The notes beneath the pieces are model-generated. The model searched no databases. It saw only the letters and a program-made list of their open reading frames with translations, and had not been told where the DNA came from. A stretch of 64,000 nucleotides of DNA from Lachnospiraceae bacterium GAM79 (GTDB taxonomy: Bacteria; Bacillota; Clostridia; Lachnospirales; Lachnospiraceae), in the NCBI GenBank assembly GCA_003584705.1, contig AP018536.1:1550001-1614000 (forward strand), in the 5' to 3' direction. The first letter of the stretch is position 1; every line of letters begins with the position of its first letter. Below, in pieces: positions 1 to 64,000 of the stretch. Made by a program: the position numbers and the translations under genes.

Positions 1-1
1 T

Positions 2-1912
2 GATGTCGGGGAAGAGAACGGAATCTATTATATCGTCATGGAACTGGTAGAGGGTATTACCCTCAAAAAGTACATTGAGAAGAAGGCCAGACTGTCTTAC
101 AAGGAAGCGGTAAGTATCGCCATCCAGGTAAGCATGGGTATTGAGGCTGCACATAATAATCATATTATCCATCGGGATATCAAGCCGCAGAATATTATTA
201 TCTCCAAGGACGGCAAAGTCAAGGTGACAGACTTCGGTATTGCCAAGGCAGCTACCAGTAATACCATCACTTCTAATGTCATGGGAAGTGTACATTATAC
301 TTCTCCAGAGCAGGCCAGAGGTGGGTACAGTGATGAAAAGAGTGATATCTATTCGCTGGGCATCACCATGTTTGAGATGCTGACGGGAAGAGTGCCATTC
401 AACGGGGAGACTACGGTTGCCATTGCCATCAAGCATATTCAGGAAGAGATGCCGTCTCCGAAGGAGTTCGTACCGGAGATCCCTTCCAGCGTAGCCAGTA
501 TTGTACTGAAATGTTGTCAGAAGTCTCCGGACCGCAGATACCAGAATATGGCAGAACTGATCGCAGATCTGAAACAGTCCCTGATCAATCCGGAGGAAGA
601 TTTCGTGGTGAACACCGATCCGGATATGGAAGGTGGTACCCGGATGATCTCCGATGAGGATATGGCGCAGATCAAACGTAAGGTTCCTTATCAGGGCAGC
701 CGGGAATACGAAGAACCGGATCATGACGAGACCATGCGTCTGCGTTCCGATACGGAAGCCATGTATGAAAACGAAGAAGATGGCGAAGACGAAGATAATT
801 ACGACTACGACCCCAAGATGGAGCGTGTGACCACAATCCTGGCAATTGTAGCCGGTGTGGTGATCTGTATTATCCTGATCGTTCTGGCAGTGAAGATCTT
901 CGGCGGCAAAAATGGAGGAAGCAGTGACTCTGATGCAGGACCGATCATTACGACCGAAGAGACGGATGCCACAGAAGTGGAAAAGGTCTCCATGCCGTAT
1001 GTAACGGGCATGAAGGTAGAAGATGCAAAGAGCACCCTGACCAGTCTGGGAATCCTCACAGAGGTGACTTATGAGGAGTCCGACACGGTAGCGGAAGGTA
1101 TTGTTATCAATACAGATGTCAGCGTGGGAGCACAGATCGATAAGGGCAGCAAGGTAACCCTGAAAGCCAGTGCAGGAACTCAGGGTGTGGAAGTACCCAA
1201 TGTGGTGAATCTTACTTTTGATGAAGCCAATACACAGCTGGTAAGCAAGGGATTCCTGGTCAACAAGACAGAGAACTATTCCGATACGGTAGAGTCCGGT
1301 CGGGTGATTTCCCAGACCCCCTCCGAGGGCAACAAAGCACCAAAGGGCAGTGTGATCACTGTGACAGTAAGTCTGGGTAAGGAAGATACCAAGATCCGTG
1401 TGCCGAATCTGATCGGTCTGTCCGAGCAGGACGGCACGGTAGAAGCCATCGAGGCAGGACTGACCGTAGGCAGTGTGACCTATATCTACAGTGACGAAGT
1501 GGGAGAAGGCATGATCTGTTACCAGAGCTATTCCCATGGCTCCTATGTGGATCAGGGAACTTCCATTGATATCAAGGTCAGTCAGGGAGCTCAGAAGGTG
1601 ACTTACAAGTGTAATGTCAGCATTGCGGCACCGACGACTTCGGAAGCACCCGGCTATGTATCGGGAATGGAAGTCAGCATCAAACTGGTGACGGATGACA
1701 ATAACGTACTGCTGGATACCAAGACCAGCACTTTCCCGGTAGCTACCAATTTCAACGGTATGACTGCCTCCGGTGGTACGCTCACCATGACGTATCAGGT
1801 GACAAGCGAACCGACCACCACAACGAACCCGGATACCGGGGAGCAGGTGACGGTTCCCGGAACGACAGAAGACCGTTCCTTTACCAGAAGAGTTGAGTTC
1901 GTAAAGGAATAA
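2..1912 (+). CDS. prkC: Ser/Thr protein kinase with PASTA repeats (PrkC type), 5' end outside window
   Basis: Membrane receptor kinase that senses muropeptides or lipid II through extracellular PASTA repeats and phosphorylates cytoplasmic targets. The reading frame is open to base 2, so the true start lies upstream. Numbering from the first internal ATG (38), the catalytic loop HRDIKPQN is at about residues 45-52 and DFG at 65-67, followed by a PEQA activation-segment motif. An acidic linker leads to one membrane segment (about 264-288). Three PASTA repeats follow (about 320-384, 386-451 and 456-520), then a Thr-rich beta-type tail. The glycine loop and catalytic Lys are outside the window. 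It is followed after 18 bp by rsgA, the arrangement usual in Firmicutes (prpC-prkC-rsgA). Confidence 0.95.
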   Translation, partial: DVGEENGIYYIVMELVEGITLKKYIEKKARLSYKEAVSIAIQVSMGIEAAHNNHIIHRDIKPQNIIISKDGKVKVTDFGIAKAATSNTITSNVMGSVHYTSPEQARGGYSDEKSDIYSLGITMFEMLTGRVPFNGETTVAIAIKHIQEEMPSPKEFVPEIPSSVASIVLKCCQKSPDRRYQNMAELIADLKQSLINPEEDFVVNTDPDMEGGTRMISDEDMAQIKRKVPYQGSREYEEPDHDETMRLRSDTEAMYENEEDGEDEDNYDYDPKMERVTTILAIVAGVVICIILIVLAVKIFGGKNGGSSDSDAGPIITTEETDATEVEKVSMPYVTGMKVEDAKSTLTSLGILTEVTYEESDTVAEGIVINTDVSVGAQIDKGSKVTLKASAGTQGVEVPNVVNLTFDEANTQLVSKGFLVNKTENYSDTVESGRVISQTPSEGNKAPKGSVITVTVSLGKEDTKIRVPNLIGLSEQDGTVEAIEAGLTVGSVTYIYSDEVGEGMICYQSYSHGSYVDQGTSIDIKVSQGAQKVTYKCNVSIAAPTTSEAPGYVSGMEVSIKLVTDDNNVLLDTKTSTFPVATNFNGMTASGGTLTMTYQVTSEPTTTTNPDTGEQVTVPGTTEDRSFTRRVEFVKE

Positions 1913-1930
1913 GATCAAAGGCGGGAAGCT

Positions 1931-2824
1931 ATGAAGGGCAAGATTATAAAAGGAATCGCCGGGTTCTATTACGTCCATGTAGCGGACGATGGCCATACAA
2001 TGGGCACGGTGTACGAATGCAAGGCAAAAGGAGTCTTTCGCAAGGATCACAGAAAACCCCTGGTCGGGGATGACGTGGAGATGGATGTCCTGGATGAGGC
2101 ACAGAAAAAAGGAAATATCAGGGAATTGCTTCCCAGACACAGTGAACTGATTCGTCCGGCGGTAGCTAATGTGGATCAGGCGCTGGTGATTTTTGCCATC
2201 ACGAAGCCACAGCCGAATTTTAATCTGCTGGATCGTTTCCTGGTCATGATGCAGCAGCAGGACATTCCCTGCATTATCTGTTTTAACAAGCAGGATATTG
2301 ACGAGGAAGGCAAAAAGGAAGATTATCGTGCCATTTACGAACAGGCGGGATTCCGTACGATCACGGTCAGCGCAGCCAGACAAGAAGGGATAGATACCAT
2401 TCAGGAGCTGCTTCGTGGCAAGACCACTACGGTGGCGGGTCCCAGCGGTGTCGGTAAATCCTCTCTGGTAAACTGCCTGCAGTCCAGCACAGTGATGGAG
2501 ACCGGCTCCATCAGTGAGAAGATCGAGCGGGGAAAGCATACTACCAGGCACTCCGAACTGATCTCCATTGCACAGGATACGTATATTCTGGATACCCCGG
2601 GATTTAGCTCTCTGGGGTTGTTTCGGTTGGAGAAGGAGCAGTTGGCGGAATTTTATCCGGAGTTTGCCCCTTTTGAAAAATATTGCAGATTCGGAGGCTG
2701 CTCCCATATCTCTGAGCCGGTATGCGGTATCAAGGCTGCTGTGGCAGAGGGAGAGATCCCGCAGATACGTTATGAGAACTACTGTCTGCTCTATGATGAA
2801 CTGAAAAATCAGAGAAAATATTAA
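1931..2824 (+). CDS. rsgA: Ribosome small-subunit biogenesis GTPase RsgA
   Basis: Circularly permuted GTPase that helps late 30S maturation. An N-terminal OB-fold region is followed by the permuted motifs: NKQD (G4, about residue 118) precedes the P-loop GPSGVGKSS (170-178), then DTPGF (G3). The C-terminal zinc knuckle is C-x5-C-x-H-x5-C. Length 297 aa is normal. The ATG at 1931 has GGCGGGAAG in front of it. It sits directly behind prkC in the conserved order and is probably co-transcribed with it; the next gene starts 2 bp after its stop. Confidence 0.96.
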   Translation: MKGKIIKGIAGFYYVHVADDGHTMGTVYECKAKGVFRKDHRKPLVGDDVEMDVLDEAQKKGNIRELLPRHSELIRPAVANVDQALVIFAITKPQPNFNLLDRFLVMMQQQDIPCIICFNKQDIDEEGKKEDYRAIYEQAGFRTITVSAARQEGIDTIQELLRGKTTTVAGPSGVGKSSLVNCLQSSTVMETGSISEKIERGKHTTRHSELISIAQDTYILDTPGFSSLGLFRLEKEQLAEFYPEFAPFEKYCRFGGCSHISEPVCGIKAAVAEGEIPQIRYENYCLLYDELKNQRKY

Positions 2825-2826
2825 TT

Positions 2827-4224
2827 ATGAGTGAAGTGCAGAATAATCTAGGGGAAAAATTCAAAGAGACCATTGCGGAAGCGATGAAGACCGGAGATTT
2901 TCATGCGTTGAACACGCTGGTGACGGATACGGTCAACGATGCCTTGCGGGAGGCGGATTTCCAGGCAAATCTGTCCAGGGAAGCCACGGAAAAAAAGGTG
3001 TGGAATTCCCAGCGCAGCTGGCAGGATAAAAGGCGGGAGGAAGTCAAGACTGAGACAGAGATCCAGGCAGAACGGAAGCAGCGGGAAAAACAGCAGGAGG
3101 AGCGCCGCAGGCAGAACGAAGAATGGCACCGGCAGCGCAGAGAGCGGGAAAAGCAGTGGGAAGAACAACGGAAGGTTCAGGCAGAGCAGAACCGTGCACG
3201 GAATCAGGCACAGCCGGTGACACCCAGAAAAGCTACTGCGGCAGAAATGACTTCTCTGGTCAAAATGGAAAAGAAGGGAAACGTGTCCGGAACATTGTGC
3301 ACTGTGTTCGGCGGGATCGGACTGGGGTTCAGCGGACTGGGACTTCTGGTACAGCTGTTACTGGCAGCTTTTCAGGCAGCATCTCTGAGTGCGGCGATCC
3401 TTCCGGGGGTATTGTCTCTGGTATTTTTAGAGATGATCTCTTATGGCAACGGACAGCGTAGAAGATTAAAACGCGCGGAGAAATATCTGGAACTGTGCGG
3501 CACCAAAATGTATGGTGTGATCAACGAAATGGCCCGCTATACCGGAAAAAGTGTCCGCTATGTCAGAAGGGATCTTCGTAAGATGTTAAAAGCCGGAATG
3601 TTTCCGGACGGACATCTGGATGATAAAGAGACCTGCTTTATGCTCAATAATGTGATCTACCGTCAGTATCTGGAGACGGAGAAAGCCTATCTGGAGCAGA
3701 AGAAGATCAGTGAGCAGGAGAAGGAACAGAATACAGCGGGCACCGATACACAGGATACGGATCAGAACCGCAGAGAGCAGGAACTGCACAGTATTGTGGC
3801 AGAAGGAATGGAATACATCCGTCATCTGCGGGATCTGAATGACAGGATCGAAGGAGAAGCTATCTCTGAGAAGCTGTACCGGCTGGAAAATCTGTTGAAG
3901 GAGATCTTTGACCGAGTGCAGGAGCATCCGGAGCAGATGCACCGGATGCATAAACTGATGGATTATTACCTGCCTACTATGTTGAAACTGGTGGAGCAGT
4001 ATGCGGAATTTGACGAGATCAGCAGCCCGGGAGAAGATATTCTCGATGCTAAAAAAGAGATCGAAAAGACACTGGATATGATCAATCAGGCATTCGTTAC
4101 ATTGCTGAACAATCTGTTCCGGGATGCAGCCTTTGATGCGTCAGCGGATGCACAGGTATTGCAGACGATGTTGGCTAAGGAAGGGCTGACAGAATCGGAT
4201 TTTGTAAGAGAAAAAAATGTATGA
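2827..4224 (+). CDS. XpaC-like membrane protein (5-bromo-4-chloroindolyl phosphate hydrolysis family)
   Basis: Membrane protein of unknown biochemical role, 465 aa. Residues about 55-125 are a highly charged Arg/Glu/Gln coiled coil. Two hydrophobic segments follow at about 158-205, then a helical C-terminal half of XpaC type. The call rests on this layout and on the next gene, a TelA/KlaA-like protein: xpaC and telA-like (yaaN) genes are neighbours in many Firmicutes. It starts 2 bp after rsgA without a strong ribosome binding site, suggesting translational coupling. No catalytic motif can be named, and the hydrolase name of the family is historical. Confidence 0.7.
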   Translation: MSEVQNNLGEKFKETIAEAMKTGDFHALNTLVTDTVNDALREADFQANLSREATEKKVWNSQRSWQDKRREEVKTETEIQAERKQREKQQEERRRQNEEWHRQRREREKQWEEQRKVQAEQNRARNQAQPVTPRKATAAEMTSLVKMEKKGNVSGTLCTVFGGIGLGFSGLGLLVQLLLAAFQAASLSAAILPGVLSLVFLEMISYGNGQRRRLKRAEKYLELCGTKMYGVINEMARYTGKSVRYVRRDLRKMLKAGMFPDGHLDDKETCFMLNNVIYRQYLETEKAYLEQKKISEQEKEQNTAGTDTQDTDQNRREQELHSIVAEGMEYIRHLRDLNDRIEGEAISEKLYRLENLLKEIFDRVQEHPEQMHRMHKLMDYYLPTMLKLVEQYAEFDEISSPGEDILDAKKEIEKTLDMINQAFVTLLNNLFRDAAFDASADAQVLQTMLAKEGLTESDFVREKNV

Positions 4225-4292
4225 CAGCAGGAAAGTAATGCTGATGGTAAATAAAAAATCATGAGAGAGTATGGAAAGGCGGGGTTATAAGT

Positions 4293-5453
4293 ATGAATAT
4301 GGATCTGGATGCAGCAACAAAAGAGGCACCTACCCTTACACTGGATCCCTTTGCGGAGGCAAAGGCAGAGATCGTGGAGAAGAAGCCGGAGGAACTGGTA
4401 GAGGAGCAGGCTGTTCCGGAGATGGAACTGACACCGGAAGAACAGAAAATGGTAGATGATTTTGCGGGACAGATCGATCTGACCAATACCCAGGCGGTAT
4501 TGCAGTACGGTGCGGGGAGTCAGAAAAAGATCGCAGATTTCTCTGAGACAGCACTTAGCAATGTCCGGACCAAGGATATGGGCGAGGTTGGACAGCTGTT
4601 GACGGATGTAGTGGCACAGCTCAGGGATTTTGATACAGAGGAAGACAAGGGATTCTTCGGCTTGTTTAAAAAGAGCGGGGATAAGCTGAATAATCTGAAA
4701 GCAAAGTATGATAAAGCGGAAGTGAACATCAGCAAGATCTGTGATGCCATGGGAAATCATCAGGTGGTGCTGCTAAAAGATGTGGCGGTACTGGACAAGC
4801 TGTATCAGCTGAATCTGAATTATTTTAAAGAACTGTCCATGTACATTCTGGCAGGTAAAAAGAAACTGACACAGGCGAAAAACGTGGAACTGCCGGAACT
4901 TCTGGAAAAAGCACAGAAGAGCGGACTGCCGGAGGATACGCAGGCTGCGAAGGATTTTGCAGCAATGTGTGAGAGATTCGAGAAGAAGATCTATGATCTG
5001 GAACTTACCAGAGCCATTTCTCTGCAGATGGCACCCCAGATCCGACTGATCCAGTCCAATGATATCGCTATGTCCGAGAAGATCCAGTCCACACTGGTGA
5101 ATACGATCCCTCTGTGGAAGAGCCAGATGGTCATTGCCATCGGTCTGGATCATGCCACCGATGCAGCCAAGGCACAGCGTGCAGTATCGGATATGACCAA
5201 TGAACTGTTGAAGAAAAATGCAGAAGCACTGAAAGTGGCATCCGTGGAGACAGCGAAGGAATCTGAGAGAGGTATTGTGGATATCGAGACCCTCAAGACC
5301 ACGAACCAGACACTGATGACCACACTGGATGAAGTCATGAAGATCCAGGAGGAAGGCCGTGCCAGAAGACAGAGCGCAGAGGAAGACTTACAGCGGATCG
5401 AAAATGAAATGCGGGATAAGCTTCTGGAGATGAGCCAGTCATCCCATACATGA
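4293..5453 (+). CDS. Toxic anion resistance protein, TelA/KlaA family
   Basis: Soluble, largely alpha-helical 386-aa protein of the TelA (tellurite resistance) family, which is linked to envelope-stress and membrane functions in Firmicutes. The N-terminal part is acidic; the body contains the family-typical helical stretch around QMAPQIRLIQSND and the C-terminal segment TNELLKKNAEALK. It lies 68 bp behind the XpaC-like gene, supporting a functional pair. The ATG at 4293 follows GGCGGGG. A real resistance function to tellurite is not shown by the sequence. Confidence 0.85.
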   Translation: MNMDLDAATKEAPTLTLDPFAEAKAEIVEKKPEELVEEQAVPEMELTPEEQKMVDDFAGQIDLTNTQAVLQYGAGSQKKIADFSETALSNVRTKDMGEVGQLLTDVVAQLRDFDTEEDKGFFGLFKKSGDKLNNLKAKYDKAEVNISKICDAMGNHQVVLLKDVAVLDKLYQLNLNYFKELSMYILAGKKKLTQAKNVELPELLEKAQKSGLPEDTQAAKDFAAMCERFEKKIYDLELTRAISLQMAPQIRLIQSNDIAMSEKIQSTLVNTIPLWKSQMVIAIGLDHATDAAKAQRAVSDMTNELLKKNAEALKVASVETAKESERGIVDIETLKTTNQTLMTTLDEVMKIQEEGRARRQSAEEDLQRIENEMRDKLLEMSQSSHT

Positions 5454-5481
5454 TTTTTACATAATTTTAAGCAGAGAAATC

Positions 5482-5510
5482 TTGACGAAACAACCAGAGG
5501 AAATTAAAAT
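5482..5510 (+). promoter_or_regulatory. Probable sigma-A promoter of the chemotaxis receptor gene
   Basis: TTGACG (5482-5487), a 17-bp spacer and TAAAAT (5505-5510) lie about 40 bp before the receptor start. No sigma-28 type promoter was seen. Confidence 0.5.
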
Positions 5511-5551
5511 AAAATGTATGTAGGTTAATTAACGGAAGGAGCAGGAAACAA

Positions 5552-6817
5552 ATGAAAAAACTGGAAGAAATGCTAAGGGAGAAACCGATTAAAAATAAGC
5601 TTTCTTTTGTGTTCCGCATTATGGACGTTTTATATGTGGTGCTGGCACTGGTGTCAGTTGTGGGATTGATACAGTCAAAAAACTATGTGGGAAGCGTAAT
5701 TGTTGTGATCATAGTTGTATTAGCTATTGCATTTAATGCAGCTATGTCAAAGATGCTTGCCAAAATGTTGGTAGAGCCTATTGAAAGTCTGGTAGTGGCA
5801 TCTGAGAAGATTGCTTCCGGTGACTTTGAGATCGGCACTCCTTATGAGTCCGAGGATGAGCTGGGACGCTTATCCGACAGTTTTGAGACCGCAGCCGGTA
5901 TTTTGAAAAAGGTTGTATCAGATCTGCAGGATATTGTAGAGCATTTTGCTGAGGGTAATTTTGATGTACATAGCAACTGCCCCGATGCGTATGTAGGACA
6001 GCTCCGCAATGTACTGGATGAACTGGATGATATGGTGAACAAGGTCAGTGAGACTATGCACGGTATTCAGGGATCTTCCGAACAGGTGTCTGCCGGAAGC
6101 AATCAGCTGGCTGTCAGTGCACAGGATATTGCAGAAGGTGCTACCAGTCAGGCTGCAGCTGTTGAAGAACTGGTGGCTACCGTAGAAGAAGTAACGAATC
6201 AGGTAATGGAGAACACCAAGTCTACCGATATCGTTCACGATAAGGCAAAACAGGTAGGTATCGAGGCAGCCAACAGCCAGCAGAAGATGGATGAGCTGGT
6301 AGATGCCATGAAGAAAATCGATACCACGACCCAGAATATCGAGAAGATCATCGCAGATATCGAGAATATTGCATCCCAGACCAATCTGCTGTCTTTGAAT
6401 GCTTCCATTGAGGCAGCAAGAGCAGGGGAAGCCGGAAGAGGTTTCGCAGTCGTGGCTGACCAGATCAGACAGCTGGCAGAAGAGAGTGCAAATTCCGCAG
6501 TAGAGTCTAAGAAGCTGATCGAAGAATCCATGAACGAAGTAGGAGTGGGTAACAGGGTTACCAGGGAGACCAACGAAGCAATGCAGAAGGTTATGACCGA
6601 ACTGGATCAGATCATCCAGGAGGTTGCTAATATCCGTACTGCATCCGACAGACAGGCAGTATCTGTCAACAACATCAAGAAGGGTGTGGAGGACATCAAC
6701 GATGTTATCCAGTCCAACTCCGCAGCAGCAGAGGAGACTTCCGCTACCAGCGAGGAGCTTTCCGCTTCCGCTACTACTTTGAACGAGTTGTTAGAGCACT
6801 TCAAACTGCGCGGTTAA
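5552..6817 (+). CDS. Methyl-accepting chemotaxis protein without a large extracellular domain
   Basis: Signal transducer of 421 aa. Two closely spaced membrane helices (about residues 20-38 and 45-65) are joined by only a few residues, so there is no extracellular ligand-binding domain. A HAMP region follows (about 72-125), then a cytoplasmic helical bundle with the conserved hairpin tip ([20 protein letters not shown], about residues 272-291). It presumably senses membrane state or internal cues, or is driven by another sensor. No chemotaxis or flagellar genes lie nearby. A good AAGGAG ribosome binding site precedes the ATG. Confidence 0.93.
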
Positions 6818-6857
6818 TCGGAGGATGTTTTCCCAAGATCGTAATAGAGAGAACAGA

Positions 6858-6893
6858 AGAACCATAGCTGAAACCACAGCTGTGGTTCTTTTC
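6858..6893 (+). terminator. Rho-independent terminator after the chemotaxis receptor gene
   Basis: Stem AGAACCATAGCTG / CAGCTGTGGTTCT (one mismatch) is followed by TTTTC. It separates the receptor gene from the amidase gene, which starts 15 bp further on. Confidence 0.8.
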
Positions 6894-6907
6894 ATATCGG
6901 AGGAGTA

Positions 6908-8095
6908 ATGAGTAATAAGGAAATGCTTCATAGAAAACAATATGGGATAGCGGCGGTAGTGGCCGGTCTGGCGCTTGCAGTAAGTATGACAGCCTGTGGT
7001 GCACAGAAAGGGACTGAGGGGACGGAGAGCGTGGAAACTATGGAAAACGTGGATCCTGTGGTTCCCGAGAGCGTAGTAGCATCCGCGGAGACAACAGAAA
7101 ATGAGAAAAACGCAGAGGAATTCGGTAGAGAAACGCTGGCGGAAACGTCTGTGCCGCAAGGGGCGGCGAATAGTGCAGGACATGAAATGGTGACTTCGGG
7201 GACCGACAAAGTTCCTGGGGGAGAGGTTGCGGTGTCGCAAAGCGGTATGCCGACAGAGGCCGCAGGCAGTCAGACAGAAACGGTAGCCGGTCAGCCGGAG
7301 GCTATACAGAACCAGCCGGTGGAATATACCGACTTACAACAGATCACTCTGGATCCGGACTGGGAATATGCGGATCATTCGAAGATCAATACCGGGGCGG
7401 CGGTATTGTACCGGGCACCGGAGGAGTGTGGACGAAAGGGAATCATTATCGGAGTGAATGCGGGACATGGCACCGCCGGTGGGGCCAAAGTAAAGACGTT
7501 GTGCCATCCGGACGGTTCGGCCAAGACTACGGGAGGCAGTACGGCAGCGGGAGCTACAGAAGCTGCGGCAGTGTCCGGAGGCATGACATTTCAGGACGGG
7601 ACACCGGAGCGAACGGTTACTTTGCAGATGGCACAGATCCTGCGGGACAAACTGTTGGCCTCTGGCTATGATGTACTGATGCTCAGGGACGGAGAGGATG
7701 TGCAGTTGGACAATGTGGCCAGGACCGTGATCTGCAATAACGTGGCAGACTGCCATATTGCACTGCACTGGGACAGCGGTGACAGCAAGAATTACGACAA
7801 GGGATGCTTTTACATCTCTGTGCCGGAAGTACTGAAGAGTATGGAACCGGTGGCATCCCACTGGCAGCAGCACGATGCTCTGGGAGCGGATCTGGTGGAA
7901 GGGCTGCGGGGACAGGGAGTAACGATCTATGGAAAAGGAAACATGAGCATTGACCTGACCCAGACTTCTTATAGTACGATCCCTTCCGTGGATATGGAAC
8001 TGGGAAATGCATATTCCGATCACAGCGATGCTATACTGGATCAACTGGCGGAAGGATTACTGCAGGGGATTAACGTTTATTTTCAACAGCAGTAA
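6908..8095 (+). CDS. Lipoprotein with C-terminal N-acetylmuramoyl-L-alanine amidase (Amidase_3) domain
   Basis: Predicted exported peptidoglycan amidase of 395 aa. The N-terminus has a signal peptide ending in the lipobox-like SMTAC, so the protein is probably anchored to the membrane by a lipid at Cys23. Residues about 35-135 are a low-complexity Glu/Thr/Ala linker. The Amidase_3 domain (about 175-395) shows the zinc ligands NAGHG, PERTV and ALHWD, and the catalytic-type Glu in DMELGN. The usual HSN is HWD here. Start: ATG preceded by GGAGGAG. Its 3' end overlaps the convergent acyltransferase gene by 26 bp. Confidence 0.85.
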   Translation: MSNKEMLHRKQYGIAAVVAGLALAVSMTACGAQKGTEGTESVETMENVDPVVPESVVASAETTENEKNAEEFGRETLAETSVPQGAANSAGHEMVTSGTDKVPGGEVAVSQSGMPTEAAGSQTETVAGQPEAIQNQPVEYTDLQQITLDPDWEYADHSKINTGAAVLYRAPEECGRKGIIIGVNAGHGTAGGAKVKTLCHPDGSAKTTGGSTAAGATEAAAVSGGMTFQDGTPERTVTLQMAQILRDKLLASGYDVLMLRDGEDVQLDNVARTVICNNVADCHIALHWDSGDSKNYDKGCFYISVPEVLKSMEPVASHWQQHDALGADLVEGLRGQGVTIYGKGNMSIDLTQTSYSTIPSVDMELGNAYSDHSDAILDQLAEGLLQGINVYFQQQ

Positions 8096-9116
8096 GATTG
8101 GTTAGAGCGGCAATGCATTGATCGGAGATGGACTTCAAAAGAAATCCCAGCACTGCCATCAGCAGCAATTCAACGAGAAACAAACCTAAAACACCCACCA
8201 TACCGCGCATATAGGGAATAGCCCTCGGAGTGATAAAATAGATAATGATATGGTGGACCAGAAATACTTCATAAGAGTAGTTACTTATCGTACGGAGAAA
8301 TCGGCCGTTTCCTTTTTCGAGAACCGGTTCTAGGCATGCAGCGGAAATCCAGAAGGCAACGGCCAGTATCGTTATTTTCAAACCGGTGCTGATGGGAAGT
8401 GCAAAAGGGCACAGAACAAAGAAAATCACCACCGGCAGGGATAAGAAAATCCATTTAGGATTGAATTTTTCATGATAATAACCAATCATCATACCGATTA
8501 CGAACTCGTAGCCCTTCAGGAAGAAGTTCATATGGATGGGGACGGAGAAATCGTAATGAAATAAAACAATCAAATAAATCCCGGTAGCGATGATAAAAAA
8601 GAACTTTTCATTTTTTATCATAAAAAATCGAAGCAATGGAAAGATCAGATACAACAGAATAAGACATCCCAGAAACCATTCTCCGATGGTAAGGGAAAAG
8701 GTGCTGATCCCGTGCATGCTGACCCAGGAATCCATTCCAAGAAAAGTAAAAACAATTCTCCACGCAGGAATTCCTTCAGGAAAAATATTGTGGACGGAAT
8801 GGCTCTGGAAAAGGAGAAACAGGAAATAAACAATGTAAAGAATATAAAAGGGAATCAGGATGCGCAGAAATCTTTTCTTATAATATTTTGCGAGGCTGAA
8901 GTTCTCCTTCGCGGTATAGGAGAGACTGGCACCGGATAACATGAAAAATACAGCAACACCCAGGGTTGCCAGATGCATATTGCTGTTGGAAAACAGAGGA
9001 TTGAGTCTCTCTACAGGACAGATTCCGGAGAGATAGAGCTGAAAGAGCAGATGATAAAAAATAATGAAGCAAAAGCAGGTACATCTAAGCAAATCAAAAT
9101 AATGTATTCTTTTCAT
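8070..9116 (-). CDS. Acyltransferase family 3 membrane protein
   Basis: Integral membrane O-acyltransferase (348 aa, about 10 membrane helices) of the family that adds acetyl or other acyl groups to cell-surface sugars. The N-terminus has the family signature RIHYFDLLR followed by FYH with the conserved His. The acceptor cannot be inferred, as no glycan genes are next to it. It is a single-gene unit transcribed towards the amidase gene and has its own promoter (9149-9177). Confidence 0.85.
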   Translation of the reverse strand: MKRIHYFDLLRCTCFCFIIFYHLLFQLYLSGICPVERLNPLFSNSNMHLATLGVAVFFMLSGASLSYTAKENFSLAKYYKKRFLRILIPFYILYIVYFLFLLFQSHSVHNIFPEGIPAWRIVFTFLGMDSWVSMHGISTFSLTIGEWFLGCLILLYLIFPLLRFFMIKNEKFFFIIATGIYLIVLFHYDFSVPIHMNFFLKGYEFVIGMMIGYYHEKFNPKWIFLSLPVVIFFVLCPFALPISTGLKITILAVAFWISAACLEPVLEKGNGRFLRTISNYSYEVFLVHHIIIYFITPRAIPYMRGMVGVLGLFLVELLLMAVLGFLLKSISDQCIAALTNLTAVENKR

Positions 9117-9148
9117 TAATTTTTCCTCTTTGGTTTATGATATTGCAT

Positions 9149-9177
9149 ATTATAGCATATTTTTATTTCGAAAGAAA
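9149..9177 (-). promoter_or_regulatory. Probable promoter of the acyltransferase gene
   Basis: On the minus strand, TTTCTT, a 17-bp spacer and an extended -10 (TGCTATAAT) point towards the acyltransferase, 33 bp from its ATG. The -35 is poor, but the extended -10 is strong. Confidence 0.5.
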
Positions 9178-9190
9178 AGTATTTAGGTGT

Positions 9191-9218
9191 TTGAAAAAAA
9201 CACATATTATGCTATAAT
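9191..9218 (+). promoter_or_regulatory. Probable promoter of ychF
   Basis: TTGAAA (9191-9196), a 16-bp spacer and the extended -10 TGCTATAAT (TATAAT at 9213-9218). It lies back to back with the acyltransferase promoter. Confidence 0.6.
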
Positions 9219-9298
9219 TTTAGATTATATTGTTCAACTAATAAACAGAAAGGCAAAAATTCCGTTTATAGAGGGATTTTTGAACGGGTAAAGATAAA

Positions 9299-10396
9299 AT
9301 GAAGCTGGGTATCGTAGGTCTTCCCAACGTGGGAAAGAGCACACTTTTCAATTCCCTGACCAAGGCGGGAGCAGAATCCGCCAACTATCCCTTCTGTACC
9401 ATCGACCCTAACGTGGGTGTGGTAACAGTTCCGGATGACAGACTGAAAGCACTGGGCGAGATGTATCATTCCAAGAAGGTAACTCCCGCAGTGATCGAAT
9501 TCGTGGATATCGCAGGTCTGGTAAAGGGTGCCTCCAAGGGTGAGGGACTGGGCAACCAGTTCTTAAGCAATATCCGTGAAGTGGATGCTATCGTACATGT
9601 GGTAAGATGTTTCGAGGATCCTAATGTCATCCATGTGGACGGCAGCGTGAACCCTCTGCGTGATATCGAGACCATCAATCTGGAGCTGATCTTCGCAGAT
9701 CTGGAAGTACTGGAGAGAAGACTGTCCAAGGTAGTCAAGGCAGCCAGAATGGACAAGACCTATGCCAAGGAGCTGGCACTGCTTGAGCGTATCAAGGAGC
9801 ATCTGGAGAGCGGTAAGATGGCAAAGAGCCTGGATGTTACCGATGAGGATGAACTGGCTCTGTTAAAGGAATACAATCTGTTGACTTATAAGCCTGTGAT
9901 CTATGCAGCCAATGTAGCCGAGGATGATCTGGCAGATGACGGCGCATCCAATGAGATGGTGGCAAAAGTAAGAGAGTTCGCAGCCGGTGAACACAGTGAG
10001 GTATTCGTGATCTGTGCACAGATCGAGGAAGAGATCTCCGAGCTGGATGATGATGAGAAGGCAATGTTCTTAGACGATCTGGGATTAAAGGAATCCGGTC
10101 TGGAGAAACTGATTAAGGCAAGTTATCATATCTTAGGTCTGATGAGCTTCCTGACTGCAGGAGAGGATGAGACCAGAGCATGGACCATCAAGATTGGCAC
10201 CAAGGCACCTCAGGCAGCCGGCAAGATCCACTCCGATTTCGAGAGAGGCTTCATCAAGGCAGAAGTAGTAAACTACAAGGATCTGCTGGAGCAGGGCTCT
10301 CTGGCCGCTGCCCGTGAAAAGGGTCTGGTCGGCATGGAAGGTAAGGATTATGTAGTGCAGGACGGCGATGTGATCCTATTTAGATTCAACGTGTAA
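9299..10396 (+). CDS. ychF: Redox-regulated ATPase YchF (OBG family)
   Basis: Conserved P-loop protein (365 aa) that binds ATP rather than GTP and associates with ribosomes. The P-loop GLPNVGKST is at residues 6-14, DIAG follows, and the altered G4 motif is in NVAEDD. The C-terminal TGS-type domain includes the segment ending [10 protein letters not shown], the usual end of YchF. Length and ends fit the family exactly. It is a single gene between its own promoter and a long palindrome. Confidence 0.97.
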
Positions 10397-10402
10397 TACT
10401 AA

Positions 10403-10464
10403 GATCCGCAATAGACAGATTACGAGACTGCTTGCAGGCAGAGTAATCTGTCTATTAGCGGATC
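10403..10464. repeat. Long inverted repeat after ychF
   Basis: Two arms of 21-22 bp (10403-10423 and 10443-10464) pair with a single extra A. The inner 14 bp AATAGACAGATTAC is perfect. There is no T-tract, so it is not a standard terminator. It could act as an RNA 3' end or be part of the repeat block that follows. Confidence 0.75.
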
Positions 10465-10472
10465 AAACATAC

Positions 10473-10736
10473 ATGAGCAAGTAGGGCGATAGCCCGGAAT
10501 GCGAATGTATGTGCCGGATTCGGGAGCGCAGAGCGCGGAGAAGCCGGTTAGTATGGAGCCATGAGCAAGTAGGGCGATAGCCCGGAATGCGAATGTATGT
10601 GCCGGATTCGGGAGCGCGAAGCGCGGAGAAGCCGGATAGTATGGAGCCATGAGCAAGTAGGGCGATAGCCCGGAATGCGAATGTATGTGCCGGATTCGGG
10701 AGCGCGAAGCGCGCAGAAGCCGGATAGTACCAAGAA
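10473..10736. repeat. Three tandem copies of an 88-bp palindromic repeat
   Basis: Near-identical copies start at 10473, 10561 and 10649, each with ATGAGCAAGTAGGGCGATAG. Each copy holds the small hairpin GGGC-GATA-GCCC and a GC-rich second hairpin (GAGCGCGAAGCGC). Minor differences between copies occur only near the second hairpin. The block fills the gap between ychF and lgt, and the last copy ends just before the lgt ribosome binding site. Open frames through the block are repeat artefacts. Confidence 0.9.
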
Positions 10737-10750
10737 AGGAAATAAATATT

Positions 10751-11626
10751 ATGATGAATGCAGGAGATATTGCATTTCCCCATTTAGGCATTTACCTGGA
10801 GAATGTTCCCAGAAGCTTTTCCGTATTCGGTTTCGAAATCGCCTTTTACGGCCTGATCATCGGAATCGGGGTACTGGCAGGCATTCTGATGGCGGTGCAT
10901 CAGGCAAAGGTGACAGGAGAAAATCCGGATACGATCTGGGATTTCGCCATTTATGCCGTGATCTTTTCCGTGATCGGAGCCAGAATCTATTACGTGGTCT
11001 TTGCCTGGGACTATTACAAGGACAATCTGTTAAGCATTTTCAATACCCGTAACGGCGGTATGGCGATCTACGGCGGTGTGATCGGAGCATTCCTGACACT
11101 GCTCATTTATTGCAGGATCAAGAAGATCAACCCGTTCCGGCTGGGAGATCTGTGTGTGCCGGGGTTGATCCTGGGACAGATCATCGGCCGCTGGGGTAAC
11201 TTTATGAACCGTGAAGTATTCGGGGAATATACGGACAGTTTTCTGGCCATGCGGCTTCCTATCGAAGCTGTGCGCAGCCGGGATATTTCTGAGAATGTAG
11301 CAGCTCACATTATCGATGGGACCAATTACATTCAGGTACATCCCACTTTCCTCTACGAGAGCCTGTGGAATCTGATGATCCTGATCATTATGCTGGTGTA
11401 CCGCAAGCACAAAAAGTTTGAGGGTGAGATCTGTCTGCTGTACTTCGGAGGCTATGGTCTTGGCAGATTCTGGATCGAAGGTATCCGGACAGATACCCTG
11501 TTTATCCCCGGAACGACCCTCGCCGTATCACAGGTATTATCCTTGTGCATGGTGATCTTCGCAGTGGTGACGGACGTTGTGGTACGTATCCGCCTGGAAA
11601 AACAGCCGAAAGTGGAAAAATATTAA
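10751..11626 (+). CDS. lgt: Prolipoprotein diacylglyceryl transferase
   Basis: Membrane enzyme that transfers diacylglycerol from phosphatidylglycerol to the lipobox Cys of prolipoproteins. 291 aa with about seven membrane helices. The signature GRWGNFMNREVFGEY is present, as is HPTFLYES near the C-terminal third. Start: ATG at 10751, 10 bp after AAGGA; a longer open frame from 10685 runs into the repeat block and is not the gene. Its product would process the amidase lipoprotein encoded upstream. Confidence 0.95.
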   Translation: MMNAGDIAFPHLGIYLENVPRSFSVFGFEIAFYGLIIGIGVLAGILMAVHQAKVTGENPDTIWDFAIYAVIFSVIGARIYYVVFAWDYYKDNLLSIFNTRNGGMAIYGGVIGAFLTLLIYCRIKKINPFRLGDLCVPGLILGQIIGRWGNFMNREVFGEYTDSFLAMRLPIEAVRSRDISENVAAHIIDGTNYIQVHPTFLYESLWNLMILIIMLVYRKHKKFEGEICLLYFGGYGLGRFWIEGIRTDTLFIPGTTLAVSQVLSLCMVIFAVVTDVVVRIRLEKQPKVEKY

Positions 11627-11720
11627 AAATTTTTAAAAATTTATTAAGAATATCGAAACAGGAGCAAATACATAGATATTGTGTTTGCTCTTATTTTTAT
11701 ACCAGATATAGTAGTAAAAG

Positions 11721-11751
11721 GCGCCTTTGTCGTAGGACAGGGCGCTTTTTT
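11721..11751 (+). terminator. Terminator after lgt
   Basis: Stem GCGCCTTTGTC / GACAGGGCGC with a short loop, followed by TTTTTT. It separates lgt from the division cluster. Confidence 0.75.
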
Positions 11752-11786
11752 GCGTGGTGCTGTCGAAAAAAGCTACTTGATTTCTC

Positions 11787-11859
11787 TTGTAAAATACCCT
11801 ATTTTAGTATAAAATCATAATAAAAGTGGGAGAAAGTGGAGGCAAGTGCCACAAAGTGG
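11787..11859 (+). promoter_or_regulatory. Promoter of the division cluster with an MraZ-box array
   Basis: A -35 TTGTAA (11787-11792), 17-bp spacer and -10 TAAAAT (11810-11815) are followed by four copies of AAAGTGG at an exact 10-bp period (11823, 11833, 11843 and 11853; the third is the variant CAAGTGC). Direct repeats of this sequence and spacing are the known operator of MraZ, so the next gene very likely represses its own operon here. The array lies in the transcribed region just downstream of the -10. Confidence 0.85.
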
Positions 11860-11925
11860 TAGATTTTTAGAAAAATGACCTCCTTTTCGTGGCAGTCCCC
11901 TTTTGGATGAATGGTGGTGAGTGCG

Positions 11926-12357
11926 ATGTTTATGAGCGAGTACAACCATACGTTAGATACGAAAGGCAGGTTGATTATTCCGGCAAAATTCCGAGAAGTC
12001 TTAGGAGAGGAATTTGTGGTTTCCAAAGGAATGGATGGCTGCTTATTTGTGTATGCCAACGATGACTGGAACGCTTTTGAACAGAAGCTGACTTCATTAC
12101 CTCTGATCAATAAAGAAGCAAGACAATTCGCCCGTTTCTTCCTGGCCGGTGCAGCTACGGTAGAAGTGGACAAGCAGGGAAGAATCCTGTTGCCGGCAGC
12201 ACTCAGAGAGTTCGCTGGACTGGAAAAGGACGTGGTACTGGTCGGCGTCGGCAGCCGTGTGGAGATCTGGAGCAAGGATAAATGGGAGAATATGAACTCC
12301 GATACCGATATGGATGAGATCACCAGCGCCATGGAAGGACTGGGACTGACCATTTAA
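11926..12357 (+). CDS. mraZ: Transcriptional regulator MraZ
   Basis: First gene of the division and cell-wall (dcw) cluster; a ring-forming AbrB-fold DNA-binding protein that represses the operon. 143 aa with two AbrB-like half motifs ([14 protein letters not shown] near residue 13 and [14 protein letters not shown] near residue 86). I chose the ATG at 11926 (MFMSEYNHT), which matches family N-termini and follows GGTGGTGAG; an upstream in-frame ATG at 11911 lacks a good site. The binding repeats are 67 bp upstream. Confidence 0.96.
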
Positions 12358-12392
12358 CGGGTGAAAAACGTGACCGAGAAAGGATGACCGTC

Positions 12393-13322
12393 GTGGAATT
12401 CAATCATTATTCTGTGATGCTGCATGAGACCATTGAACAACTGAATATTAACCCGGACGGCATCTATGTGGACGGAACTTTAGGTGGAGGAGGACATGCC
12501 TACGAAGTATGCAGCCGCCTGAAAAACGGACATTTCTACGGTATTGATCAGGATGATGCAGCAATCGCGGCAGCATCCGCAAGATTGCAGCCGTTTGGAG
12601 ATAAAGTGACCGTGATCCGCAACAATTATGTAAATGCAGTGGAGGCTCTCAGAGAATATGGTGTCACCGGCGTGGACGGAATCGTGCTGGATCTGGGAGT
12701 ATCTTCCTATCAGCTGGATACCGAAGACCGAGGATTTTCCTATCGGTTTGATGCCCCTCTTGACATGCGGATGGATCGCAGGCAGACCCTGACAGCGAGA
12801 GATATCGTCAACAATTATTCCGAGATGGAACTGTATCACATCATCCGGGATTACGGTGAAGATCCTTTTGCCAAGAATATAGCGAAACACATTGTGAAAA
12901 ACAGGGCAGACAAGCCCATTGAGACCACCTTTGAATTAAATGAGATCATCAAAGCCGCAGTCCCGGCAAAGATGCGACAGAACGGACATCCTTCGAAGCA
13001 GACTTTCCAGGCAATCCGTATCGAATGTAATCAGGAACTGGAAGTACTGAAAAAGGCGCTGGACGAGCTGATCGATCTGCTGAATCCCGGCGGAAGGTTC
13101 TGCATTATTACCTTCCATTCCCTGGAGGACCGGATCGTGAAGAACGCATTCCGCAGGAATGAGAATCCCTGCACCTGTCCGCCGGAATTTCCGGTGTGCG
13201 TATGCGGTAAGGTCTCCAAGGGAAAGGTGATCACCAGAAAACCCATTCTTCCCAGTGTGGAAGAACTGGAAGTAAACAGCAGATCCAAGAGTGCAAAGCT
13301 CAGGGTATTTGAGAAAAAATAA
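12393..13322 (+). CDS. rsmH: 16S rRNA (cytosine-1402-N4)-methyltransferase
   Basis: SAM-dependent methyltransferase (formerly MraW) that modifies C1402 of 16S rRNA in the decoding centre. SAM-binding motif DGTLGGGGH lies near residue 25, and [11 protein letters not shown] and the C-terminal [11 protein letters not shown] are typical. The GTG at 12393 is preferred because AAAGGA lies 8 bp upstream; the ATG at 12384 overlaps that site. About 309 aa. Second gene of the division operon, 35 bp behind mraZ. Confidence 0.95.
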
Positions 13323-13355
13323 AAGACTTTAGTAGTGAAAGCGGGGAGAAAGAGT

Positions 13356-13811
13356 ATGGCACAGAGAAGAAGAGTAAGCAATACTCCTTACATATATGAT
13401 AATACAGCAAGAGACTTACAGATCCGCAGGCAGATGGAGGAGCCTCGGAGACAGATGTCTCATGAGACGAGAAAAAACAGAGAAAAAGCAAGACATATGA
13501 GCATCGGCTACGTCACCTTTCTGATGGGAGCATTGATTGCCTGTGCCTTCTGTCTGGTAAATTATATCCAGATGCAGTCGGAGCTGACCACCAAGATCAC
13601 TGAGGTGTCCAGAATGGAGAGTGAACTGAACTCTCTGAAGCTGTCAAACGATGAAGAGTACAGCCGGATTACCAGCAATATCAATCTGGAAGAAGTCAAG
13701 AGAATTGCCATCGGCGAACTTGGAATGACCTATGCTGCCGAAGGACAGGTAATCACCTACGCAAACAGCAGCAACGACTATATGCGTCAGGCGGATACCA
13801 GCCAGAACTAA
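13356..13811 (+). CDS. ftsL: FtsL-like septum protein
   Basis: Small bitopic membrane protein of the divisome, 151 aa. A basic cytoplasmic N-terminus is followed by one membrane helix (about residues 49-70) and an extracytoplasmic coiled coil with heptads (about 72-120). Recognition is mostly by position between rsmH and a class B PBP and by topology, as FtsL sequences diverge quickly. Start: ATG at 13356 after GGGGAGA; an upstream GTG at 13335 is less likely. Confidence 0.82.
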   Translation: MAQRRRVSNTPYIYDNTARDLQIRRQMEEPRRQMSHETRKNREKARHMSIGYVTFLMGALIACAFCLVNYIQMQSELTTKITEVSRMESELNSLKLSNDEEYSRITSNINLEEVKRIAIGELGMTYAAEGQVITYANSSNDYMRQADTSQN

Positions 13812-13829
13812 GTCTGGGAGGCAGAAAGC

Positions 13830-16091
13830 GTGAAGGAACAGAAGCCTAAGAAATTTTCCATAAAGATGCAGAAAAAACTTTTATGCCTGTATGCCCTGAT
13901 CATACTGGCATTTATTCTGCTGTCTGTCCGACTGTCCTGGATCGTGAAAGCGGATGGAGCAACCTACGAAAAACAGGTTTTGTCACAGCAGAAATACGAC
14001 TCCGTGACATTGCCGTTCCGCCGTGGAGACATCGTGGATACCAAGGGAACAAAACTGGCAGTCAGCGAGAAGGTATATAATCTGGTCATTGATTCCTATG
14101 TAATGTTAAGCCGTGAGACTTATCTGGAACCGACGATGGAGGCGCTGTCCGCAAATTTCCCGGATCTGGATATGACGGCAGTGAGACAGTATGTGATCAG
14201 TCATCCGGATTCTTCCTGGTATGTCCCTCTCAGAAGGCTGACCTATGATCAGATCAGCGGTTTTCAGGCGGCAGCACTGGAGGACAGCAAGATCAAGGGC
14301 GTCTGGTTCCAGGAAGAATACAAGAGAGTCTATCCCAATGGTTCCCTGGCGGCGGACGTGATCGGATTCTCCAGATCGGACAACGAAGGACAGTACGGAC
14401 TGGAAGAGTATTACAATGATGTGCTGAACGGAACCACCGGAAGAGAGTATGGATATCTGAATGATGATGCCAACCTGGAGCGGACCATCAAACCGGCCGT
14501 GGACGGCAATACGATACACAGTACCATTGATGCCAATATCCAGGGTATTGTGGAGAAATATCTGAAGCAGTTTAACGAGGAACATAAGGATGCGGTACAT
14601 CCCGGTAACGGTGCGGAAAATGTGGGCTGCATCATTATGGAGGTTAATACCGGTAATATTCTGGCCATGGCAAGTTATCCGACCTATGACCTGAACGATA
14701 CCAGGAATACGGACGCCCTTTTGGGATCCCGTAAGATCGAGATGGTGACCAATGCCAACGGTTATGATGTTCTGACCAAGACAGATACCTATTTTACGCA
14801 GGAAGACATTGATGCCTTAACGGATGACGAATTGCTGGACAACCTGAATTACCTGTGGAAGAACTATTGTATCTCCACTACTTACGAGCCGGGTTCCACA
14901 GCAAAACCGTTTACTGTGGCGGCAGCACTGGAGAGCGGTGCTATCACCGGCAACGAGCACTATCAGTGTAACGGATCTCTGGAAGTCGGCGGACATACGA
15001 TCAAGTGTCACAGCTATCGTTCCGGCGGTGAAGGAGATGTATCCGTACAGGATTCCATTGCCTGGTCCTGCAACGTGGCGCTGATGAAGATTGCAGCTAC
15101 TTTGGGAAAAGAAGAGTTTGCCAAATTCCAACAGACCTTTAACTTTGGATTAAAGACCAACGTGGATCTGGCAGGAGAAGCGAGAACCGCAAGCCTGTTG
15201 TTCCCAGTAGATCAGATGGGAAGCGCCGATCTGGCTACCAACAGTTTCGGACAGAACTTCAATGTAACAATGATCCAGATGATCACGGGATTCTGTTCCC
15301 TGATCAACGGCGGTTATTATTATGAGCCGCATATGGTGGATAAGATCACCAATTCTAACGGCGCAACAGTGGAAAACATCGAGCCCAGAGTACTGCGTCA
15401 GACCATTTCCGAGAGCACCTCGGCGAAGATCAGACAGTACTGCCGGGCTACCGTAATGGAAGAGGGTGGTGACCGCAGAACCGGTAGAACCGCAAGACCT
15501 GCAGGCTACGCCATCGGTGGCAAGACCGGTACCGCAGAGACCATTCCCCGTAAAAACGGTGAGTACGTCGTATCCTTTATGGGATATGCACCGGCGGATG
15601 ATCCCCAGATCGCTATCTATGTGGTCGTGGATCGTGCCAATGCATCTCCGCAGGATGATGCGAAGTTCGCAACCGGTATTGTACGAAATGTTCTGACGGA
15701 AGTATTGCCGTACCTGAATATTTTCATGACCGAGGAGCTGTCTGAGAAGGAGATCCAGGAGCTGGCAGAAAAACAGATCGAGATCACCAATCAGTATACC
15801 CAGAAGCCCGAGGACGGTGAGGATCAGAATAATGGTGACGGAACCGGCGACGGACAGACCGGAGACGATCAGACGGGCAGTGGTGATGGAACCGGCGACG
15901 GTCAGGGCGGTGATGATTCAACACCTTCCGAGGATTGGAGAAATTATCCTGTGGATCCGGCCACCGGTTATCTGGTAAGCCCGATTGACGGTGGACTGAT
16001 TGACCCTGTTACGGGAGCGGATGTCGGCGGCGATGATTCCCTGGGGGACAGCCCGGTCAACAATAATCTGCTGAACCAGCAGAATGAATAG
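13830..16091 (+). CDS. pbpB: Class B penicillin-binding protein (FtsI/PbpB-like transpeptidase)
   Basis: Septal peptidoglycan transpeptidase. One N-terminal membrane anchor (about residues 13-35) is followed by the PBP dimer domain and the transpeptidase domain with all three motifs: STAK, SCN and KTG (in GGKTGTAETIPR). After about residue 640 comes an unusual Asp/Gly/Thr-rich low-complexity tail with repeats of GDGTGDGQ, then a proline-containing segment ending in NNLLNQQNE; no PASTA repeats. Start: GTG at 13830 after GGGAGGC. It precedes spoVD, as in Bacillus. Confidence 0.92.
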   Translation: MKEQKPKKFSIKMQKKLLCLYALIILAFILLSVRLSWIVKADGATYEKQVLSQQKYDSVTLPFRRGDIVDTKGTKLAVSEKVYNLVIDSYVMLSRETYLEPTMEALSANFPDLDMTAVRQYVISHPDSSWYVPLRRLTYDQISGFQAAALEDSKIKGVWFQEEYKRVYPNGSLAADVIGFSRSDNEGQYGLEEYYNDVLNGTTGREYGYLNDDANLERTIKPAVDGNTIHSTIDANIQGIVEKYLKQFNEEHKDAVHPGNGAENVGCIIMEVNTGNILAMASYPTYDLNDTRNTDALLGSRKIEMVTNANGYDVLTKTDTYFTQEDIDALTDDELLDNLNYLWKNYCISTTYEPGSTAKPFTVAAALESGAITGNEHYQCNGSLEVGGHTIKCHSYRSGGEGDVSVQDSIAWSCNVALMKIAATLGKEEFAKFQQTFNFGLKTNVDLAGEARTASLLFPVDQMGSADLATNSFGQNFNVTMIQMITGFCSLINGGYYYEPHMVDKITNSNGATVENIEPRVLRQTISESTSAKIRQYCRATVMEEGGDRRTGRTARPAGYAIGGKTGTAETIPRKNGEYVVSFMGYAPADDPQIAIYVVVDRANASPQDDAKFATGIVRNVLTEVLPYLNIFMTEELSEKEIQELAEKQIEITNQYTQKPEDGEDQNNGDGTGDGQTGDDQTGSGDGTGDGQGGDDSTPSEDWRNYPVDPATGYLVSPIDGGLIDPVTGADVGGDDSLGDSPVNNNLLNQQNE

Positions 16092-16111
16092 TAAGGTAAT
16101 CTGACGAATAG

Positions 16112-16163
16112 CCTCACAGCAAGAGCAATAAAATGTAAAAAGCTCTTGTTGTGAGGTTTTTTT
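16112..16163 (+). terminator. Strong terminator hairpin that also contains the spoVD ribosome binding site
   Basis: A 15-bp stem (16112-16126 with 16142-16156, one G-U pair) is followed by seven T (16157-16163). The spoVD ATG begins at the next base. The only Shine-Dalgarno-like sequence, GTGAGG, is the 3' arm of the stem, so the hairpin would both terminate read-through from pbpB and hide the spoVD start site. Confidence 0.88.
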
Positions 16164-17312
16164 ATGGCAGATCATCAGAATCGTTTCTTTCATCGGAAGA
16201 AGATCATGACCATATTTTTCGTATGTGCGGCAGTGCTCTGCGGACTGTTGGGAAGACTATTGTATCTGATGGTATGGCGGGCGGAATATTATGAGGAAGC
16301 GGCCACAAGGCTGCACGAAAGAGAGCGCAGCATCAAGGCGGCGAGAGGACGGATTCTGGATCGCAACGGGGTCGTGCTGGCGGACAACAAGATGGTCTGT
16401 ACGGTATCGGTGATCCACAATCAGATCGAGGAGCCGGAGCAGGTGATCGCCATACTGGTGAAGGAACTGGGAATCTCCGAGGAAGAGGCCAGAAAGCGGG
16501 TGGAGAAATATTCCTCCATCGAGCGGGTGAAAAGCAACGTGGATAAGACCGTGGGAGACCGGATCCGGGAATATGATCTGGCCGGGGTAAAAGTGGACGA
16601 AGATTACAAGAGATATTATCCTTACGGGGATCTGGCTAGCAAGGTGCTGGGTTTTACCGGAGGAGACAATCAGGGAATCATCGGACTGGAAGTGGTATAT
16701 GAAGAGATCCTGCAGGGGGATCCGGGAATGATCCTGACGATCACGGACGCCAAGGGGATCGAGGTGGATACGGCAGGGGAGCGTCGGGTGGAACCGGTGC
16801 CGGGCATGGATCTTCGTATCAGCATCGACCGGAACATCCAGGAGTATGCTACACAGCTGGCGGCGCAGGCCTGTGCCACCAAGGAGGCGGACAGTGTTTA
16901 TATAGTGGCTATGAATCCGCAGAACGGCGAGATCCTGGCTATGGTGAATTATCCGGAGTTTGATTTGAATGACCCTTATACCTTACCGGAGCTGACGGAA
17001 GTGAAGGAGGACGGCAGCGTTGTGGCGGTGGACCCGGACACACTGACGGCGGAACAGAAACAGGAAAAGCTGAATGCCATGTGGCGAAACGGCTGTATCA
17101 ACGACACCTACGAACCGGGATCCACCTTCAAGATCATCACGGCCGCTGCGGGACTGGAGGCGGGAGTAGTGACCCCGGAAAGCACTTTTTCCTGTCCAGG
17201 ATTTATCATCGTGGATGACCGCAGGATCCGTTGTCACAAGATCGCCGGGCATGGCAGCCAGACTTTTGTACAGTGCATGGAGAACAGTTGTAACCAGAGG
17301 GTCTGGATCTGA
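16164..17312 (+). CDS. spoVD: SpoVD-like sporulation transpeptidase, 5' part (split gene)
   Basis: First 377 codons of a class B PBP needed in Bacillus for spore cortex synthesis in the mother cell. Membrane anchor at about residues 16-36, PBP dimer domain, then the transpeptidase domain with the nucleophile motif STFK (in YEPGSTFK). The native frame reaches SCN (Ser375-Cys376-Asn377), then enters foreign sequence and stops after QRVWI. The missing 222 codons lie at 27749-28417. Position after pbpB and before spoIIGA-sigE supports spoVD. Alone, this fragment lacks the KTG motif and cannot be an active transpeptidase. Confidence 0.9.
   Translation: MADHQNRFFHRKKIMTIFFVCAAVLCGLLGRLLYLMVWRAEYYEEAATRLHERERSIKAARGRILDRNGVVLADNKMVCTVSVIHNQIEEPEQVIAILVKELGISEEEARKRVEKYSSIERVKSNVDKTVGDRIREYDLAGVKVDEDYKRYYPYGDLASKVLGFTGGDNQGIIGLEVVYEEILQGDPGMILTITDAKGIEVDTAGERRVEPVPGMDLRISIDRNIQEYATQLAAQACATKEADSVYIVAMNPQNGEILAMVNYPEFDLNDPYTLPELTEVKEDGSVVAVDPDTLTAEQKQEKLNAMWRNGCINDTYEPGSTFKIITAAAGLEAGVVTPESTFSCPGFIIVDDRRIRCHKIAGHGSQTFVQCMENSCNQRVWI
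17288..17295 (+). other. Left junction (attL core) of the spoVD-intervening element
   Basis: TTGTAACC occurs here and at 27742-27749, inside the spoVD codons for Ser-Cys-Asn-Pro. Left of it the sequence is spoVD; right of it lies element sequence AGAGGGTCTGG, whose GGGTCTGGA mirrors TCCAGACCC just before the right core. Confidence 0.88.
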
Positions 17313-17358
17313 TGCTGGGGTGCGAGTGGGGAGAAACAGGGAATTTCAAAACGGTGGT

Positions 17359-17387
17359 TTGTAATTTTGTGAATTAGGCGGTATAAT
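17359..17387 (+). promoter_or_regulatory. Promoter of the three-gene cargo operon
   Basis: TTGTAA (17359-17364), a 17-bp spacer and a perfect TATAAT (17382-17387), 25 bp before the first cargo ATG. It is a vegetative-type promoter that lies wholly within the element. Confidence 0.75.
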
Positions 17388-17411
17388 AAATGAAAAGGAG
17401 AACGGCGAAGT

Positions 17412-17870
17412 ATGGTTAGACTATATACCTCAGGCAAATATTTTAAAGACAACGAAATCATCATAGACAATGATTCTTTTTTTAATAACAATGTATCTGC
17501 AAAAAGCCTTTCCGAAAATTCTATTAAGGTCATGGAAGAAGTTGACCATGCAAAGCTATTGGATCAGAATATCGGGAAAATAGAAACTCCTTACGGCATT
17601 ACTGGTATTCAGGACTTGTCAACGGGGTGCAAAACCATATTGAATTGCATTTTTCTGCAAGAGAACCAGAAGGTATATCCGACAGTCAGAGCGATTAATG
17701 CAACGGAATGCGGAAAGAATGCGTTAGAGCAGCTTTTCTGTTATATTGATAAGACTAATATGGACATAGGAATCGTCCTGGAGCATGAGGATGAAATATA
17801 TGAATGCGGTAACAGAGAGTATTTGATCAACGATTCCGAAAGAATAACAGACTTACTTTTCATGGTGTAG
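17412..17870 (+). CDS. DUF4869-like protein, first gene of cargo operon
   Basis: Soluble protein of 152 aa with no signal peptide, membrane helix or recognisable catalytic motif. The central stretch (PYGITGIQDLSTGCKTILN) and the following Cys/Asn region resemble my memory of DUF4869, a small family of unknown function; this needs a profile search. It starts 25 bp behind a strong promoter and is followed 16 bp later by the P-loop gene, so the three genes probably act together. AAGGAG lies 11 bp before the ATG. Confidence 0.5.
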   Translation: MVRLYTSGKYFKDNEIIIDNDSFFNNNVSAKSLSENSIKVMEEVDHAKLLDQNIGKIETPYGITGIQDLSTGCKTILNCIFLQENQKVYPTVRAINATECGKNALEQLFCYIDKTNMDIGIVLEHEDEIYECGNREYLINDSERITDLLFMV

Positions 17871-17886
17871 TTTATGGGGAGGTAAC

Positions 17887-18345
17887 ATGCAACAGTGTTA
17901 TGATTGGCAAAGCAATGTTTTGAAATTTACGGATGTAAACGGAAATAAATATAACTTAAAATTCCGGGGAAATAAGACCATAGTGCATGGGGATAGTGCA
18001 ACGGGAAAATCTTTACTGTGCACTATGTTGAAAAGCTACATCAACGATAATAATAATGCCAGCTTTAAGCCGTATAATGCTGACAATATTTTTATTGTAT
18101 CAAAGGATAATAAGGACAAGCTTTCCTTACAAAAGGGTAAGCTTATCATAATAGACAGAGCAGAGCTTATACTGGATGAACAGATGGTAGAAATTATCAA
18201 TGCGGACAGAGGGGACAACAGATACCTGATATTTTTAAGAAAACCTATGGGAATCGAGTTGTCACCGAACTATTTCGGGACGTTGTGCAAGAAGGATGGG
18301 GAACTGCAGTTGGAATATGAGTGTTATGTACGGGGGTGGGCATAA
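17887..18345 (+). CDS. Small P-loop ATPase, second gene of cargo operon
   Basis: Very short NTPase-like protein (152 aa). Walker A is VHGDSATGKSL (about residues 36-46) and a Walker B-like strand is KLIIIDRAELIL (about 86-97); a final acidic catalytic residue may be the Glu there. No ABC signature or sensor helices are obvious, so it is either a minimal ATPase or one half of a split machine. The ORF ends in a single TAA and the same frame continues directly into the TOPRIM-like gene. Confidence 0.65.
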   Translation: MQQCYDWQSNVLKFTDVNGNKYNLKFRGNKTIVHGDSATGKSLLCTMLKSYINDNNNASFKPYNADNIFIVSKDNKDKLSLQKGKLIIIDRAELILDEQMVEIINADRGDNRYLIFLRKPMGIELSPNYFGTLCKKDGELQLEYECYVRGWA

Positions 18346-19137
18346 TTGTTGTATATCATTACAGAGGATTCAAATTCAGCCCGTGATTTCTGGCAATGTG
18401 TAGCCCAGACATTCAGATCTGTGGATTCCTTTCTGTTAGTATCATTTCCAATCGGGAGTGATGGACAGACTGCTTCGGGGAATACAACCTTAAAGGCGCA
18501 GGTGTTAAGCATATTTCCCAAATTGCAGGCAGGAGATAAAGTATTTGTAGCGGTTGACTGTGTGGCAAACAATACCAAAGGGTTTATTGCACATGACTTT
18601 GTGAAATGGGGAACCAGGCTGTGCATGAAAAAAGGCGCTGAGTTTGTTGCTACATCCTATTGGTGCTTTGAGGATCTGTACCTTTCCTATGACGAAGTCT
18701 TAGCGATGTACTTGAAGAACCCCGTGGCAGAAAATGTGGTCATTGCTGCATTACAGTATGTACATGATAATTTGCAAAATGGAACAGATTATTTTGATAC
18801 CAGTCGCGAGATTCAGAACTTTATTGATTTACATAACAGCGCAGGAAAAAACAGAGAACACTTTGCAAACGAACTGCTGATGGAGGTAACAAGGGCATTA
18901 AAAGGGAACGGTCATTTTGCGATAACGAAATCAGTGGGAGCGTTCCGGAAATCGGCGGAATGTTGGTTGAGAGATTGCAGTGACATAAAAGAAAATATGG
19001 CACAACAGCAAGTGATAAATATATGCGATAAAAAGTGTGAATACTGCTGTAAAGATAAGGGTACCGTAGATAAGCTGATAGATTTAGACACAAGATCCAT
19101 TTGCAAGGACAGCGGTTACCGGCTTCAGCAGATTTGA
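18346..19137 (+). CDS. TOPRIM/DUF4435-like protein, third gene of cargo operon
   Basis: 263-aa protein with a layout like DUF4435/OLD-type TOPRIM nucleases: an early acidic residue after a beta strand (LYIITED), a second strand ending in Asp (KVFVAVDCV) and a YWCFEDLYLS segment like the S-x-E-N-Y element of DUF4435. The C-terminus carries a Cys cluster (CDKKCEYCC) that may bind metal. Start is TTG at 18346 or 18349 after GGGGGTGGG. Paired with a small P-loop ATPase, it resembles a split OLD-like module; the family assignment is tentative. Confidence 0.5.
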   Translation: MLYIITEDSNSARDFWQCVAQTFRSVDSFLLVSFPIGSDGQTASGNTTLKAQVLSIFPKLQAGDKVFVAVDCVANNTKGFIAHDFVKWGTRLCMKKGAEFVATSYWCFEDLYLSYDEVLAMYLKNPVAENVVIAALQYVHDNLQNGTDYFDTSREIQNFIDLHNSAGKNREHFANELLMEVTRALKGNGHFAITKSVGAFRKSAECWLRDCSDIKENMAQQQVINICDKKCEYCCKDKGTVDKLIDLDTRSICKDSGYRLQQI

Positions 19138-19155
19138 GAAGGTGGATACAGGGAA

Positions 19156-19193
19156 AGCAACCTATTCCTAGCGAGGGCGGTTGCTTTTTTTTT
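19156..19193 (+). terminator. Terminator of the three-gene cargo operon
   Basis: AGCAACC / GGTTGCT stem with a long loop, followed by nine T. It closes the operon 19 bp after the third stop codon. Confidence 0.8.
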
Positions 19194-19419
19194 GATGTTT
19201 ATTTTTTTTGAAATATACACCAAAATTGACAGGGTCAAAATTGGTTATTTTGTAGAGGGCATGAAGCTTCTACATCATCACTAATCACCTTATTAAATCT
19301 CTGGCTATTCTCGCCACTGCCAAAACATTTTCCCAGCGTTATTGTATTAAATGTAAGGAGGACAGAAAAGAAAATGTCCGAAACAAAATAGTAAATGCGA
19401 AACGCAGGAGGAAAAAATT
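19194..19419. other. Cargo intergenic region
   Basis: No gene seen. It contains TTGACA at 19225 and a direct repeat of CAAAATTG around it. A convincing -10 at the right distance is missing. The next gene has its own AGGAGGA site. Confidence 0.5.
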
Positions 19420-19944
19420 ATGTGCAGAAAATTAGTAGTAACCAACGAGATCTTTTTAGGAACAAGAGCAATCTGTTATGAAGCCTACAGCTTACCCAAG
19501 GGGGAAGTCGTGGAACTGACAGAGAAGCAGATCAAAGATGCCCTGAAAGGCATTACTACGGATGAGGTGTATGGTCTGGAGTTATCCGAAGCAGGGGAAC
19601 TGGTAATGGATAAAAAGAACTTTTTCACCACCAACATGATGAAGAAAATCCACACCAACACTTTAATTCCCATGGTCGAGGAAGATTGTTTAGCCAACCT
19701 TTTCTATATTGTGATCGGTACACATAAGGAAAAGGGAAATACCATGTATGATGTGATTTCCTCACGATATGAGAGAACCAGCTTCACGGAGGAAAAAGTA
19801 AAAACGCTGTTGGATATGCATATCATCAGTGCCGGGGCGAAACTGGAAAATGGTGCGGTAGTGGTGGCATCTCTGGAAAAACCAACAGCACCTGTGGCGG
19901 ATGGAAAACAGAAAGAGGATAAGGAGAAGTCGGACACCCTGTAA
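19420..19944 (+). CDS. Hypothetical protein of mobile-element type
   Basis: 174 aa, not recognised. It has no signal peptide or membrane helix. A compact N-terminal domain (about 1-150) is followed by a charged Lys/Glu tail. Proteins of this kind are found beside DUF3846 genes in clostridial integrative elements, and a DUF3846-like stub does follow here. AGGAGGA lies 7 bp before the ATG. A hairpin spans its stop codon. Confidence 0.6.
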   Translation: MCRKLVVTNEIFLGTRAICYEAYSLPKGEVVELTEKQIKDALKGITTDEVYGLELSEAGELVMDKKNFFTTNMMKKIHTNTLIPMVEEDCLANLFYIVIGTHKEKGNTMYDVISSRYERTSFTEEKVKTLLDMHIISAGAKLENGAVVVASLEKPTAPVADGKQKEDKEKSDTL

Positions 19945-19964
19945 TGGGGTGTCCGTTTCTTTTC
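19932..19964 (+). terminator. Terminator-like hairpin over the stop codon
   Basis: GGACACCC / GGGGTGTCC with the stop codon in the loop, followed by GTTTCTTTTC. The T-tract is interrupted, so it may only attenuate. Confidence 0.6.
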
Positions 19965-19977
19965 GGAGGGCAGCAGT

Positions 19978-20112
19978 ATGAAAGTATATGGATACACGAA
20001 AGATAAGCAAGGAATCATGGAAATAGAAAATTCTCTCAAGGCAGAGCAGGCGTTTGTCGGAGGTCTGATAGAATGTACGGCGTTGACAGAAGAGATGCTT
20101 TGGAGTATTTGA
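19978..20112 (+). pseudogene. 5' stub of a DUF3846-like gene
   Basis: 44 codons starting at an ATG after GGAGGGCAG. The first 37 residues (MKVYGYTKDKQGIMEIENSL...VGGLIECTAL) have the pattern of DUF3846 proteins, which are usually over 100 aa. After TALTEE the frame runs into unrelated sequence and stops. An internal deletion probably joined this stub to the truncated methylase that follows. Confidence 0.5.
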
Positions 20113-20149
20113 CCAATACAAGACAGCTTGCCTAAATAACAATCATAAG

Positions 20150-20455
20150 ATGTTAATAGATGAAATGAAAAAGGAGTTCGGACAAATGAAATTTGATGTA
20201 GTCATAGGTAACCCACCATATAATAAAGGAATGGACTTAGACTTTGTAGACCTAGGTTATAAAATATCGAACAAATATACAGTAATGATAACACCAGCTA
20301 AATGGCAAACCACAGCAGATGATTATAGTGGATGTGCAAGTAAAAATATCAATTATAAGCAGTTTCGTGAAATGTATGTACCACACATGAGTTATGTTTG
20401 CTTCTATCCACAAAGCATGGAGGTATTTGACATTTACCAAATAGATGGTATTACA
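20150..20455 (+). pseudogene. Adenine-specific DNA methylase fragment, 5' side of an IS insertion
   Basis: 102 codons with the adenine methylase catalytic motif NPPY (about residues 22-25). The SAM-binding motif I that should precede it is absent, so the gene was truncated at its 5' end before or apart from the IS. The frame continues across the IS: DGIT at 20444-20455 joins WFIID at 21946 when the IS and one target repeat are removed. It would be 297 aa rejoined and still lack its N-terminus. Confidence 0.75.
20448..20455 (+). repeat. Target-site duplication of the IS256-family element (left copy)
   Basis: GTATTACA here and at 21938-21945, directly flanking the IS. Eight bp is the normal duplication for IS256-family elements. 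Confidence 0.9.
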
Positions 20456-20478
20456 GGGAGTATCCTAAAGTTTGTGTA

Positions 20479-20522
20479 AACCTCCAAACTGATGTAAGAT
20501 AAAATTACTCAGTTTGGAGGTT
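20479..20522 (+). promoter_or_regulatory. Hairpin sequestering the transposase ribosome binding site
   Basis: AACCTCCAAACTGA (20479-20492) pairs perfectly with TCAGTTTGGAGGTT (20509-20522). The Shine-Dalgarno GGAGG (20516-20520) is inside the 3' arm. This would block translation of transcripts that read into the IS from outside. Confidence 0.8.
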
Positions 20523-20528
20523 ATTTTT

Positions 20529-21782
20529 ATGGCAAGAAGAAAAGACAGCCCACAAAAAGCAGCAATGAGAGAAATGATGCGTGACTATCTGAAAAATAAT
20601 GATATCAGCATCAAAGACGGCACCGATGTAAATAGCATCATGCGTGACATGATGTCTGTCCTTTTGGAAGGTGCTTTGGATGAAGAACTGGATGAGGAAT
20701 TAGGATATTCCAAGTATGACTATCGAAACAAAGAAACAGACAATAGTAGAAATGGACATTCCAGCAAAACCATGCACACCAGTTATGGAGATATGGATGT
20801 GGCGATTCCAAGGGATCGTAACGGTGATTATGAACCACAGCTGATTAAAAAATATCAAAATACCGTAACTCAGGACATGGAAGAAAAAATACTTTCCATG
20901 TATGCCAAGGGAATGACAACTGGAGACATTGAATCCCACATGCGTGAATTATACGATATTGATATTTCTGACAGTACAATCAGCAGGATCACAGATAAAA
21001 TCCTGCCGATTGTAAAAGAATGGCAGGAACGCCCTTTGGAAGAAGTGTATGCTGTAGTATTTATGGATGCAATCCACTATCACGTCCGCAGTGAAGGACG
21101 TATTGTAAAACGTGCGGTTTACATTGCCCTTGGTATCGATATGAATGGGAAAAAAGATGTTCTTGGAATGTATGTTGGAGAAAACGGAAGTGCAAAGTTC
21201 TGGCTTTCTATCATGAATGGATTAAAAAACAGAGGCGTTGAGGATATCCTAATTGCATGCGTTGATGGTTTAAATGGATTTCCACAGGCAATCGAGGCGG
21301 TTTATCCAAAAACAGAGATTCAGCAGTGTATCATTCACCAGATCCGCAATTCAACGAAGTTTGTCTCCTACAAAGATATCAAAAAACTGATGGCTGATCT
21401 GAAGCTTGTATATGCGGCTCCAACGGAAGAAACAGCTTTAAATGAGTTAGAATTATTCAAAGATAAATGGGATTCCAAGTACCCGAAAATCTATAAATCC
21501 TGGCATGATAACTGGGCAACACTGTCCACTTATTTCAAGTATCCAGAAGCTGTAAGACGTTTGATTTATACCACAAATGCCATTGAAGGATTCAACCGTC
21601 AGCTTCGGAAAGTGACCAAAAGCAAGACAGTTTTTCCGTCAGATGATAGCCTTTTAAAAATGCTGTATCTGGCAACTATGGATATCACGAAAAAATGGAC
21701 CGGACACAGGCAGGACTGGGGGCAGATCCATTCCCAGCTGGAAATCTATTTTGAAGAACGTCTAATCGGACGCAACCTGTAA
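20529..21782 (+). CDS. IS256-family (Mutator type) transposase
   Basis: DDE transposase of 417 aa. The conserved core includes VFMDAIHYHVR (first Asp), LIACVDGLNGFPQAI (second Asp) and the C-terminal TNAIEGFNRQLRK with the Glu. Start is the ATG at 20529, 8 bp after GGAGG; an upstream in-frame TTG at 20514 is not needed. The gene is intact and probably functional. Confidence 0.96.
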   Translation: MARRKDSPQKAAMREMMRDYLKNNDISIKDGTDVNSIMRDMMSVLLEGALDEELDEELGYSKYDYRNKETDNSRNGHSSKTMHTSYGDMDVAIPRDRNGDYEPQLIKKYQNTVTQDMEEKILSMYAKGMTTGDIESHMRELYDIDISDSTISRITDKILPIVKEWQERPLEEVYAVVFMDAIHYHVRSEGRIVKRAVYIALGIDMNGKKDVLGMYVGENGSAKFWLSIMNGLKNRGVEDILIACVDGLNGFPQAIEAVYPKTEIQQCIIHQIRNSTKFVSYKDIKKLMADLKLVYAAPTEETALNELELFKDKWDSKYPKIYKSWHDNWATLSTYFKYPEAVRRLIYTTNAIEGFNRQLRKVTKSKTVFPSDDSLLKMLYLATMDITKKWTGHRQDWGQIHSQLEIYFEERLIGRNL

Positions 21783-21808
21783 AAACAGCTTGCTTTAGGC
21801 AGGTTTTA

Positions 21809-21874
21809 TTGACATACCCAAAAACTCCTGTATAATGCAGATATGGGCAGAATCCGGAAAATCGGCTCTGCCCA
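21809..21874 (+). promoter_or_regulatory. Outward promoter with immediate hairpin at the IS right end
   Basis: TTGACA (21809-21814), a 16-bp spacer and TATAAT (21831-21836), both perfect. A hairpin TGGGCAGA / TCTGCCCA (21844-21874) starts where transcription would begin, but only a short T stretch follows. It may produce a tiny RNA or drive the genes to the right. Confidence 0.6.
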
Positions 21875-21945
21875 TTTGTAACTATTCACAAATCTTATAT
21901 CAGTTTTTAACGTTTACACAAAACTTGAAACGGTCTCGTATTACA

Positions 21946-22533
21946 TGGTTTATTATTGATAAGAACACTCATGACAGTTGTGAAGTAATCAATAAATGTA
22001 GAGTGCAAGAATATTACAATTCATCAATAATGAGACCATTATTGGGGCGTGAAAGCCTTCTTAATATTGGTTCAGAAATTGTTGATAGTCTACACCAATA
22101 TAAACATTTTGTTTTTAGGCAATATGCATCAAATAAATATCAAGTATGGACAAATAATCAAGTAGCAGGCAGTGGTTCAAGATTTATGTCAGATAACGGA
22201 AGTTCAACAGTTATAGGGTTAAGTAGAATACTAGATACATCAAAAGGTGAAAAATCACCATCTGGAGCAAGTGAATGTATATTCAGTTCAGATAATAGAG
22301 CCGAGTGTGAAAGTTTTATATCATGGCTAAACACGAAGTTTACAAGATTTTTTGTTGCATGCAATATTTCAAAATTAACTGGAATACTCACCAATGATTA
22401 CTTCCGTTTCGTTCCCGCTCCACCATCAGGCAAGTTTGACCACATCTACACCGACCAAGAATTGTATGAAGCATTCAACTTACCTCAAAAATACATAGAT
22501 ATCATTGAATCAGTCATCAAAGAGCGAAAATAA
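21946..22533 (+). pseudogene. Adenine-specific DNA methylase fragment, 3' side of the IS insertion
   Basis: 195 codons plus stop, in frame with 20150-20455 once the IS is removed. It looks like the target-recognition and C-terminal part of an Eco57I-type or related N6-adenine methylase (RFVPAPPSGKFDHIYTDQEL is a typical ending segment). Without motif I it is unlikely to be active even if rejoined. Confidence 0.7.
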
Positions 22534-22626
22534 TCGAATATAATATAGCAAATCATTCACAATGTTCTTGTCATGTGATAAAATATGATAAGATATGCAT
22601 AATGAGAATATTGGAGGTACAAACGA

Positions 22627-23406
22627 ATGTATTCAGTAACCAAACGAATTAGCATGATAAAACAACCCCGTGGTGGATACATAAACAAAAAAGAACTTGT
22701 GGTAACTCAACTTGATGATGGAATTACATTGAATGAGAATGAGAATATCCATGCAAGTTTAGTTGGTCTTGCAGTTGATTATATGACCCGATTTTTGATG
22801 GGTGCCCAAAAAGAGGAAGCCTTTTCAATATCTTTGAAGGGTGCTTTGGCTTTGGATTTATTTACAGGGAATAAAAAGCAATCGTCAATGAAAAACGCTA
22901 CAAGTCTATTAGCAGATATAAAAGGACTTGATAAAAAATCCATAACAAATGCTTGCAAATTGGTAGGATATGATGTTTGTTTTAGAGCTGGCATAATAGG
23001 GTATAAGCCGGTAGAAGAAATTAACCCCGATAAAGATACGATTGAAAACATTGTAACCATGATTAATCGTAGTTTATCTTTTTGGAAAGAATATGGACCT
23101 ATAACAAAAGATGGATTTACATTTGAAGGCGGATACACAGACACTATATCTACTGGTGATGGAGACTATTTAACAAAAGATACATTATGGGATTTTAAAG
23201 TGTCAAAGGATGAGCCAAAGCCAAAATACACATTGCAGTTGTTGGTATATTATATCATGGGTATGCACTCGATTCATAAAGAGTTTAAGAGCATAAAGAA
23301 TCTAGGTATATATAATCCTCGTATGAACAAAGTCTATACAGTAAGCATTGATACGATACCTCAATCAGTAATTAATGAAGTATCAAAAGATGTAATTGGT
23401 TATTAA
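22627..23406 (+). CDS. RecB/Cas4-like PD-(D/E)XK nuclease
   Basis: 259-aa protein. The segment GDGDYLTKDTLWDFKVSK (about residues 178-195) followed by YTLQLLVYYIMG matches the RecB-family pattern of G-x-x-D, hydrophobic strand, (D/E)-x-K and Q-x3-Y. It has no helicase domain and no CRISPR nearby. GGAGGT lies 9 bp before the ATG. It is intact, richer in A+T than the chromosome, and ends at a strong terminator. A role in defence or in element maintenance is inference; the fold call rests on motif spacing. Confidence 0.6.
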   Translation: MYSVTKRISMIKQPRGGYINKKELVVTQLDDGITLNENENIHASLVGLAVDYMTRFLMGAQKEEAFSISLKGALALDLFTGNKKQSSMKNATSLLADIKGLDKKSITNACKLVGYDVCFRAGIIGYKPVEEINPDKDTIENIVTMINRSLSFWKEYGPITKDGFTFEGGYTDTISTGDGDYLTKDTLWDFKVSKDEPKPKYTLQLLVYYIMGMHSIHKEFKSIKNLGIYNPRMNKVYTVSIDTIPQSVINEVSKDVIGY

Positions 23407-23425
23407 AAATACAGTGGCAAATTAA

Positions 23426-23462
23426 AAAGGCTACCTCACCTCCCAAGTGAGATAGCCTTTTC
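23426..23462 (+). terminator. Strong terminator after the nuclease gene
   Basis: 14-bp stem AAAGGCTACCTCAC / GTGAGATAGCCTTT with one mismatch and a short loop, 20 bp after the stop. The symmetry with A/T runs makes it usable in both directions. Confidence 0.85.
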
Positions 23463-23813
23463 AAAATTCCATTCTAATAAATTGCACGACAACTTAAAGC
23501 AAAAATGAATACCCATTAGTAAGAAGTGAATAGAAAATAAATAAAAGAGTGGTATTTCGTATAATTATGAGTTAATATGCATCAGACACACTTTTGTAAA
23601 AAGGGAGAAGAATTTTAATAGTTATAAAGGATATCAATCTTCATTCAGTAAAAATAATTATTGGAAGATTCAGTAAATAAGAGGACTGGCAGCAATGCTA
23701 GTCCTTTTTGTGACGTTTTTTTGGCAGAAAAATGACGTTTTCTTTGTTGAAATCTGTTGTATAATTGGAAACAAGAACAGTAGTTGGGGAATTTTCAAGG
23801 GAGGTATAGCTAT
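23463..23813. other. Cargo intergenic region with a promoter-like TATAAT and a terminator
   Basis: No protein gene seen. TATAAT lies at about 23560, followed about 120 bp later by a terminator (AGGACT / AGTCCT, 23682-23709, then TTTTT). A small RNA between them is possible. A second TATAAT at 23758-23763 probably serves the SH3-protein gene, though its -35 is weak. Confidence 0.4.
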
Positions 23814-24842
23814 ATGAAAAATGACAACTCGAAAACACCATATGATTCTTATTTAGAATCACTTGAAAGAATGAGAAAATCGTTAATGCCATTAACTAAA
23901 ACATTGTCTGAAATGACCCTTGATACATCGGCATTAATAGGAGCAGCAGGACTTATGAGCAGTAGAATGGCAGAATTGTGGAAAGGGTATGAGAATGTAG
24001 ATATATCAAAATCAGCGTCAGCAGTATTGAAAGCTGCTTATACTCCTTTTGAGGTATCAGAGTCATACAAACAATCAATGGAATCTTTTAAAGAGATTGG
24101 AAGACAGTTTTCAGCAATAAACATGGCGGAAGAATATAGAAGAAGCCTAGATAGCATACAAAATATTGCAAAATCATTGATGTCAGTAACCACTATTGAT
24201 ACGGCACGTTCAATCCAGAACCTTCAGGAATCAATGAAACTTTTTACGGATAGTGTTATAGCTGAACAGATTAGTCAGTTAGAGAGCATTGATTACAGCA
24301 AAATTTTTTCTCAAACACTGCAAAAAAACGGAACTTTTAAAGATGCTGTCGATGCAGCGTATGAATCTCTTCAAGAGGAAGAGAACATCTCAGAAAATGT
24401 AGAGTTGGAAACAGACTTTGCAAGTGAACAGGAAATTCAAGACACAATAAATGACCAGATGAATAACCCTGTTGGTTTCCAAGAGAGAGTTGCAAATTGG
24501 GCGGCAGAAAAATACAAAAAATATTTTATTGTAATTAACTTTTGGTTACTTATATGGGGGATTTTTATTCAGCCTTATCTTCAGGAAAATTTGGGTCTTC
24601 CAGCTATGACTTATGTAGAAAGTAATGTAAAAGAACTTCCTGAAAAAGGAGCTAAAATTGTTGCCCAGTTGAAGGAAAATATAGAAGCAACCATTATTGA
24701 AAACACAAATTACTACTACAAAGTTACGTTCACAGACGAGGATGGTGTCCAGAGGGAAGGCTATGTTGCAAAGAGAAATTTGAAAATTATAAAAGAGCCA
24801 GAAGCAGAAGAAACGGAGGAAAAGTTACCTCCAGAAGAGTAA
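23814..24842 (+). CDS. Membrane protein with helical N-terminus and C-terminal SH3-like domain
   Basis: 342 aa, family not recognised. Residues about 1-225 are helical and coiled-coil-like, with repeated S-x-x-S-I-x-x-L patterns. A hydrophobic segment follows at about 237-256 (IVINFWLLIWGIFIQ), then an SH3-like beta domain ending in EGYVAKRNLKIIK and an acidic tail. Start is the ATG at 23814, 8 bp after a near-perfect AAGGGAGGT; an upstream frame from 23784 is unlikely. It may be a membrane-tethered effector or sensor of the cargo. Confidence 0.6.
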   Translation: MKNDNSKTPYDSYLESLERMRKSLMPLTKTLSEMTLDTSALIGAAGLMSSRMAELWKGYENVDISKSASAVLKAAYTPFEVSESYKQSMESFKEIGRQFSAINMAEEYRRSLDSIQNIAKSLMSVTTIDTARSIQNLQESMKLFTDSVIAEQISQLESIDYSKIFSQTLQKNGTFKDAVDAAYESLQEEENISENVELETDFASEQEIQDTINDQMNNPVGFQERVANWAAEKYKKYFIVINFWLLIWGIFIQPYLQENLGLPAMTYVESNVKELPEKGAKIVAQLKENIEATIIENTNYYYKVTFTDEDGVQREGYVAKRNLKIIKEPEAEETEEKLPPEE

Positions 24843-24907
24843 TAAAAAGGTCTTCTATTGTATTCTCCCTGTCATTGACAGTAATACCAAAAACAGGTAA
24901 ATATTTG

Positions 24908-24954
24908 AAAAAATCCCAAGACTTTCTTCTTTTGGAAGGTCAAGGGATTTTTCT
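24908..24954 (+). terminator. Terminator after the SH3-protein gene
   Basis: AAAAATCCC / GGGATTTTT with additional partly paired AAGACTT / AAGGTC inside, followed by TTTCTTTC. Confidence 0.7.
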
Positions 24955-25630
24955 TTCAGTGTCTGAAAAATCCGTTTATCACCTTTTCCCGACTGGTTAG
25001 TAATTTCCCCACCCATCAACACCTACACCCATCTACCATGTGATTTTCCAACCTCAGACAAAGCAAAAAACAGTAATAAAGCATTTCAGAAAAATATTTT
25101 CAAGTTTTCCACGCAGCATTTCCATGAATCCACCAGCACCATCCGAACAGGTGATGAAAGCACTGTGAACCACAGGAGCCAATCTGTCATGTGACCCGAC
25201 ATTCTCATTTTTGGAAGTAGTAGACCATTTTCAGACAGGTTGTTAGTTTTCTAAAGCGCAATAGTCACTTATTTTCCACCGCACTGACCTTTTTTCACTT
25301 TTCACCCCGATACGTTCATCGATTTTCCCACAGCGTTCCCCCTGATCGCATAGCGTCCCTACCCCAGAACAGTTTATTTCCGAACTACCTTACATCGTCC
25401 CCACCGAAGCCATACCCGTAGCGGTAACAGCACACCTTTTGAAAACGGAACGCATTTGTATTGCGCGCTAGATTAAATAAATTAAGAGGTATATTTACTT
25501 GTTAAATAATTAACGATGCACTGCTATGAAAGAATAAAAACATTCGGAAAATAGCGGAAATAATCTTGCATTTTGTGTAGGTCAGCGTTTCAATGGCATA
25601 CACTGGTAAAAACCTCGTTCGGAGGATGGA
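24955..25630. other. Non-coding region before the recombinase operon, with a repeated TTTTCC motif
   Basis: No gene of normal length on either strand. The plus strand is pyrimidine-rich. A loose motif (T)TTTCC-x-AC occurs about five times (near 25003, 25042, 25104, 25271 and 25321). A CATACACT box, like a sigma-E or sigma-K -10, lies at 25597-25604, 27 bp before the next start, without a clear -35; a weak vegetative promoter (TTGCAT at 25566, TTCAAT at 25589) is an alternative. Confidence 0.45.
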
Positions 25631-25813
25631 ATGGCAACTGGATCTGGCGCTAAGAGAGCAGCAAAGAACCGGGAGGTTTCCTTACGGAAGGAAACAGAGG
25701 TGCAGTGTGGAATTGTACGGTTACTGTACGAGGACGGAAGTTTATCGGAGAAGGAATATGAGGACATTGTGGAGTTGTTGTATGCAAAAGAAAAAGGAGG
25801 AAAACAGAAATGA
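25631..25813 (+). CDS. Small 60-aa protein translationally coupled to the recombinase
   Basis: Basic N-terminus (MATGSGAKRAAKNREVSLRK) followed by a helical SHOCT-like segment (LLYEDGSLSEKEYEDIVELL). GGAGG lies 5 bp before the ATG. Its stop overlaps the recombinase start (ATGA at 25810-25813), so the two are made together. Small basic proteins next to large serine recombinases are sometimes recombination directionality factors; that is only a hypothesis here. A longer overlapping frame from 25593 is a shadow. Confidence 0.7.
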   Translation: MATGSGAKRAAKNREVSLRKETEVQCGIVRLLYEDGSLSEKEYEDIVELLYAKEKGGKQK

Positions 25814-27684
25814 GCGAGCTTTCAAAATTTTCGCCGCAGACACGGGTGGCAATCTACAACCGGGTGTCTACGGAGAAGAAGGTACAGATGGAGGCACTGG
25901 ATGTGCAGGTGGCATACACGAGGAAACTGGTGGAGGACAATCACCTTACAATTGTGGATCAGTATATAGAGCCGGAGACCGGCACGGAGGCGGAGCATCG
26001 TCTGGAATATCAGCGGATGATTCGGGACATTAAGGCGGATCGGATCGATCTGGTGGTTGTGAAATGTTCGGACAGACTTTGCAGAGATCAGGCGGAATGG
26101 CACAATTTTGTGAAACTGCATCTGCAAAAGAAGTTTCAACTGTATTTTTATCTGGATGACCACATCTATGACCATGAGAGGGACGATATAAAATATTCTG
26201 TGCAGGCCATCGTGGATGCAGAGCAGAGTAAGATCACTTCCAAGAAAATCAGAGATATTCACAGCAACAGACAGATCTACGCCACGGGTTCCAAGGCACT
26301 GCATATATGCAGACCCTTATACGGCTGGGATCGGAATGTGGAGTTTATCGACGAGAACACCAAGCGTGTCTGGTGGACAGTCAACGAAAAGGAAGCCACA
26401 GAACTTCGCTACGCCTTGTCACTGGTGGAGCAGGGGATAGGTTTTTACCGTTTAGCCAACATCATGTATGACCGAGGGGTGCGGAGCAAAGGAACCACAG
26501 GGTATCACAAGATGCCTTCTGTGCGTATTGCGGCGAATACATGGAAGAAAATGCTGACCTCTCCGATGTTGCATGGAGACTGCATTTTACATAAGGAAGT
26601 CAGCAACTTCTACACCAAGGAGCGTGTGAAACTCCCGCAGGAGGACTGGATTTATAAGGAAAACGTGATTCCTCCCATCGTCAGCAGGGAATACCATGAG
26701 AAGATCGTTCAGATCATAGATGCAAGGCGGTTCCAGATGGGGTGCTGCAAGGGGCTGGCAGGTACCTACAAATGGAGTAACCGACTGGTCTGCGCAAATT
26801 GCAAGAAGCCATACTACAGAATGCACTACAAACTTAATTCCGAAAAAGTCATCACGTGGAAATGCAGCGAGCAGTTTCAGAGAACCCGAAGCGCCTGTGA
26901 CAATATGGTGATAGCGGAGAAAGAGTTAGAGAAGCAACTGGCGGCAGCACTGAAAGAAAAATATGCCTACCTTTTCCATATCTCTTCCGGTTTAATCAAC
27001 GATACGATTCATACCATTGAAAAGGCATTATGCAATTCCGACAATGGAAAAAAACTGAAGGCACTGGAAACCCAGCGTGAACTCCTTTTACGAAATAAGG
27101 ATGTATTGTTTCATAAGTTAATGAACGGAGTGATTTCCGATGAGGACTTTGGAATCTACAAGGACAGACTGGAAAAGGAACTTCGGGAACTGGAAGAAAA
27201 GATAGAGGGACAGAAAGACGGGGAGAAGAGTCTGGCGGATCAGTACCGCCGCTTACAGCAGATCCGGGATACCATAGAAAACAAAAATTATAACGAGCAG
27301 GCGATTCTGGAAATTCTCTATGGCTGTGTGGAGGTCATAGAGATTCATAACAACGGGGATATGGATGTCACCATGAGCAGGGAACTGATGCGGAGTAAAT
27401 TTGAACTGTACAGCATTGTGGAATCGGACTACAGTTTATTCCATTTTTCCTTCACTTATAAAAAAGAAACCATCTATGACCGCAATCGGAAAGCTTATAA
27501 CGAGAAAGTACTGGAACTGATCCGAAGTGAAAAATACATTACGATTCCACAGATGGCGGAGCGGCTGGGGAACACCTACAGCTATACCTGGCACAGTATC
27601 CAACAGTTAAAGGAGCAGGGCAGGATCGTTTATATCAAGGAAAAGTTCGAACATAGCGAATGCTATTGGGAGGTGGTAGAGTAG
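25810..27684 (+). CDS. Large serine recombinase of the spoVD-intervening element
   Basis: 624-aa site-specific recombinase that should integrate and excise the element. The catalytic N-terminal domain has the nucleophile in YNRVST (Ser20) and the conserved arginines in SDRLCRDQ. A recombinase domain is followed by a zinc beta ribbon (CANC, then WKC and SAC, about residues 328-365) and a coiled coil (about 400-490). The C-terminal 50 residues look like an extra winged helix (ITIPQMAERLGNTYSYTWHSIQQL). It is intact, coupled to the 60-aa gene, and ends 57 bp before the right junction, the usual place next to attP. Confidence 0.95.
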   Translation: MSELSKFSPQTRVAIYNRVSTEKKVQMEALDVQVAYTRKLVEDNHLTIVDQYIEPETGTEAEHRLEYQRMIRDIKADRIDLVVVKCSDRLCRDQAEWHNFVKLHLQKKFQLYFYLDDHIYDHERDDIKYSVQAIVDAEQSKITSKKIRDIHSNRQIYATGSKALHICRPLYGWDRNVEFIDENTKRVWWTVNEKEATELRYALSLVEQGIGFYRLANIMYDRGVRSKGTTGYHKMPSVRIAANTWKKMLTSPMLHGDCILHKEVSNFYTKERVKLPQEDWIYKENVIPPIVSREYHEKIVQIIDARRFQMGCCKGLAGTYKWSNRLVCANCKKPYYRMHYKLNSEKVITWKCSEQFQRTRSACDNMVIAEKELEKQLAAALKEKYAYLFHISSGLINDTIHTIEKALCNSDNGKKLKALETQRELLLRNKDVLFHKLMNGVISDEDFGIYKDRLEKELRELEEKIEGQKDGEKSLADQYRRLQQIRDTIENKNYNEQAILEILYGCVEVIEIHNNGDMDVTMSRELMRSKFELYSIVESDYSLFHFSFTYKKETIYDRNRKAYNEKVLELIRSEKYITIPQMAERLGNTYSYTWHSIQQLKEQGRIVYIKEKFEHSECYWEVVE

Positions 27685-27741
27685 CCAGCACGTTAAAAAA
27701 ATATGCCACCAACCCGAACTCTGACAGTAGTTCCAGACCCC

Positions 27742-27749
27742 TTGTAACC
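27742..27749 (+). other. Right junction (attR core) of the spoVD-intervening element
   Basis: TTGTAACC, the same as at 17288-17295. Left of it is element sequence TTCCAGACCCC; right of it the spoVD frame resumes as Pro-Ala-Leu-Ile-Ser-Val-Gly. Confidence 0.88.
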
Positions 27750-28417
27750 CGGCATTGATTTCCGTCGGCCTACGGCTCGGTGTGGACAATTACTACCATT
27801 ATTTTGAACAGTTCGGCCTAAAACAGCGCACCGGCATCGACCTGCCGGGGGAAGCTGGGACTATCATGCATAAAAAAGAGGATATGGGAAATGTGGAGCT
27901 GGCTACCGTGGCTTTCGGGCAATCTTTCCAGATCACAGCAATCCAGCTGCTGACCACGGCGTCCTCCATTATCAACGGCGGCAACCGGATCACCCCGCAT
28001 TTCGGCATCGAGGCGTTGAACCGTGACGGGGAGGTGGAAGAGACCTTTTCCTATCCGGTGCAGACGGGGATCGTCTCGGAGGAGACTTCGGCTACTATGC
28101 GCTACATTCTGGAAATGGTAGTGGCGGAAGGCTCCGGCAGAAACGGTCAGGTACAGGGCTTCCGCGTCGGCGGCAAGACTGCAACCAGCCAGACCCTGCC
28201 CAGAGGAAGCGGACGTTACATATCTTCCTTTATCGGCTTCGCTCCGGCGGATGATCCCCAGGTCATCGCCATTGCTATTATCAATAATCCCCAGGGCATC
28301 TACTACGGGGGGCAGGTGGCAGCACCGATCATAAGGCAGCTGTACGAAAATATTCTGCCCTATCTGGGACTGGAGAAGACCGAAGAACCGGAGGAGACAG
28401 CGGAGTCCGGGGAGTGA
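27749..28417 (+). CDS. spoVD: SpoVD-like sporulation transpeptidase, 3' part (split gene)
   Basis: Codons 378-599 of the reconstructed protein. It opens with the helix after SxN (ISVGLRLGVDNYYHYFEQFGL) and contains the third motif as KTA in GGKTATSQTLPR, with Ala where most class B PBPs have Gly. There are no PASTA repeats; the end is a short acidic tail. There is no start codon with a ribosome binding site, so it should be translated only after the element is removed. The spoIIG promoter follows 28 bp after the stop. Confidence 0.9.
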   Translation, partial: PALISVGLRLGVDNYYHYFEQFGLKQRTGIDLPGEAGTIMHKKEDMGNVELATVAFGQSFQITAIQLLTTASSIINGGNRITPHFGIEALNRDGEVEETFSYPVQTGIVSEETSATMRYILEMVVAEGSGRNGQVQGFRVGGKTATSQTLPRGSGRYISSFIGFAPADDPQVIAIAIINNPQGIYYGGQVAAPIIRQLYENILPYLGLEKTEEPEETAESGE

Positions 28418-28445
28418 TGGCGGTCGCAGACTTCCCCAGGGACGA

Positions 28446-28521
28446 TGTCGAAAACAATGGAAAGAAAAAGGTTCCGGCGGATGAAAATTTGACAAAATCC
28501 GCTGATGCCACCCTTTATAAT
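28446..28521 (+). promoter_or_regulatory. spoIIG-type promoter with Spo0A boxes
   Basis: Perfect TTGACA (28489-28494) and TATAAT (28516-28521) are separated by 21 bp, too long for a normal sigma-A promoter. The B. subtilis spoIIG promoter has the same peculiarity (22 bp) and needs Spo0A. A perfect 0A box TGTCGAA lies at 28446-28452, and a near-match (TGTCAAA, minus strand) overlaps the -35. Confidence 0.8.
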
Positions 28522-28541
28522 GTTTCTGAAGGAGGGGTGTG

Positions 28542-29450
28542 ATGCATTATGAACTCTACTTAGACAGTCTGTTCCTCCTCAATTTCGGGATGAATCTGCT
28601 GCTGCTTTGCCTGGTGGATCACAGCATGGGCCACACTGCCACGTGGTACCGGCTGCTTGCGGGAGCAGGGGTCGGAGCGGTCTGGTATCTGTTTCCTTTT
28701 TTATGGAAAGGAACAGCCGCCGGGAAGCTGTTGCTTTGTTTTCTGCCGGGGACAATACTTATGCTGTATGTGACATTTCACATTCGCAGCCTTGGGACGT
28801 TGTGGAACTATTTCCGAAAACTGATGCTGTCCACCTTCCTGATCGGAGGCATTCTGGCGGCACTGCTTCGGGGATTCCCGATGGGAAGAAATTATCTGCC
28901 TGGGATCGGTATGACCCTGGGAGTCGGAGCATTCTCCGGCTGGATACTTGTGCGGGGGCGCAAAAAGGAAGCGGAACAAGCCTGCTATTGTGAGGTAGTG
29001 TTACAGGGAGCGGAGGGACCGTTGCGCATTCATGCATTGGTAGACTCCGGCAATACCCTGACCGAACCTATCAGCGGAGCACCGGTATCGGTGCTGGACG
29101 CACGGATATTTTATCGGCTGTGGCCGGAGGGACTGCCTGGATTCCGGGTGATTCCTTATCACAGTGTAGGGAAAAAGAGCGGGATCCTTAAGGGATATCC
29201 GGTGCCGCAGATGACGCTCATACAGCAGGGTGTGGAACGAGAATACAGAAATGTATACCTGGCAGTGAGTGAGGAGATCGCGGGAGAAGAGATCCCGATG
29301 CTGTTACCTCCTGCGCTGTTGCAGGAGACGAACAAAGCACGGAGGAAGAAGGAAAAAATAAAAGAGCCGGACAATCCGGCAAGGCACAATGTGGCAGATA
29401 GGAGTAAATATGGTCTTAAAGATAGCAATACCGGGAAAAATGCAGTTTAA
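28542..29450 (+). CDS. spoIIGA: Pro-sigma-E processing aspartic peptidase SpoIIGA
   Basis: Membrane protease of the mother cell that activates pro-sigma-E. Five or so N-terminal membrane helices (residues about 1-145) are followed by a soluble aspartic-protease-like domain with the active-site motif [12 protein letters not shown]. 302 aa. Start is the ATG at 28542 after AAGGAGGGG. It overlaps sigE by 41 bp, the conserved spoIIG operon arrangement, and sits behind a Spo0A-type promoter. Confidence 0.93.
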
Positions 29451-30147
29451 AATGATGCGCAGGGAGCCTTATCTGCTGCACCGGAAAGGAGATGTCCACT
29501 ATATCGGTGGCGCGGAGGTACTGCCGCCGCCCCTGCCCAGTGAGCAGGAGAATCAGGTGATCGGTGATCTGGGGACGGAATACGAGGATGAGGCGAAAGC
29601 CATCCTGATCGAACATAACCTGCGTCTGGTGGTCTACATAGCCAAAAAATTCGATAACACCGGTGTAGGGGTGGAGGATCTGATCTCCATTGGCACCATC
29701 GGACTGATCAAGTCTATCAACACCTTCAATCCGGAGAAGAATATCAAGCTGGCAACCTATGCTTCCCGGTGCATTGAAAATGAGATACTGATGTATCTGC
29801 GCCGGAATAACAAGACGAAAATGGAAGTCTCGATTGACGAGCCGTTGAATGTAGACTGGGACGGCAACGAGCTGCTGTTGTCGGATATTCTGGGGACGGA
29901 TGAGGATGTGATCTATCGCGGTATAGAGAATGAGGTGGAGCGGAAGCTTCTCATGAATGCCGTGAGCAAATTGTCCAAGCGGGAGAAGACCATCGTCAGA
30001 CTTCGATTCGGACTGGGGACAGTGGACGGACAGGAGATGACCCAGAAGGAAGTGGCCAATCTGTTGGGAATCTCACAATCCTATATTTCCCGACTGGAGA
30101 AAAAGATCATGCGGCAGCTGAAAAAGGAGATCAGCCTGCATATTTGA
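29410..30147 (+). CDS. sigE: Sporulation sigma factor SigE (pro-form)
   Basis: First mother-cell-specific sigma factor. 245 aa with an N-terminal pro-sequence before [13 protein letters not shown], the region where SpoIIGA cleaves. Sigma regions 2 ([27 protein letters not shown]) and 4 ([20 protein letters not shown]) are typical. I chose the ATG at 29410 with TAGGAG; a frame from 29389 is longer than needed. Active sigma-E would transcribe spoVD and probably spoIIP, both in this window. Confidence 0.96.
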
Positions 30148-30294
30148 CTTTGCATTCGGGACGGATACATGATACTATATAACATGTGCAGAATTGTGGG
30201 AGCTGCGTGGCAACAGAGCAGTTCGTGAACCATATAATACAGACAGGATAGTTTTCAGGTAACGGAATCGGAAGTAACCAAAAAGGACAAATAC

Positions 30295-30603
30295 ATGATA
30301 CAGCGTGATGATATATTATCCATGGAATATTTAAAAAAGACGGAATTCACCGGATGCCACCAGGGGATGCGTTACCGTCTGGAGCAGACTGAGGATCCGG
30401 AAGGCGGCAAAAAGCTTCTCGTGACGGTCTGGCCGGAGCCCTTTAACTTTTTAAAGACACCGGAGGAGAAGAAGCAGAGGGCCATGTTCTCCTTTGACGA
30501 GGACGGAGTGGTGGATGCGGTCGGCTGGATGAACGACAGATTATTTGAGAACAAAAAGCTATGGGACGAGGCGCCTTCCCGCTGGGACACTTACCAGATG
30601 TAA
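30295..30603 (+). CDS. Conserved hypothetical protein
   Basis: 102 aa, soluble, rich in aromatic and acidic residues. The C-terminal part (FSFDEDGVVDAVGWMNDRLFENKKLW) looks like a folded, conserved domain, but I do not recognise the family. AAAGGA lies 8 bp before the ATG. It sits between sigE and the VanZ-like gene in a sporulation region; a link to sporulation is not demonstrated. Confidence 0.6.
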   Translation: MIQRDDILSMEYLKKTEFTGCHQGMRYRLEQTEDPEGGKKLLVTVWPEPFNFLKTPEEKKQRAMFSFDEDGVVDAVGWMNDRLFENKKLWDEAPSRWDTYQM

Positions 30604-30642
30604 AACGGGAATTTTAAGAGACAGATATAGGATGAAGAAAGA

Positions 30643-31191
30643 ATGATTTGGAAATATATAATAAGGGATCTGAACGGTGCCATACAATATCTGCCCTATG
30701 GTGTGATGGCCGGTGCCGTCATGGGACTGATCCTGAATGCAATGAATGCCAGGAGGGAGCGGAAGGGAAAAGAAGCCTTTCCGATGGCAGGTCTCATGGT
30801 GTTTTCTTTGTACCTTATGATCATACTGGTGATTACTTTTTTCTCCAGAGAGGATGGCAGCCGGAACCGTGCCATGGATCTGGAGCTTTTCTCCACCTGG
30901 GGGATCAATACGAGAAATAACGCCTTCGTGGTGGAAAATGTACTGCTTTTCATCCCGTATGGCTTTGCGTGCCCCTGGGCATTTCCCTGGCTTAGGGGAT
31001 TTTTCAGGAACATCTTTGCGGCTTTTGTGACCAGCCTGGGCGTTGAGACGATCCAGCTGATCACCGGCAGGGGATATTTTCAGGTGGACGATATCCTGAC
31101 CAATGTGCTGGGAGGAATCATCGGATACTGGATGTTTTGGCTGGTGTATCATACGTTACAGAGAATACGAGGATCAAGGTCTATGCGGTAA
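30643..31191 (+). CDS. VanZ-like membrane protein
   Basis: 182 aa with about four membrane helices. The VanZ pattern is seen in NVLLFIPYGF and in ETIQLITGRGYFQVDDILTNVLGGIIGYW. VanZ itself gives low-level teicoplanin resistance, but most family members are of unknown function, so no resistance is implied. Its 3' end overlaps the convergent sigG gene by 11 bp. Confidence 0.85.
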   Translation: MIWKYIIRDLNGAIQYLPYGVMAGAVMGLILNAMNARRERKGKEAFPMAGLMVFSLYLMIILVITFFSREDGSRNRAMDLELFSTWGINTRNNAFVVENVLLFIPYGFACPWAFPWLRGFFRNIFAAFVTSLGVETIQLITGRGYFQVDDILTNVLGGIIGYWMFWLVYHTLQRIRGSRSMR

Positions 31192-31960
31192 GATAGCCTC
31201 GCATAGCTTTCAATGCATTTTTTTCGAGACGGGAGACCTGGGCCTGGGAGATGCCGATCATGTCGGCGACCTCGGTCTGGGTCTTTCCTTCGAAAAAGCG
31301 CAGAGAGATGATATGACGCTCTCTGTCGTTCAGACGTTTCATGGCTTCACTGAGGGAGAGATGTTCCACCCACGTCTCTTCCTTATTTTTTTTATCACTG
31401 ATCTGGTCCATGACGTAGAGGGTGTCACCACCGTCGGTGTAGACCGGTTCGTAGAGGCTCATGGGATTCTGCATGGCATCCAGGGCATAGACGATATCCT
31501 CCTTGGAGATACCTACTTCTGCGGCAATCTCTTCCATGGTGGGCTCCTTCAGATTTTTCCTGGTCAGGGTATCGCGGGCGTAGATTGCCTTGTAGGCGGT
31601 GTCCTTCAGAGACCGTGAAACACGGATACTATTGTTATCACGTAAAAATCTGCGTATCTCACCGATAATCATTGGAACTGCGTAGGTGGAAAATTTTACA
31701 CCCAGCGTGGAATCAAAATTGTCGATGGCCTTGATCAGACCGATACAGCCGATCTGGAACAGATCGTCCACATTTTCCGCACTGCCGGAAAAGCGTTTGA
31801 TCACGCTCAGAACCAGACGCAGGTTGCCTTCGATGTAGGTCTCTCTGGCGGCGGTATCTCCCTCCCGGATCTTTGCGAAGAGAGCTTCCTTGTCCGCTGC
31901 CTTTAGCAAAGGCAGTTTTGCTGTATTGACACCGCAGATTTCTACTTTTCCCTGTACCAT
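31181..31960 (-). CDS. sigG: Forespore sigma factor SigG
   Basis: Late forespore-specific sigma factor, 259 aa. The N-terminal KVEICGVNTAKLPLL is the conserved SigG start, which binds anti-sigma factors; regions 2 (NLRLVLSVIKRF, DLFQIGCIGLIKAIDNFD) and 4 (VADMIGISQAQVSRLEKNAL) follow. GGGAGGT precedes the ATG. It is inverted relative to spoIIGA-sigE, whereas in Bacillus it follows sigE directly. A sigma-F-type promoter lies 48 bp upstream. Its targets would include gpr. Confidence 0.96.
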   Translation of the reverse strand: MVQGKVEICGVNTAKLPLLKAADKEALFAKIREGDTAARETYIEGNLRLVLSVIKRFSGSAENVDDLFQIGCIGLIKAIDNFDSTLGVKFSTYAVPMIIGEIRRFLRDNNSIRVSRSLKDTAYKAIYARDTLTRKNLKEPTMEEIAAEVGISKEDIVYALDAMQNPMSLYEPVYTDGGDTLYVMDQISDKKNKEETWVEHLSLSEAMKRLNDRERHIISLRFFEGKTQTEVADMIGISQAQVSRLEKNALKAMRGYLTA

Positions 31961-32007
31961 AGAGACCTCCCAAGTTTTCTGAATCGTTGCTGATTTTTGA
32001 TAACTAC

Positions 32008-32036
32008 AGTATTCACAGGAGAGTCAGTGACTATAC
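32008..32036 (-). promoter_or_regulatory. Candidate sigma-F promoter of sigG
   Basis: On the minus strand GTATA (32032-32036), a 15-bp spacer and GTGAATACT (32008-32016) match the Bacillus sigma-F pattern GywTA / GgnrAnAnT. It is 48 bp upstream of the sigG start, and sigG is a classic sigma-F target. Confidence 0.55.
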
Positions 32037-32122
32037 CGGCAAGAAAGATTTTCCAGTTTTTCCCGAACGGGAAACGGAGCGGTATCATATAATAAATAGA
32101 AAGAAAACGGGAGGAGCAGAGT

Positions 32123-32356
32123 ATGCTTTTTTCCGAGTTAAAATGCAAAGATGTAATCAATGTCAGAGACTGTAAAAAGCTGGGGCATGTATGTGATCTG
32201 GAGTTCGATGAGTGCAGCGGATGCATCTGTAAGATCATGGTGCCGGGATGCAACCAGTGGCTTTCATTTCTGCGCTGTGAGCCGAATATCGTCATCCCGT
32301 ATAAGGACATCAGACAGATTGGACCGGACATAATTTTAGTTGACATTAACTGCTGA
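32123..32356 (+). CDS. YlmC/YmxH family PRC-barrel sporulation protein
   Basis: 77-aa PRC-barrel-like protein. It has the family layout (SELKCKDVINVRDCKKLGHVCDLEF, ...IVIPYKDIRQIGPDIILVDI). YlmC and YmxH proteins are found across spore formers; their exact role is unknown. GGGAGGAG lies 7 bp before the ATG. It is transcribed away from sigG. Several extra Cys residues (CSGCIC) are notable. Confidence 0.85.
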   Translation: MLFSELKCKDVINVRDCKKLGHVCDLEFDECSGCICKIMVPGCNQWLSFLRCEPNIVIPYKDIRQIGPDIILVDINC

Positions 32357-32368
32357 ATCTTCTATAAT
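32340..32368 (+). promoter_or_regulatory. Promoter of nrdR
   Basis: Perfect TTGACA (32340-32345), 17-bp spacer and TATAAT (32363-32368). The -35 overlaps the end of the ylmC-like gene. Confidence 0.8.
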
Positions 32369-32409
32369 CTTAACATAAATAACACGTGGTTTTTATAAGG
32401 AGGATGCCT

Positions 32410-32874
32410 ATGAAATGTCCGTTCTGTAGCCATGAAAATACCAGAGTGATCGATTCGAGACCGGCGGAAGATAACAACTCCATTCGCCGCCGTCGTGTAT
32501 GTGATGAATGCGGCAAGCGATTCACCACTTACGAGAAGATCGAGACGATTCCGCTGATCATTATTAAAAAGGATAATAACAGAGAGGCCTATGACCGTGC
32601 CAAGATCGAGGCAGGGGTGCTCAGAGCCTGTCATAAACGTCCGGTCAGCGCACAGCAGATCACGACTTTGGTGGATGAGGTGGAGAACGAGATTTTCAAC
32701 AGGGAAGAACGGGAGATCCCCAGCGGCACCATCGGTGAGCTTGTGATGAATAAGTTAAAGGATCTGGATGCGGTCGCTTATGTAAGATTTGCTTCTGTAT
32801 ATCGGGAGTTCAAGGACGTGAACACCTTTATGGATGAATTAAAGAGTGTCCTGAATGACAAGAATCACAATTAA
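32410..32874 (+). CDS. nrdR: Transcriptional repressor NrdR
   Basis: Zinc-ribbon and ATP-cone repressor of ribonucleotide reductase genes. Starts MKCPFC with the four-Cys zinc ribbon (CPFC, CDEC), followed by the ATP-cone (about residues 49-139). 154 aa, full length. AAGGAGG lies before the ATG at 32410; a frame from 32386 includes the ribosome binding site and is not used. No NrdR box is seen at its own promoter, and no reductase gene is in the window. Confidence 0.97.
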   Translation: MKCPFCSHENTRVIDSRPAEDNNSIRRRRVCDECGKRFTTYEKIETIPLIIIKKDNNREAYDRAKIEAGVLRACHKRPVSAQQITTLVDEVENEIFNREEREIPSGTIGELVMNKLKDLDAVAYVRFASVYREFKDVNTFMDELKSVLNDKNHN

Positions 32875-32997
32875 GTTCCGGAAGACTTAAGTTTTCGTAA
32901 AAACAGTCGATATTATAACTGAAAATACAGCCAGATAAAGCTGGAATTTCGCATGGCATGTGCGATATAGAAAAAAGAAGGACAAGGAGGTGAATAC

Positions 32998-33381
32998 ATG
33001 GGAATCGGCGGAATAGGCGGAGTGAACAGGATCAGCGGAATCGGTAGAATGCAGGATTACAGCATACAGATGCCGCAGCCGGCGAAGACAGTGATCGTGG
33101 AAGAGACTGGGGCAGAATCCCATGTAGCATCTTCGGAACAGATAAATTCCGGGAATTCCGGTGCGGCGAAGGAGAAAACTCCGGTTCAGGAGAAGAAATC
33201 CAACGCAACGTTAGAGGACATCTCCATTACGTTCCACAAACAGGACGATTTCGGCTACATTGGCAGGAACAGCGATATCCATTCCCTGGATGTGGAGAAG
33301 GCGATCTCCGATATGCGTAAGGACCAGATCTTACAGCAGTACCAGTACTTTGTGGGAAGCAAAACGGTATTTACAGAATAG
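32998..33381 (+). CDS. Conserved hypothetical protein
   Basis: 127 aa, not recognised. The N-terminus is Gly/Ile-rich (MGIGGIGGVNRISGIGR), the middle is low-complexity, and the last 50 residues are conserved-looking (DFGYIGRNSDIHSLDVEKAISDM, then QQYQYFVGS). It has no membrane helix. AAGGAGG lies 6 bp before the ATG, and a terminator follows at once. Confidence 0.65.
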   Translation: MGIGGIGGVNRISGIGRMQDYSIQMPQPAKTVIVEETGAESHVASSEQINSGNSGAAKEKTPVQEKKSNATLEDISITFHKQDDFGYIGRNSDIHSLDVEKAISDMRKDQILQQYQYFVGSKTVFTE

Positions 33382-33382
33382 T

Positions 33383-33427
33383 TACCTCCGTCTGTCAGGC
33401 GTAAGCATGACACCGGAGGTATTTTTT
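33383..33427 (+). terminator. Terminator after the hypothetical gene
   Basis: TACCTCCG / CGGAGGTA stem followed by TTTTTT. It lies between this gene and the convergent flippase gene and partly overlaps the latter's 3' end. Confidence 0.8.
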
Positions 33428-34757
33428 AATTTTTTCGGAAGAAGTGATACAGACAGAAAAAATAGATTCCGGCAAGTACCAGCTGGCTGACCAGAATCCC
33501 CCACAGATATCCCTGCATACCGATCACGGGAATGGCAAAAAATACGAACAACAGCCGGATTAAAAGGCAGACCACGTTGGAGAAAAAGATCCGTCCCGCC
33601 ATGCCAAGCCCCTGCAAAATGCTGGAGAGAGTGGTATCCAGATACAGAAAAGGACAGATGAAGCCCAGAGTCACGATAAAATGACCGGCCAGTTCACTGT
33701 GGAACAGTTCCGTTCCCATCCAGTCACCCAGAAACAGAAAGCCGCATAGACAACAGGCACCCATGAGACTGCAATACTTTACGGTGCGCAGGGTGGCGTT
33801 TATGACGGCTCCACGGTCTCCTTTGGCATGATTTTCGGAGATGGTGGGCAGGAGAAGGACCGCCACGGAACTGGTGAGAGCATTGGGAAAAAAGATCATG
33901 GGCATGGCCATACCGGTGAGTACGCCGTATACACTTAAGGCTGTGGTGGTATCATAACCGTAGAGCAGAAGCTTCTGGGGAATGGAGACAGCTTCGATGC
34001 TCTGCAAAATATTCAGAACGATACGATTGGCGGTCAGGGGCAGTGCCATGCCCAACAGATCCCGGTAGACCGCGGAAGAAGGACAGATATTTTGCAGGGA
34101 AAGAACAGAGGCATCCGGATACAGGTGTATGTACAGGCAGATCAGAGCGATCAGCATGGACAGAAGCTCGCCGACGGTCAGACCTAAGACGGCCGCATTG
34201 ATGGAGGGGGTGCGCCCCTCAGACAGATCGGTTCCGGTGACGAGAAAGACACAGCCGACTCTGGCCAGCTGCTCCAGAAGCTGCGTGAGGGCAGGAACGG
34301 AAGCTTTCTTTTTTCCATAAAAATAGCCGTTGATGCAGGCATGCAGCGCGGCAAAAGGAATAGAGAAGGACAGAATCCGCAGCATGGATATGGTACGGGC
34401 TTCTTTTAACAGGAAGGTTCCTATGGGTTCTGCGGCGAGAAACAGGACAGTATTGACTCCAAGGGACAGAGGGAGCGTGATGCTTGCCCCGGTCAGCAGC
34501 GTTTTCAGGTCATCGGAACGCCGCCCCGCAGTATTGGCGGCAACGAATTTGGAGATGGCGGTCTGGTAGCCGGCAGCTGTCAGGGAAAAGGAGAGAGACA
34601 GTGCGGGACTGAGCAGCTGATAGATCCCCATTCCTTCTTCTCCGAAGAGCCTGGACAGGTAGATCCGGTAGAAAAAACCGATGATGCGGGTGATAAGACC
34701 GGTGATCGTCAGAATCAGAGTACCGAAGATCAGAGGATGACGTTTGGCATGCTTCAT
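33426..34757 (-). CDS. SpoVB-like polysaccharide/lipid-precursor flippase (MOP superfamily)
   Basis: Membrane transporter with about 12-14 helices, 443 aa from the chosen start. The N-terminus (TLILTITGLITRIIGFFYRIYLSRLFGEEGMGIYQL) has the signature of SpoVB/MurJ-type flippases: an early Arg-rich helix pair and GEEG-x-G-x-Y. SpoVB in Bacillus is needed for cortex synthesis, probably by moving lipid-linked precursors. An upstream in-frame GTG at 34814 adds 19 residues, but neither start has a good ribosome binding site. Several SpoVB paralogues often occur, so the exact orthology is open. Confidence 0.8.
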   Translation of the reverse strand: MKHAKRHPLIFGTLILTITGLITRIIGFFYRIYLSRLFGEEGMGIYQLLSPALSLSFSLTAAGYQTAISKFVAANTAGRRSDDLKTLLTGASITLPLSLGVNTVLFLAAEPIGTFLLKEARTISMLRILSFSIPFAALHACINGYFYGKKKASVPALTQLLEQLARVGCVFLVTGTDLSEGRTPSINAAVLGLTVGELLSMLIALICLYIHLYPDASVLSLQNICPSSAVYRDLLGMALPLTANRIVLNILQSIEAVSIPQKLLLYGYDTTTALSVYGVLTGMAMPMIFFPNALTSSVAVLLLPTISENHAKGDRGAVINATLRTVKYCSLMGACCLCGFLFLGDWMGTELFHSELAGHFIVTLGFICPFLYLDTTLSSILQGLGMAGRIFFSNVVCLLIRLLFVFFAIPVIGMQGYLWGILVSQLVLAGIYFFCLYHFFRKN

Positions 34758-34818
34758 AGCTTTTCGTTGGATCCTTTGCAGATAAAAGATCTTGCAAAAG
34801 TATATTCCATCCACCTTG

Positions 34819-34848
34819 TTGACAGAACTGCGCGGTGAATGCTATCAT
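34819..34848 (+). promoter_or_regulatory. Promoter of iscS-iscU-mnmA
   Basis: TTGACA (34819-34824), 18-bp spacer and TATCAT (34843-34848), 45 bp before the iscS ATG. Confidence 0.55.
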
Positions 34849-34893
34849 GAATAACAGTGAAATAAGCATGAAAATATGCGGAAATGAGGCAAT

Positions 34894-36072
34894 ATGATAT
34901 ATTTAGATAATGCAGCAACTACCAAAACGGCACCGGAGGTCGTGGATGCGATGCTTCCGTACTTCAGTGAATACTACGGCAATGCCAGCACCATCTACAG
35001 TCTGGGTGCCGAGAGCAAGAAGGCCATGGATCATGCCCGCCAGACCATCGCAGACAGTCTGGGTGCAAAGCCGGAAGAGATCTATTTTACTGCCGGCGGT
35101 TCCGAGTCCGATAACTGGGCGCTGAAAGCTACCGCAGAAGCCTATGCATCCAAGGGAAAACATATCATTACCACGAAGATCGAGCATCATGCCATTCTTC
35201 ATACCTGTGAGTATCTGGAGAAGCGAGGCTTTGAGATCACTTATCTGAATGTGGACAGAGACGGACTGATCAGTCTGGATGAGCTGAAGGCAGCCATTCG
35301 CCCTGACACGATTCTGATCAGTGTAATGTTTGCAAATAACGAGATCGGTACCATCGAACCCATTGCCGAGATCGGTGAGATCGCGAAGGAGCACGGTGTA
35401 TTGTTCCATACCGATGCGGTACAGGCGTATGCACAGGTTCCCATCAATGTGGATGAAATGCACATCGACATGCTCAGTGCCAGCGGCCACAAATTAAACG
35501 GCCCCAAGGGTATCGGCTTCTTATATATCCGCAAGGGTGTGAAGATCCGTTCCTTTGTACACGGCGGAGCACAGGAGAGAAGCCGCAGAGCTGGTACAGA
35601 GAACATTCCTGGTATTGTGGGACTGGGTGCTGCTGTAGAGCGCGCTATGCGTATTATGGATACCAAGACCCGCAAGGAGATCGAACTGCGGGATTATCTG
35701 ATCGGACGTCTGGAGAACGAGATCCCTCACTGCTGGCTGAACGGTCACCGCACGAAGAGACTTCCGAACAATATCAACTTCTCCTTCCTGTTCATCGAAG
35801 GAGAATCCATGTTGATCATGCTGGATATGAAGGGCATCTGCGCTTCCAGCGGTTCCGCATGTACTTCCGGATCTCTGGATCCTTCCCATGTACTGCTGGC
35901 TATCGGCTTAAAGCATGAGGAAGCACACGGCTCCTTGCGTCTGACCTTATCTGAGGAAAGCACGAAGGAAGAGATGGACATCGTGGCGGAAGAAGTGAAG
36001 AAAATCGTACAGAGACTGCGGGATATGTCTCCTTTATATGAAGATTTCCTGAAAAGCCAGAAGAACAACTAA
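34894..36072 (+). CDS. iscS: Cysteine desulfurase (NifS/IscS)
   Basis: PLP enzyme that removes sulfur from cysteine and passes it to IscU and MnmA. The N-terminus MIYLDNAATT is typical. His of the HH pair, the PLP Lys in SASGHKLNGPKG and the catalytic Cys loop SSGSACTSG are present. 392 aa. It is followed by the scaffold gene (26 bp) and mnmA, so one operon serves both Fe-S clusters and tRNA thiolation. Confidence 0.96.
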   Translation: MIYLDNAATTKTAPEVVDAMLPYFSEYYGNASTIYSLGAESKKAMDHARQTIADSLGAKPEEIYFTAGGSESDNWALKATAEAYASKGKHIITTKIEHHAILHTCEYLEKRGFEITYLNVDRDGLISLDELKAAIRPDTILISVMFANNEIGTIEPIAEIGEIAKEHGVLFHTDAVQAYAQVPINVDEMHIDMLSASGHKLNGPKGIGFLYIRKGVKIRSFVHGGAQERSRRAGTENIPGIVGLGAAVERAMRIMDTKTRKEIELRDYLIGRLENEIPHCWLNGHRTKRLPNNINFSFLFIEGESMLIMLDMKGICASSGSACTSGSLDPSHVLLAIGLKHEEAHGSLRLTLSEESTKEEMDIVAEEVKKIVQRLRDMSPLYEDFLKSQKNN

Positions 36073-36098
36073 GTGAGAAAGAAGAGGATAACAGATAC

Positions 36099-36536
36099 AT
36101 GTACAGTGAAAAAGTAATGGACCACTTTCAGAACCCCAGAAATGTAGGGGAGATCGAGGATGCCAGCGGCGTAGGTACCGTGGGCAACGCAAAGTGCGGA
36201 GATATTATGAGAATGTTCCTGGACATTGACGAGAACGGGATCATCCGGGAAGCAAAGTTCAAGACCTTTGGCTGCGGCGCTGCCGTAGCTACCAGCTCCA
36301 TGGCTACCGAACTGGTAAAGGGTAAGACCATTCAGGAAGCATTACAGGTAACGAACAAGGCTGTAATGGAGGCTCTGGACGGACTGCCGCCCGTAAAGGT
36401 ACACTGCTCACTGCTTGCAGAGGAAGCGATTCATGCAGCACTGTGGGATTATGCAGAGAAGAACCATATCACCATCGAAGGACTGCAGAAGCCCAAGAAT
36501 GACATCAGTGAGGGCGAAGAAGAGGAAGATTATTAA
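36099..36536 (+). CDS. iscU: Fe-S cluster scaffold protein (NifU/IscU N-terminal type)
   Basis: Assembly scaffold of 145 aa. The three cluster-binding cysteines are visible in GNAKCGD, TFGCGAAV and KVHCSLLAEEAI, and the N-terminus YSEKVMDHFQNPRNVG is diagnostic. The acidic tail is short. It lies between its sulfur donor iscS and mnmA. Confidence 0.96.
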   Translation: MYSEKVMDHFQNPRNVGEIEDASGVGTVGNAKCGDIMRMFLDIDENGIIREAKFKTFGCGAAVATSSMATELVKGKTIQEALQVTNKAVMEALDGLPPVKVHCSLLAEEAIHAALWDYAEKNHITIEGLQKPKNDISEGEEEEDY

Positions 36537-36541
36537 GATCT

Positions 36542-37621
36542 ATGAAGAAAAAAGTAGTAGTAGGCATGTCCGGGGGAGTAGATTCCTCCGTGGCAGCCAT
36601 GTTATTGAAGGAACAGGGCTATGACGTGATCGGCGTCACTATGCAGATCTGGCAGGACGAAGAGGAAGCGGCCAAGGAAGCCAACGGCGGCTGTTGCGGA
36701 CTGTCGGCGGTGGATGATGCCAGAAGAGTAGCACAGAGACTGGAGATTCCTTATTATGTCATGAACTTTAAGAAGGAATTCAAATGCCATGTCATGGACT
36801 ATTTTGTGGCAGAGTATTTAAGAGGCCATACTCCCAATCCCTGTATTGCCTGCAACCGTTATGTGAAGTGGGAATCCCTGCTGCAGAGAAGCCTGGAGAT
36901 CGGGGCGGATTATATTGCCACGGGACATTATGCGAGGATTGACAGGCTGCCGAATGGCCGTTTTGCCATCCGTAATTCCGTTACCGCAGCCAAGGATCAG
37001 ACCTATGCGTTGTACAATCTGACCCAGGATCAGCTTTCACATACTCTGATGCCGGTGGGTGAATATACCAAGGATGAAATCCGCGTCCTGGCAGAGGAGG
37101 CGGGACTTCCGGTGGCGCATAAGCCGGACAGTCAGGAAATCTGTTTCGTGCCGGACAATGATTATGCTTCCTTTATTGACAGAGAAGCCGGCGAAAAGGT
37201 GCCGGGACCGGGCAATTTTGTCACGGAGGACGGCAGGATCTTAGGCCGGCATAAGGGCATTACCCATTATACACTGGGACAGCGCAGAGGACTGGAACTT
37301 CCTATGGGGGAAAGAGTGTTTGTCACCGCCATCCGTCCCGAGACCAATGAAGTCGTCATCGGTTCCAATCAGGAACTCTTTACGGATAAAGTGCTGTGCG
37401 ATCATGTGAATTACATGACAGTGGAAGATCTGACAGAGCCCACCAGAGTATTGGCGAAGATCCGTTACAACCATAAGGGAGAATACGGAACTCTGACAAA
37501 ACAGCCGGACGGTAAAGTGCTCTGTACCTTTGACGCACCGGTACGTGCCGCAACACCGGGACAGGCCATGGTATTTTATCAGGATGAGCATGTACTGGGC
37601 GGCGGAACCATTATTCTGTAG
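36542..37621 (+). CDS. mnmA: tRNA 2-thiouridylase MnmA
   Basis: Uses ATP and persulfide sulfur to make 2-thiouridine at the wobble position of Lys, Glu and Gln tRNAs. PP-loop GMSGGVDSS at residues 8-16, catalytic Cys in NPCIACNRYVKW and the second Cys in SQEICFVPD. 359 aa. It lies 5 bp after iscU. In this operon IscS can pass sulfur directly to MnmA; no TusA-E relay is present, as is usual in Firmicutes. Confidence 0.96.
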   Translation: MKKKVVVGMSGGVDSSVAAMLLKEQGYDVIGVTMQIWQDEEEAAKEANGGCCGLSAVDDARRVAQRLEIPYYVMNFKKEFKCHVMDYFVAEYLRGHTPNPCIACNRYVKWESLLQRSLEIGADYIATGHYARIDRLPNGRFAIRNSVTAAKDQTYALYNLTQDQLSHTLMPVGEYTKDEIRVLAEEAGLPVAHKPDSQEICFVPDNDYASFIDREAGEKVPGPGNFVTEDGRILGRHKGITHYTLGQRRGLELPMGERVFVTAIRPETNEVVIGSNQELFTDKVLCDHVNYMTVEDLTEPTRVLAKIRYNHKGEYGTLTKQPDGKVLCTFDAPVRAATPGQAMVFYQDEHVLGGGTIIL

Positions 37622-37687
37622 GAAAGCGCTCAAAGAGGAGGTCTCTGCGTCCTACGGATACAAAGATTTGTATAGCGGAAAAGATCG

Positions 37688-37714
37688 GGATCACTATTGT
37701 TACAATAGTGGTCC
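37688..37714 (+). terminator. Hairpin after mnmA, probable terminator
   Basis: GGATCACTATTGT / ACAATAGTGGTCC stem with one G-U pair and a one-base gap, followed by TGCATTTTT. The T stretch is displaced by four bases, so termination efficiency is uncertain. Confidence 0.55.
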
Positions 37715-37797
37715 TGCATTTTTATCACGACACGTAACATCAACAGCGGGGGCGTGCATATAATAGAAGAAAGCTTTTATAATTCACAGGAGAGACT

Positions 37798-38337
37798 ATG
37801 GATTATCGTTTTTCATTTCAGAGACCTATGAGAAGAAGCAGTTTCGGCTCCATGAAGGGAACCATTGTGGATCTGGTACCGGCAGGACAGGGTGGCCGCA
37901 GAGCCGATGGATGCCTTTTGTTCGCTACAATCGAGGATACGGACGGCAACACGGTGAACTTTTTCATCAACCCGGATACGTATGTGGTGGATTTCACTAC
38001 ACTGTCGGTGGGAATGATGGCAACCTTCTGGTATCGCAATGATGCACCCATGCCCCTGATCTATCCGCCTCAGTATACCGCAGTGGTAGTGGCTGAAGAG
38101 AGAAGCGACCGGAATGTGGATGTGAGCTACTACAGCAATTCCCTGGTCAATGAGGAGCAGACATTGCAGCTGAATCTGGATGGCACAGTGGATGTGCGTA
38201 CCGTGAACAACCAGTATTTCCAGGCGAGTCCCGCGAACCATAATCTGGTGGTCATCTATTCCTCTTCCACGAGAAGCATTCCTGCCCAGACCACGCCGTC
38301 TACAGTGGTGGTACTGTGTGACAGAAACTGTGGTTAG
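37798..38337 (+). CDS. Conserved hypothetical protein with an OB-fold-like N-terminal half
   Basis: 179 aa, family not recognised. Residues about 15-100 read as a run of beta strands (MKGTIVDLVPAG, LLFATIEDTDGNTVNFFI, VGMMATFWY) like an OB-fold or similar barrel. The C-terminal half is beta-rich and ends with a Cys (CDRNCG). No signal peptide. CAGGAGAG lies 6 bp before the ATG. Confidence 0.6.
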   Translation: MDYRFSFQRPMRRSSFGSMKGTIVDLVPAGQGGRRADGCLLFATIEDTDGNTVNFFINPDTYVVDFTTLSVGMMATFWYRNDAPMPLIYPPQYTAVVVAEERSDRNVDVSYYSNSLVNEEQTLQLNLDGTVDVRTVNNQYFQASPANHNLVVIYSSSTRSIPAQTTPSTVVVLCDRNCG

Positions 38338-38423
38338 GCAGACAAAAGAGGACAGTTGTAGTCCATTGACCTATTGAGATTTTTGCAAAAATGTTATACC
38401 ATAAAATAATCCCCTATAGAATG

Positions 38424-38615
38424 ATGTCGGGGGCAAAAGTCCTCGACTTTGATGCCTACGGATTGTTCCGTGCTGCGCACTCCCACAATCCGCCCCAATA
38501 TTCGCATATCGTGGGATTATCATCCCACTTTTATGCTCATATCGGGGCGGGTCCCAAGGTCTTTCGCCCACATATGAGCAAGCTCATGTGGGCTTAGACC
38601 TTTTGACCCTGGCAC
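38424..38615. repeat. MITE-like structured repeat element of about 190 bp
   Basis: The ends are imperfect inverted repeats (GTCGGGGGCAAAAGTC against GACCTTTTGACCCTGGC). Inside are perfect hairpins: GTGGGAT / ATCCCAC (38511-38528) and GCCCACATATGAGC / GCTCATGTGGGC (38566-38593), plus CCGCCCC / GGGGCGG further out. No protein gene is present. It fills the gap between the hypothetical gene and cls. Whether it is mobile, or a structured RNA, cannot be decided from one copy. Confidence 0.65.
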
Positions 38616-38712
38616 CATAGAATATACCCATGGCTGTCTGTGCGCAGTGCAGGCAGCCTGTAAGGGGGAGATTACTTATGATCTGGCAGAACGAAAGAGA
38701 AAAGAGGACATT

Positions 38713-40293
38713 ATGGGTAAGAAAAAGCAGATGCGTTCTGAAGTAAAAGGGAATGTGAAAAACAGTATAGGAAGAATTGCGTTTGCAGCATTGGCTGTGC
38801 TCTTACAGATCGGCTGGATATTGATATTGATGATCAAACTGTATCAGTATTCTTCAGTGATCTCTCTGCTGACCAGCCTGTTTGCGCTGGTAGTGGCGCT
38901 CAGGATTTATGGAAAACATACCAATGCCGCATTTAAGATGCCCTGGATTATTGTAATATTGGCATTTCCTGTATTCGGTCTGTGTATTTACGGATTGTTC
39001 GGGCATAAAGAGGCTATGCATAAAATCATCCGGAAATTTGAGGATGTGGATGAACAACTGATTCCTCTGAATGTGCAGGATGAGACAATATTGCAGCAGC
39101 TGGAGCAGGAAGATCCTCTGCTGGCAAATCAATGCCATTATATCTGGAAGTATGGTAATTATCCGGTGTATGACACGACAGCTGTGAAATTCTATCCGGA
39201 AGCTTATCTGGGATACGAGGAACAGCTTAAGGAGCTGGAGAAGGCAAAGCACTTTATATTCCTGGAATATCATGCCATAGAGGAGGCAGAGGCTTTTGCA
39301 CGGCTGAAGGGTGTATTGGCAAGAAAGGCTGCCGAGGGCGTGGAAGTCCGTATTCTGTACGACGATGTGGGCTGTATCGGCTTTTTGGATAAAAGCTTTA
39401 TAGACCGCATGAATGCCATCGGTGTACAGTGCCGGGTATTTAACTACGTAGTGCCTTTTTTAAATATTTTCATGAATAACCGCGATCATCGTAAGATCAT
39501 GGTTATCGATGGAAAAGTAGGATTTACCGGTGGATATAACCTGGCGGACGAGTATTTCAATATCACGCATCCTTACGGTTACTGGAAGGATACCGGAGTG
39601 AAGCTGACCGGCAGAGCGGTACAGAATTTTACCATGATGTTCTTGGAAATGTGGAATGTTATGGGACAGGCGGACACGGATTATGAAAAGTATCTGAAGG
39701 CGTCGCAGGAAGGTGCGGAAGATGGAAATGTGCAGAAGGCATCCGGCTATGTGCAGCCCTATGCGGATTCTCCACTGGACGGAGAGCCGGTGGGTGAGAA
39801 TGTCTACCTGAACCTGATCAAGACGGCAAAGAAACGCCTCTATGTGGCAACTCCTTATCTGATCATCAGTGATGAGATGACGAGAGAGCTTGGGCTGGCA
39901 GCCAAACGTGGCGTGGATGTGCGCGTATTTACCCCCGGCATTCCGGATAAAAAAATCATATACGGTGTGACCAGATCCTATTATTCCGGACTGGTGCGCC
40001 AGGGCGTGCGGGTCTATGAATATACCCCGGGCTTTTTGCATGCGAAGCAGATGCTGTGTGATGAGGATACGGCGACCGTCGGTACTATCAATATGGATTA
40101 CCGGAGCCTTTATCATCATTTTGAAAACGGTGTGTGGATGCACGGCTGTGATGCCATCCGGGATATTGAGGCGGATTTTGATAAGCTGTTACAGGATAGT
40201 GAGGAAGTCACCGATAAATACCGGGATGGAAGGAAAAATATGGCAGTGAGAGGCTGGCAGTGTATCATGCGCCTGATCGCGCCGTTGCTGTAA
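38713..40293 (+). CDS. cls: Cardiolipin synthase
   Basis: Phospholipase-D-superfamily membrane enzyme joining two phosphatidylglycerols into cardiolipin. Two N-terminal membrane helices are followed by two HKD motifs, HRKIMVIDGKVGFTGG and HAKQMLCDEDTATVGTIN. I start at the ATG 38713 after AAGAGG (526 aa); an upstream GTG frame from 38647 runs towards the repeat element. Single gene. Confidence 0.93.
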   Translation: MGKKKQMRSEVKGNVKNSIGRIAFAALAVLLQIGWILILMIKLYQYSSVISLLTSLFALVVALRIYGKHTNAAFKMPWIIVILAFPVFGLCIYGLFGHKEAMHKIIRKFEDVDEQLIPLNVQDETILQQLEQEDPLLANQCHYIWKYGNYPVYDTTAVKFYPEAYLGYEEQLKELEKAKHFIFLEYHAIEEAEAFARLKGVLARKAAEGVEVRILYDDVGCIGFLDKSFIDRMNAIGVQCRVFNYVVPFLNIFMNNRDHRKIMVIDGKVGFTGGYNLADEYFNITHPYGYWKDTGVKLTGRAVQNFTMMFLEMWNVMGQADTDYEKYLKASQEGAEDGNVQKASGYVQPYADSPLDGEPVGENVYLNLIKTAKKRLYVATPYLIISDEMTRELGLAAKRGVDVRVFTPGIPDKKIIYGVTRSYYSGLVRQGVRVYEYTPGFLHAKQMLCDEDTATVGTINMDYRSLYHHFENGVWMHGCDAIRDIEADFDKLLQDSEEVTDKYRDGRKNMAVRGWQCIMRLIAPLL

Positions 40294-40324
40294 CAGACAT
40301 AATAACGGAAAGCTGGAGATTACG

Positions 40325-40741
40325 ATGAAAATACTGGTCAGTGCCTGTCTGCTGGGCGAAAACTGTAAATATAACGGGAAAAATAATTACAGCGAGCGTG
40401 TGGCAAAATATCTGGAAGGGCATGAGGTGATCCCGGTATGTCCTGAGGTGCTGGGAGGACTTCCGACCCCGAGGGATCCGTCGGAGATCGTGAGCGGTGA
40501 GGTCATAAACTGTAAAGGCGTAAATGTGGACAGGCAGTTTCGGGAAGGCGCAGAGGAGGCTCTGCGGATCGCCAAAGAGAATGGCATCGATCTGGCAATC
40601 TTACAGTCACGAAGCCCCAGCTGCGGCGTAAGGCAGATTTATGACGGGAGTTTTACTGGTAAACTCATTCCCGGACAGGGAGTATTTGCGCAATTGCTGG
40701 AAAAGAACGGCTTCCGGGTGATGGACTGTGAGGAAATATAA
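40325..40741 (+). CDS. DUF523 domain protein
   Basis: 138-aa family of unknown function with a conserved Cys-rich layout: SACLLGENCKYNG at the N-terminus, PVCPEVLGGLPTPR in the middle and SRSPSCG near the end. Conserved cysteines suggest metal or Fe-S binding. The stop overlaps the start of the next gene by one base (TAATG), so the two are coupled. Confidence 0.88.
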   Translation: MKILVSACLLGENCKYNGKNNYSERVAKYLEGHEVIPVCPEVLGGLPTPRDPSEIVSGEVINCKGVNVDRQFREGAEEALRIAKENGIDLAILQSRSPSCGVRQIYDGSFTGKLIPGQGVFAQLLEKNGFRVMDCEEI

Positions 40742-41109
40742 TGGCAAAAATATTATTGTTTGGCGTGAGTACACAAAAAGACCGGGCTGTGCGTGTGGCA
40801 GCGGAGAAAATAGGTGTGGATGTGACGGCGGTGAACCGCAGGGACTATGGACAGAAGATCGGAACACTGGCGGAAATCAGCGGTTTTCATAAGAATGGAA
40901 AAATATATAACGGTCCTGATTTTGCAATGGAAATGCTGGTGTTTTCCGGAATGGATTCGCAACAGGTGGATGCATTCCTGGCAGAATATAAGGCAACCGG
41001 CTTACCACCGGTTGCCCTGAAGGCGATTGTGACACCGTATAATGTCTCATGGACAGCGGATGCGTTGCTTCGCGAGCTGATGAAGGAACACATTCAGCTT
41101 GGAGGATAG
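40741..41109 (+). CDS. DUF3783 domain protein
   Basis: 122-aa protein of unknown function. The DUF3783 pattern is visible in the second half (MEMLVFSGMDSQQVDAFLAEYKA, PPVALKAIVTPYNVSW, LLRELMKEH). It overlaps DUF523 by one base, suggesting co-expression. No catalytic residues can be named. Confidence 0.85.
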   Translation: MAKILLFGVSTQKDRAVRVAAEKIGVDVTAVNRRDYGQKIGTLAEISGFHKNGKIYNGPDFAMEMLVFSGMDSQQVDAFLAEYKATGLPPVALKAIVTPYNVSWTADALLRELMKEHIQLGG

Positions 41110-41122
41110 GGAATAAAGAAAA

Positions 41123-41944
41123 TTACAGCTTGTGATATTCCGGGCTGCGCTTTTCGTAGATTGTGTAATATTTGAAACCGCACAGCTGCAGGATCTCGGA
41201 GGCAAGATCCAGATAGGATCCCACATCCTGAGGTTTGTGAGCATCGGTTCCTACGGTGATGATCTCACCGCCCAGCTCATGATAGCGGCGCAGAATATCG
41301 GTACAGGGATGAGGCTGTCTGAGACCGTAGCGGAAGCTTCCGGTGTTCAGTTCCAGACCTTTTCCCTGCTGCACTAAAAGCTCTAGGATCGGATCAATGG
41401 CATCCTTATATTTGTCATAGGAATAGTTCTTGTCCTTGGTGGGAGCCACACGGACGATATAGTCCAGATGTCCCAATACATCATAATCGTCATGGCATTT
41501 CAGATTCTCCAGTGTCTCTGCAAAATAAGCCCGGATGGCTTCTTCCTCGGAGGAGAATTTCTCGAAATATTCCGGATAATAGGGATCCATTCCTTTGCAG
41601 AGATGAGTGGAGCCGATGACGAAATCAAAATCATAGGCGGAAATAAAATCTTCGTTGCGGTCGGCCAGATGAGGCTGCAATCCCAGCTCCACGCCGAAGA
41701 GGATTCGCATTTTCCCTTCATATTTCGCGCGGCAGCGGAGCACGTCGTACAGATAGGAATCCGTATTCAGTAAAAAGATCGTTCCCGGTCCTTCCTCGGT
41801 GCGGGGATAATCAAAATCGTTATGCTCGGTAAAACACATGGTCTCCAGTCCCAGAGCGAGACCTTTATCGATCATCTCCGGCATTGGAGCCTGGGAATCT
41901 CCCGAAAAAGAAGAGTGAAGATGACAATCTGCTTTGATAGACAT
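41123..41944 (-). CDS. hisK: Histidinol-phosphatase, PHP family
   Basis: Metal-dependent phosphatase of histidine biosynthesis, 273 aa. PHP motifs: DCHLHSSFSGDS (H-x-H), CFTEHNDFDYP, GVELGLQPH, GSTHLCKG and the C-terminal GTDAHKP. Start is the ATG at 41944 after AAAGGAT; an upstream in-frame ATG at 41968 adds eight residues. No other his genes are near, so the role is inferred from the family; related PHP enzymes act on other substrates. Confidence 0.8.
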   Translation of the reverse strand: MSIKADCHLHSSFSGDSQAPMPEMIDKGLALGLETMCFTEHNDFDYPRTEEGPGTIFLLNTDSYLYDVLRCRAKYEGKMRILFGVELGLQPHLADRNEDFISAYDFDFVIGSTHLCKGMDPYYPEYFEKFSSEEEAIRAYFAETLENLKCHDDYDVLGHLDYIVRVAPTKDKNYSYDKYKDAIDPILELLVQQGKGLELNTGSFRYGLRQPHPCTDILRRYHELGGEIITVGTDAHKPQDVGSYLDLASEILQLCGFKYYTIYEKRSPEYHKL

Positions 41945-42068
41945 ATTTTTATCCTTTCTGGTTATCATAATACGAACCTATTATAGCAAAAATGAAGGGA
42001 AAAACCATAGCATTTCTAAACAAACTGTAAAATTTACCACAAAATCACAAATATTTTTCATTTACATC

Positions 42069-42097
42069 TTGAATTATAATCAGGAATTAGGTAAAAT
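42069..42097 (+). promoter_or_regulatory. Probable promoter of gapA
   Basis: TTGAAT (42069-42074), 17-bp spacer, TAAAAT (42092-42097), giving a leader of about 75 nt. A TTGACA at 42116 has no matching -10 at normal spacing. Confidence 0.45.
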
Positions 42098-42179
42098 GTC
42101 TTTGCTGATAAAATTTTGACAATCTGTGAATAACGGAAAGCCAAAAGATATAAAATTAAAATTTTAGGAGGAAACTAAA

Positions 42180-43193
42180 ATGGCAGTAAGAGTAGCAATT
42201 AATGGTTTTGGCCGTATTGGTCGTCTTGCATTCAGACAGATGTTCGATGCAGAAGGATATGAAGTAGTAGCAATCAACGATTTAACCAGCCCTAAGATGC
42301 TGGCACATCTGTTGAAGTATGATTCTTCTCAGGGTGTTTACAAGTATGCAAGCACCGTTGAGGCTGGCGAGGACAGCATCACCGTTAATGGCAAGACCAT
42401 CACCATCTACAAAGAGGCTGACGCAAGCAAGCTTCCCTGGGGTGAATTAAAGGTTGATGTAGTTCTGGAGTGTACCGGATTCTACACCTCTAAGGAGAAG
42501 GCTTCCGCACATATCACTGCCGGTGCTCGTAAAGTTGTTATTTCTGCTCCCGCAGGTAACGACCTTCCTACCATCGTATACAATGTTAACCACAAGACCC
42601 TGAAGCCCGAAGATACCGTTATCTCCGCAGCTTCCTGCACCACCAACTGCTTAGCACCTATGGCTAAGGCTCTGAACGATTGCAGACCTATCATGAGCGG
42701 TATCATGACCACTGTTCACGCTTATACCGGTGACCAGATGATCCTTGACGGACCTCAGAGAAAGGGCGATCTGAGAAGAAGCCGTGCAGGCGCTTGCAAC
42801 ATCGTTCCCAACTCTACCGGTGCAGCTAAGGCAATCGGCCTGGTAATTCCCGAACTGAACGGCAAGCTGATCGGCTCCGCTCAGCGTGTTCCGACCCCTA
42901 CCGGTTCTACCACCATTCTGGTAGCAGTAGTTAAGGGCGCTGTAACCAAGGAAGAGATCAACGCAGCAATGAAGGCTGCTTCTACCGAGTCCTTCGGTTA
43001 CAACACCGATGAGATCGTATCTTCCGATATCGTAGGCAGCACCTACGGTTCCATCTTCGATGCAACTCAGACCATGGTTGCTCCTATGGAAGATGGCAAT
43101 ACTCAGGTACAGGTTGTATCCTGGTATGATAACGAGAACAGCTACACCTCTCAGATGGTTCGTACCATCAAGTACTTCAGCGAGTTAGCATAA
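42180..43193 (+). CDS. gapA: Glyceraldehyde-3-phosphate dehydrogenase (type I)
   Basis: NAD-dependent glycolytic enzyme, 337 aa. Rossmann motif NGFGRIGR at residues 8-15, catalytic Cys in [12 protein letters not shown], and C-terminal [25 protein letters not shown] lies before the ATG. First gene of a gapA-pgk-tpiA cluster. Codon use is strongly biased, as expected for a very highly expressed gene. Confidence 0.98.
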
Positions 43194-43225
43194 GCCGACA
43201 GGCGTTAACGAGTAAAGACCTATCA

Positions 43226-43257
43226 GGGTCCGGTCTTACAAGGACCGGGCCCTTTTT
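43226..43257 (+). terminator. Terminator between gapA and pgk
   Basis: GGGTCCGGTC / GACCGGGCCC stem followed by TTTTT. Partial read-through would give more gapA than pgk mRNA. Confidence 0.85.
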
Positions 43258-43286
43258 AGATACTAAAATAATTGGAGGTTAATACC

Positions 43287-44510
43287 ATGGGATTAAATAA
43301 GAAATCTGTAGATGACATTAACGCAAAGGGAAAGAGAGTCCTGGTAAGATGCGACTTTAACGTTCCCTTAAAGAACGGTGAGATCACTGACGATACCCGT
43401 ATCGTTGCAGCTCTGCCTACCATCAAGAAGCTGATAGGCGATGGCGGCAAGGTAATTCTTTGCTCTCATCTGGGTAAGGTAAAGAATGGCCCCAACGAAG
43501 GCGAATCTCTGGCACCTGTTGCCAAGAGACTGTCCGAGAAGCTGGGCAAAGAGGTTACTTTCGTAGCTGACTACAATGTAACCGGCGAAGCAGCTACCAA
43601 GGCTGTTGAGAACATGAAGGAAGGCGACGTTGTTCTGCTTCAGAATACCCGTTTCCGTGGCGCAGAAGAGACCAAGAACGGTGAGAAATTCAGCAAAGAA
43701 CTGGCTGACCTGGCTGATCTGTATGTATGTGATGCATTCGGCTCTTCTCACAGAGCACATGCTTCCGTAGCAGGTGTTACCAAGTTCATCACCGCTAAGG
43801 GTGGTCAGAACGTAGTAGGTTACCTGATGGAGAAGGAGATCAACTTCTTAGGTAAGGCTGTAGAAGATCCCGTAAGACCTTTCGTAGCTATTCTGGGCGG
43901 TGCAAAGGTTGCAGACAAGCTGAACGTTATCTCCAACCTGTTAGAGAAGTGTGATACCCTGATCATCGGTGGTGGTATGGCTTACACCTTCTTAAAGGCA
44001 AAGGGATATGAAATCGGTAAGTCTCTGGTAGATGATACCAAGATCGACTACTGTAAGGAAATGATGGAAAAGGCTGAGAAGCTGGGCAAGAAGCTGTTAC
44101 TGCCTGTTGATTCCGTAACCATCGCTGATTTCCCTAACCCGATCGATGCTCCTGTTGAGGTTCAGGTATATGATGTTACCAACATGCCCGCAGACAGAGA
44201 GGGATGCGATATCGGACCCAAGACCGCAGCTCTGTATGCTGAGGCTGTTAAGACTGCTAAGACCGTTGTATGGAACGGACCTATGGGCGTATTCGAGAAT
44301 CCTACCCTGGCAGCAGGTACCATCGCTGTAGCTAAGGCTCTGGCTGAGACCGATGCAACTACCATTATCGGTGGTGGTGACTCTGCAGCAGCTGTTAACC
44401 AGCTTGGTTTCGCTGACAAGATGAGCCACATCTCTACCGGTGGCGGAGCTTCCCTGGAGTTCCTGGAAGGCAAAGAGCTTCCCGGCGTGGCAGCAGCAGA
44501 CGACAAATAA
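43287..44510 (+). CDS. pgk: Phosphoglycerate kinase
   Basis: Makes ATP from 1,3-bisphosphoglycerate. N-terminal [19 protein letters not shown] and the C-terminal nucleotide motif [13 protein letters not shown] are diagnostic. 407 aa from the ATG at 43287, which has GGAGG 8 bp upstream; an earlier in-frame start at 43272 covers the ribosome binding site and is rejected. Confidence 0.98.
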
Positions 44511-44526
44511 ATAGAAATAATAAAGC

Positions 44527-44582
44527 TTTCCCACGGAATGTATTCGAACCTGCCTGCAGGCACAGATGCATCCTGTGGGAAA
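44527..44582 (+). other. Intercistronic hairpin between pgk and tpiA
   Basis: TTTCCCAC / GTGGGAAA outer stem with extra pairing inside and a TGCCTGCAGGCA palindrome at the tip. It has no T-tract, so it more likely sets mRNA processing or stability than termination. Confidence 0.6.
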
Positions 44583-44613
44583 CACAATATAAGAAAAGAA
44601 GAGGTGTATGATT

Positions 44614-45366
44614 ATGGCAAGAAAGAAGATCATTGCCGGCAACTGGAAGATGAATATGACTCCCAGCCAGGCAGTAGAGCTGATCAATACATTAAAGCCC
44701 CTCGTAGCAAATGATGAAGTAGACGTACTTCTGTGCGTTCCCGCAATCGACATCATTCCCGCTATGGAGGCAGCAAAGGGTTCCAATATCATGATTGGTG
44801 CGGAGAATATGTATTTCGAGGAGAAGGGTGCTTTCACCGGCGAGATTTCTCCCGCAATGCTGGATGATGCAGGCGTGAAGTATGTGATCATCGGACACTC
44901 CGAGAGAAGAGAGTACTTTGCAGAGACCGACGAGACCGTGAATAAGAAGGTTCTCAAGGCTTTCGAGCATGGCATTACTCCCATCATCTGCTGTGGTGAG
45001 ACTCTGACGCAGAGAGAGCAGGGTGTTACCATCGACTTCATCCGTCAGCAGATCAAGATCGCATTCCTGAACGTAACTGCTGCACAGGCAGCAACGGCTG
45101 TCATCGCATACGAGCCTATCTGGGCTATCGGTACTGGCAAGGTAGCTACTACCGAGCAGGCACAGGAAGTATGTAAGGCAATCCGTGAGTGCATCGCTGA
45201 GATCTATGACGATGCAACCGCAGCAGCTATCCGTATCCAGTACGGCGGATCCGTATCTGCTTCCAGCGCTCCCGAGCTGTTTGCACAGGCAGACATCGAC
45301 GGTGGTCTGGTAGGCGGCGCTTCCCTGAAGGCTGACTTCGGACAGATCGTCTGCTACAATAAATAA
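44614..45366 (+). CDS. tpiA: Triosephosphate isomerase
   Basis: Interconverts dihydroxyacetone phosphate and glyceraldehyde 3-phosphate. GNWKMN near the start (Asn/Lys), catalytic His in GHSERR, catalytic Glu in [11 protein letters not shown], and the GGSV and GG phosphate loops. 250 aa from the ATG at 44614, with AAGAGGTG 8-9 bp upstream; the ATG at 44608 is too close to that site. Last gene of the glycolytic cluster; no gpmI or eno follows. Confidence 0.98.
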
Positions 45367-45390
45367 CAGATTCTTTCAAAAGAGTCACAG

Positions 45391-45426
45391 GACCCGTGAT
45401 GGTGGATTCCATTACGGGTCTTTTAT
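45391..45426 (+). terminator. Terminator of the glycolytic cluster
   Basis: GACCCGTGAT / ATTACGGGTC with one mismatch, followed by TTTTATTAT. Confidence 0.85.
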
Positions 45427-45429
45427 TAT

Positions 45430-45654
45430 ACCGCAACCTGCCGCGGCGCCGAGATGGCGGGTATCGGAGATATCACCGGTACACTGGAACCCGGCAAATG
45501 CGCGGATATGATCGTGGTGGAGAAGAATCCGTTAGAAGATCTACTGGTGCTTCGAAATGTGGATATGGTCATCGTACAGGGAAAAGTGATCCGTGCTCCC
45601 AAGGTGAAGAAAAAGCAGATCGTAGAGACGGAGCTGGACAAATTTCTGAATTAG
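45430..45654 (+). pseudogene. C-terminal remnant of an amidohydrolase
   Basis: 75 codons ending in a normal stop. The reading frame (TATCRGAEMAGIGDITGTLEPGK, then ADMIVVEKNPLEDL and VIVQGKVI) is the end of a metal-dependent amidohydrolase of imidazolonepropionase or prolidase type, normally about 400 aa. The rest is missing; the remnant starts directly at the tpiA terminator. An internal ATG gives a 66-aa ORF without a ribosome binding site, so it is probably not expressed. Confidence 0.75.
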
Positions 45655-45798
45655 AATGGAACGGCAATGTCTGTTTCCGTAGAATAGAATTGTATTCTGA
45701 TGCGTGAATATTGTATAATAAAAACTATGCAGGACAGGAAATCTCCGCTGCATAGTTTTTATTTTTGACAGATTATGGGAAATTATAGGAAAAAGAAA

Positions 45799-46335
45799 AT
45801 GACATTTGAAAAATTAGAAAAAAACCTCATGGATGTGGTTCTGGAGGAACAGGCAAAATTAGGCTTCCGCAGAGAGAAGATCCGCCTGTATTATCCGTTA
45901 TCTACACTGAATCACTTGCTGGGTACACAGGATACGGCGGAACAGATGGAAGTTACACTGGCAGGACAGCCGGAGAGCATGACAATAAAGCTTGGAAAAC
46001 TGGCTGTGAGCCGTAAGGGAGACCGTTTCTGCCTCTGTATTCCGGAGGAAGGCAGTACTTATGTCCATGAGCATTTTGCAGAGAAGGGATTCATCTATGA
46101 ACTGATCCGCCTGATCGGGCAGCATGACTGTAAGATGGAGGATATCCGACAGTTATTTTTGCGGTACAGTGAGAATATTTATGTGGAAGAGATGCGGGGC
46201 GAGGACTTTGATGTCATGATCCGTTTCCCGGAGGAAATGGGAGATCCCTACTGTTATTGTTTTCGGGATGAAGGGTGCCATGTGATCTATCACCGATTCC
46301 TGCTGGAGGATTACGCAGACCTGATGAAAGCATGA
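45799..46335 (+). CDS. DUF3877 family protein
   Basis: 178-aa protein of unknown function. The start MTFEKLEKNLMDVV...RLYYPLSTLNHLLG fits DUF3877, a family I know mainly from Lachnospiraceae and relatives. The ATG at 45799 has TAGGA about 10 bp upstream; an ATG at 45775 lacks a site. No catalytic motif or membrane helix seen. Confidence 0.75.
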   Translation: MTFEKLEKNLMDVVLEEQAKLGFRREKIRLYYPLSTLNHLLGTQDTAEQMEVTLAGQPESMTIKLGKLAVSRKGDRFCLCIPEEGSTYVHEHFAEKGFIYELIRLIGQHDCKMEDIRQLFLRYSENIYVEEMRGEDFDVMIRFPEEMGDPYCYCFRDEGCHVIYHRFLLEDYADLMKA

Positions 46336-46468
46336 GACAATCATGGTAAACGAACGATAAGAAAAGATTATGTGTATTTTACGATATGGAAATACGATGG
46401 AATCTATGGTAGGATAAAAAAGGTTCTACGAAGAAAAATGTCGTAAAAGGCAGAAGGCGAGGGGTAAA

Positions 46469-47563
46469 ATGATCTTTAGATGTAAAAACTGCGGCGGTAA
46501 TGTAGTTTACAGCCCGGAGAGAAAGAAGATGTTCTGTCCTTTCTGTGAGAGTGAGGACAGCGAAGAACGCGAGGACGGCGTGATCGAGACAAGCGGTGAG
46601 GAAAACGGCACTGCGGAAGGAACGGTCCAGGCAGCGGGAGCCGGACAGCCGGTCAGCAGAATGGCAGCAGCCGAGGGTGCTGCGCAGAAAAAGGTGACAA
46701 AGGTATGTCCCAACTGTGGTGGCGAGATTCCCATGACGGTAAACACCTCCGCTACACAGTGTCCTTATTGTGACAATTATGTGATCGTGGATGATCAGAT
46801 TTCCGGGGCCTACACACCGCATATGCTGATTCCATTCCATATGGGCAAGGAAGTCTGCAAGAAGCTGATCCGTGATAAATTTGAGAAATGTATTTTTGCA
46901 CCGACGGATTTTCTGTCGGAAGTAAGAATGAACGGTATTTACGGTGATTATGTACCGTTCTGGTTCTACGATTACAATACCAACTGCACGTTCCACGGTG
47001 AAGGTACCAAGGTGCGCAGCTGGACGACCGGCAATACACAGTATACCGAGACCTCATATTATGATATTGTCCGTGATATGGACATTGATTTTGTCAAGAT
47101 TCCTGTGGATGCTTCCGTGGGAATGCCGGATGATGTCATGGATCTGATGGAGCCCTTTGATTACAAGGAACTGCAGGAGTTTAAGCCAGAATATCTGTCT
47201 GGATTTCATAGTGAACGCTACAATATGACTTCCGATCTGGTGGAGAGCCGTGCCAAAGCCAAGATGCAGGAGGATGCACAGAAGATGCTGCATGACAGCT
47301 ATTCTGGATATTCCAGTGTCCGCAAAATGGGAGAAAACATCAACGTGACGGACAGTTCTGTAAGTTATGGTCTCCTGCCAGTATGGAAGTATGACTATAG
47401 CTACAAAGGCAAAGAATATCCTTTCTATGTAAACGGACAGACCGGTAAACTGGTAGGTACTGCACCGATTTCCAAAGCAAAGGTGTGGGCTTATGCGGGA
47501 ACACTTGGTGTGACACTGGCGGCAATTCTATGCATGGTGAATGCAATCGCCAGTCTGGTGTAG
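46469..47563 (+). CDS. Zinc-ribbon membrane protein
   Basis: 364 aa. Two zinc ribbons at the N-terminus (CKNCG...CPFC and CPNCG...CPYC) are joined by an acidic linker. A beta-rich middle domain (about 110-330) follows, with one C-terminal membrane helix (about 340-362). The layout resembles TFIIB-type zinc-ribbon membrane proteins of unknown function. It is 27 bp before a TPM-domain gene; the same pairing suggests a joint envelope role. Confidence 0.75.
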   Translation: MIFRCKNCGGNVVYSPERKKMFCPFCESEDSEEREDGVIETSGEENGTAEGTVQAAGAGQPVSRMAAAEGAAQKKVTKVCPNCGGEIPMTVNTSATQCPYCDNYVIVDDQISGAYTPHMLIPFHMGKEVCKKLIRDKFEKCIFAPTDFLSEVRMNGIYGDYVPFWFYDYNTNCTFHGEGTKVRSWTTGNTQYTETSYYDIVRDMDIDFVKIPVDASVGMPDDVMDLMEPFDYKELQEFKPEYLSGFHSERYNMTSDLVESRAKAKMQEDAQKMLHDSYSGYSSVRKMGENINVTDSSVSYGLLPVWKYDYSYKGKEYPFYVNGQTGKLVGTAPISKAKVWAYAGTLGVTLAAILCMVNAIASLV

Positions 47564-47590
47564 AGATTATGAGGGAAGGATAACGGGACA

Positions 47591-48523
47591 ATGGAAAAAG
47601 ATATTAAGAAAGAAGCACTGAGACAGTACCTGAAATATTTTAAGGTATGGTTCATCATTGCCGGAGTGCTGGCGGTTATTACCATCGGAGCGGCAGTCGT
47701 TCATCTGCTTACACCGAAGACTGTCCGGGGCAACAGCCAGGATCCCACAGAGCGTGTGTTTGACTATGCGGATATGCTGACAGACGAAGAGGAGCAGAGC
47801 CTGCGGGAATATATAGCAGAGTGTGAGGAAAAGATCCAGGCGGACATCGTGATCGTAACGATCTCCGAATCCGTAGAGTATGATTTGCAAAATCCGGGTC
47901 TTGCGGAGGCATTTCATGCGAAGGAAGTCGGCAGTACCGACTGGAGTACAGCCATGAGAGATCTGGCGGATAACTTCTATGATTACAACAATTTCGGTTA
48001 TGACAAGGTACACGGCAACGGAGTTCTGCTGCTGGACAATGCCTATGAAGGACAAAAGGGAAGCTGGCTGTCTACCTGTGGAAATGTCTATGATTATTTT
48101 GGCGATTACGAGATCGACCAGGCCCTGTACGCAGTGGATGATTACATAGACGAAAGCCCCTACAAAGCGTATAAGAATTGTATCAGTTATGTGACCAGGA
48201 CCATGGAGGAAAGTAAGGAAAGTATGCCGATGACCTTTTCTCCCTGGATCCTGACAGGTCTTGTCGTTGCACTGATCTATGCCGCAGTGAACCTGCATCA
48301 GAGCAAAGCAAAGGATACTACTACGGTCAATCAGTATCTTGATGGCAAAAAGCCCAAGATCAACAATACCAGAGACCAGTATCTGCGTAAGAACGTGGTG
48401 ACCCGCAGGATCGAGACCAGCAGTAGCAGTAGCGGACACAGCGGCGGACACAGCGGCGGTCACGGAGGAAGTCATCGGAGCAGCAGCGGTGTCAGCCATG
48501 GCGGCGGTGGCCATAGAAGATAA
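47591..48523 (+). CDS. TPM (TLP18.3/Psb32/MOLO-1) domain membrane protein
   Basis: 310 aa. Membrane helix at about residues 20-42, then a TPM domain (about 52-195; VFDYADMLTDEEEQSLREYI, DIVIVTISES and GVLLLDNAYEG), a second helix at about 218-235 and a C-terminal Ser/Gly/His-rich tail (GGHSGGHGGSH). The tail resembles the GGxGSGGG ends of YgcG-type proteins. Phosphatase or chaperone roles are known for distant relatives; the function here is unknown. Confidence 0.85.
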   Translation: MEKDIKKEALRQYLKYFKVWFIIAGVLAVITIGAAVVHLLTPKTVRGNSQDPTERVFDYADMLTDEEEQSLREYIAECEEKIQADIVIVTISESVEYDLQNPGLAEAFHAKEVGSTDWSTAMRDLADNFYDYNNFGYDKVHGNGVLLLDNAYEGQKGSWLSTCGNVYDYFGDYEIDQALYAVDDYIDESPYKAYKNCISYVTRTMEESKESMPMTFSPWILTGLVVALIYAAVNLHQSKAKDTTTVNQYLDGKKPKINNTRDQYLRKNVVTRRIETSSSSSGHSGGHSGGHGGSHRSSSGVSHGGGGHRR

Positions 48524-48554
48524 AATAACAAGTTCCATTCCTGGAACAAGAGAT

Positions 48555-48597
48555 CCGGCGTATCGGGTGCAGACAGACACTCATACGCCGGTTTTTT
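48555..48597 (+). terminator. Terminator after the TPM-domain gene
   Basis: Perfect 9-bp stem CCGGCGTAT / ATACGCCGG followed by TTTTTT. Confidence 0.88.
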
Positions 48598-48742
48598 CGT
48601 TTTACGGAGGAAGGAACGACGGCGGGAAACAGTAGTGGAAAAATTTTCCATGGGTTGACAGGAAGCCTGCAGACAGGTATAATCAGACTTGTGATGTAAC
48701 AATTCTGTAATATATTTGTAAAAGGATTTTAAAGAAGAATTT

Positions 48743-49786
48743 ATGATAAAACATACAAGAGAAAAACAAGTAAAGATCGTAGCCACCGGCCTGGCATTGT
48801 GTATGCTGGCGGCACCGCTTTCCGCTTCCGCTGCAGAAAGCAGTGTCCTCATGGCATCCGGCGGTGTGGCTTCTGTCCTGGAGACGGAGCGTACACTGGA
48901 GGAATACATCCAGATCGCACAGGATGCCCAGGGAGCTTCCTGGGGCTATACCAATATCGGTGTGGCCAATGTGGAATCCGGTAATCTGAATGTGAGAGCG
49001 GTATCTTCCACAGACGGTAAGCTGGTAGGTAAGCTTCCCAAGGATGCGGCCTGTGAAGTGGTCGAGACCGTAGATGACTGGGCACATATCAAGTCCGGTG
49101 AAGTGGAAGGTTATGTCAGCAAGGAATTCCTGCTGACTGGACCGGAAGCCAGAATCCGAGCCATGGAACTGGTTCATACGGTAGCCATTGCCAATACCGA
49201 TGGCCTGAATGTACGTCAGGAGCCCAATACCACCAGTGAGATCGTGACTCAGGTGGGACAGGGAGAAGAGATGGAGTATGTGGAGACCGGTTCCGACGGC
49301 TGGGTGAAGATTTCTATTGATGGCGAGGATGCTTATGTATCCCAAGATTATGTCACAGTGGAAGAAAAGCTGGATACCGCCATCACCATGACAGAGCTTC
49401 TCTACGGACAGGGGGTATCCGATGTCCGCGTAGATCTGGTAGAATATGCAAAACAGTTCGTAGGTAACCCTTATGTCTGGGGAGGCACCAGCCTTACCAA
49501 GGGTGCGGACTGCTCCGGTTTCGTTCTCAGCGTATTCAAGAAATACGGCATTACCCTGAGCCATTCCTCCAGAGCACAGGCCAATGAGGGCACCAAGATC
49601 AGTGCATCCGAGCTAAAGCCCGGTGATCTGGTATTCTATGGTAACGGCAAGGGTAATATTAATCACGTAGCTATTTATATCGGTGGAGGACAGGTAATTC
49701 ACGCCAGCAGCCCGAAGACCGGTATCAAGATCAGCAGCTATAAGTATCGTACACCTGTGAAATGTGTCCGTGTCATTCACGACTGA
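48743..49786 (+). CDS. Secreted NlpC/P60 endopeptidase with two SH3b domains
   Basis: Predicted cell-wall D,L-endopeptidase, 347 aa. Signal peptide (cleavage near ASAAES, residue 32) is followed by two bacterial SH3 domains (about 80-140 and 150-205), a linker and the NlpC/P60 domain (about 228-347). Catalytic Cys in DCSGFVLSVF; His in INHVAIYIGGG and the following VIHASS. It probably trims peptidoglycan stems during growth. The SH3 domains would hold it on the wall. Confidence 0.93.
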   Translation: MIKHTREKQVKIVATGLALCMLAAPLSASAAESSVLMASGGVASVLETERTLEEYIQIAQDAQGASWGYTNIGVANVESGNLNVRAVSSTDGKLVGKLPKDAACEVVETVDDWAHIKSGEVEGYVSKEFLLTGPEARIRAMELVHTVAIANTDGLNVRQEPNTTSEIVTQVGQGEEMEYVETGSDGWVKISIDGEDAYVSQDYVTVEEKLDTAITMTELLYGQGVSDVRVDLVEYAKQFVGNPYVWGGTSLTKGADCSGFVLSVFKKYGITLSHSSRAQANEGTKISASELKPGDLVFYGNGKGNINHVAIYIGGGQVIHASSPKTGIKISSYKYRTPVKCVRVIHD

Positions 49787-49789
49787 TAA

Positions 49790-49829
49790 AAAGCATTGCT
49801 TTCGCAAAAGGGCGGGGCAATGCTTTTTT
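49790..49829 (+). terminator. Terminator after the NlpC/P60 gene
   Basis: AAAGCATTGC / GCAATGCTTT stem followed by TTTT, directly behind the stop codon. Confidence 0.88.
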
Positions 49830-49964
49830 GCATTCGGAGACATGCGAGTGCCTTTTCTTTTACAATTGCGTTTCACGGGGAACTATGATACTATTTTTGT
49901 ATATATCGGCGGTCCCTGAACGAAAAAAAGGGGCTTCGTACAGAGACGAAAATGGGTGAGGAAT

Positions 49965-51887
49965 ATGCGGAAAGTAGCTTTGATCACCGACGGCTGGAGA
50001 AGGTTGTTTACCTATGCCTGGCCGGCAGGTATTTTACAGAGAATAAAAGAAACGAACGAAGAGGTAAATCTATATATTTTCAATAGTACCGGCAACTGGA
50101 ACAGAGATGCCGGATATAACAGGGCAGAATATAATATTTTTAACCTTCCGGATCTGTCGGAGTTCGACGGTATTCTTCTGGAACTGAATAATATCAGTTC
50201 CCCGGCAGTGCTGGCGGAAGTAATACACAAGGCGAAGCAGTCGCGCCTTCCGGTAGTCTCCATTGCCAACGAGCTGGAAGACTTTCATTATGTGGGCATT
50301 GACAATTATTCTGCTATGAAGCAGGTGATCACACATATGCATGAGGTGCATGACTGCAAAAAATTCTGGCTGCTGGTGGGGGCTAACAGCAATTATGAGA
50401 GCAGCTGCCGACTGCAGGGAATGCTTGACTATGCCAAAGAACACAAGATCAAAATAGATAAGAATGACATCTGGTACGGTTCCTTTGACTACAAGAGCGG
50501 ACTGGAAGGCTATAGGCATCTGTGGGACACCCACAAAGAGCTGCCGGATGCCATTATCTGTATCAATGATAATGTGGCGGTAGCGGTATGCGAAGCAGCG
50601 GCCCAGATGGGATTTACGGCACCGAAGGATTTCCGGATCACAGGTTTTGACAACTTCGACAAGGCCGGATTTTACACGCCGAGTATTACCACTGTGGGAC
50701 ATATCAGAGAGGAAGCTGCTTACAAGGGAATGGATATCCTTCTGAAAATCTGGGCAGGAGAAAGCGTCCCCCGGTATAACTTCACCAATACCGAGATGCT
50801 GTGGCAGGAGAGCTGCGGCTGCGGCAAGGGGAGCAGCAGGGATGCCAGGACCCATCTGAAGGATCAGATCATGTACAGCGTGGAAAGTGAGGAATTCGAC
50901 GAGGAAGTCCTGTCTATGGAGGCAGAGATGATGCAGTGCAATACCGTAGAAGAAATGATGTACTGCATTCCCCAGTGCATTCCGTCCCTGAAATGCGATG
51001 CCATGTATCTGGTGCTGGATGATCACCTCAATGCCTATAAAAAAGAAACGGAGAAGAGTATTCATCTGGATGCCACCCCTTCGGACGAGGGATTTTCCTT
51101 GCATGGTTATCCGAGACAGATGCAGATGACCTTTGCCTACGAGAGGGACCAGAGACTGGATCTGGACAGACAGGAAGTGGATGGCATCTTCCCGACCTTC
51201 GATTATCCGAAGCCGGGACAGAACTTTTTGTTCCTGCCGTTACATTTCGGAGAGCGTACCGTTGGCTATGTAGCTATCCGTAATGCGGTATACATGATGG
51301 AAAAACAGTACTTGTTCCAGATCATGAATGCGTTGACCCGTTCCATGGAGAACCTTCATAAAAAAGAAATGCTGGCTTATATGAACCGTAAGCTGTCTTC
51401 CCTGTATATCATGGATACGCTGACCGGTATGTATAACCGCATGGGGTACCAGCAGCTGGGAGAGGAGTCCTTCCGCGTTTCCAGACTGAATAACCGCAAA
51501 CTGCTGATTCTGTTCGTGGATCTGGATCGTCTGAAATACATCAATGACACTTTTGGACATGAGTACGGAGATATGGCCATCTGTGCCGCGGCGAGAGCCC
51601 TGATGCAGTGCAGCAGCCGGGATGCCGTACCGGCCAGAACCGGCGGGGATGAATTCGTGCTGATCCAGACTTACCAGTCCGATGAGGTTTCCAGAGAGCT
51701 GGTGCTGCGCATCCGCAGAACACTGGAGGCGGAGGGGAAAGCCCAGAAGCTTCCGTTCCCGCTGTCCATGAGTATCGGTACCGTGGTGACGGATCCGGAA
51801 TCCGAGCAGACCTTTGCAGATTATGTAAAAATTGCAGACAGCCGGATGTACGAGGAAAAGGTGCAGAAACGGGTCACAAGAAAATAG
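49965..51887 (+). CDS. Diguanylate cyclase with a LacI-type ligand-binding sensor domain
   Basis: 640 aa, cytoplasmic (no membrane helix). Residues about 1-280 form a periplasmic-binding-protein-like (LacI/GalR) fold, with the typical IICINDNVAVAVCEAAAQMGF and FRITGFDN...SITTVGH segments. A middle region (about 300-465, GAF-like) precedes a GGDEF domain with an intact RTGGDEF motif and the upstream DLDRLKYINDTFGHEYGD. It should make cyclic di-GMP in response to a small ligand, perhaps a sugar. Start at the ATG 49965 after TGAGGA. Such sensors usually bind DNA through an HTH; here the HTH is absent. Confidence 0.88.
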   Translation: MRKVALITDGWRRLFTYAWPAGILQRIKETNEEVNLYIFNSTGNWNRDAGYNRAEYNIFNLPDLSEFDGILLELNNISSPAVLAEVIHKAKQSRLPVVSIANELEDFHYVGIDNYSAMKQVITHMHEVHDCKKFWLLVGANSNYESSCRLQGMLDYAKEHKIKIDKNDIWYGSFDYKSGLEGYRHLWDTHKELPDAIICINDNVAVAVCEAAAQMGFTAPKDFRITGFDNFDKAGFYTPSITTVGHIREEAAYKGMDILLKIWAGESVPRYNFTNTEMLWQESCGCGKGSSRDARTHLKDQIMYSVESEEFDEEVLSMEAEMMQCNTVEEMMYCIPQCIPSLKCDAMYLVLDDHLNAYKKETEKSIHLDATPSDEGFSLHGYPRQMQMTFAYERDQRLDLDRQEVDGIFPTFDYPKPGQNFLFLPLHFGERTVGYVAIRNAVYMMEKQYLFQIMNALTRSMENLHKKEMLAYMNRKLSSLYIMDTLTGMYNRMGYQQLGEESFRVSRLNNRKLLILFVDLDRLKYINDTFGHEYGDMAICAAARALMQCSSRDAVPARTGGDEFVLIQTYQSDEVSRELVLRIRRTLEAEGKAQKLPFPLSMSIGTVVTDPESEQTFADYVKIADSRMYEEKVQKRVTRK

Positions 51888-52013
51888 AAAAATATATTTA
51901 CAACCGATAGAAACTATGATATATTGAAACAGTATGATTAGCCGATGCCCAGATTACGGACACTCCGACCTTAGTCTTGGTATCTGGCGTTTAAAAAACA
52001 GGAGGAAAAAGAA

Positions 52014-52280
52014 ATGATTTCTAAGGAAAAGAAAACAGCCATCATGAACGAGTATGCAAGAACCCCCGGTGACACCGGTTCACCTGAGGTACAGGTAGCG
52101 GTCCTGACTGCAAGAATCCAGGAGCTTACCGAGCATCTGAAGGAGAACCCCAAGGATCATCATTCTCGTCGTGGTATGCTGAAGATGGTAGGTCAGAGAC
52201 GTGGTCTTCTGGAGTACCTGAAGAAGAAGGATATCGAGAGATATCGTGCATTAATCGAGAAGCTTGGCTTAAGAAAATAA
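52014..52280 (+). CDS. rpsO: Ribosomal protein S15
   Basis: 88-aa small-subunit protein that binds 16S rRNA helices 20-22. [32 protein letters not shown] and the ending LIEKLGLRK are typical. GGAGG lies before the ATG. It precedes pnp, a pairing conserved across bacteria. A weak hairpin (AGCGG / CCGCT, 52293-52325) follows. Confidence 0.98.
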
Positions 52281-52393
52281 TGCTGACTGGTGAGCGGGGT
52301 CTGCCGATTACATCGGCGCTCCGCTTCTCTTGTTTCTCATTACATGCATATGCACGGTGAAAATCTAATTCACCGCGCCTGAAAAGGTAACAC

Positions 52394-52492
52394 ACGGGAT
52401 GGAAGTGAGCCCCGAGACCGCTGAAAAGATTATGTTGCGGATCATGGGAGCAACATGGAATTTTCAGTAGTTTCGGTAATCCTCCAGCCCGT
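52394..52492 (+). ncRNA. Candidate structured RNA in the pnp leader
   Basis: A long irregular hairpin built of nested helices: ACGGG / CCCGT (52394 and 52488), GGA / TCC, CCGAGAC / GTTTCGG (52412 and 52470, one G-U), CTGAAAA / TTTTCAG (52421 and 52461) and ATGTTGC / GCAACAT (52432 and 52450) around an 11-nt loop. A smaller stem CGGTGAA / TTCACCG precedes it (52355-52375). I do not recognise a known riboswitch. Possible roles are pnp autoregulation or an RNA processing site. Confidence 0.65.
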
Positions 52493-52507
52493 AGAATAAT
52501 AATTCAT

Positions 52508-52545
52508 ATCGTAGCGTGGCACCAAAGATAACAGTCACAGTACGA
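52508..52545 (+). promoter_or_regulatory. Second leader hairpin just before the pnp ribosome binding site
   Basis: ATCGTA (52508-52513) pairs with TACGAT (52540-52545), ending 5 bp before the Shine-Dalgarno AGGAGG (52551-52556). It may control access of ribosomes or PNPase. Confidence 0.45.
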
Positions 52546-52561
52546 TGGATAGGAGGAATTT

Positions 52562-54652
52562 ATGTATCAAAGTTACAAGATGGATCTTGCAGGCAGACCT
52601 CTGGTGGTTGATATCAACCGTGTAGGTAAGCAGGCAAACGGATGTGCATTCATGCACTATGGTGATACCACTGTTCTCTGTACCGCAACCGCTTCCGAGA
52701 AGCCCAGAGACGGTATCGATTTCTTCCCTCTGAGTGTAGAGTATGAAGAGAAGATGTACGCTGTGGGTAAGATCCCCGGCGGTTTCAACAAGAGAGAAGG
52801 CAAGGCAAGTGAGAATGCTATTCTGACCAGCCGTGTCATCGACAGACCCATGCGTCCCCTGTTCCCCAAGGATTACCGTAATGATGTAACCCTGAACAAC
52901 ATGGTAATGAGCGTGGATCCCGAGTGTCGTCCGGAGTTGGTGGCTATGATCGGTGCAGCTATCGCTACCTGCATTTCCGATATTCCTTTCGATGGCCCCT
53001 GCGCTATGACCCAGGTAGGCATGATCGATGGCGAGTTCATCATCAATCCCAGCCAGGAGCAGTGGAAGAAAGGTGATCTGAACCTGACCGTTGCTTCCAC
53101 CAGAGAAAAGGTGATCATGATCGAGGCAGGAGCGAACGAGATTCCTGAAGCAACCATGATCGAAGCAATTTATAAGGCTCACGAAGTGAACCAGACCATC
53201 ATTGCTTTTATCGACAAGATTGTAGCAGAAGTAGGCAAGAAGAAGCATGAGTACACCAGCTGTGCAGTGCCCGCTGAAATGTTCGAGGAGATGAAGAAGA
53301 TCGTATCTCCCGCTGAGATGGAAGAAGCTGTATTCACCGATGATAAGCAGACCCGTGAGGAGAATATCCGTGTGATCACCGACAAGTTGACCGAGGCTTT
53401 CGCTGAGAACGAAGAGTGGCTGGCTATCTTAGGTGAGGCAGTATACCAGTATGAGAAGAAGACCGTTCGTAAGATGATCCTGAAAGATCACAAGCGTCCC
53501 GATGGACGTGCAATCACCCAGATCCGTCCTCTGGCAGCAGAAGTAGACATCATCCCCCGTGTACATGGTTCCGCTATGTTCACCCGTGGACAGACCCAGA
53601 TCTGTAACGTATGTACTCTGGCACCTCTGTCCGAGCAGCAGAAGATCGATGGCCTGGATGAGAACGAAGTAAGCAAGAGATATATGCATCACTATAACTT
53701 CCCTTCCTATTCCGTAGGTGAGACCAAGCCTTCCCGCGGACCCGGAAGACGTGAGATCGGTCACGGCGCTCTGGCTGAGAGAGCCCTGATCCCCGTACTG
53801 CCCAGTGAGGACGAGTTCCCTTATGCAATTCGTACCGTATCTGAGACTTTTGAATCCAACGGATCTACCTCCATGGCATCCACCTGTGCTTCCTGCATGT
53901 CCCTGATGGCAGCAGGCGTACCCATCAAGAAGATGGTAGCAGGTATTTCCTGTGGTCTGGTAACCGGCGAGACCGATGACGATTTCGTTCTGCTGACCGA
54001 TATCCAGGGACTGGAAGACTTCTTCGGAGATATGGACTTTAAGGTAACCGGTACTACCGAAGGTATTACTGCGATCCAGATGGATATTAAGATCCACGGT
54101 CTGACCAGACCTATCGTAGAAGGCGCTATTGCAAGATGCCGTGATGCAAGACTGTTCATCATGGATACCTGCATGAAGCCCGCTATCTCTGCTCCCAGAA
54201 CAGAGGTTGGCAAGTACGCTCCCAAGATCATCTCCATTCAGATCGATCCCGACAGAATCGGTGATGTAGTAGGACAGCGTGGTAAGACCATCAATGAGAT
54301 CATTGCCCGTACCGGTGTGAAGATCGATATCACCGATGACGGTAAGGTATCTATCTGCGGTACTGACAAGGAAATGATGGATAAGGCTCTGGAGATGGTG
54401 AAGATCATCACCACCGATTTCGAAGAGGGCCAGATCTTCAAGGGTAAGGTAGTCAGCATCAAGGAGTTCGGTGCATTCATCGAGTTCGCACCCGGCAAGG
54501 AAGGCATGGTACACATCTCCAAGATCGCCAAGGAGAGAATCAACCGTGTAGAAGATGTTCTGACTCTGGGCGATGTAGTGACTGTAGTATGCCTGGGTAA
54601 GGATAAGATGGGCAGAATCAGCTTCTCCATGAAGGATGTAGCACAGCAGTAA
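52562..54652 (+). CDS. pnp: Polyribonucleotide nucleotidyltransferase (PNPase)
   Basis: Phosphorolytic 3'-5' exoribonuclease, 696 aa. Two RNase PH domains are separated by a helical domain; the second has the motif SNGSTSMASTCASC and DFFGDMDFKVTGT. C-terminal KH (IGDVVGQRGKTINEI) and S1 (GKVVSIKEFGAFIEF) domains are complete. It has an exceptionally structured leader, as expected if PNPase controls its own mRNA. Confidence 0.98.
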   Translation: MYQSYKMDLAGRPLVVDINRVGKQANGCAFMHYGDTTVLCTATASEKPRDGIDFFPLSVEYEEKMYAVGKIPGGFNKREGKASENAILTSRVIDRPMRPLFPKDYRNDVTLNNMVMSVDPECRPELVAMIGAAIATCISDIPFDGPCAMTQVGMIDGEFIINPSQEQWKKGDLNLTVASTREKVIMIEAGANEIPEATMIEAIYKAHEVNQTIIAFIDKIVAEVGKKKHEYTSCAVPAEMFEEMKKIVSPAEMEEAVFTDDKQTREENIRVITDKLTEAFAENEEWLAILGEAVYQYEKKTVRKMILKDHKRPDGRAITQIRPLAAEVDIIPRVHGSAMFTRGQTQICNVCTLAPLSEQQKIDGLDENEVSKRYMHHYNFPSYSVGETKPSRGPGRREIGHGALAERALIPVLPSEDEFPYAIRTVSETFESNGSTSMASTCASCMSLMAAGVPIKKMVAGISCGLVTGETDDDFVLLTDIQGLEDFFGDMDFKVTGTTEGITAIQMDIKIHGLTRPIVEGAIARCRDARLFIMDTCMKPAISAPRTEVGKYAPKIISIQIDPDRIGDVVGQRGKTINEIIARTGVKIDITDDGKVSICGTDKEMMDKALEMVKIITTDFEEGQIFKGKVVSIKEFGAFIEFAPGKEGMVHISKIAKERINRVEDVLTLGDVVTVVCLGKDKMGRISFSMKDVAQQ

Positions 54653-54698
54653 GCTGTAAGAACGCAAGGCATAAGAATATAAGATATAAAATAAGAAA

Positions 54699-54736
54699 GG
54701 ATCGCTGCATAGTGTACTGTGCAGAGGTCCTTTTTT
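54699..54736 (+). terminator. Terminator of pnp
   Basis: GGATCGCTGCA / TGCAGAGGTCC stem (imperfect) followed by TTTTTT. Confidence 0.85.
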
Positions 54737-54912
54737 GTGTATACGATGAGCCAAGTACAGATTTGTGCTTGCACAAGAATCGGTATTTGGTAAATGTACA
54801 CCATCGAGCTTTTAAGCGAGATGGTGTATAAAGTATATGAAACGGGCGGAAGACAGTCAGCCGGATCTGCCTGGAATGAGGCAGCAAGAAGTGACATTTG
54901 AAAAAGGGCACA

Positions 54913-54944
54913 AAAAAAGCACCTACATGACGGTATAGGCGCTT
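54913..54944 (-). terminator. Terminator of rpsT
   Basis: Read on the minus strand: AGCGCCTA / TAGGTGCT stem (one G-U) followed by seven T. Confidence 0.85.
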
Positions 54945-54980
54945 TTGTATGTCTTAAATTCTGTACCAGTGCAAGAAAAA

Positions 54981-55244
54981 TTAAGCCATTCCGTTGACAG
55001 CTTTGCTCAGACGGGAAACCTTTCTTGCAGCATTGTTCTTGTGGTAAACGCCCTTAGAAGTAGCCATCTCGATGGTCTTGGTAGCAGCGGTTAATTCAGC
55101 CTTAGCTGCTTCCTTGTCACCGGTCTCGATTGCAGCGTATACCTTCTTGATAGCGGTCTTAACGCCGGATCTGATAGCTTTGTTTCTGTCAGCTCTTGTG
55201 CGGGATACTAAAATTCTCTTTTTTGCAGATTTAATGTTAGCCAA
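54981..55244 (-). CDS. rpsT: Ribosomal protein S20
   Basis: 87-aa small-subunit protein (MANIKSAKKRILVSRTRADRNKAIRSG...). The family start MANIKSAKKR fixes initiation at a TTG codon (55242-55244 on the plus strand), which has GGAGGTG 7 bp upstream. The ATG at 55259 is in frame, but it lies before that site and is not used. A weak start codon is common for S20, whose expression is under translational control. Confidence 0.95.
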   Translation of the reverse strand: MANIKSAKKRILVSRTRADRNKAIRSGVKTAIKKVYAAIETGDKEAAKAELTAATKTIEMATSKGVYHKNNAARKVSRLSKAVNGMA

Positions 55245-55340
55245 GTCGTACACCTCCATAATGTATACAATAAAATTATAATTTACAAGAAATGTTTCAC
55301 TTTAGCCAGACACGGAAGACTAACGTAAACATACTATTGT

Positions 55341-55369
55341 ATTTTAGACAATCTGGGAGCTTTTGTCAA
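55341..55369 (-). promoter_or_regulatory. Promoter of rpsT
   Basis: Minus-strand TTGACA (55364-55369), 17-bp spacer and TAAAAT-type -10 (55341-55346), giving a leader of about 90 nt. Confidence 0.75.
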
Positions 55370-55432
55370 TACATATTTTGCGGATTTTTGTAAAAAATGT
55401 ATTGATAAGAAAGGCAGACAGAGGGTGAAAAA

Positions 55433-56353
55433 ATGGAAATTTTTCAGATCAGAACAGACCTGGCTCTGGAGGCAAGAGAAAGTGTCAATGAAGAGGAAAG
55501 CAAACTGCGGGGGGTGTCGGTGGACGAGCACTATGAGGAAGAGACGGATATCCGCATTACCAAGGTGACCATCGATACGAAAAATGCGGAAAAAACACTG
55601 GGAAAGCCCATGGGTGTCTATGTGACCATGGAGGCACCGGCCATGGTGGAACCGGATGACGATTACCACAGGGAAATCTCGGAGGCGTTAGCGGAGGAAC
55701 TTTTGAAAATGATGCCCGGGGAAGCGGAGGAGCTGTCGGTATTGATCGTGGGGCTGGGGAACCGGGAAGTGACGGCGGACGCTCTGGGACCGCAGGTGGT
55801 GGACAATCTGCTGATCACCAGACACGTGGTCAGAGCCTACGGCAAAGCAGCCTACAACTGTACCCGTATGAATCTGGTCAGCAGTATTGAGCCGGGGGTA
55901 ATGGCGAAGACCGGTATGGAGACGGCAGAAATCATAAGCGGTGTGGTGAAGGAGACGCAACCGGATGTGCTGATCGCGGTGGATGCGCTGGCGGCCCGCA
56001 GCACCAGAAGATTGAACCGTACGATCCAGATCACCAATACCGGCATTCAGCCCGGCTCCGGCGTGGGCAATCACCGCAATGCCCTGACCGAAGAGACCCT
56101 GGGCGTACCGGTAATTGCCATCGGGATCCCCACGGTGGTGGATGCCGCCACGATTGTGGGAGATGCACTGGAGAAGCTGATGAGCGGGGAAAAGGAGTTC
56201 GATGCGGTCAAATATATGGGACAGCACCGCATGGCTTTTGCAGAACTGAACAATATGTATATGACCGGAAAGGATATCGATTCTGTGATCAAACGGGTCA
56301 GCTACACGGTCTCCGAGGGAATCAATATTGCCATGGAAAAAAACTGGGCGTAA
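55433..56353 (+). CDS. gpr: Germination protease GPR
   Basis: Aspartic-type protease that degrades small acid-soluble proteins when spores germinate; made as a zymogen in the forespore. 306 aa with the family start FQIRTDLALEARE, the conserved VDEHYEEETDIRITKVTI region near the pro-peptide and LIVGLGNREVTADALGPQVV. GAGGGTG precedes the ATG. The gpr-spoIIP-lepA-hemW order is conserved in Firmicutes. In Bacillus it is a sigma-F/sigma-G target; no clear matching promoter was found here. Confidence 0.96.
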   Translation: MEIFQIRTDLALEARESVNEEESKLRGVSVDEHYEEETDIRITKVTIDTKNAEKTLGKPMGVYVTMEAPAMVEPDDDYHREISEALAEELLKMMPGEAEELSVLIVGLGNREVTADALGPQVVDNLLITRHVVRAYGKAAYNCTRMNLVSSIEPGVMAKTGMETAEIISGVVKETQPDVLIAVDALAARSTRRLNRTIQITNTGIQPGSGVGNHRNALTEETLGVPVIAIGIPTVVDAATIVGDALEKLMSGEKEFDAVKYMGQHRMAFAELNNMYMTGKDIDSVIKRVSYTVSEGINIAMEKNWA

Positions 56354-56371
56354 CTGCATATATATAGAATA

Positions 56372-56470
56372 ACAGTTCATGAGTTGAGCACCGGATTACG
56401 AGCAAAGGTAGTCACGAAGTGACGTAAGAGCAGGTCAAGGCGACTTTGCGACTGACGCGGGCTGAACTGT
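56372..56470. repeat. Palindromic repeat-like element between gpr and spoIIP
   Basis: About 99 bp bounded by ACAGTTCA / TGAACTGT. Inside are GTCAC-GAA-GTGAC (56411-56423) and a second hairpin around GGCGACTTTGCGACT. It looks like a REP or small MITE; only one copy is in the window. It would separate spoIIP from gpr transcription or form a leader for spoIIP. Confidence 0.6.
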
Positions 56471-56505
56471 CGTAACAAAAAAAGTGCGGAAGGAGAGTGC
56501 GGACC

Positions 56506-57660
56506 GTGAAGAATCCGAAAAATACTGTCTGGCGGATCGCACTGTTTTTGCTGACAGTTGTCTGTGGGCTTTTGATGGCGGATCGGGGAGAAAATGAGTT
56601 TCCGGTATTTGCCTGTTCCGAAGCTTTGTCAGGAGAAAGCGGCAGTACCGGATTACTGCTGCAGCAGAATATGTGGGAAGTAGTACCGCTGTTAGGCTAT
56701 GGTATTGTGGAGCAGCAGGGGACACAGAATCCGGAGGAGGATGAGACTACCTGCCGGACCCTGACTACCGAAGATCTGATCAGCGAAGAACTTCTCCTTC
56801 CGCAGCCGGAGGAAACGCAGCAGACGGCCCTTATCCCGGAGAGTGTGGAGACAACAGCCGGGACTGCATTGAGCAATTTTCGTCCGGCGGTACAACAGGT
56901 GCAGATTGACCGCACACAGCTTGCGGATTATGAGACACTGGTACGGAATTTTTATGCCATAGATGCCAATACCATGGCAGGCAGCGATCAGTTATCCGTG
57001 GAAAAACTGCTGGGAATGGATATGACGTTGCCACAGGAAGGTGACGGACCACAGATCCTGATCTATCACACCCATTCCCAGGAGGCTTTTGCGGATTCGG
57101 TTCCGGGAGATGTGAACACCGGTATCGTGGGAGTGGGAGAGTGTCTGACCAAGATCCTGACAGAACAATATGGTTACCGGGTGCTGCACCATACCGGTCA
57201 ATATGATGTGGAGACCAGAGACAATGCGTATTCCCGGGCACTTCCGGCAGTGGAACAGATCCTTGCGGAGAATCCCTCTATCCAGGTGATCATCGATCTG
57301 CACCGGGATGAGGTGGCGGAAGAGACAAAGCTGGTGACGGATATTCAAGGGAGACCCACGGCAAGATTTATGTTCTTTAACGGTCTGAGCAGGACCCGCA
57401 AGACGGGAGATATTGACTACCTGGCCAACGAGAACCAGGAGGCCAATCTGGCGTTCTCTTTTCAGATGCAGTTGAAGGCGGCGGAGTATTACCCGGGACT
57501 GACCCGCAGGATCTATCTGAAGGGCTACCGCTACAATATGCATCTGCGTCCCCGGACACTTCTGGTGGAACTGGGAGCCCAGAACAATACTGTGGAGGAG
57601 GCCATAAATGCCTGTGATCCTCTGGCACATATTCTGGATATGGTGCTTAAGGGAGAGTAG
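56506..57660 (+). CDS. spoIIP: Stage II sporulation protein P (SpoIIP)
   Basis: Peptidoglycan amidase/endopeptidase of the DMP engulfment complex. N-terminal membrane anchor (about residues 12-30), a variable region, then the SpoIIP domain (about 175-384) with the metal-binding His in ILIYHTHSQEAF and in DLHRDEV. 384 aa from the GTG at 56506, which has GGAAGGAG 9-10 bp upstream; the GTG at 56497 is too close. The partner SpoIID is not in the window. Confidence 0.95.
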   Translation: MKNPKNTVWRIALFLLTVVCGLLMADRGENEFPVFACSEALSGESGSTGLLLQQNMWEVVPLLGYGIVEQQGTQNPEEDETTCRTLTTEDLISEELLLPQPEETQQTALIPESVETTAGTALSNFRPAVQQVQIDRTQLADYETLVRNFYAIDANTMAGSDQLSVEKLLGMDMTLPQEGDGPQILIYHTHSQEAFADSVPGDVNTGIVGVGECLTKILTEQYGYRVLHHTGQYDVETRDNAYSRALPAVEQILAENPSIQVIIDLHRDEVAEETKLVTDIQGRPTARFMFFNGLSRTRKTGDIDYLANENQEANLAFSFQMQLKAAEYYPGLTRRIYLKGYRYNMHLRPRTLLVELGAQNNTVEEAINACDPLAHILDMVLKGE

Positions 57661-57771
57661 CGGTACATAAAAGCAGGATAAGACAACGAATCGAAGTAAA
57701 ATCATAGACAAGAATGCGGAATTTATGCTACAATCGTTAGATGCAAGAATATGTCAGGAAAGGACAGTAGT

Positions 57772-59589
57772 ATGGCAGCAATAGATCAGAGCAAAATCCG
57801 CAATTTTTGTATTGTGGCACACATAGATCACGGCAAATCCACCCTGGCGGACCGTATCATTGAGAAGACCGGTCTGCTTACCAGCAGAGAGATGCAGGCA
57901 CAGGTCCTGGACAATATGGATCTGGAGAGAGAGCGTGGCATTACCATCAAGGCACAGGCCGTGCGTACCGTATATAAAGCACAGGACGGAGAGGAATACA
58001 TTTTCAACCTCATCGATACTCCGGGCCATGTGGATTTCAATTATGAGGTCAGCCGTTCCCTGGCGGCCTGCGACGGCGCCATTCTGGTGGTGGATGCGGC
58101 ACAGGGCATTGAGGCACAGACACTGGCCAATGTCTATCTGGCACTGGATCATGATCTGGATGTTTTCCCGGTCATCAACAAGATCGATCTGCCCAGCGCA
58201 GATCCCCAGAGAGTCATTGAAGAGATCGAGGACGTCATCGGTATCGAGGCACAGGATGCTCCGCTGATCTCTGCGAAAAACGGCATCGGTATTGAGGAAG
58301 TCTTAGAGCAGATCGTGAAAAAGATCCCATCCCCCAAGGGGAATCCGGACAACCCTTTACAGGCACTGATCTTTGACTCTGTATATGATTCCTATAAGGG
58401 TGTTATCATTTTCTGCCGTGTCATGGAAGGCACAGTGAAAAAGGGTACCATGATCCGCATGATGGCTACCGGAGCGAAGGAAGAGGTCGTGGAGGTCGGT
58501 TATTTCGGAGCGGGACAGTTTATCCCCTGTGACGAGCTTTCTGCCGGAATGGTAGGCTACATCACGGCTTCCATCAAGAATGTAAAAGATACAGCAGTGG
58601 GTGATACCGTAACGGACGACAACAATCCCTGCGCAGAACCTCTGCCCGGTTATAAAAAGGTACAGTCCATGGTATATTGTGGATTATATCCCGCAGACGG
58701 TTCCAAGTACCCGGATCTGAGAGATGCGCTGGAGAAGTTACAGTTGAACGATGCGTCCCTGTTCTATGAACCGGAGACTTCTGTGGCACTGGGATTTGGC
58801 TTCCGGTGCGGATTTCTGGGACTGCTGCATCTGGAGATCATTCAGGAACGACTGGAGAGAGAGTACAATCTGGATCTGGTGACTACCGCCCCCGGCGTTG
58901 TCTATAAGGTGCATAAGACCAATGGGGAAGTAATTGAGTTGACCAATCCTTCCAATCTGCCGGATCCCTCCGAGATCGAATATATGGAAGAACCGGTGGT
59001 AAATGCAGAGATCATGGTGACTTCCGAATTTATCGGTTCCATCATGGAACTGTGTCAGGAGCGCCGCGGCAAATACCTCGGCATGGAATACATCGAGGGC
59101 ACCAGAGCGTTGTTGAAATACGAACTGCCCCTGAACGAGATCATTTATGATTTCTTTGATGCTTTAAAATCCCGTTCCCGTGGTTACGCATCTTTTGATT
59201 ACGATCTGAAGGGTTACGAGAGATCGAATCTGGTGAAGCTGGACATTCTGATCAACCGCGAGGAAGTGGATGCCCTGTCCTTCATCGTCTGTGCAGATTC
59301 CGCTTACGAGAGAGGACGTAGGATGTGTGAAAAGCTGAAGGACGAGATTCCCAGACACCTCTTCGAGATTCCTATCCAGGCAGCCATCGGCGGCAAGGTC
59401 ATTGCCAGAGAAACGGTAAAGGCCATGCGTAAGGATGTGCTGGCGAAATGTTACGGCGGTGATATTACCCGTAAGAAGAAGCTGTTGGAGAAGCAGAAAG
59501 AGGGTAAAAAGCGTATGCGTCAGTTCGGCAATGTAGAGATCCCGCAGAAGGCATTTATGAGTGTTCTGAAGCTGGATGATAAAAACTGA
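57772..59589 (+). CDS. lepA: Elongation factor 4 (LepA)
   Basis: Ribosome-associated GTPase that acts on stalled or back-tracked ribosomes. G1 [10 protein letters not shown]3 DTPGH, G4 NKID, then EF-G-like domains III and V and the unique C-terminal domain ending in [12 protein letters not shown]. 605 aa from the ATG at 57772 with AGGAAAGGA upstream; the in-frame ATG at 57751 covers that site. Usual neighbour of hemW. Confidence 0.97.
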
Positions 59590-59610
59590 TGAAGTAATTG
59601 AAGGAGCAAT

Positions 59611-60774
59611 ATGAATAAAAAGGAACTGGAATTATACATTCATATTCCCTTTTGCGTAAGAAAGTGCAGCTATTGTGATTTCCTGTCTGCCCCTGCCACG
59701 GAGCAGACAAGGGAAGCCTATATGGCTGCACTTTTTGCAGAGATCGGGGGAAGAGCAAAAGATTACAGTGACCGTACCGTGACCAGTATATTTATCGGAG
59801 GAGGTACGCCGTCGTTGTTGTCCGGGGAACAGATCGGGCAGTTGATGGACTGTATCAGAGAGCAGTTCGCAATGGCACAGGACGCGGAGATCACCATGGA
59901 GGTGAATCCGGGGACGGCCAGCGCAGAGAAACTTCGGAATTTTTACACGGCAGGAATCAACCGTCTCAGTATCGGTATGCAGTCTGCCCAGGCAGAAGAA
60001 CTGAAAAATCTGGGCAGGATCCATGATTTTGAAGGTTTCTGCCAGGTGTACCGGGAGGCTGTGGAGGCAGGATTTACGAATATCAATGTGGATATCATGA
60101 GCGGACTGCCGGGACAGACGCTTGCAAGCTATCGGGACACGCTGGAAAAGGTGCTGCACTTAGAACCCATGCCGCAGCATATCTCTGCCTACAGCCTGAT
60201 CGTGGAGGAGGGAACCCCTTTTGCGGCCATGGCAGAGAGGGGAGAATTGCCCTTGCCGGAGGAAGAGACGGAGCGTGCCATGTATGAGGAGACCATAGAG
60301 GTGCTGGCAAAGTATGGGTTCCATCGGTATGAGATTTCCAACTATGCCAGGGATGGTTATGAATGCAGACATAATGTGGGCTATTGGATCCGCAGGGATT
60401 ACCTGGGATTCGGTATCGGTGCGGCATCCCTTATCGATAATGTGCGGTTTCAGAACGAAAAGAGTCTGGGAGCTTATCTGGCACATCCGCTGGAAAGCAG
60501 GGAAGAGGAGCAGACACTGACGGTACAGGACCGGATGGAGGAGACCATGTTTCTGGGACTGCGGCTGACAAGAGGAGTATCCTGTGTGGATTTTGCAGAA
60601 CAATACGGCAGGACTGTGGAGGAAGTCTACGGAGAAGTGATCGCCCGGAATGTGGCGGATGGTCTTTTGACCGTTACGGAGAGGAAAGAGAACCAGAAAA
60701 AAGACCGGTTTCTGGCACTGACAAAGAGAGGACTGGATCTGAGCAATTACGTGATGGCGCAGTTTTTATTCTGA
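59611..60774 (+). CDS. hemW: Radical SAM heme chaperone HemW
   Basis: Radical SAM protein, formerly called coproporphyrinogen III oxidase-like, now seen as a heme chaperone. The cluster motif is CVRKCSYC (C-x3-C-x2-C) near residue 16, followed by GGGTPSLL and the HemN-type C-terminal domain. 387 aa. AAGGAG precedes the ATG. It follows lepA by 21 bp, a conserved pairing. Confidence 0.95.
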   Translation: MNKKELELYIHIPFCVRKCSYCDFLSAPATEQTREAYMAALFAEIGGRAKDYSDRTVTSIFIGGGTPSLLSGEQIGQLMDCIREQFAMAQDAEITMEVNPGTASAEKLRNFYTAGINRLSIGMQSAQAEELKNLGRIHDFEGFCQVYREAVEAGFTNINVDIMSGLPGQTLASYRDTLEKVLHLEPMPQHISAYSLIVEEGTPFAAMAERGELPLPEEETERAMYEETIEVLAKYGFHRYEISNYARDGYECRHNVGYWIRRDYLGFGIGAASLIDNVRFQNEKSLGAYLAHPLESREEEQTLTVQDRMEETMFLGLRLTRGVSCVDFAEQYGRTVEEVYGEVIARNVADGLLTVTERKENQKKDRFLALTKRGLDLSNYVMAQFLF

Positions 60775-60800
60775 GGAACGTGGGAGACTGACAGGCACTT

Positions 60801-60842
60801 GTGGACAGAAAATCACATAAACTATCATAAGCAACTGTCCAC
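60801..60842 (+). promoter_or_regulatory. Inverted repeat just before the sigK ribosome binding site
   Basis: Perfect GTGGACAG (60801-60808) / CTGTCCAC (60835-60842). The Shine-Dalgarno GGAGGG begins two bases later. It could be a leader hairpin affecting sigK translation or an operator. Confidence 0.5.
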
Positions 60843-60853
60843 GGAGGGATTTT

Positions 60854-61489
60854 TTGAAGACCTTTCAGCAGCCATTAACCGCAGGAGAAGAAGCGTATTA
60901 TATCCGCTTGCTTAGGGAAGGTACCGTGGAAGAATCCAGACAGGCCAGGGAGATCCTGGTGGAGAGGAATCTGCGCCTGGTGGCACACATTGCCAAAAAA
61001 TACCAGAATGTTGAGGAGGACATGGAGGACCTGATCTCTATCGGATGTATCGGACTGATCAAAGCAGTGAATTCTTTTGACTCAGGAAAAGGAAGACTGG
61101 CTACCTATGCCTGCAGATGCATTGATAACGAACTTCTGATGATGCTGCGCAGCCGCAAAAAACTTTCCAGGGAAGTCTCCCTGTATGAACCTATCGGACA
61201 GGATAAGGAAGGAAATGCCATCCATCTGTTGGACGTGATCGAAGAGAAGCAGAAGGACGTGGTGGAGGATCTGGAACTTGACAGAAATATCAGGCGCCTG
61301 TTCCTGGCTCTGGACCACTGTCTTACGGAGCGGGAGTATCGGATTCTGGTGATGCGTTATGGGATCCTGGGCTGTAAAGAACACACACAGCAGGAGGTGG
61401 GAGATGTCCTCGGAATTTCCAGAAGCTATGTCTCACGCATGGAAAAAAGAGCATTGCATAAGCTGGCGGAGGCTCTGCGTGAGGACTAA
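60854..61489 (+). CDS. sigK: Late mother-cell sigma factor SigK
   Basis: 211-aa sigma-70 family protein. FQQPLTAGEEAYYIRLL, RNLRLVAHIAKKYQN, LYEPIGQDKEGNAIHLLDVI and ISRSYVSRMEKRAL are SigK signatures. It starts at a TTG after GGAGGG, at the point corresponding to mature Bacillus SigK, so there is no long inhibitory pro-sequence, as in some clostridia. The gene is intact: no skin element interrupts it here. It follows hemW. Confidence 0.9.
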   Translation: MKTFQQPLTAGEEAYYIRLLREGTVEESRQAREILVERNLRLVAHIAKKYQNVEEDMEDLISIGCIGLIKAVNSFDSGKGRLATYACRCIDNELLMMLRSRKKLSREVSLYEPIGQDKEGNAIHLLDVIEEKQKDVVEDLELDRNIRRLFLALDHCLTEREYRILVMRYGILGCKEHTQQEVGDVLGISRSYVSRMEKRALHKLAEALRED

Positions 61490-61563
61490 ACATCACCTTG
61501 TCAATTAAAGAACACTGTGATATATTTATTTCTATAAGTGACTAAAGATAAGGGGGGACAGGG

Positions 61564-62637
61564 ATGCATTTTGTAAGAACGGAAGACTTGAAGACGGGAA
61601 TGCGTCTGGCAAGACCTGTTTATAATAAGAAGAGTATTCTTTTGTTTGACAGAAATTCCCTTTTGTCATTACAGGCAATAGAAAGTATTCGTAATTTCGG
61701 ATTGATCGGTGTCTATGTACTGGAACCGGCAGAACCGCTTCCACCCCTGACTCAGGAGGACCTGGAGTTCGAACGGTTTCAGATTCAGGCGGTCAGTGCC
61801 ATCGAAGAGGAACAGGATCGTATCCTGAAGACCAGAAAGCAGAACCGTACCCAGTCCATCGCAGATATGGTCATCCGCAATTACGGACACTTGGATGAGA
61901 AAATCAATTTCTACCAGAATCTGAGAAGCCGGGAGGATTATTTCTCCAGACATTCCCTGAACGTGGCAATACTCTGTGCCATGGTTACCCATGTGATGAA
62001 TATCAGACGGGAAGAACAGTATCATACCGTATGTGCTGCCATCCTTCACGATATGGGAAAAGTGAAAAAACATGATGACGTGTATTACGGGGCACCTTAT
62101 ACCAGAGAGGATATGCTGCGGAACTGCGAGACGCAGGAAGAGGCCTACGGTATCATCGAGGAGGCTTTTGCCACCGACGGATCCGGCATCCGCAGGATCT
62201 GCCAACAGGCAGCCAGAAAACAGTTGGACCTGTTCCCGGAAGACGGAGAGAAGAGCAGGTATAGAATGCTGGCCGGAGCCAATGTATTGCTGGTGGCGAA
62301 CCGTTATGATGAGATCACGGCCATGACATTACAGGGAACGGCACAGTCTGAGGTGAAGGCTCTTCAGGAACTTCTGGAGCACCCGGAGGTATATGATCCG
62401 GAGACGGTACGGGCATTGATCCGTTCCATCAATATCCTTCCGCCCGGTGCCAGCGTGGAACTCAGTACGGGAGAGAAAGCACTGGTATTGAATGAAAATG
62501 AAGAAAGTGTACTGCGGCCGACAGTGGTAAGCTTCCGGGATAACAGTATCCTGGATCTGTCCCTTCCCGGGAATGAGGACATCCAGATCGTGGATGTCAT
62601 GAAGACCATGGACAACCGGTACATATTCAATAAATAG
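61564..62637 (+). CDS. HD-domain protein related to the HD-GYP family
   Basis: 357 aa. N-terminal region (about 1-60) resembles the DUF3391-like front part of HD-GYP proteins (MHFVRTEDLKTGMRLARPVYN). The HD domain shows FSRHSLNVAILC and AAILHDMGKV; the region after it lacks a recognisable GYP motif. A cyclic di-GMP phosphodiesterase role is possible but not secure. It is followed by pilT 12 bp later. Confidence 0.75.
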   Translation: MHFVRTEDLKTGMRLARPVYNKKSILLFDRNSLLSLQAIESIRNFGLIGVYVLEPAEPLPPLTQEDLEFERFQIQAVSAIEEEQDRILKTRKQNRTQSIADMVIRNYGHLDEKINFYQNLRSREDYFSRHSLNVAILCAMVTHVMNIRREEQYHTVCAAILHDMGKVKKHDDVYYGAPYTREDMLRNCETQEEAYGIIEEAFATDGSGIRRICQQAARKQLDLFPEDGEKSRYRMLAGANVLLVANRYDEITAMTLQGTAQSEVKALQELLEHPEVYDPETVRALIRSINILPPGASVELSTGEKALVLNENEESVLRPTVVSFRDNSILDLSLPGNEDIQIVDVMKTMDNRYIFNK

Positions 62638-62649
62638 TGAGGAGCAATT

Positions 62650-63702
62650 ATGCCAACAATCGAAGAAATACTCAGAGCCGCCAAGGAAGCGGGAGCAAGT
62701 GATGTACATCTGACGGTAGGTATCCCACCTAAAATGCGTGTAAACGGCAATCTGATCACCATGGATTATCCCAGGATGCTTCCGGCAGACACGCTGGAAG
62801 TACTAGTCAATATCATGACGGAAGTGCAGAGAGAACGTTTTGAGGAACGGGGAGAATACGATATGTCTTTCTCTATTCCCAACTGCGGACGTTACCGTGT
62901 CAATGCCTACAAGCAGAGAGGTTCCGTGGCTCTGGCGTTCCGACTGGTAGGAACCGTGGTGCCTTCTCCGGAAGAGCTGGGTGTACCGGAATCCGTGGTG
63001 GAACTGTATCAGCGCAAACGTGGTCTGGTACTGGTCACCGGACCTACCGGAAGCGGTAAATCCACGACGCTTGCCGCCATCATCGACAAGATCAACAACA
63101 ACAGAGATGCCCATGTCATCACTCTGGAGGACCCTATCGAGTATCTGCATCAGCATAAGATGTCCATGGTCAACCAGCGTGAGATCGGCATAGATTCCAA
63201 TAATTATGCCAATGCTTTAAGAGCGGCACTCCGTGAAGATCCCGATGTCATTCTGGTCGGAGAGATGCGTGACTTCGAGACCATCAGTGTAGCTATTACG
63301 GCAGCGGAGACCGGACATCTGGTATTGTCCACCCTGCATACGATCGGTGCAGCCAGCACCGTAGACCGTGTGATCGATGTCTTCCCACCACATCAGCAGC
63401 AACAGATCCGTGTCCAGCTGTCCAACACACTGGAAGCAGTCATATCCCAGCAGCTGATCCCGACAGCGGACGGCAAGCACCGTGTGGCAGCTTTTGAGGT
63501 CATGCATGCCAATCATGCGGTCCGCAACCTGATCCGTGAGGGCAAATCCCACCAGCTGGCCAGCGTCATGCAGACCAACCGGAAACTGGGTATGATCACC
63601 ATGGATGAGGCTATTGTTCAGTTGTATTTTGAAGGCAAGATCGACAGGGAACATGCGATCCAGTTCGCTCAGGATCCCGACAGCATGGAAAATAAAATTT
63701 AA
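62650..63702 (+). CDS. pilT: Type IV pilus retraction ATPase PilT
   Basis: Hexameric secretion-type ATPase, 350 aa. N-terminal PAS-like region, Walker A GPTGSGKST (about residues 129-137), Asp box TLEDPIEYLHQH, Walker B RAALREDPDVILVGEMRD, His box TGHLVLSTLHT. GAGGAG precedes the ATG. It is the only pilus gene in the window; coupling to an HD protein suggests control of twitching by a nucleotide signal. Confidence 0.95.
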   Translation: MPTIEEILRAAKEAGASDVHLTVGIPPKMRVNGNLITMDYPRMLPADTLEVLVNIMTEVQRERFEERGEYDMSFSIPNCGRYRVNAYKQRGSVALAFRLVGTVVPSPEELGVPESVVELYQRKRGLVLVTGPTGSGKSTTLAAIIDKINNNRDAHVITLEDPIEYLHQHKMSMVNQREIGIDSNNYANALRAALREDPDVILVGEMRDFETISVAITAAETGHLVLSTLHTIGAASTVDRVIDVFPPHQQQQIRVQLSNTLEAVISQQLIPTADGKHRVAAFEVMHANHAVRNLIREGKSHQLASVMQTNRKLGMITMDEAIVQLYFEGKIDREHAIQFAQDPDSMENKI

Positions 63703-64000
63703 AGGAATGATCCGGAACCGGCTATATAGGAGCAGACCAGACGACGCAGCGAAAAGCGTACGGTTTTGTGAATCTGTAGTGAGGTTCCGGAGGATTTTTC
63801 ACCAAAAGACGTTTTCATTTAAAATTTCTGATATTAATTCTAAGAAGATTCCGGTAGTTTCACTGCCCTTTTGCGGGCTCTTATGATTACCCATTGTATG
63901 AATTGTTTTGTTAAGTCTGATTATTTTTGTCAGATTCATTCGTTTTATCTGTTTCTGTTTTGTTTCACTGTTATTTCCATAATAAATAAAACATTTTAAA
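63703..64000. other. Region after pilT with a hairpin; no gene seen
   Basis: A 9-bp inverted repeat TCCGGAACC (63711-63719) / GGTTCCGGA (63783-63791) is followed by GGATTTTTC and may end the pilT transcript. A second small hairpin (TCTGA / TCAGA) lies near 63920. The last 150 bp are A+T-rich with no long ORF. Confidence 0.5.

Follow-up and report, generated by a model that had tools for sequence, protein, structure and literature searches.

A conserved gene trio with an apparently divided ABC-type ATPase and a TOPRIM-like protein in a spoVD-splitting element of a Lachnospiraceae bacterium

Results

Organization of the trio locus

The DNA analyzed here (hereafter, the window) is a stretch of 64,000 nucleotides that corresponds to positions 1550001-1614000 of the single-contig 4.08 Mb genome of Lachnospiraceae bacterium GAM79. 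Positions 17412-19137 of the window harbor three co-directional ORFs on the + strand, which encode proteins of 152, 152 and 263 aa and are separated by intergenic gaps of 16 and 0 nt. ORF1 (17412-17870, +) encodes a distant DUF4869 protein with a predicted ABC-head-like fold that lacks Walker A and contains an ABC-signature-like LSTG motif (residues 69-72; 17616-17627, +) at the start of a predicted helix (residues 71-84). ORF2 (17887-18345, +) encodes a minimal P-loop ATPase with the Walker A motif GDSATGKS (residues 35-42; 17989-18012, +) and the Walker B motif LIIID (residues 86-90; 18142-18156, +), which is followed by an arginine instead of the usual catalytic glutamate. ORF2 and ORF3 share one frame and are separated by a single TAA, immediately past which ORF3 (18346-19137, +) begins with a TTG start codon. 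The ORF3 product, a TOPRIM-like protein, contains the invariant acidic pair E7-D8 (18364-18369, +), the invariant residues D71 (18556-18558, +) and E109 (18670-18672, +) and a C-terminal Cys cluster, C227-x3-C231-x2-C234-C235 (19024-19050, +).

A promoter, TTGTAA-N17-TATAAT (17359-17387, +), with 10 of 12 consensus matches is located 24 nt before ORF1, and an intrinsic terminator hairpin followed by a T run (19151-19190, +; folding energy -17.1 kcal/mol, z -2.67) lies behind ORF3. Promoter-like sites in the region show no excess over shuffled sequences (8 vs 5.8, sd 2.6), and the pattern TTGTA[AT]-17-TATAAT is also recognizable by eye upstream of the trios at loci L006 and L007, i.e. at three of six trio loci including the window. 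The hairpin is absent from the output of a simple terminator scan. These features agree with the original prediction, which described a tight three-gene operon with a promoter and a terminator, a 152-aa middle protein with Walker A and a Walker B-like strand and a C-terminal Cys cluster in the third protein.

The G+C content of the trio is 39.3%, compared with 54.5% in the adjoining part of spoVD. In pairwise comparisons of the window, L006 and L007, the three genes exhibit identities of 0.56-0.68, 0.65-0.84 and 0.36-0.46 at codon positions 1, 2 and 3, respectively, indicating that each of ORF1, ORF2 and ORF3 is under purifying selection.

ORF1 is predicted to resemble an ABC-type head

The window ORF1 has no Pfam match, and its homologs at L002, L006 and L007 score 20.2-23.3 bits against DUF4869 (PF16163), under the gathering cut-off of 28.9. 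In an hhalign comparison, ORF1 aligns to DUF4869 with a probability of 95.9% (E 5.4e-9, 100 columns). The assignment of the first protein as DUF4869-like thus stands as one of distant homology only.

The AF2 fold of ORF1 was built on six sequences; the best model has a pLDDT of 90.7, and the five models (90.7, 90.7, 81.0, 75.8 and 35.6) differ from one another. In a Foldseek search with ORF1, 37 of the best 50 of 525 matches are ABC/SMC/Rad50/Csn2-type by title, with Csn2 counted as ABC-like, and 49 of the 50 matches listed by VIA are ABC-type by title. ABC-type titles among the structural matches listed include Rad50, SMC, GajA, PARIS and retron complexes. For example, VIA superimposes ORF1 on Rad50 (3qf7; Z 6.0, 3.9 Å, 135 aligned), GajA (8sm3; Z 5.0, 5.3 Å, 122 aligned) and the AriA-AriB complex (8v46 chain B; Z 4.9, 3.7 Å, 137 aligned). 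The predicted fold therefore looks like an ABC/Rad50/SMC head, with modest structural scores of which none is significant alone.

The C-lobe of ABC proteins is ordered as signature helix-strand-helix-strand, and the same order of elements is found in the ORF1 model. The signature-like pattern [LIVMF][SA][GTSA]G-x-K is present in 82 of 87 DUF4869-like ORFs, of which the other five contain close variants, and in 1 of 111 background ORFs. Walker A is found in none of the 87. DUF4869 aligns weakly by hhalign to three ABC ATPases (probability 5.9%, P-value 0.0064; reversed control 0.78), and this alignment places the DUF4869 LSGG against the ABC LSSGE.

Alternatively, the LSTG motif and the fold likeness could be coincidental, and DUF4869 could have a different fold and act as a sensor or an inhibitor, in which case the rest of the trio would still be an ATPase-controlled nuclease. 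Such a possibility is consistent with the best Foldseek E value of 0.013 (none reaches 0.001) and Z scores of 6.8 or lower in VIA among the matches listed, with the lower confidence of three of the five AF2 models and with the weak hhalign alignment to ABC ATPases. However, the structural matches listed are almost all ABC-type, the motif is conserved in the family and located at a helix start, and the order of elements fits the ABC C-lobe. We consider this alternative unlikely.

ORF2 provides the Walker motifs

The residues G35, S37, G40 and K41 of Walker A and D90 of Walker B are invariant in 15 mini-ATPases that include ORF2. The residue after D90 is arginine in the six window-type proteins and asparagine in nine diverged ones, and an acidic residue is located three positions past D90 in all 15. 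In canonical DUF4869 loci, where the ATPase is fused to a TOPRIM-like domain, Walker B reads D-E in 17 of 20 fusions and E-E in the other three. Given that the Walker B glutamate is lost in the split versions, ATP may be held rather than cycled.

The N-terminal part of the fusion aligns to ORF2 by hhalign (P 98.4%, E 9e-15). PADLOC and NCBIfam scans gave weak matches only, mostly to P-loop proteins. Six P-loop matches in other families were rejected as relatives; the two of them that were inspected look like ordinary ABC transporter genes. Walker A is present in the second genes of seven of seven trios, and the signature in none of the seven. Because ORF1 has the signature only and ORF2 the Walker motifs only, we infer that the two would form one composite ATP site, and an ABC head apparently divided between ORF1 and ORF2 would account for their small sizes.

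ORF3 is a TOPRIM-like protein

TOPRIM domains adopt an alpha/beta fold with a glutamate after strand 1 and an acidic residue after a later strand, and their metal ligands sit at strand ends. In 18 diverged third-gene proteins, E7, D8, D71 and E109 are the sole invariant residues; because some of the third genes were initially chosen for having ED close to the N terminus, the invariance of E7-D8 arises partly by selection, whereas D71 and E109 played no part in the choice. With this qualification for E7-D8, the layout of E7/D8, D71 and E109 fits that of TOPRIM, and the ORF3 model places E7 and D71 at the ends of predicted strands. The classical DxD is lacking in the window ORF3 (D71-C-V), and only the second trio at L010 reads DLD among the 18 proteins.

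The model of ORF3 is compatible with a TOPRIM fold, but its confidence is low (pLDDT 63, with residues 188-263 below 50), and no structural match is significant. OLD Toprim domains are the top Foldseek matches of this model (E 0.0051-0.0054, none under 0.001). In VIA, OLD (6njv; Z 5.5, 4.8 Å, 135 aligned) and RecR (1vdd; Z 5.8, 2.9 Å, 82 aligned) are retrieved, and the list is headed by RNase J and designed Rossmann folds, which score the same as or higher than the TOPRIMs. No named TOPRIM appears among the 50 matches listed against viral structures. At the sequence level, the ORF3 relatives have no match to a TOPRIM family in Pfam, PADLOC or the PDB, and the only useful result of sequence searches against the PDB was a set of P-loop matches for the fusion. 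Thus, of the TOPRIM/DUF4435-like character originally proposed for the third protein, the acidic invariants endure, whereas DUF4435 is not matched above its Pfam cut-off and no TOPRIM family is matched in sequence. Given the weak model, the generic Rossmann rivals and the negative sequence searches, we describe ORF3 as TOPRIM-like rather than as an established TOPRIM protein.

Relatives of the window-type trio

The ORF1-ORF2-ORF3 order is repeated in five further loci, and the gaps across the six loci range from -1 to 16 nt. A search of 299 family genomes with ORF3 found the trio in one genome (G111) besides its own, in three copies, and an ORF2 search added two named genomes, those of L006 (Agathobacter sp.) and L007 (Clostridia bacterium). 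At one of the five further loci (L005/L009), ORF3 is truncated beside an opposing, putatively transposase-like ORF. A seventh window-type locus, L094, contains ORF1 and ORF2, and no ORF3 was detected there. The ORF3 profile matched, in 391 class genomes, its own genome and one sequence with internal stops. Neither ORF3 in tblastn searches against phages and plasmids nor the profiles of ORF2, ORF3 and the fusion against viral contigs yielded a useful match. L003, a weak ORF3 match in another genome, and L064 were judged to be chance matches.

In the second L010 trio, the second protein scores 24.4 by hhalign against its window counterpart (best of 50 shuffles, 17.9), and the third protein scores 19.1, equal to the best of 50 shuffles (19.1); by these alignments, kinship with the window trio is unproven. 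The first protein of this trio matches the PADLOC AriA profile, which we rejected as a sign of PARIS: the profile matches all 299 genomes and all 14 controls, so that the match means only 'ABC-like'.

Co-occurrence and gene orders in the wider DUF4869 family

DUF4869 was found in 56 of the 299 sampled family genomes, with 13 matches in G111. Among the first 30 canonical loci, an intact ATPase-TOPRIM fusion of 317-343 aa is present in 20, broken in seven and not found in three, and DUF4869 stays open in the seven loci with a broken fusion. The middle of the fusion aligns to the start of ORF3 (hhalign P 64.5%, E 6.3e-5). Moreover, the fusion profile, when searched against the window's genome, extends in a single frame from ORF2 across its TAA to the first part of ORF3 (E 6e-11). 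Only two of 20 fusions have the signature pattern in their N-terminal 150 residues (positions 50 and 56).

We scored 96 DUF4869-like loci for same-strand ATPase and TOPRIM signals at distances of up to 1.7 kb; some of the profiles used for the diverged classes had been trained on loci in this count. Both signals are present in 68 loci, an ATPase only in 14 (including L094), a TOPRIM only in three and neither in 11. Control flanks more than 3 kb off the canonical loci (181 kb) contain no TOPRIM match and one ATPase match. When D, A and T denote DUF4869, ATPase and TOPRIM, the gene orders are D-AT (32 loci and three short ones), AT-D (4), D-A-T (19) and T-D-A (10). Five of the 19 D-A-T loci (L013, L040, L122, L126 and L132) read as broken fusions, and 11 D-A-T loci of the diverged type keep both genes open. 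Weak DUF4869 matches proved to be further split systems; an initial view of the split trio as rare was wrong, as diverged TOPRIMs had been missed. One locus class was likewise taken to be TOPRIM-free, which was rejected when a TOPRIM gene was located upstream in 10 of 13 such loci. Independent support comes from four of these 13 loci, where the canonical-fusion profile (four loci) and the window-type ORF3 profile (one of these) match the upstream TOPRIM genes with E values of 1e-6 to 1e-10.

The natural occurrence of ORF2-like and ORF3-like domains in one fused protein, together with the invariant acidic residues, strengthens the earlier suggestion of an ATPase-plus-TOPRIM logic, and the 68 loci with both partners contradict the notion that homologs are never found together. 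The proposed minimal module is no mere miniature: its ABC head appears to be split, and it is one of several DUF4869 arrangements. The defense-island neighborhood that was sought did not emerge. Among 128 neighbors scanned (of 140 picked) at 19 canonical loci, the most frequent family occurs in four, and the best 25 of 198 families give no clear defense or mobile signal. Possibly defense-related neighbors among the families listed are AAA_21 (three) and Schlafen AlbA_2 (two), as counts without a background. One fusion protein used as a query retrieved three plasmids and five unannotated fecal 'Bacteriophage sp.' contigs, and in the three plasmid records the two genes are labeled DUF4869 protein and 'hypothetical protein'.

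The carrier element splits spoVD

The trio is the first cargo inside an element that splits spoVD into a 5' part (16164-17312, +), which encodes the PBP dimerization domain and the start of the transpeptidase domain, and a 3' part (27755-28417, +), which covers TIGR02214 positions 350-571. The element, 10,454 bp (~10.45 kb) in length, is delimited by direct repeats of the 8-bp core TTGTAACC on the left (17288-17295, +) and right (27742-27749, +) and encodes a large serine recombinase with Resolvase, Recombinase and zinc ribbon domains (25810-27684, +). Joining the flanks at TTGTAACC generates a single uninterrupted spoVD frame, as anticipated for carriage on a gene-splitting element. The serine recombinase, direct core repeats and in-frame restored host gene fit a sporulation gene-intervening element.

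Similar carriage is observed at two other loci. A 4,114-bp element at L007, which consists mainly of the trio and recombinase genes, splits a host gene that reads as sleC-like (Pfam PG_binding_1, weak SpoIID), and a 6,390-bp element at L010 splits a host gene that reads as an M23 peptidase gene. Each host gene forms one frame once the flanks are joined. The recombinases of the three carriers are diverged: those of L007 and L010 share 28% identity, and that of the window is barely alignable to either. This divergence suggests that the trio was recruited more than once or moved between carriers.

Gene-intervening elements as such are already known, as the available text of two reports documents (PMC5595907, PMC10747680). 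The carriers described here resemble skin, SPbeta/spsM, vfbin, gin and yin in their serine recombinase, short direct core repeat and in-frame restoration of the host gene. None of their hosts (spoVD, the sleC-like gene and the M23 peptidase gene) is named among the earlier cases in the available part of PMC10747680. A search of the open-access literature for a spoVD excision or insertion element found nothing relevant.

Discussion

The trio is real, conserved and under selection, and it is a system of the ATPase-TOPRIM kind whose unusual point is an apparently divided ABC head. Its adjacent parts are conserved in several orders and occur as natural fusions, their motifs are complementary, the third protein contains acidic invariants, and the genes are carried by gene-splitting elements. 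What is the function of such a module? As the best explanation, and one that we regard as somewhat probable, we propose that a split ABC-type ATPase consisting of ORF1 and ORF2 controls the TOPRIM-like putative nuclease ORF3 as a phage-triggered defense machine. ORF2 would bind ATP through its own Walker A and B motifs. ORF1, an ABC-head-like protein that has lost Walker A and kept the signature, would pair with ORF2 so that a single composite ATP site is closed. In this state the ATPase would keep ORF3 inactive; its opening or remodeling by a trigger, which would most likely be a phage product, would free ORF3. Freed ORF3 would then cut nucleic acid, either tRNA as PARIS AriB does or DNA as OLD does, and thereby stop the infected cell, and the carrier element would gain by protecting its host. 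By analogy, defense is the likeliest use of the DUF4869 systems, as also suggested by their patchy distribution, several copies per genome and frequent decay, but the neighbors scanned at canonical loci speak against it in giving no clear defense signal.

PARIS offers a close parallel in logic. As described in the accessible text of PMC12409363 and PMC9122126, an ABC ATPase sensor of PARIS keeps a Toprim tRNase sequestered, to be released by a phage trigger, and the system exists as two genes or one fusion. Like PARIS, in which AriA is the ABC ATPase and AriB the Toprim/DUF4435 tRNase, the DUF4869 systems combine an ATPase with a TOPRIM-type effector that is separate or fused. Unlike in PARIS, two small proteins appear to make up the ATPase, Walker A and the signature reside on different chains rather than on one ABC ATPase chain, and DUF4869 constitutes an extra third gene. 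The detection rule given in the available part of PMC9122126 combines an AAA_15 or AAA_21 ATPase with DUF4435 above Pfam thresholds, and none of these families exceeds its Pfam cut-off in the trio or the relatives scanned. According to the accessible portion of PMC10568477, a single OLD chain contains both an ABC ATPase and a Toprim domain, and it has been suggested that PARIS forms a fourth class of OLD. The trio is like the OLD proteins (P2 Old, TsOLD and GajA of Gabija) in this pairing, and OLD Toprims head the ORF3 Foldseek matches without reaching significance. Unlike OLD, the parts are distributed over three chains in the window, or over DUF4869 and a 317-343 aa fusion elsewhere. Thus, the trio belongs to neither PARIS nor OLD by the tests performed, although the logic is common. 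Close relatives are the two-gene DUF4869 (PF16163) loci, whose DUF4869 belongs by profile comparison to the same family as ORF1 and whose fusion has homology to ORF2 and also aligns to the beginning of ORF3; compared with these, the window system is split into three genes and has D-R instead of D-E in Walker B. The open-access literature searched contains no paper on DUF4869 and no split ABC/Toprim system, and for gut Toprim/DUF4435 systems only the PARIS paper was found.

ORF3 could instead be a toxic nuclease that is restrained by ORF1 and ORF2 as a toxin-antitoxin or addiction system, stabilizing its carrier rather than fighting phage. The genes are compact and often overlapping and pair a nuclease-like protein with an ATPase partner, and the carriers have cleanly rejoining flanks and could be lost by excision, all of which would suit addiction. 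However, three of the six trio loci (L006, L008 and L009) have no recombinase of these types within 15-16 kb, and the open DUF4869 beside a broken fusion in 7 of 30 canonical loci is tolerated but not predicted by addiction. Furthermore, deletion of either gene of the similar PARIS system is non-toxic and toxin-antitoxin behavior was excluded by its authors, as stated in the available text of PMC9122126. We therefore regard addiction as improbable. A housekeeping role, in which the trio aids gene-splitting serine-recombinase elements in their excision, directionality or maintenance, is suggested by the presence of the window, L007 and L010 trios in three such elements and by the 4.1 kb L007 element with the trio and recombinase as its main genes, but is very improbable given the divergence of the three recombinases, the lack of such a recombinase near L006, L008 and L009, its presence near only 1 of 20 canonical loci and the fact that such elements use small proteins as directionality factors (72 and 53 aa, as given in the accessible part of PMC10747680).

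The split-ATPase defense machine that we favor ties DUF4869, a domain of unknown function, to ATPase-TOPRIM defense logic and defines a three-part machine that is open to testing. Should ORF1 and ORF2 have a common ATP site, the trio would be a very small ABC-TOPRIM system (304 aa for ORF1 and ORF2 together) and would provide a clean model of the ATP gating of such nucleases. More tentatively, and with some doubt on our part, DUF4869 may mark a large undescribed immune family in which signature-only and Walker-only half-heads have a single ATP site in common and control a TOPRIM nuclease, with modules that are fused, split and reordered and a split ATPase that may serve as an ATP-holding latch instead of a motor. 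Finally, the presence of the same accessory module in three gene-splitting elements bears on why such elements persist.

Trio-carrying elements and the host genes that they interrupt

The trio (ORF1, a distant DUF4869 protein; ORF2, a mini P-loop ATPase; ORF3, a TOPRIM-like protein) is carried in the window by a 10.45-kb serine-recombinase element (17288-27749) with the core repeat TTGTAACC. The element interrupts spoVD, whose reading frame is regained on joining the flanks. Where the paper on yin, a known sporulation gene-intervening element, treats earlier gene-intervening cases, spoVD is not named (PMC10747680). Inside the window's element, at 20150-22533, an ORF listing read by eye places a transposase-like ORF (20514-21782) between what are apparently two fragments of a methylase-like gene. 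This appearance of a parted gene suggests that the carrier element shows wear. The methylase-like label is based on an NPPY motif, which is typical of methylases. The element also encodes a protein (22627-23406) matching phrog_34041, a family of unknown function (E 2.7e-6).

Trio-carrying elements also interrupt host genes in other genomes. The 4.1-kb element at locus L007 (7358-11480; core GTGGTATCG) contains mainly a serine recombinase and the trio, and the gene that it cuts is, in our reading of the sequence, probably sleC-like. The 6.4-kb element at L010 (5043-11444) cuts what is, in our reading, an M23 peptidase gene and holds two tandem trios, the first of which (5487-7342) is highly diverged.

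Broken or undetected partners, copy number and possible mobile carriage

Among the 30 first canonical loci, which pair a DUF4869 gene with an ATPase-TOPRIM fusion gene, the fusion gene is broken and DUF4869 still open in seven (L012, L013, L016, L028, L030, L035 and L040). Three further loci (L104, L105 and L094) encode a DUF4869-like protein and a mini-ATPase, and no TOPRIM gene was detected on either side. DUF4869 was matched 13 times in one family genome, G111; these matches belong to several subtypes and lie on many contigs (loci L088-L094 and others). The ATPase-TOPRIM fusion is encoded on five unannotated faecal 'Bacteriophage sp.' contigs (MT836825, MT836187, MT835885, MT839573 and MT835722), which hints at its carriage by phage or other mobile DNA.
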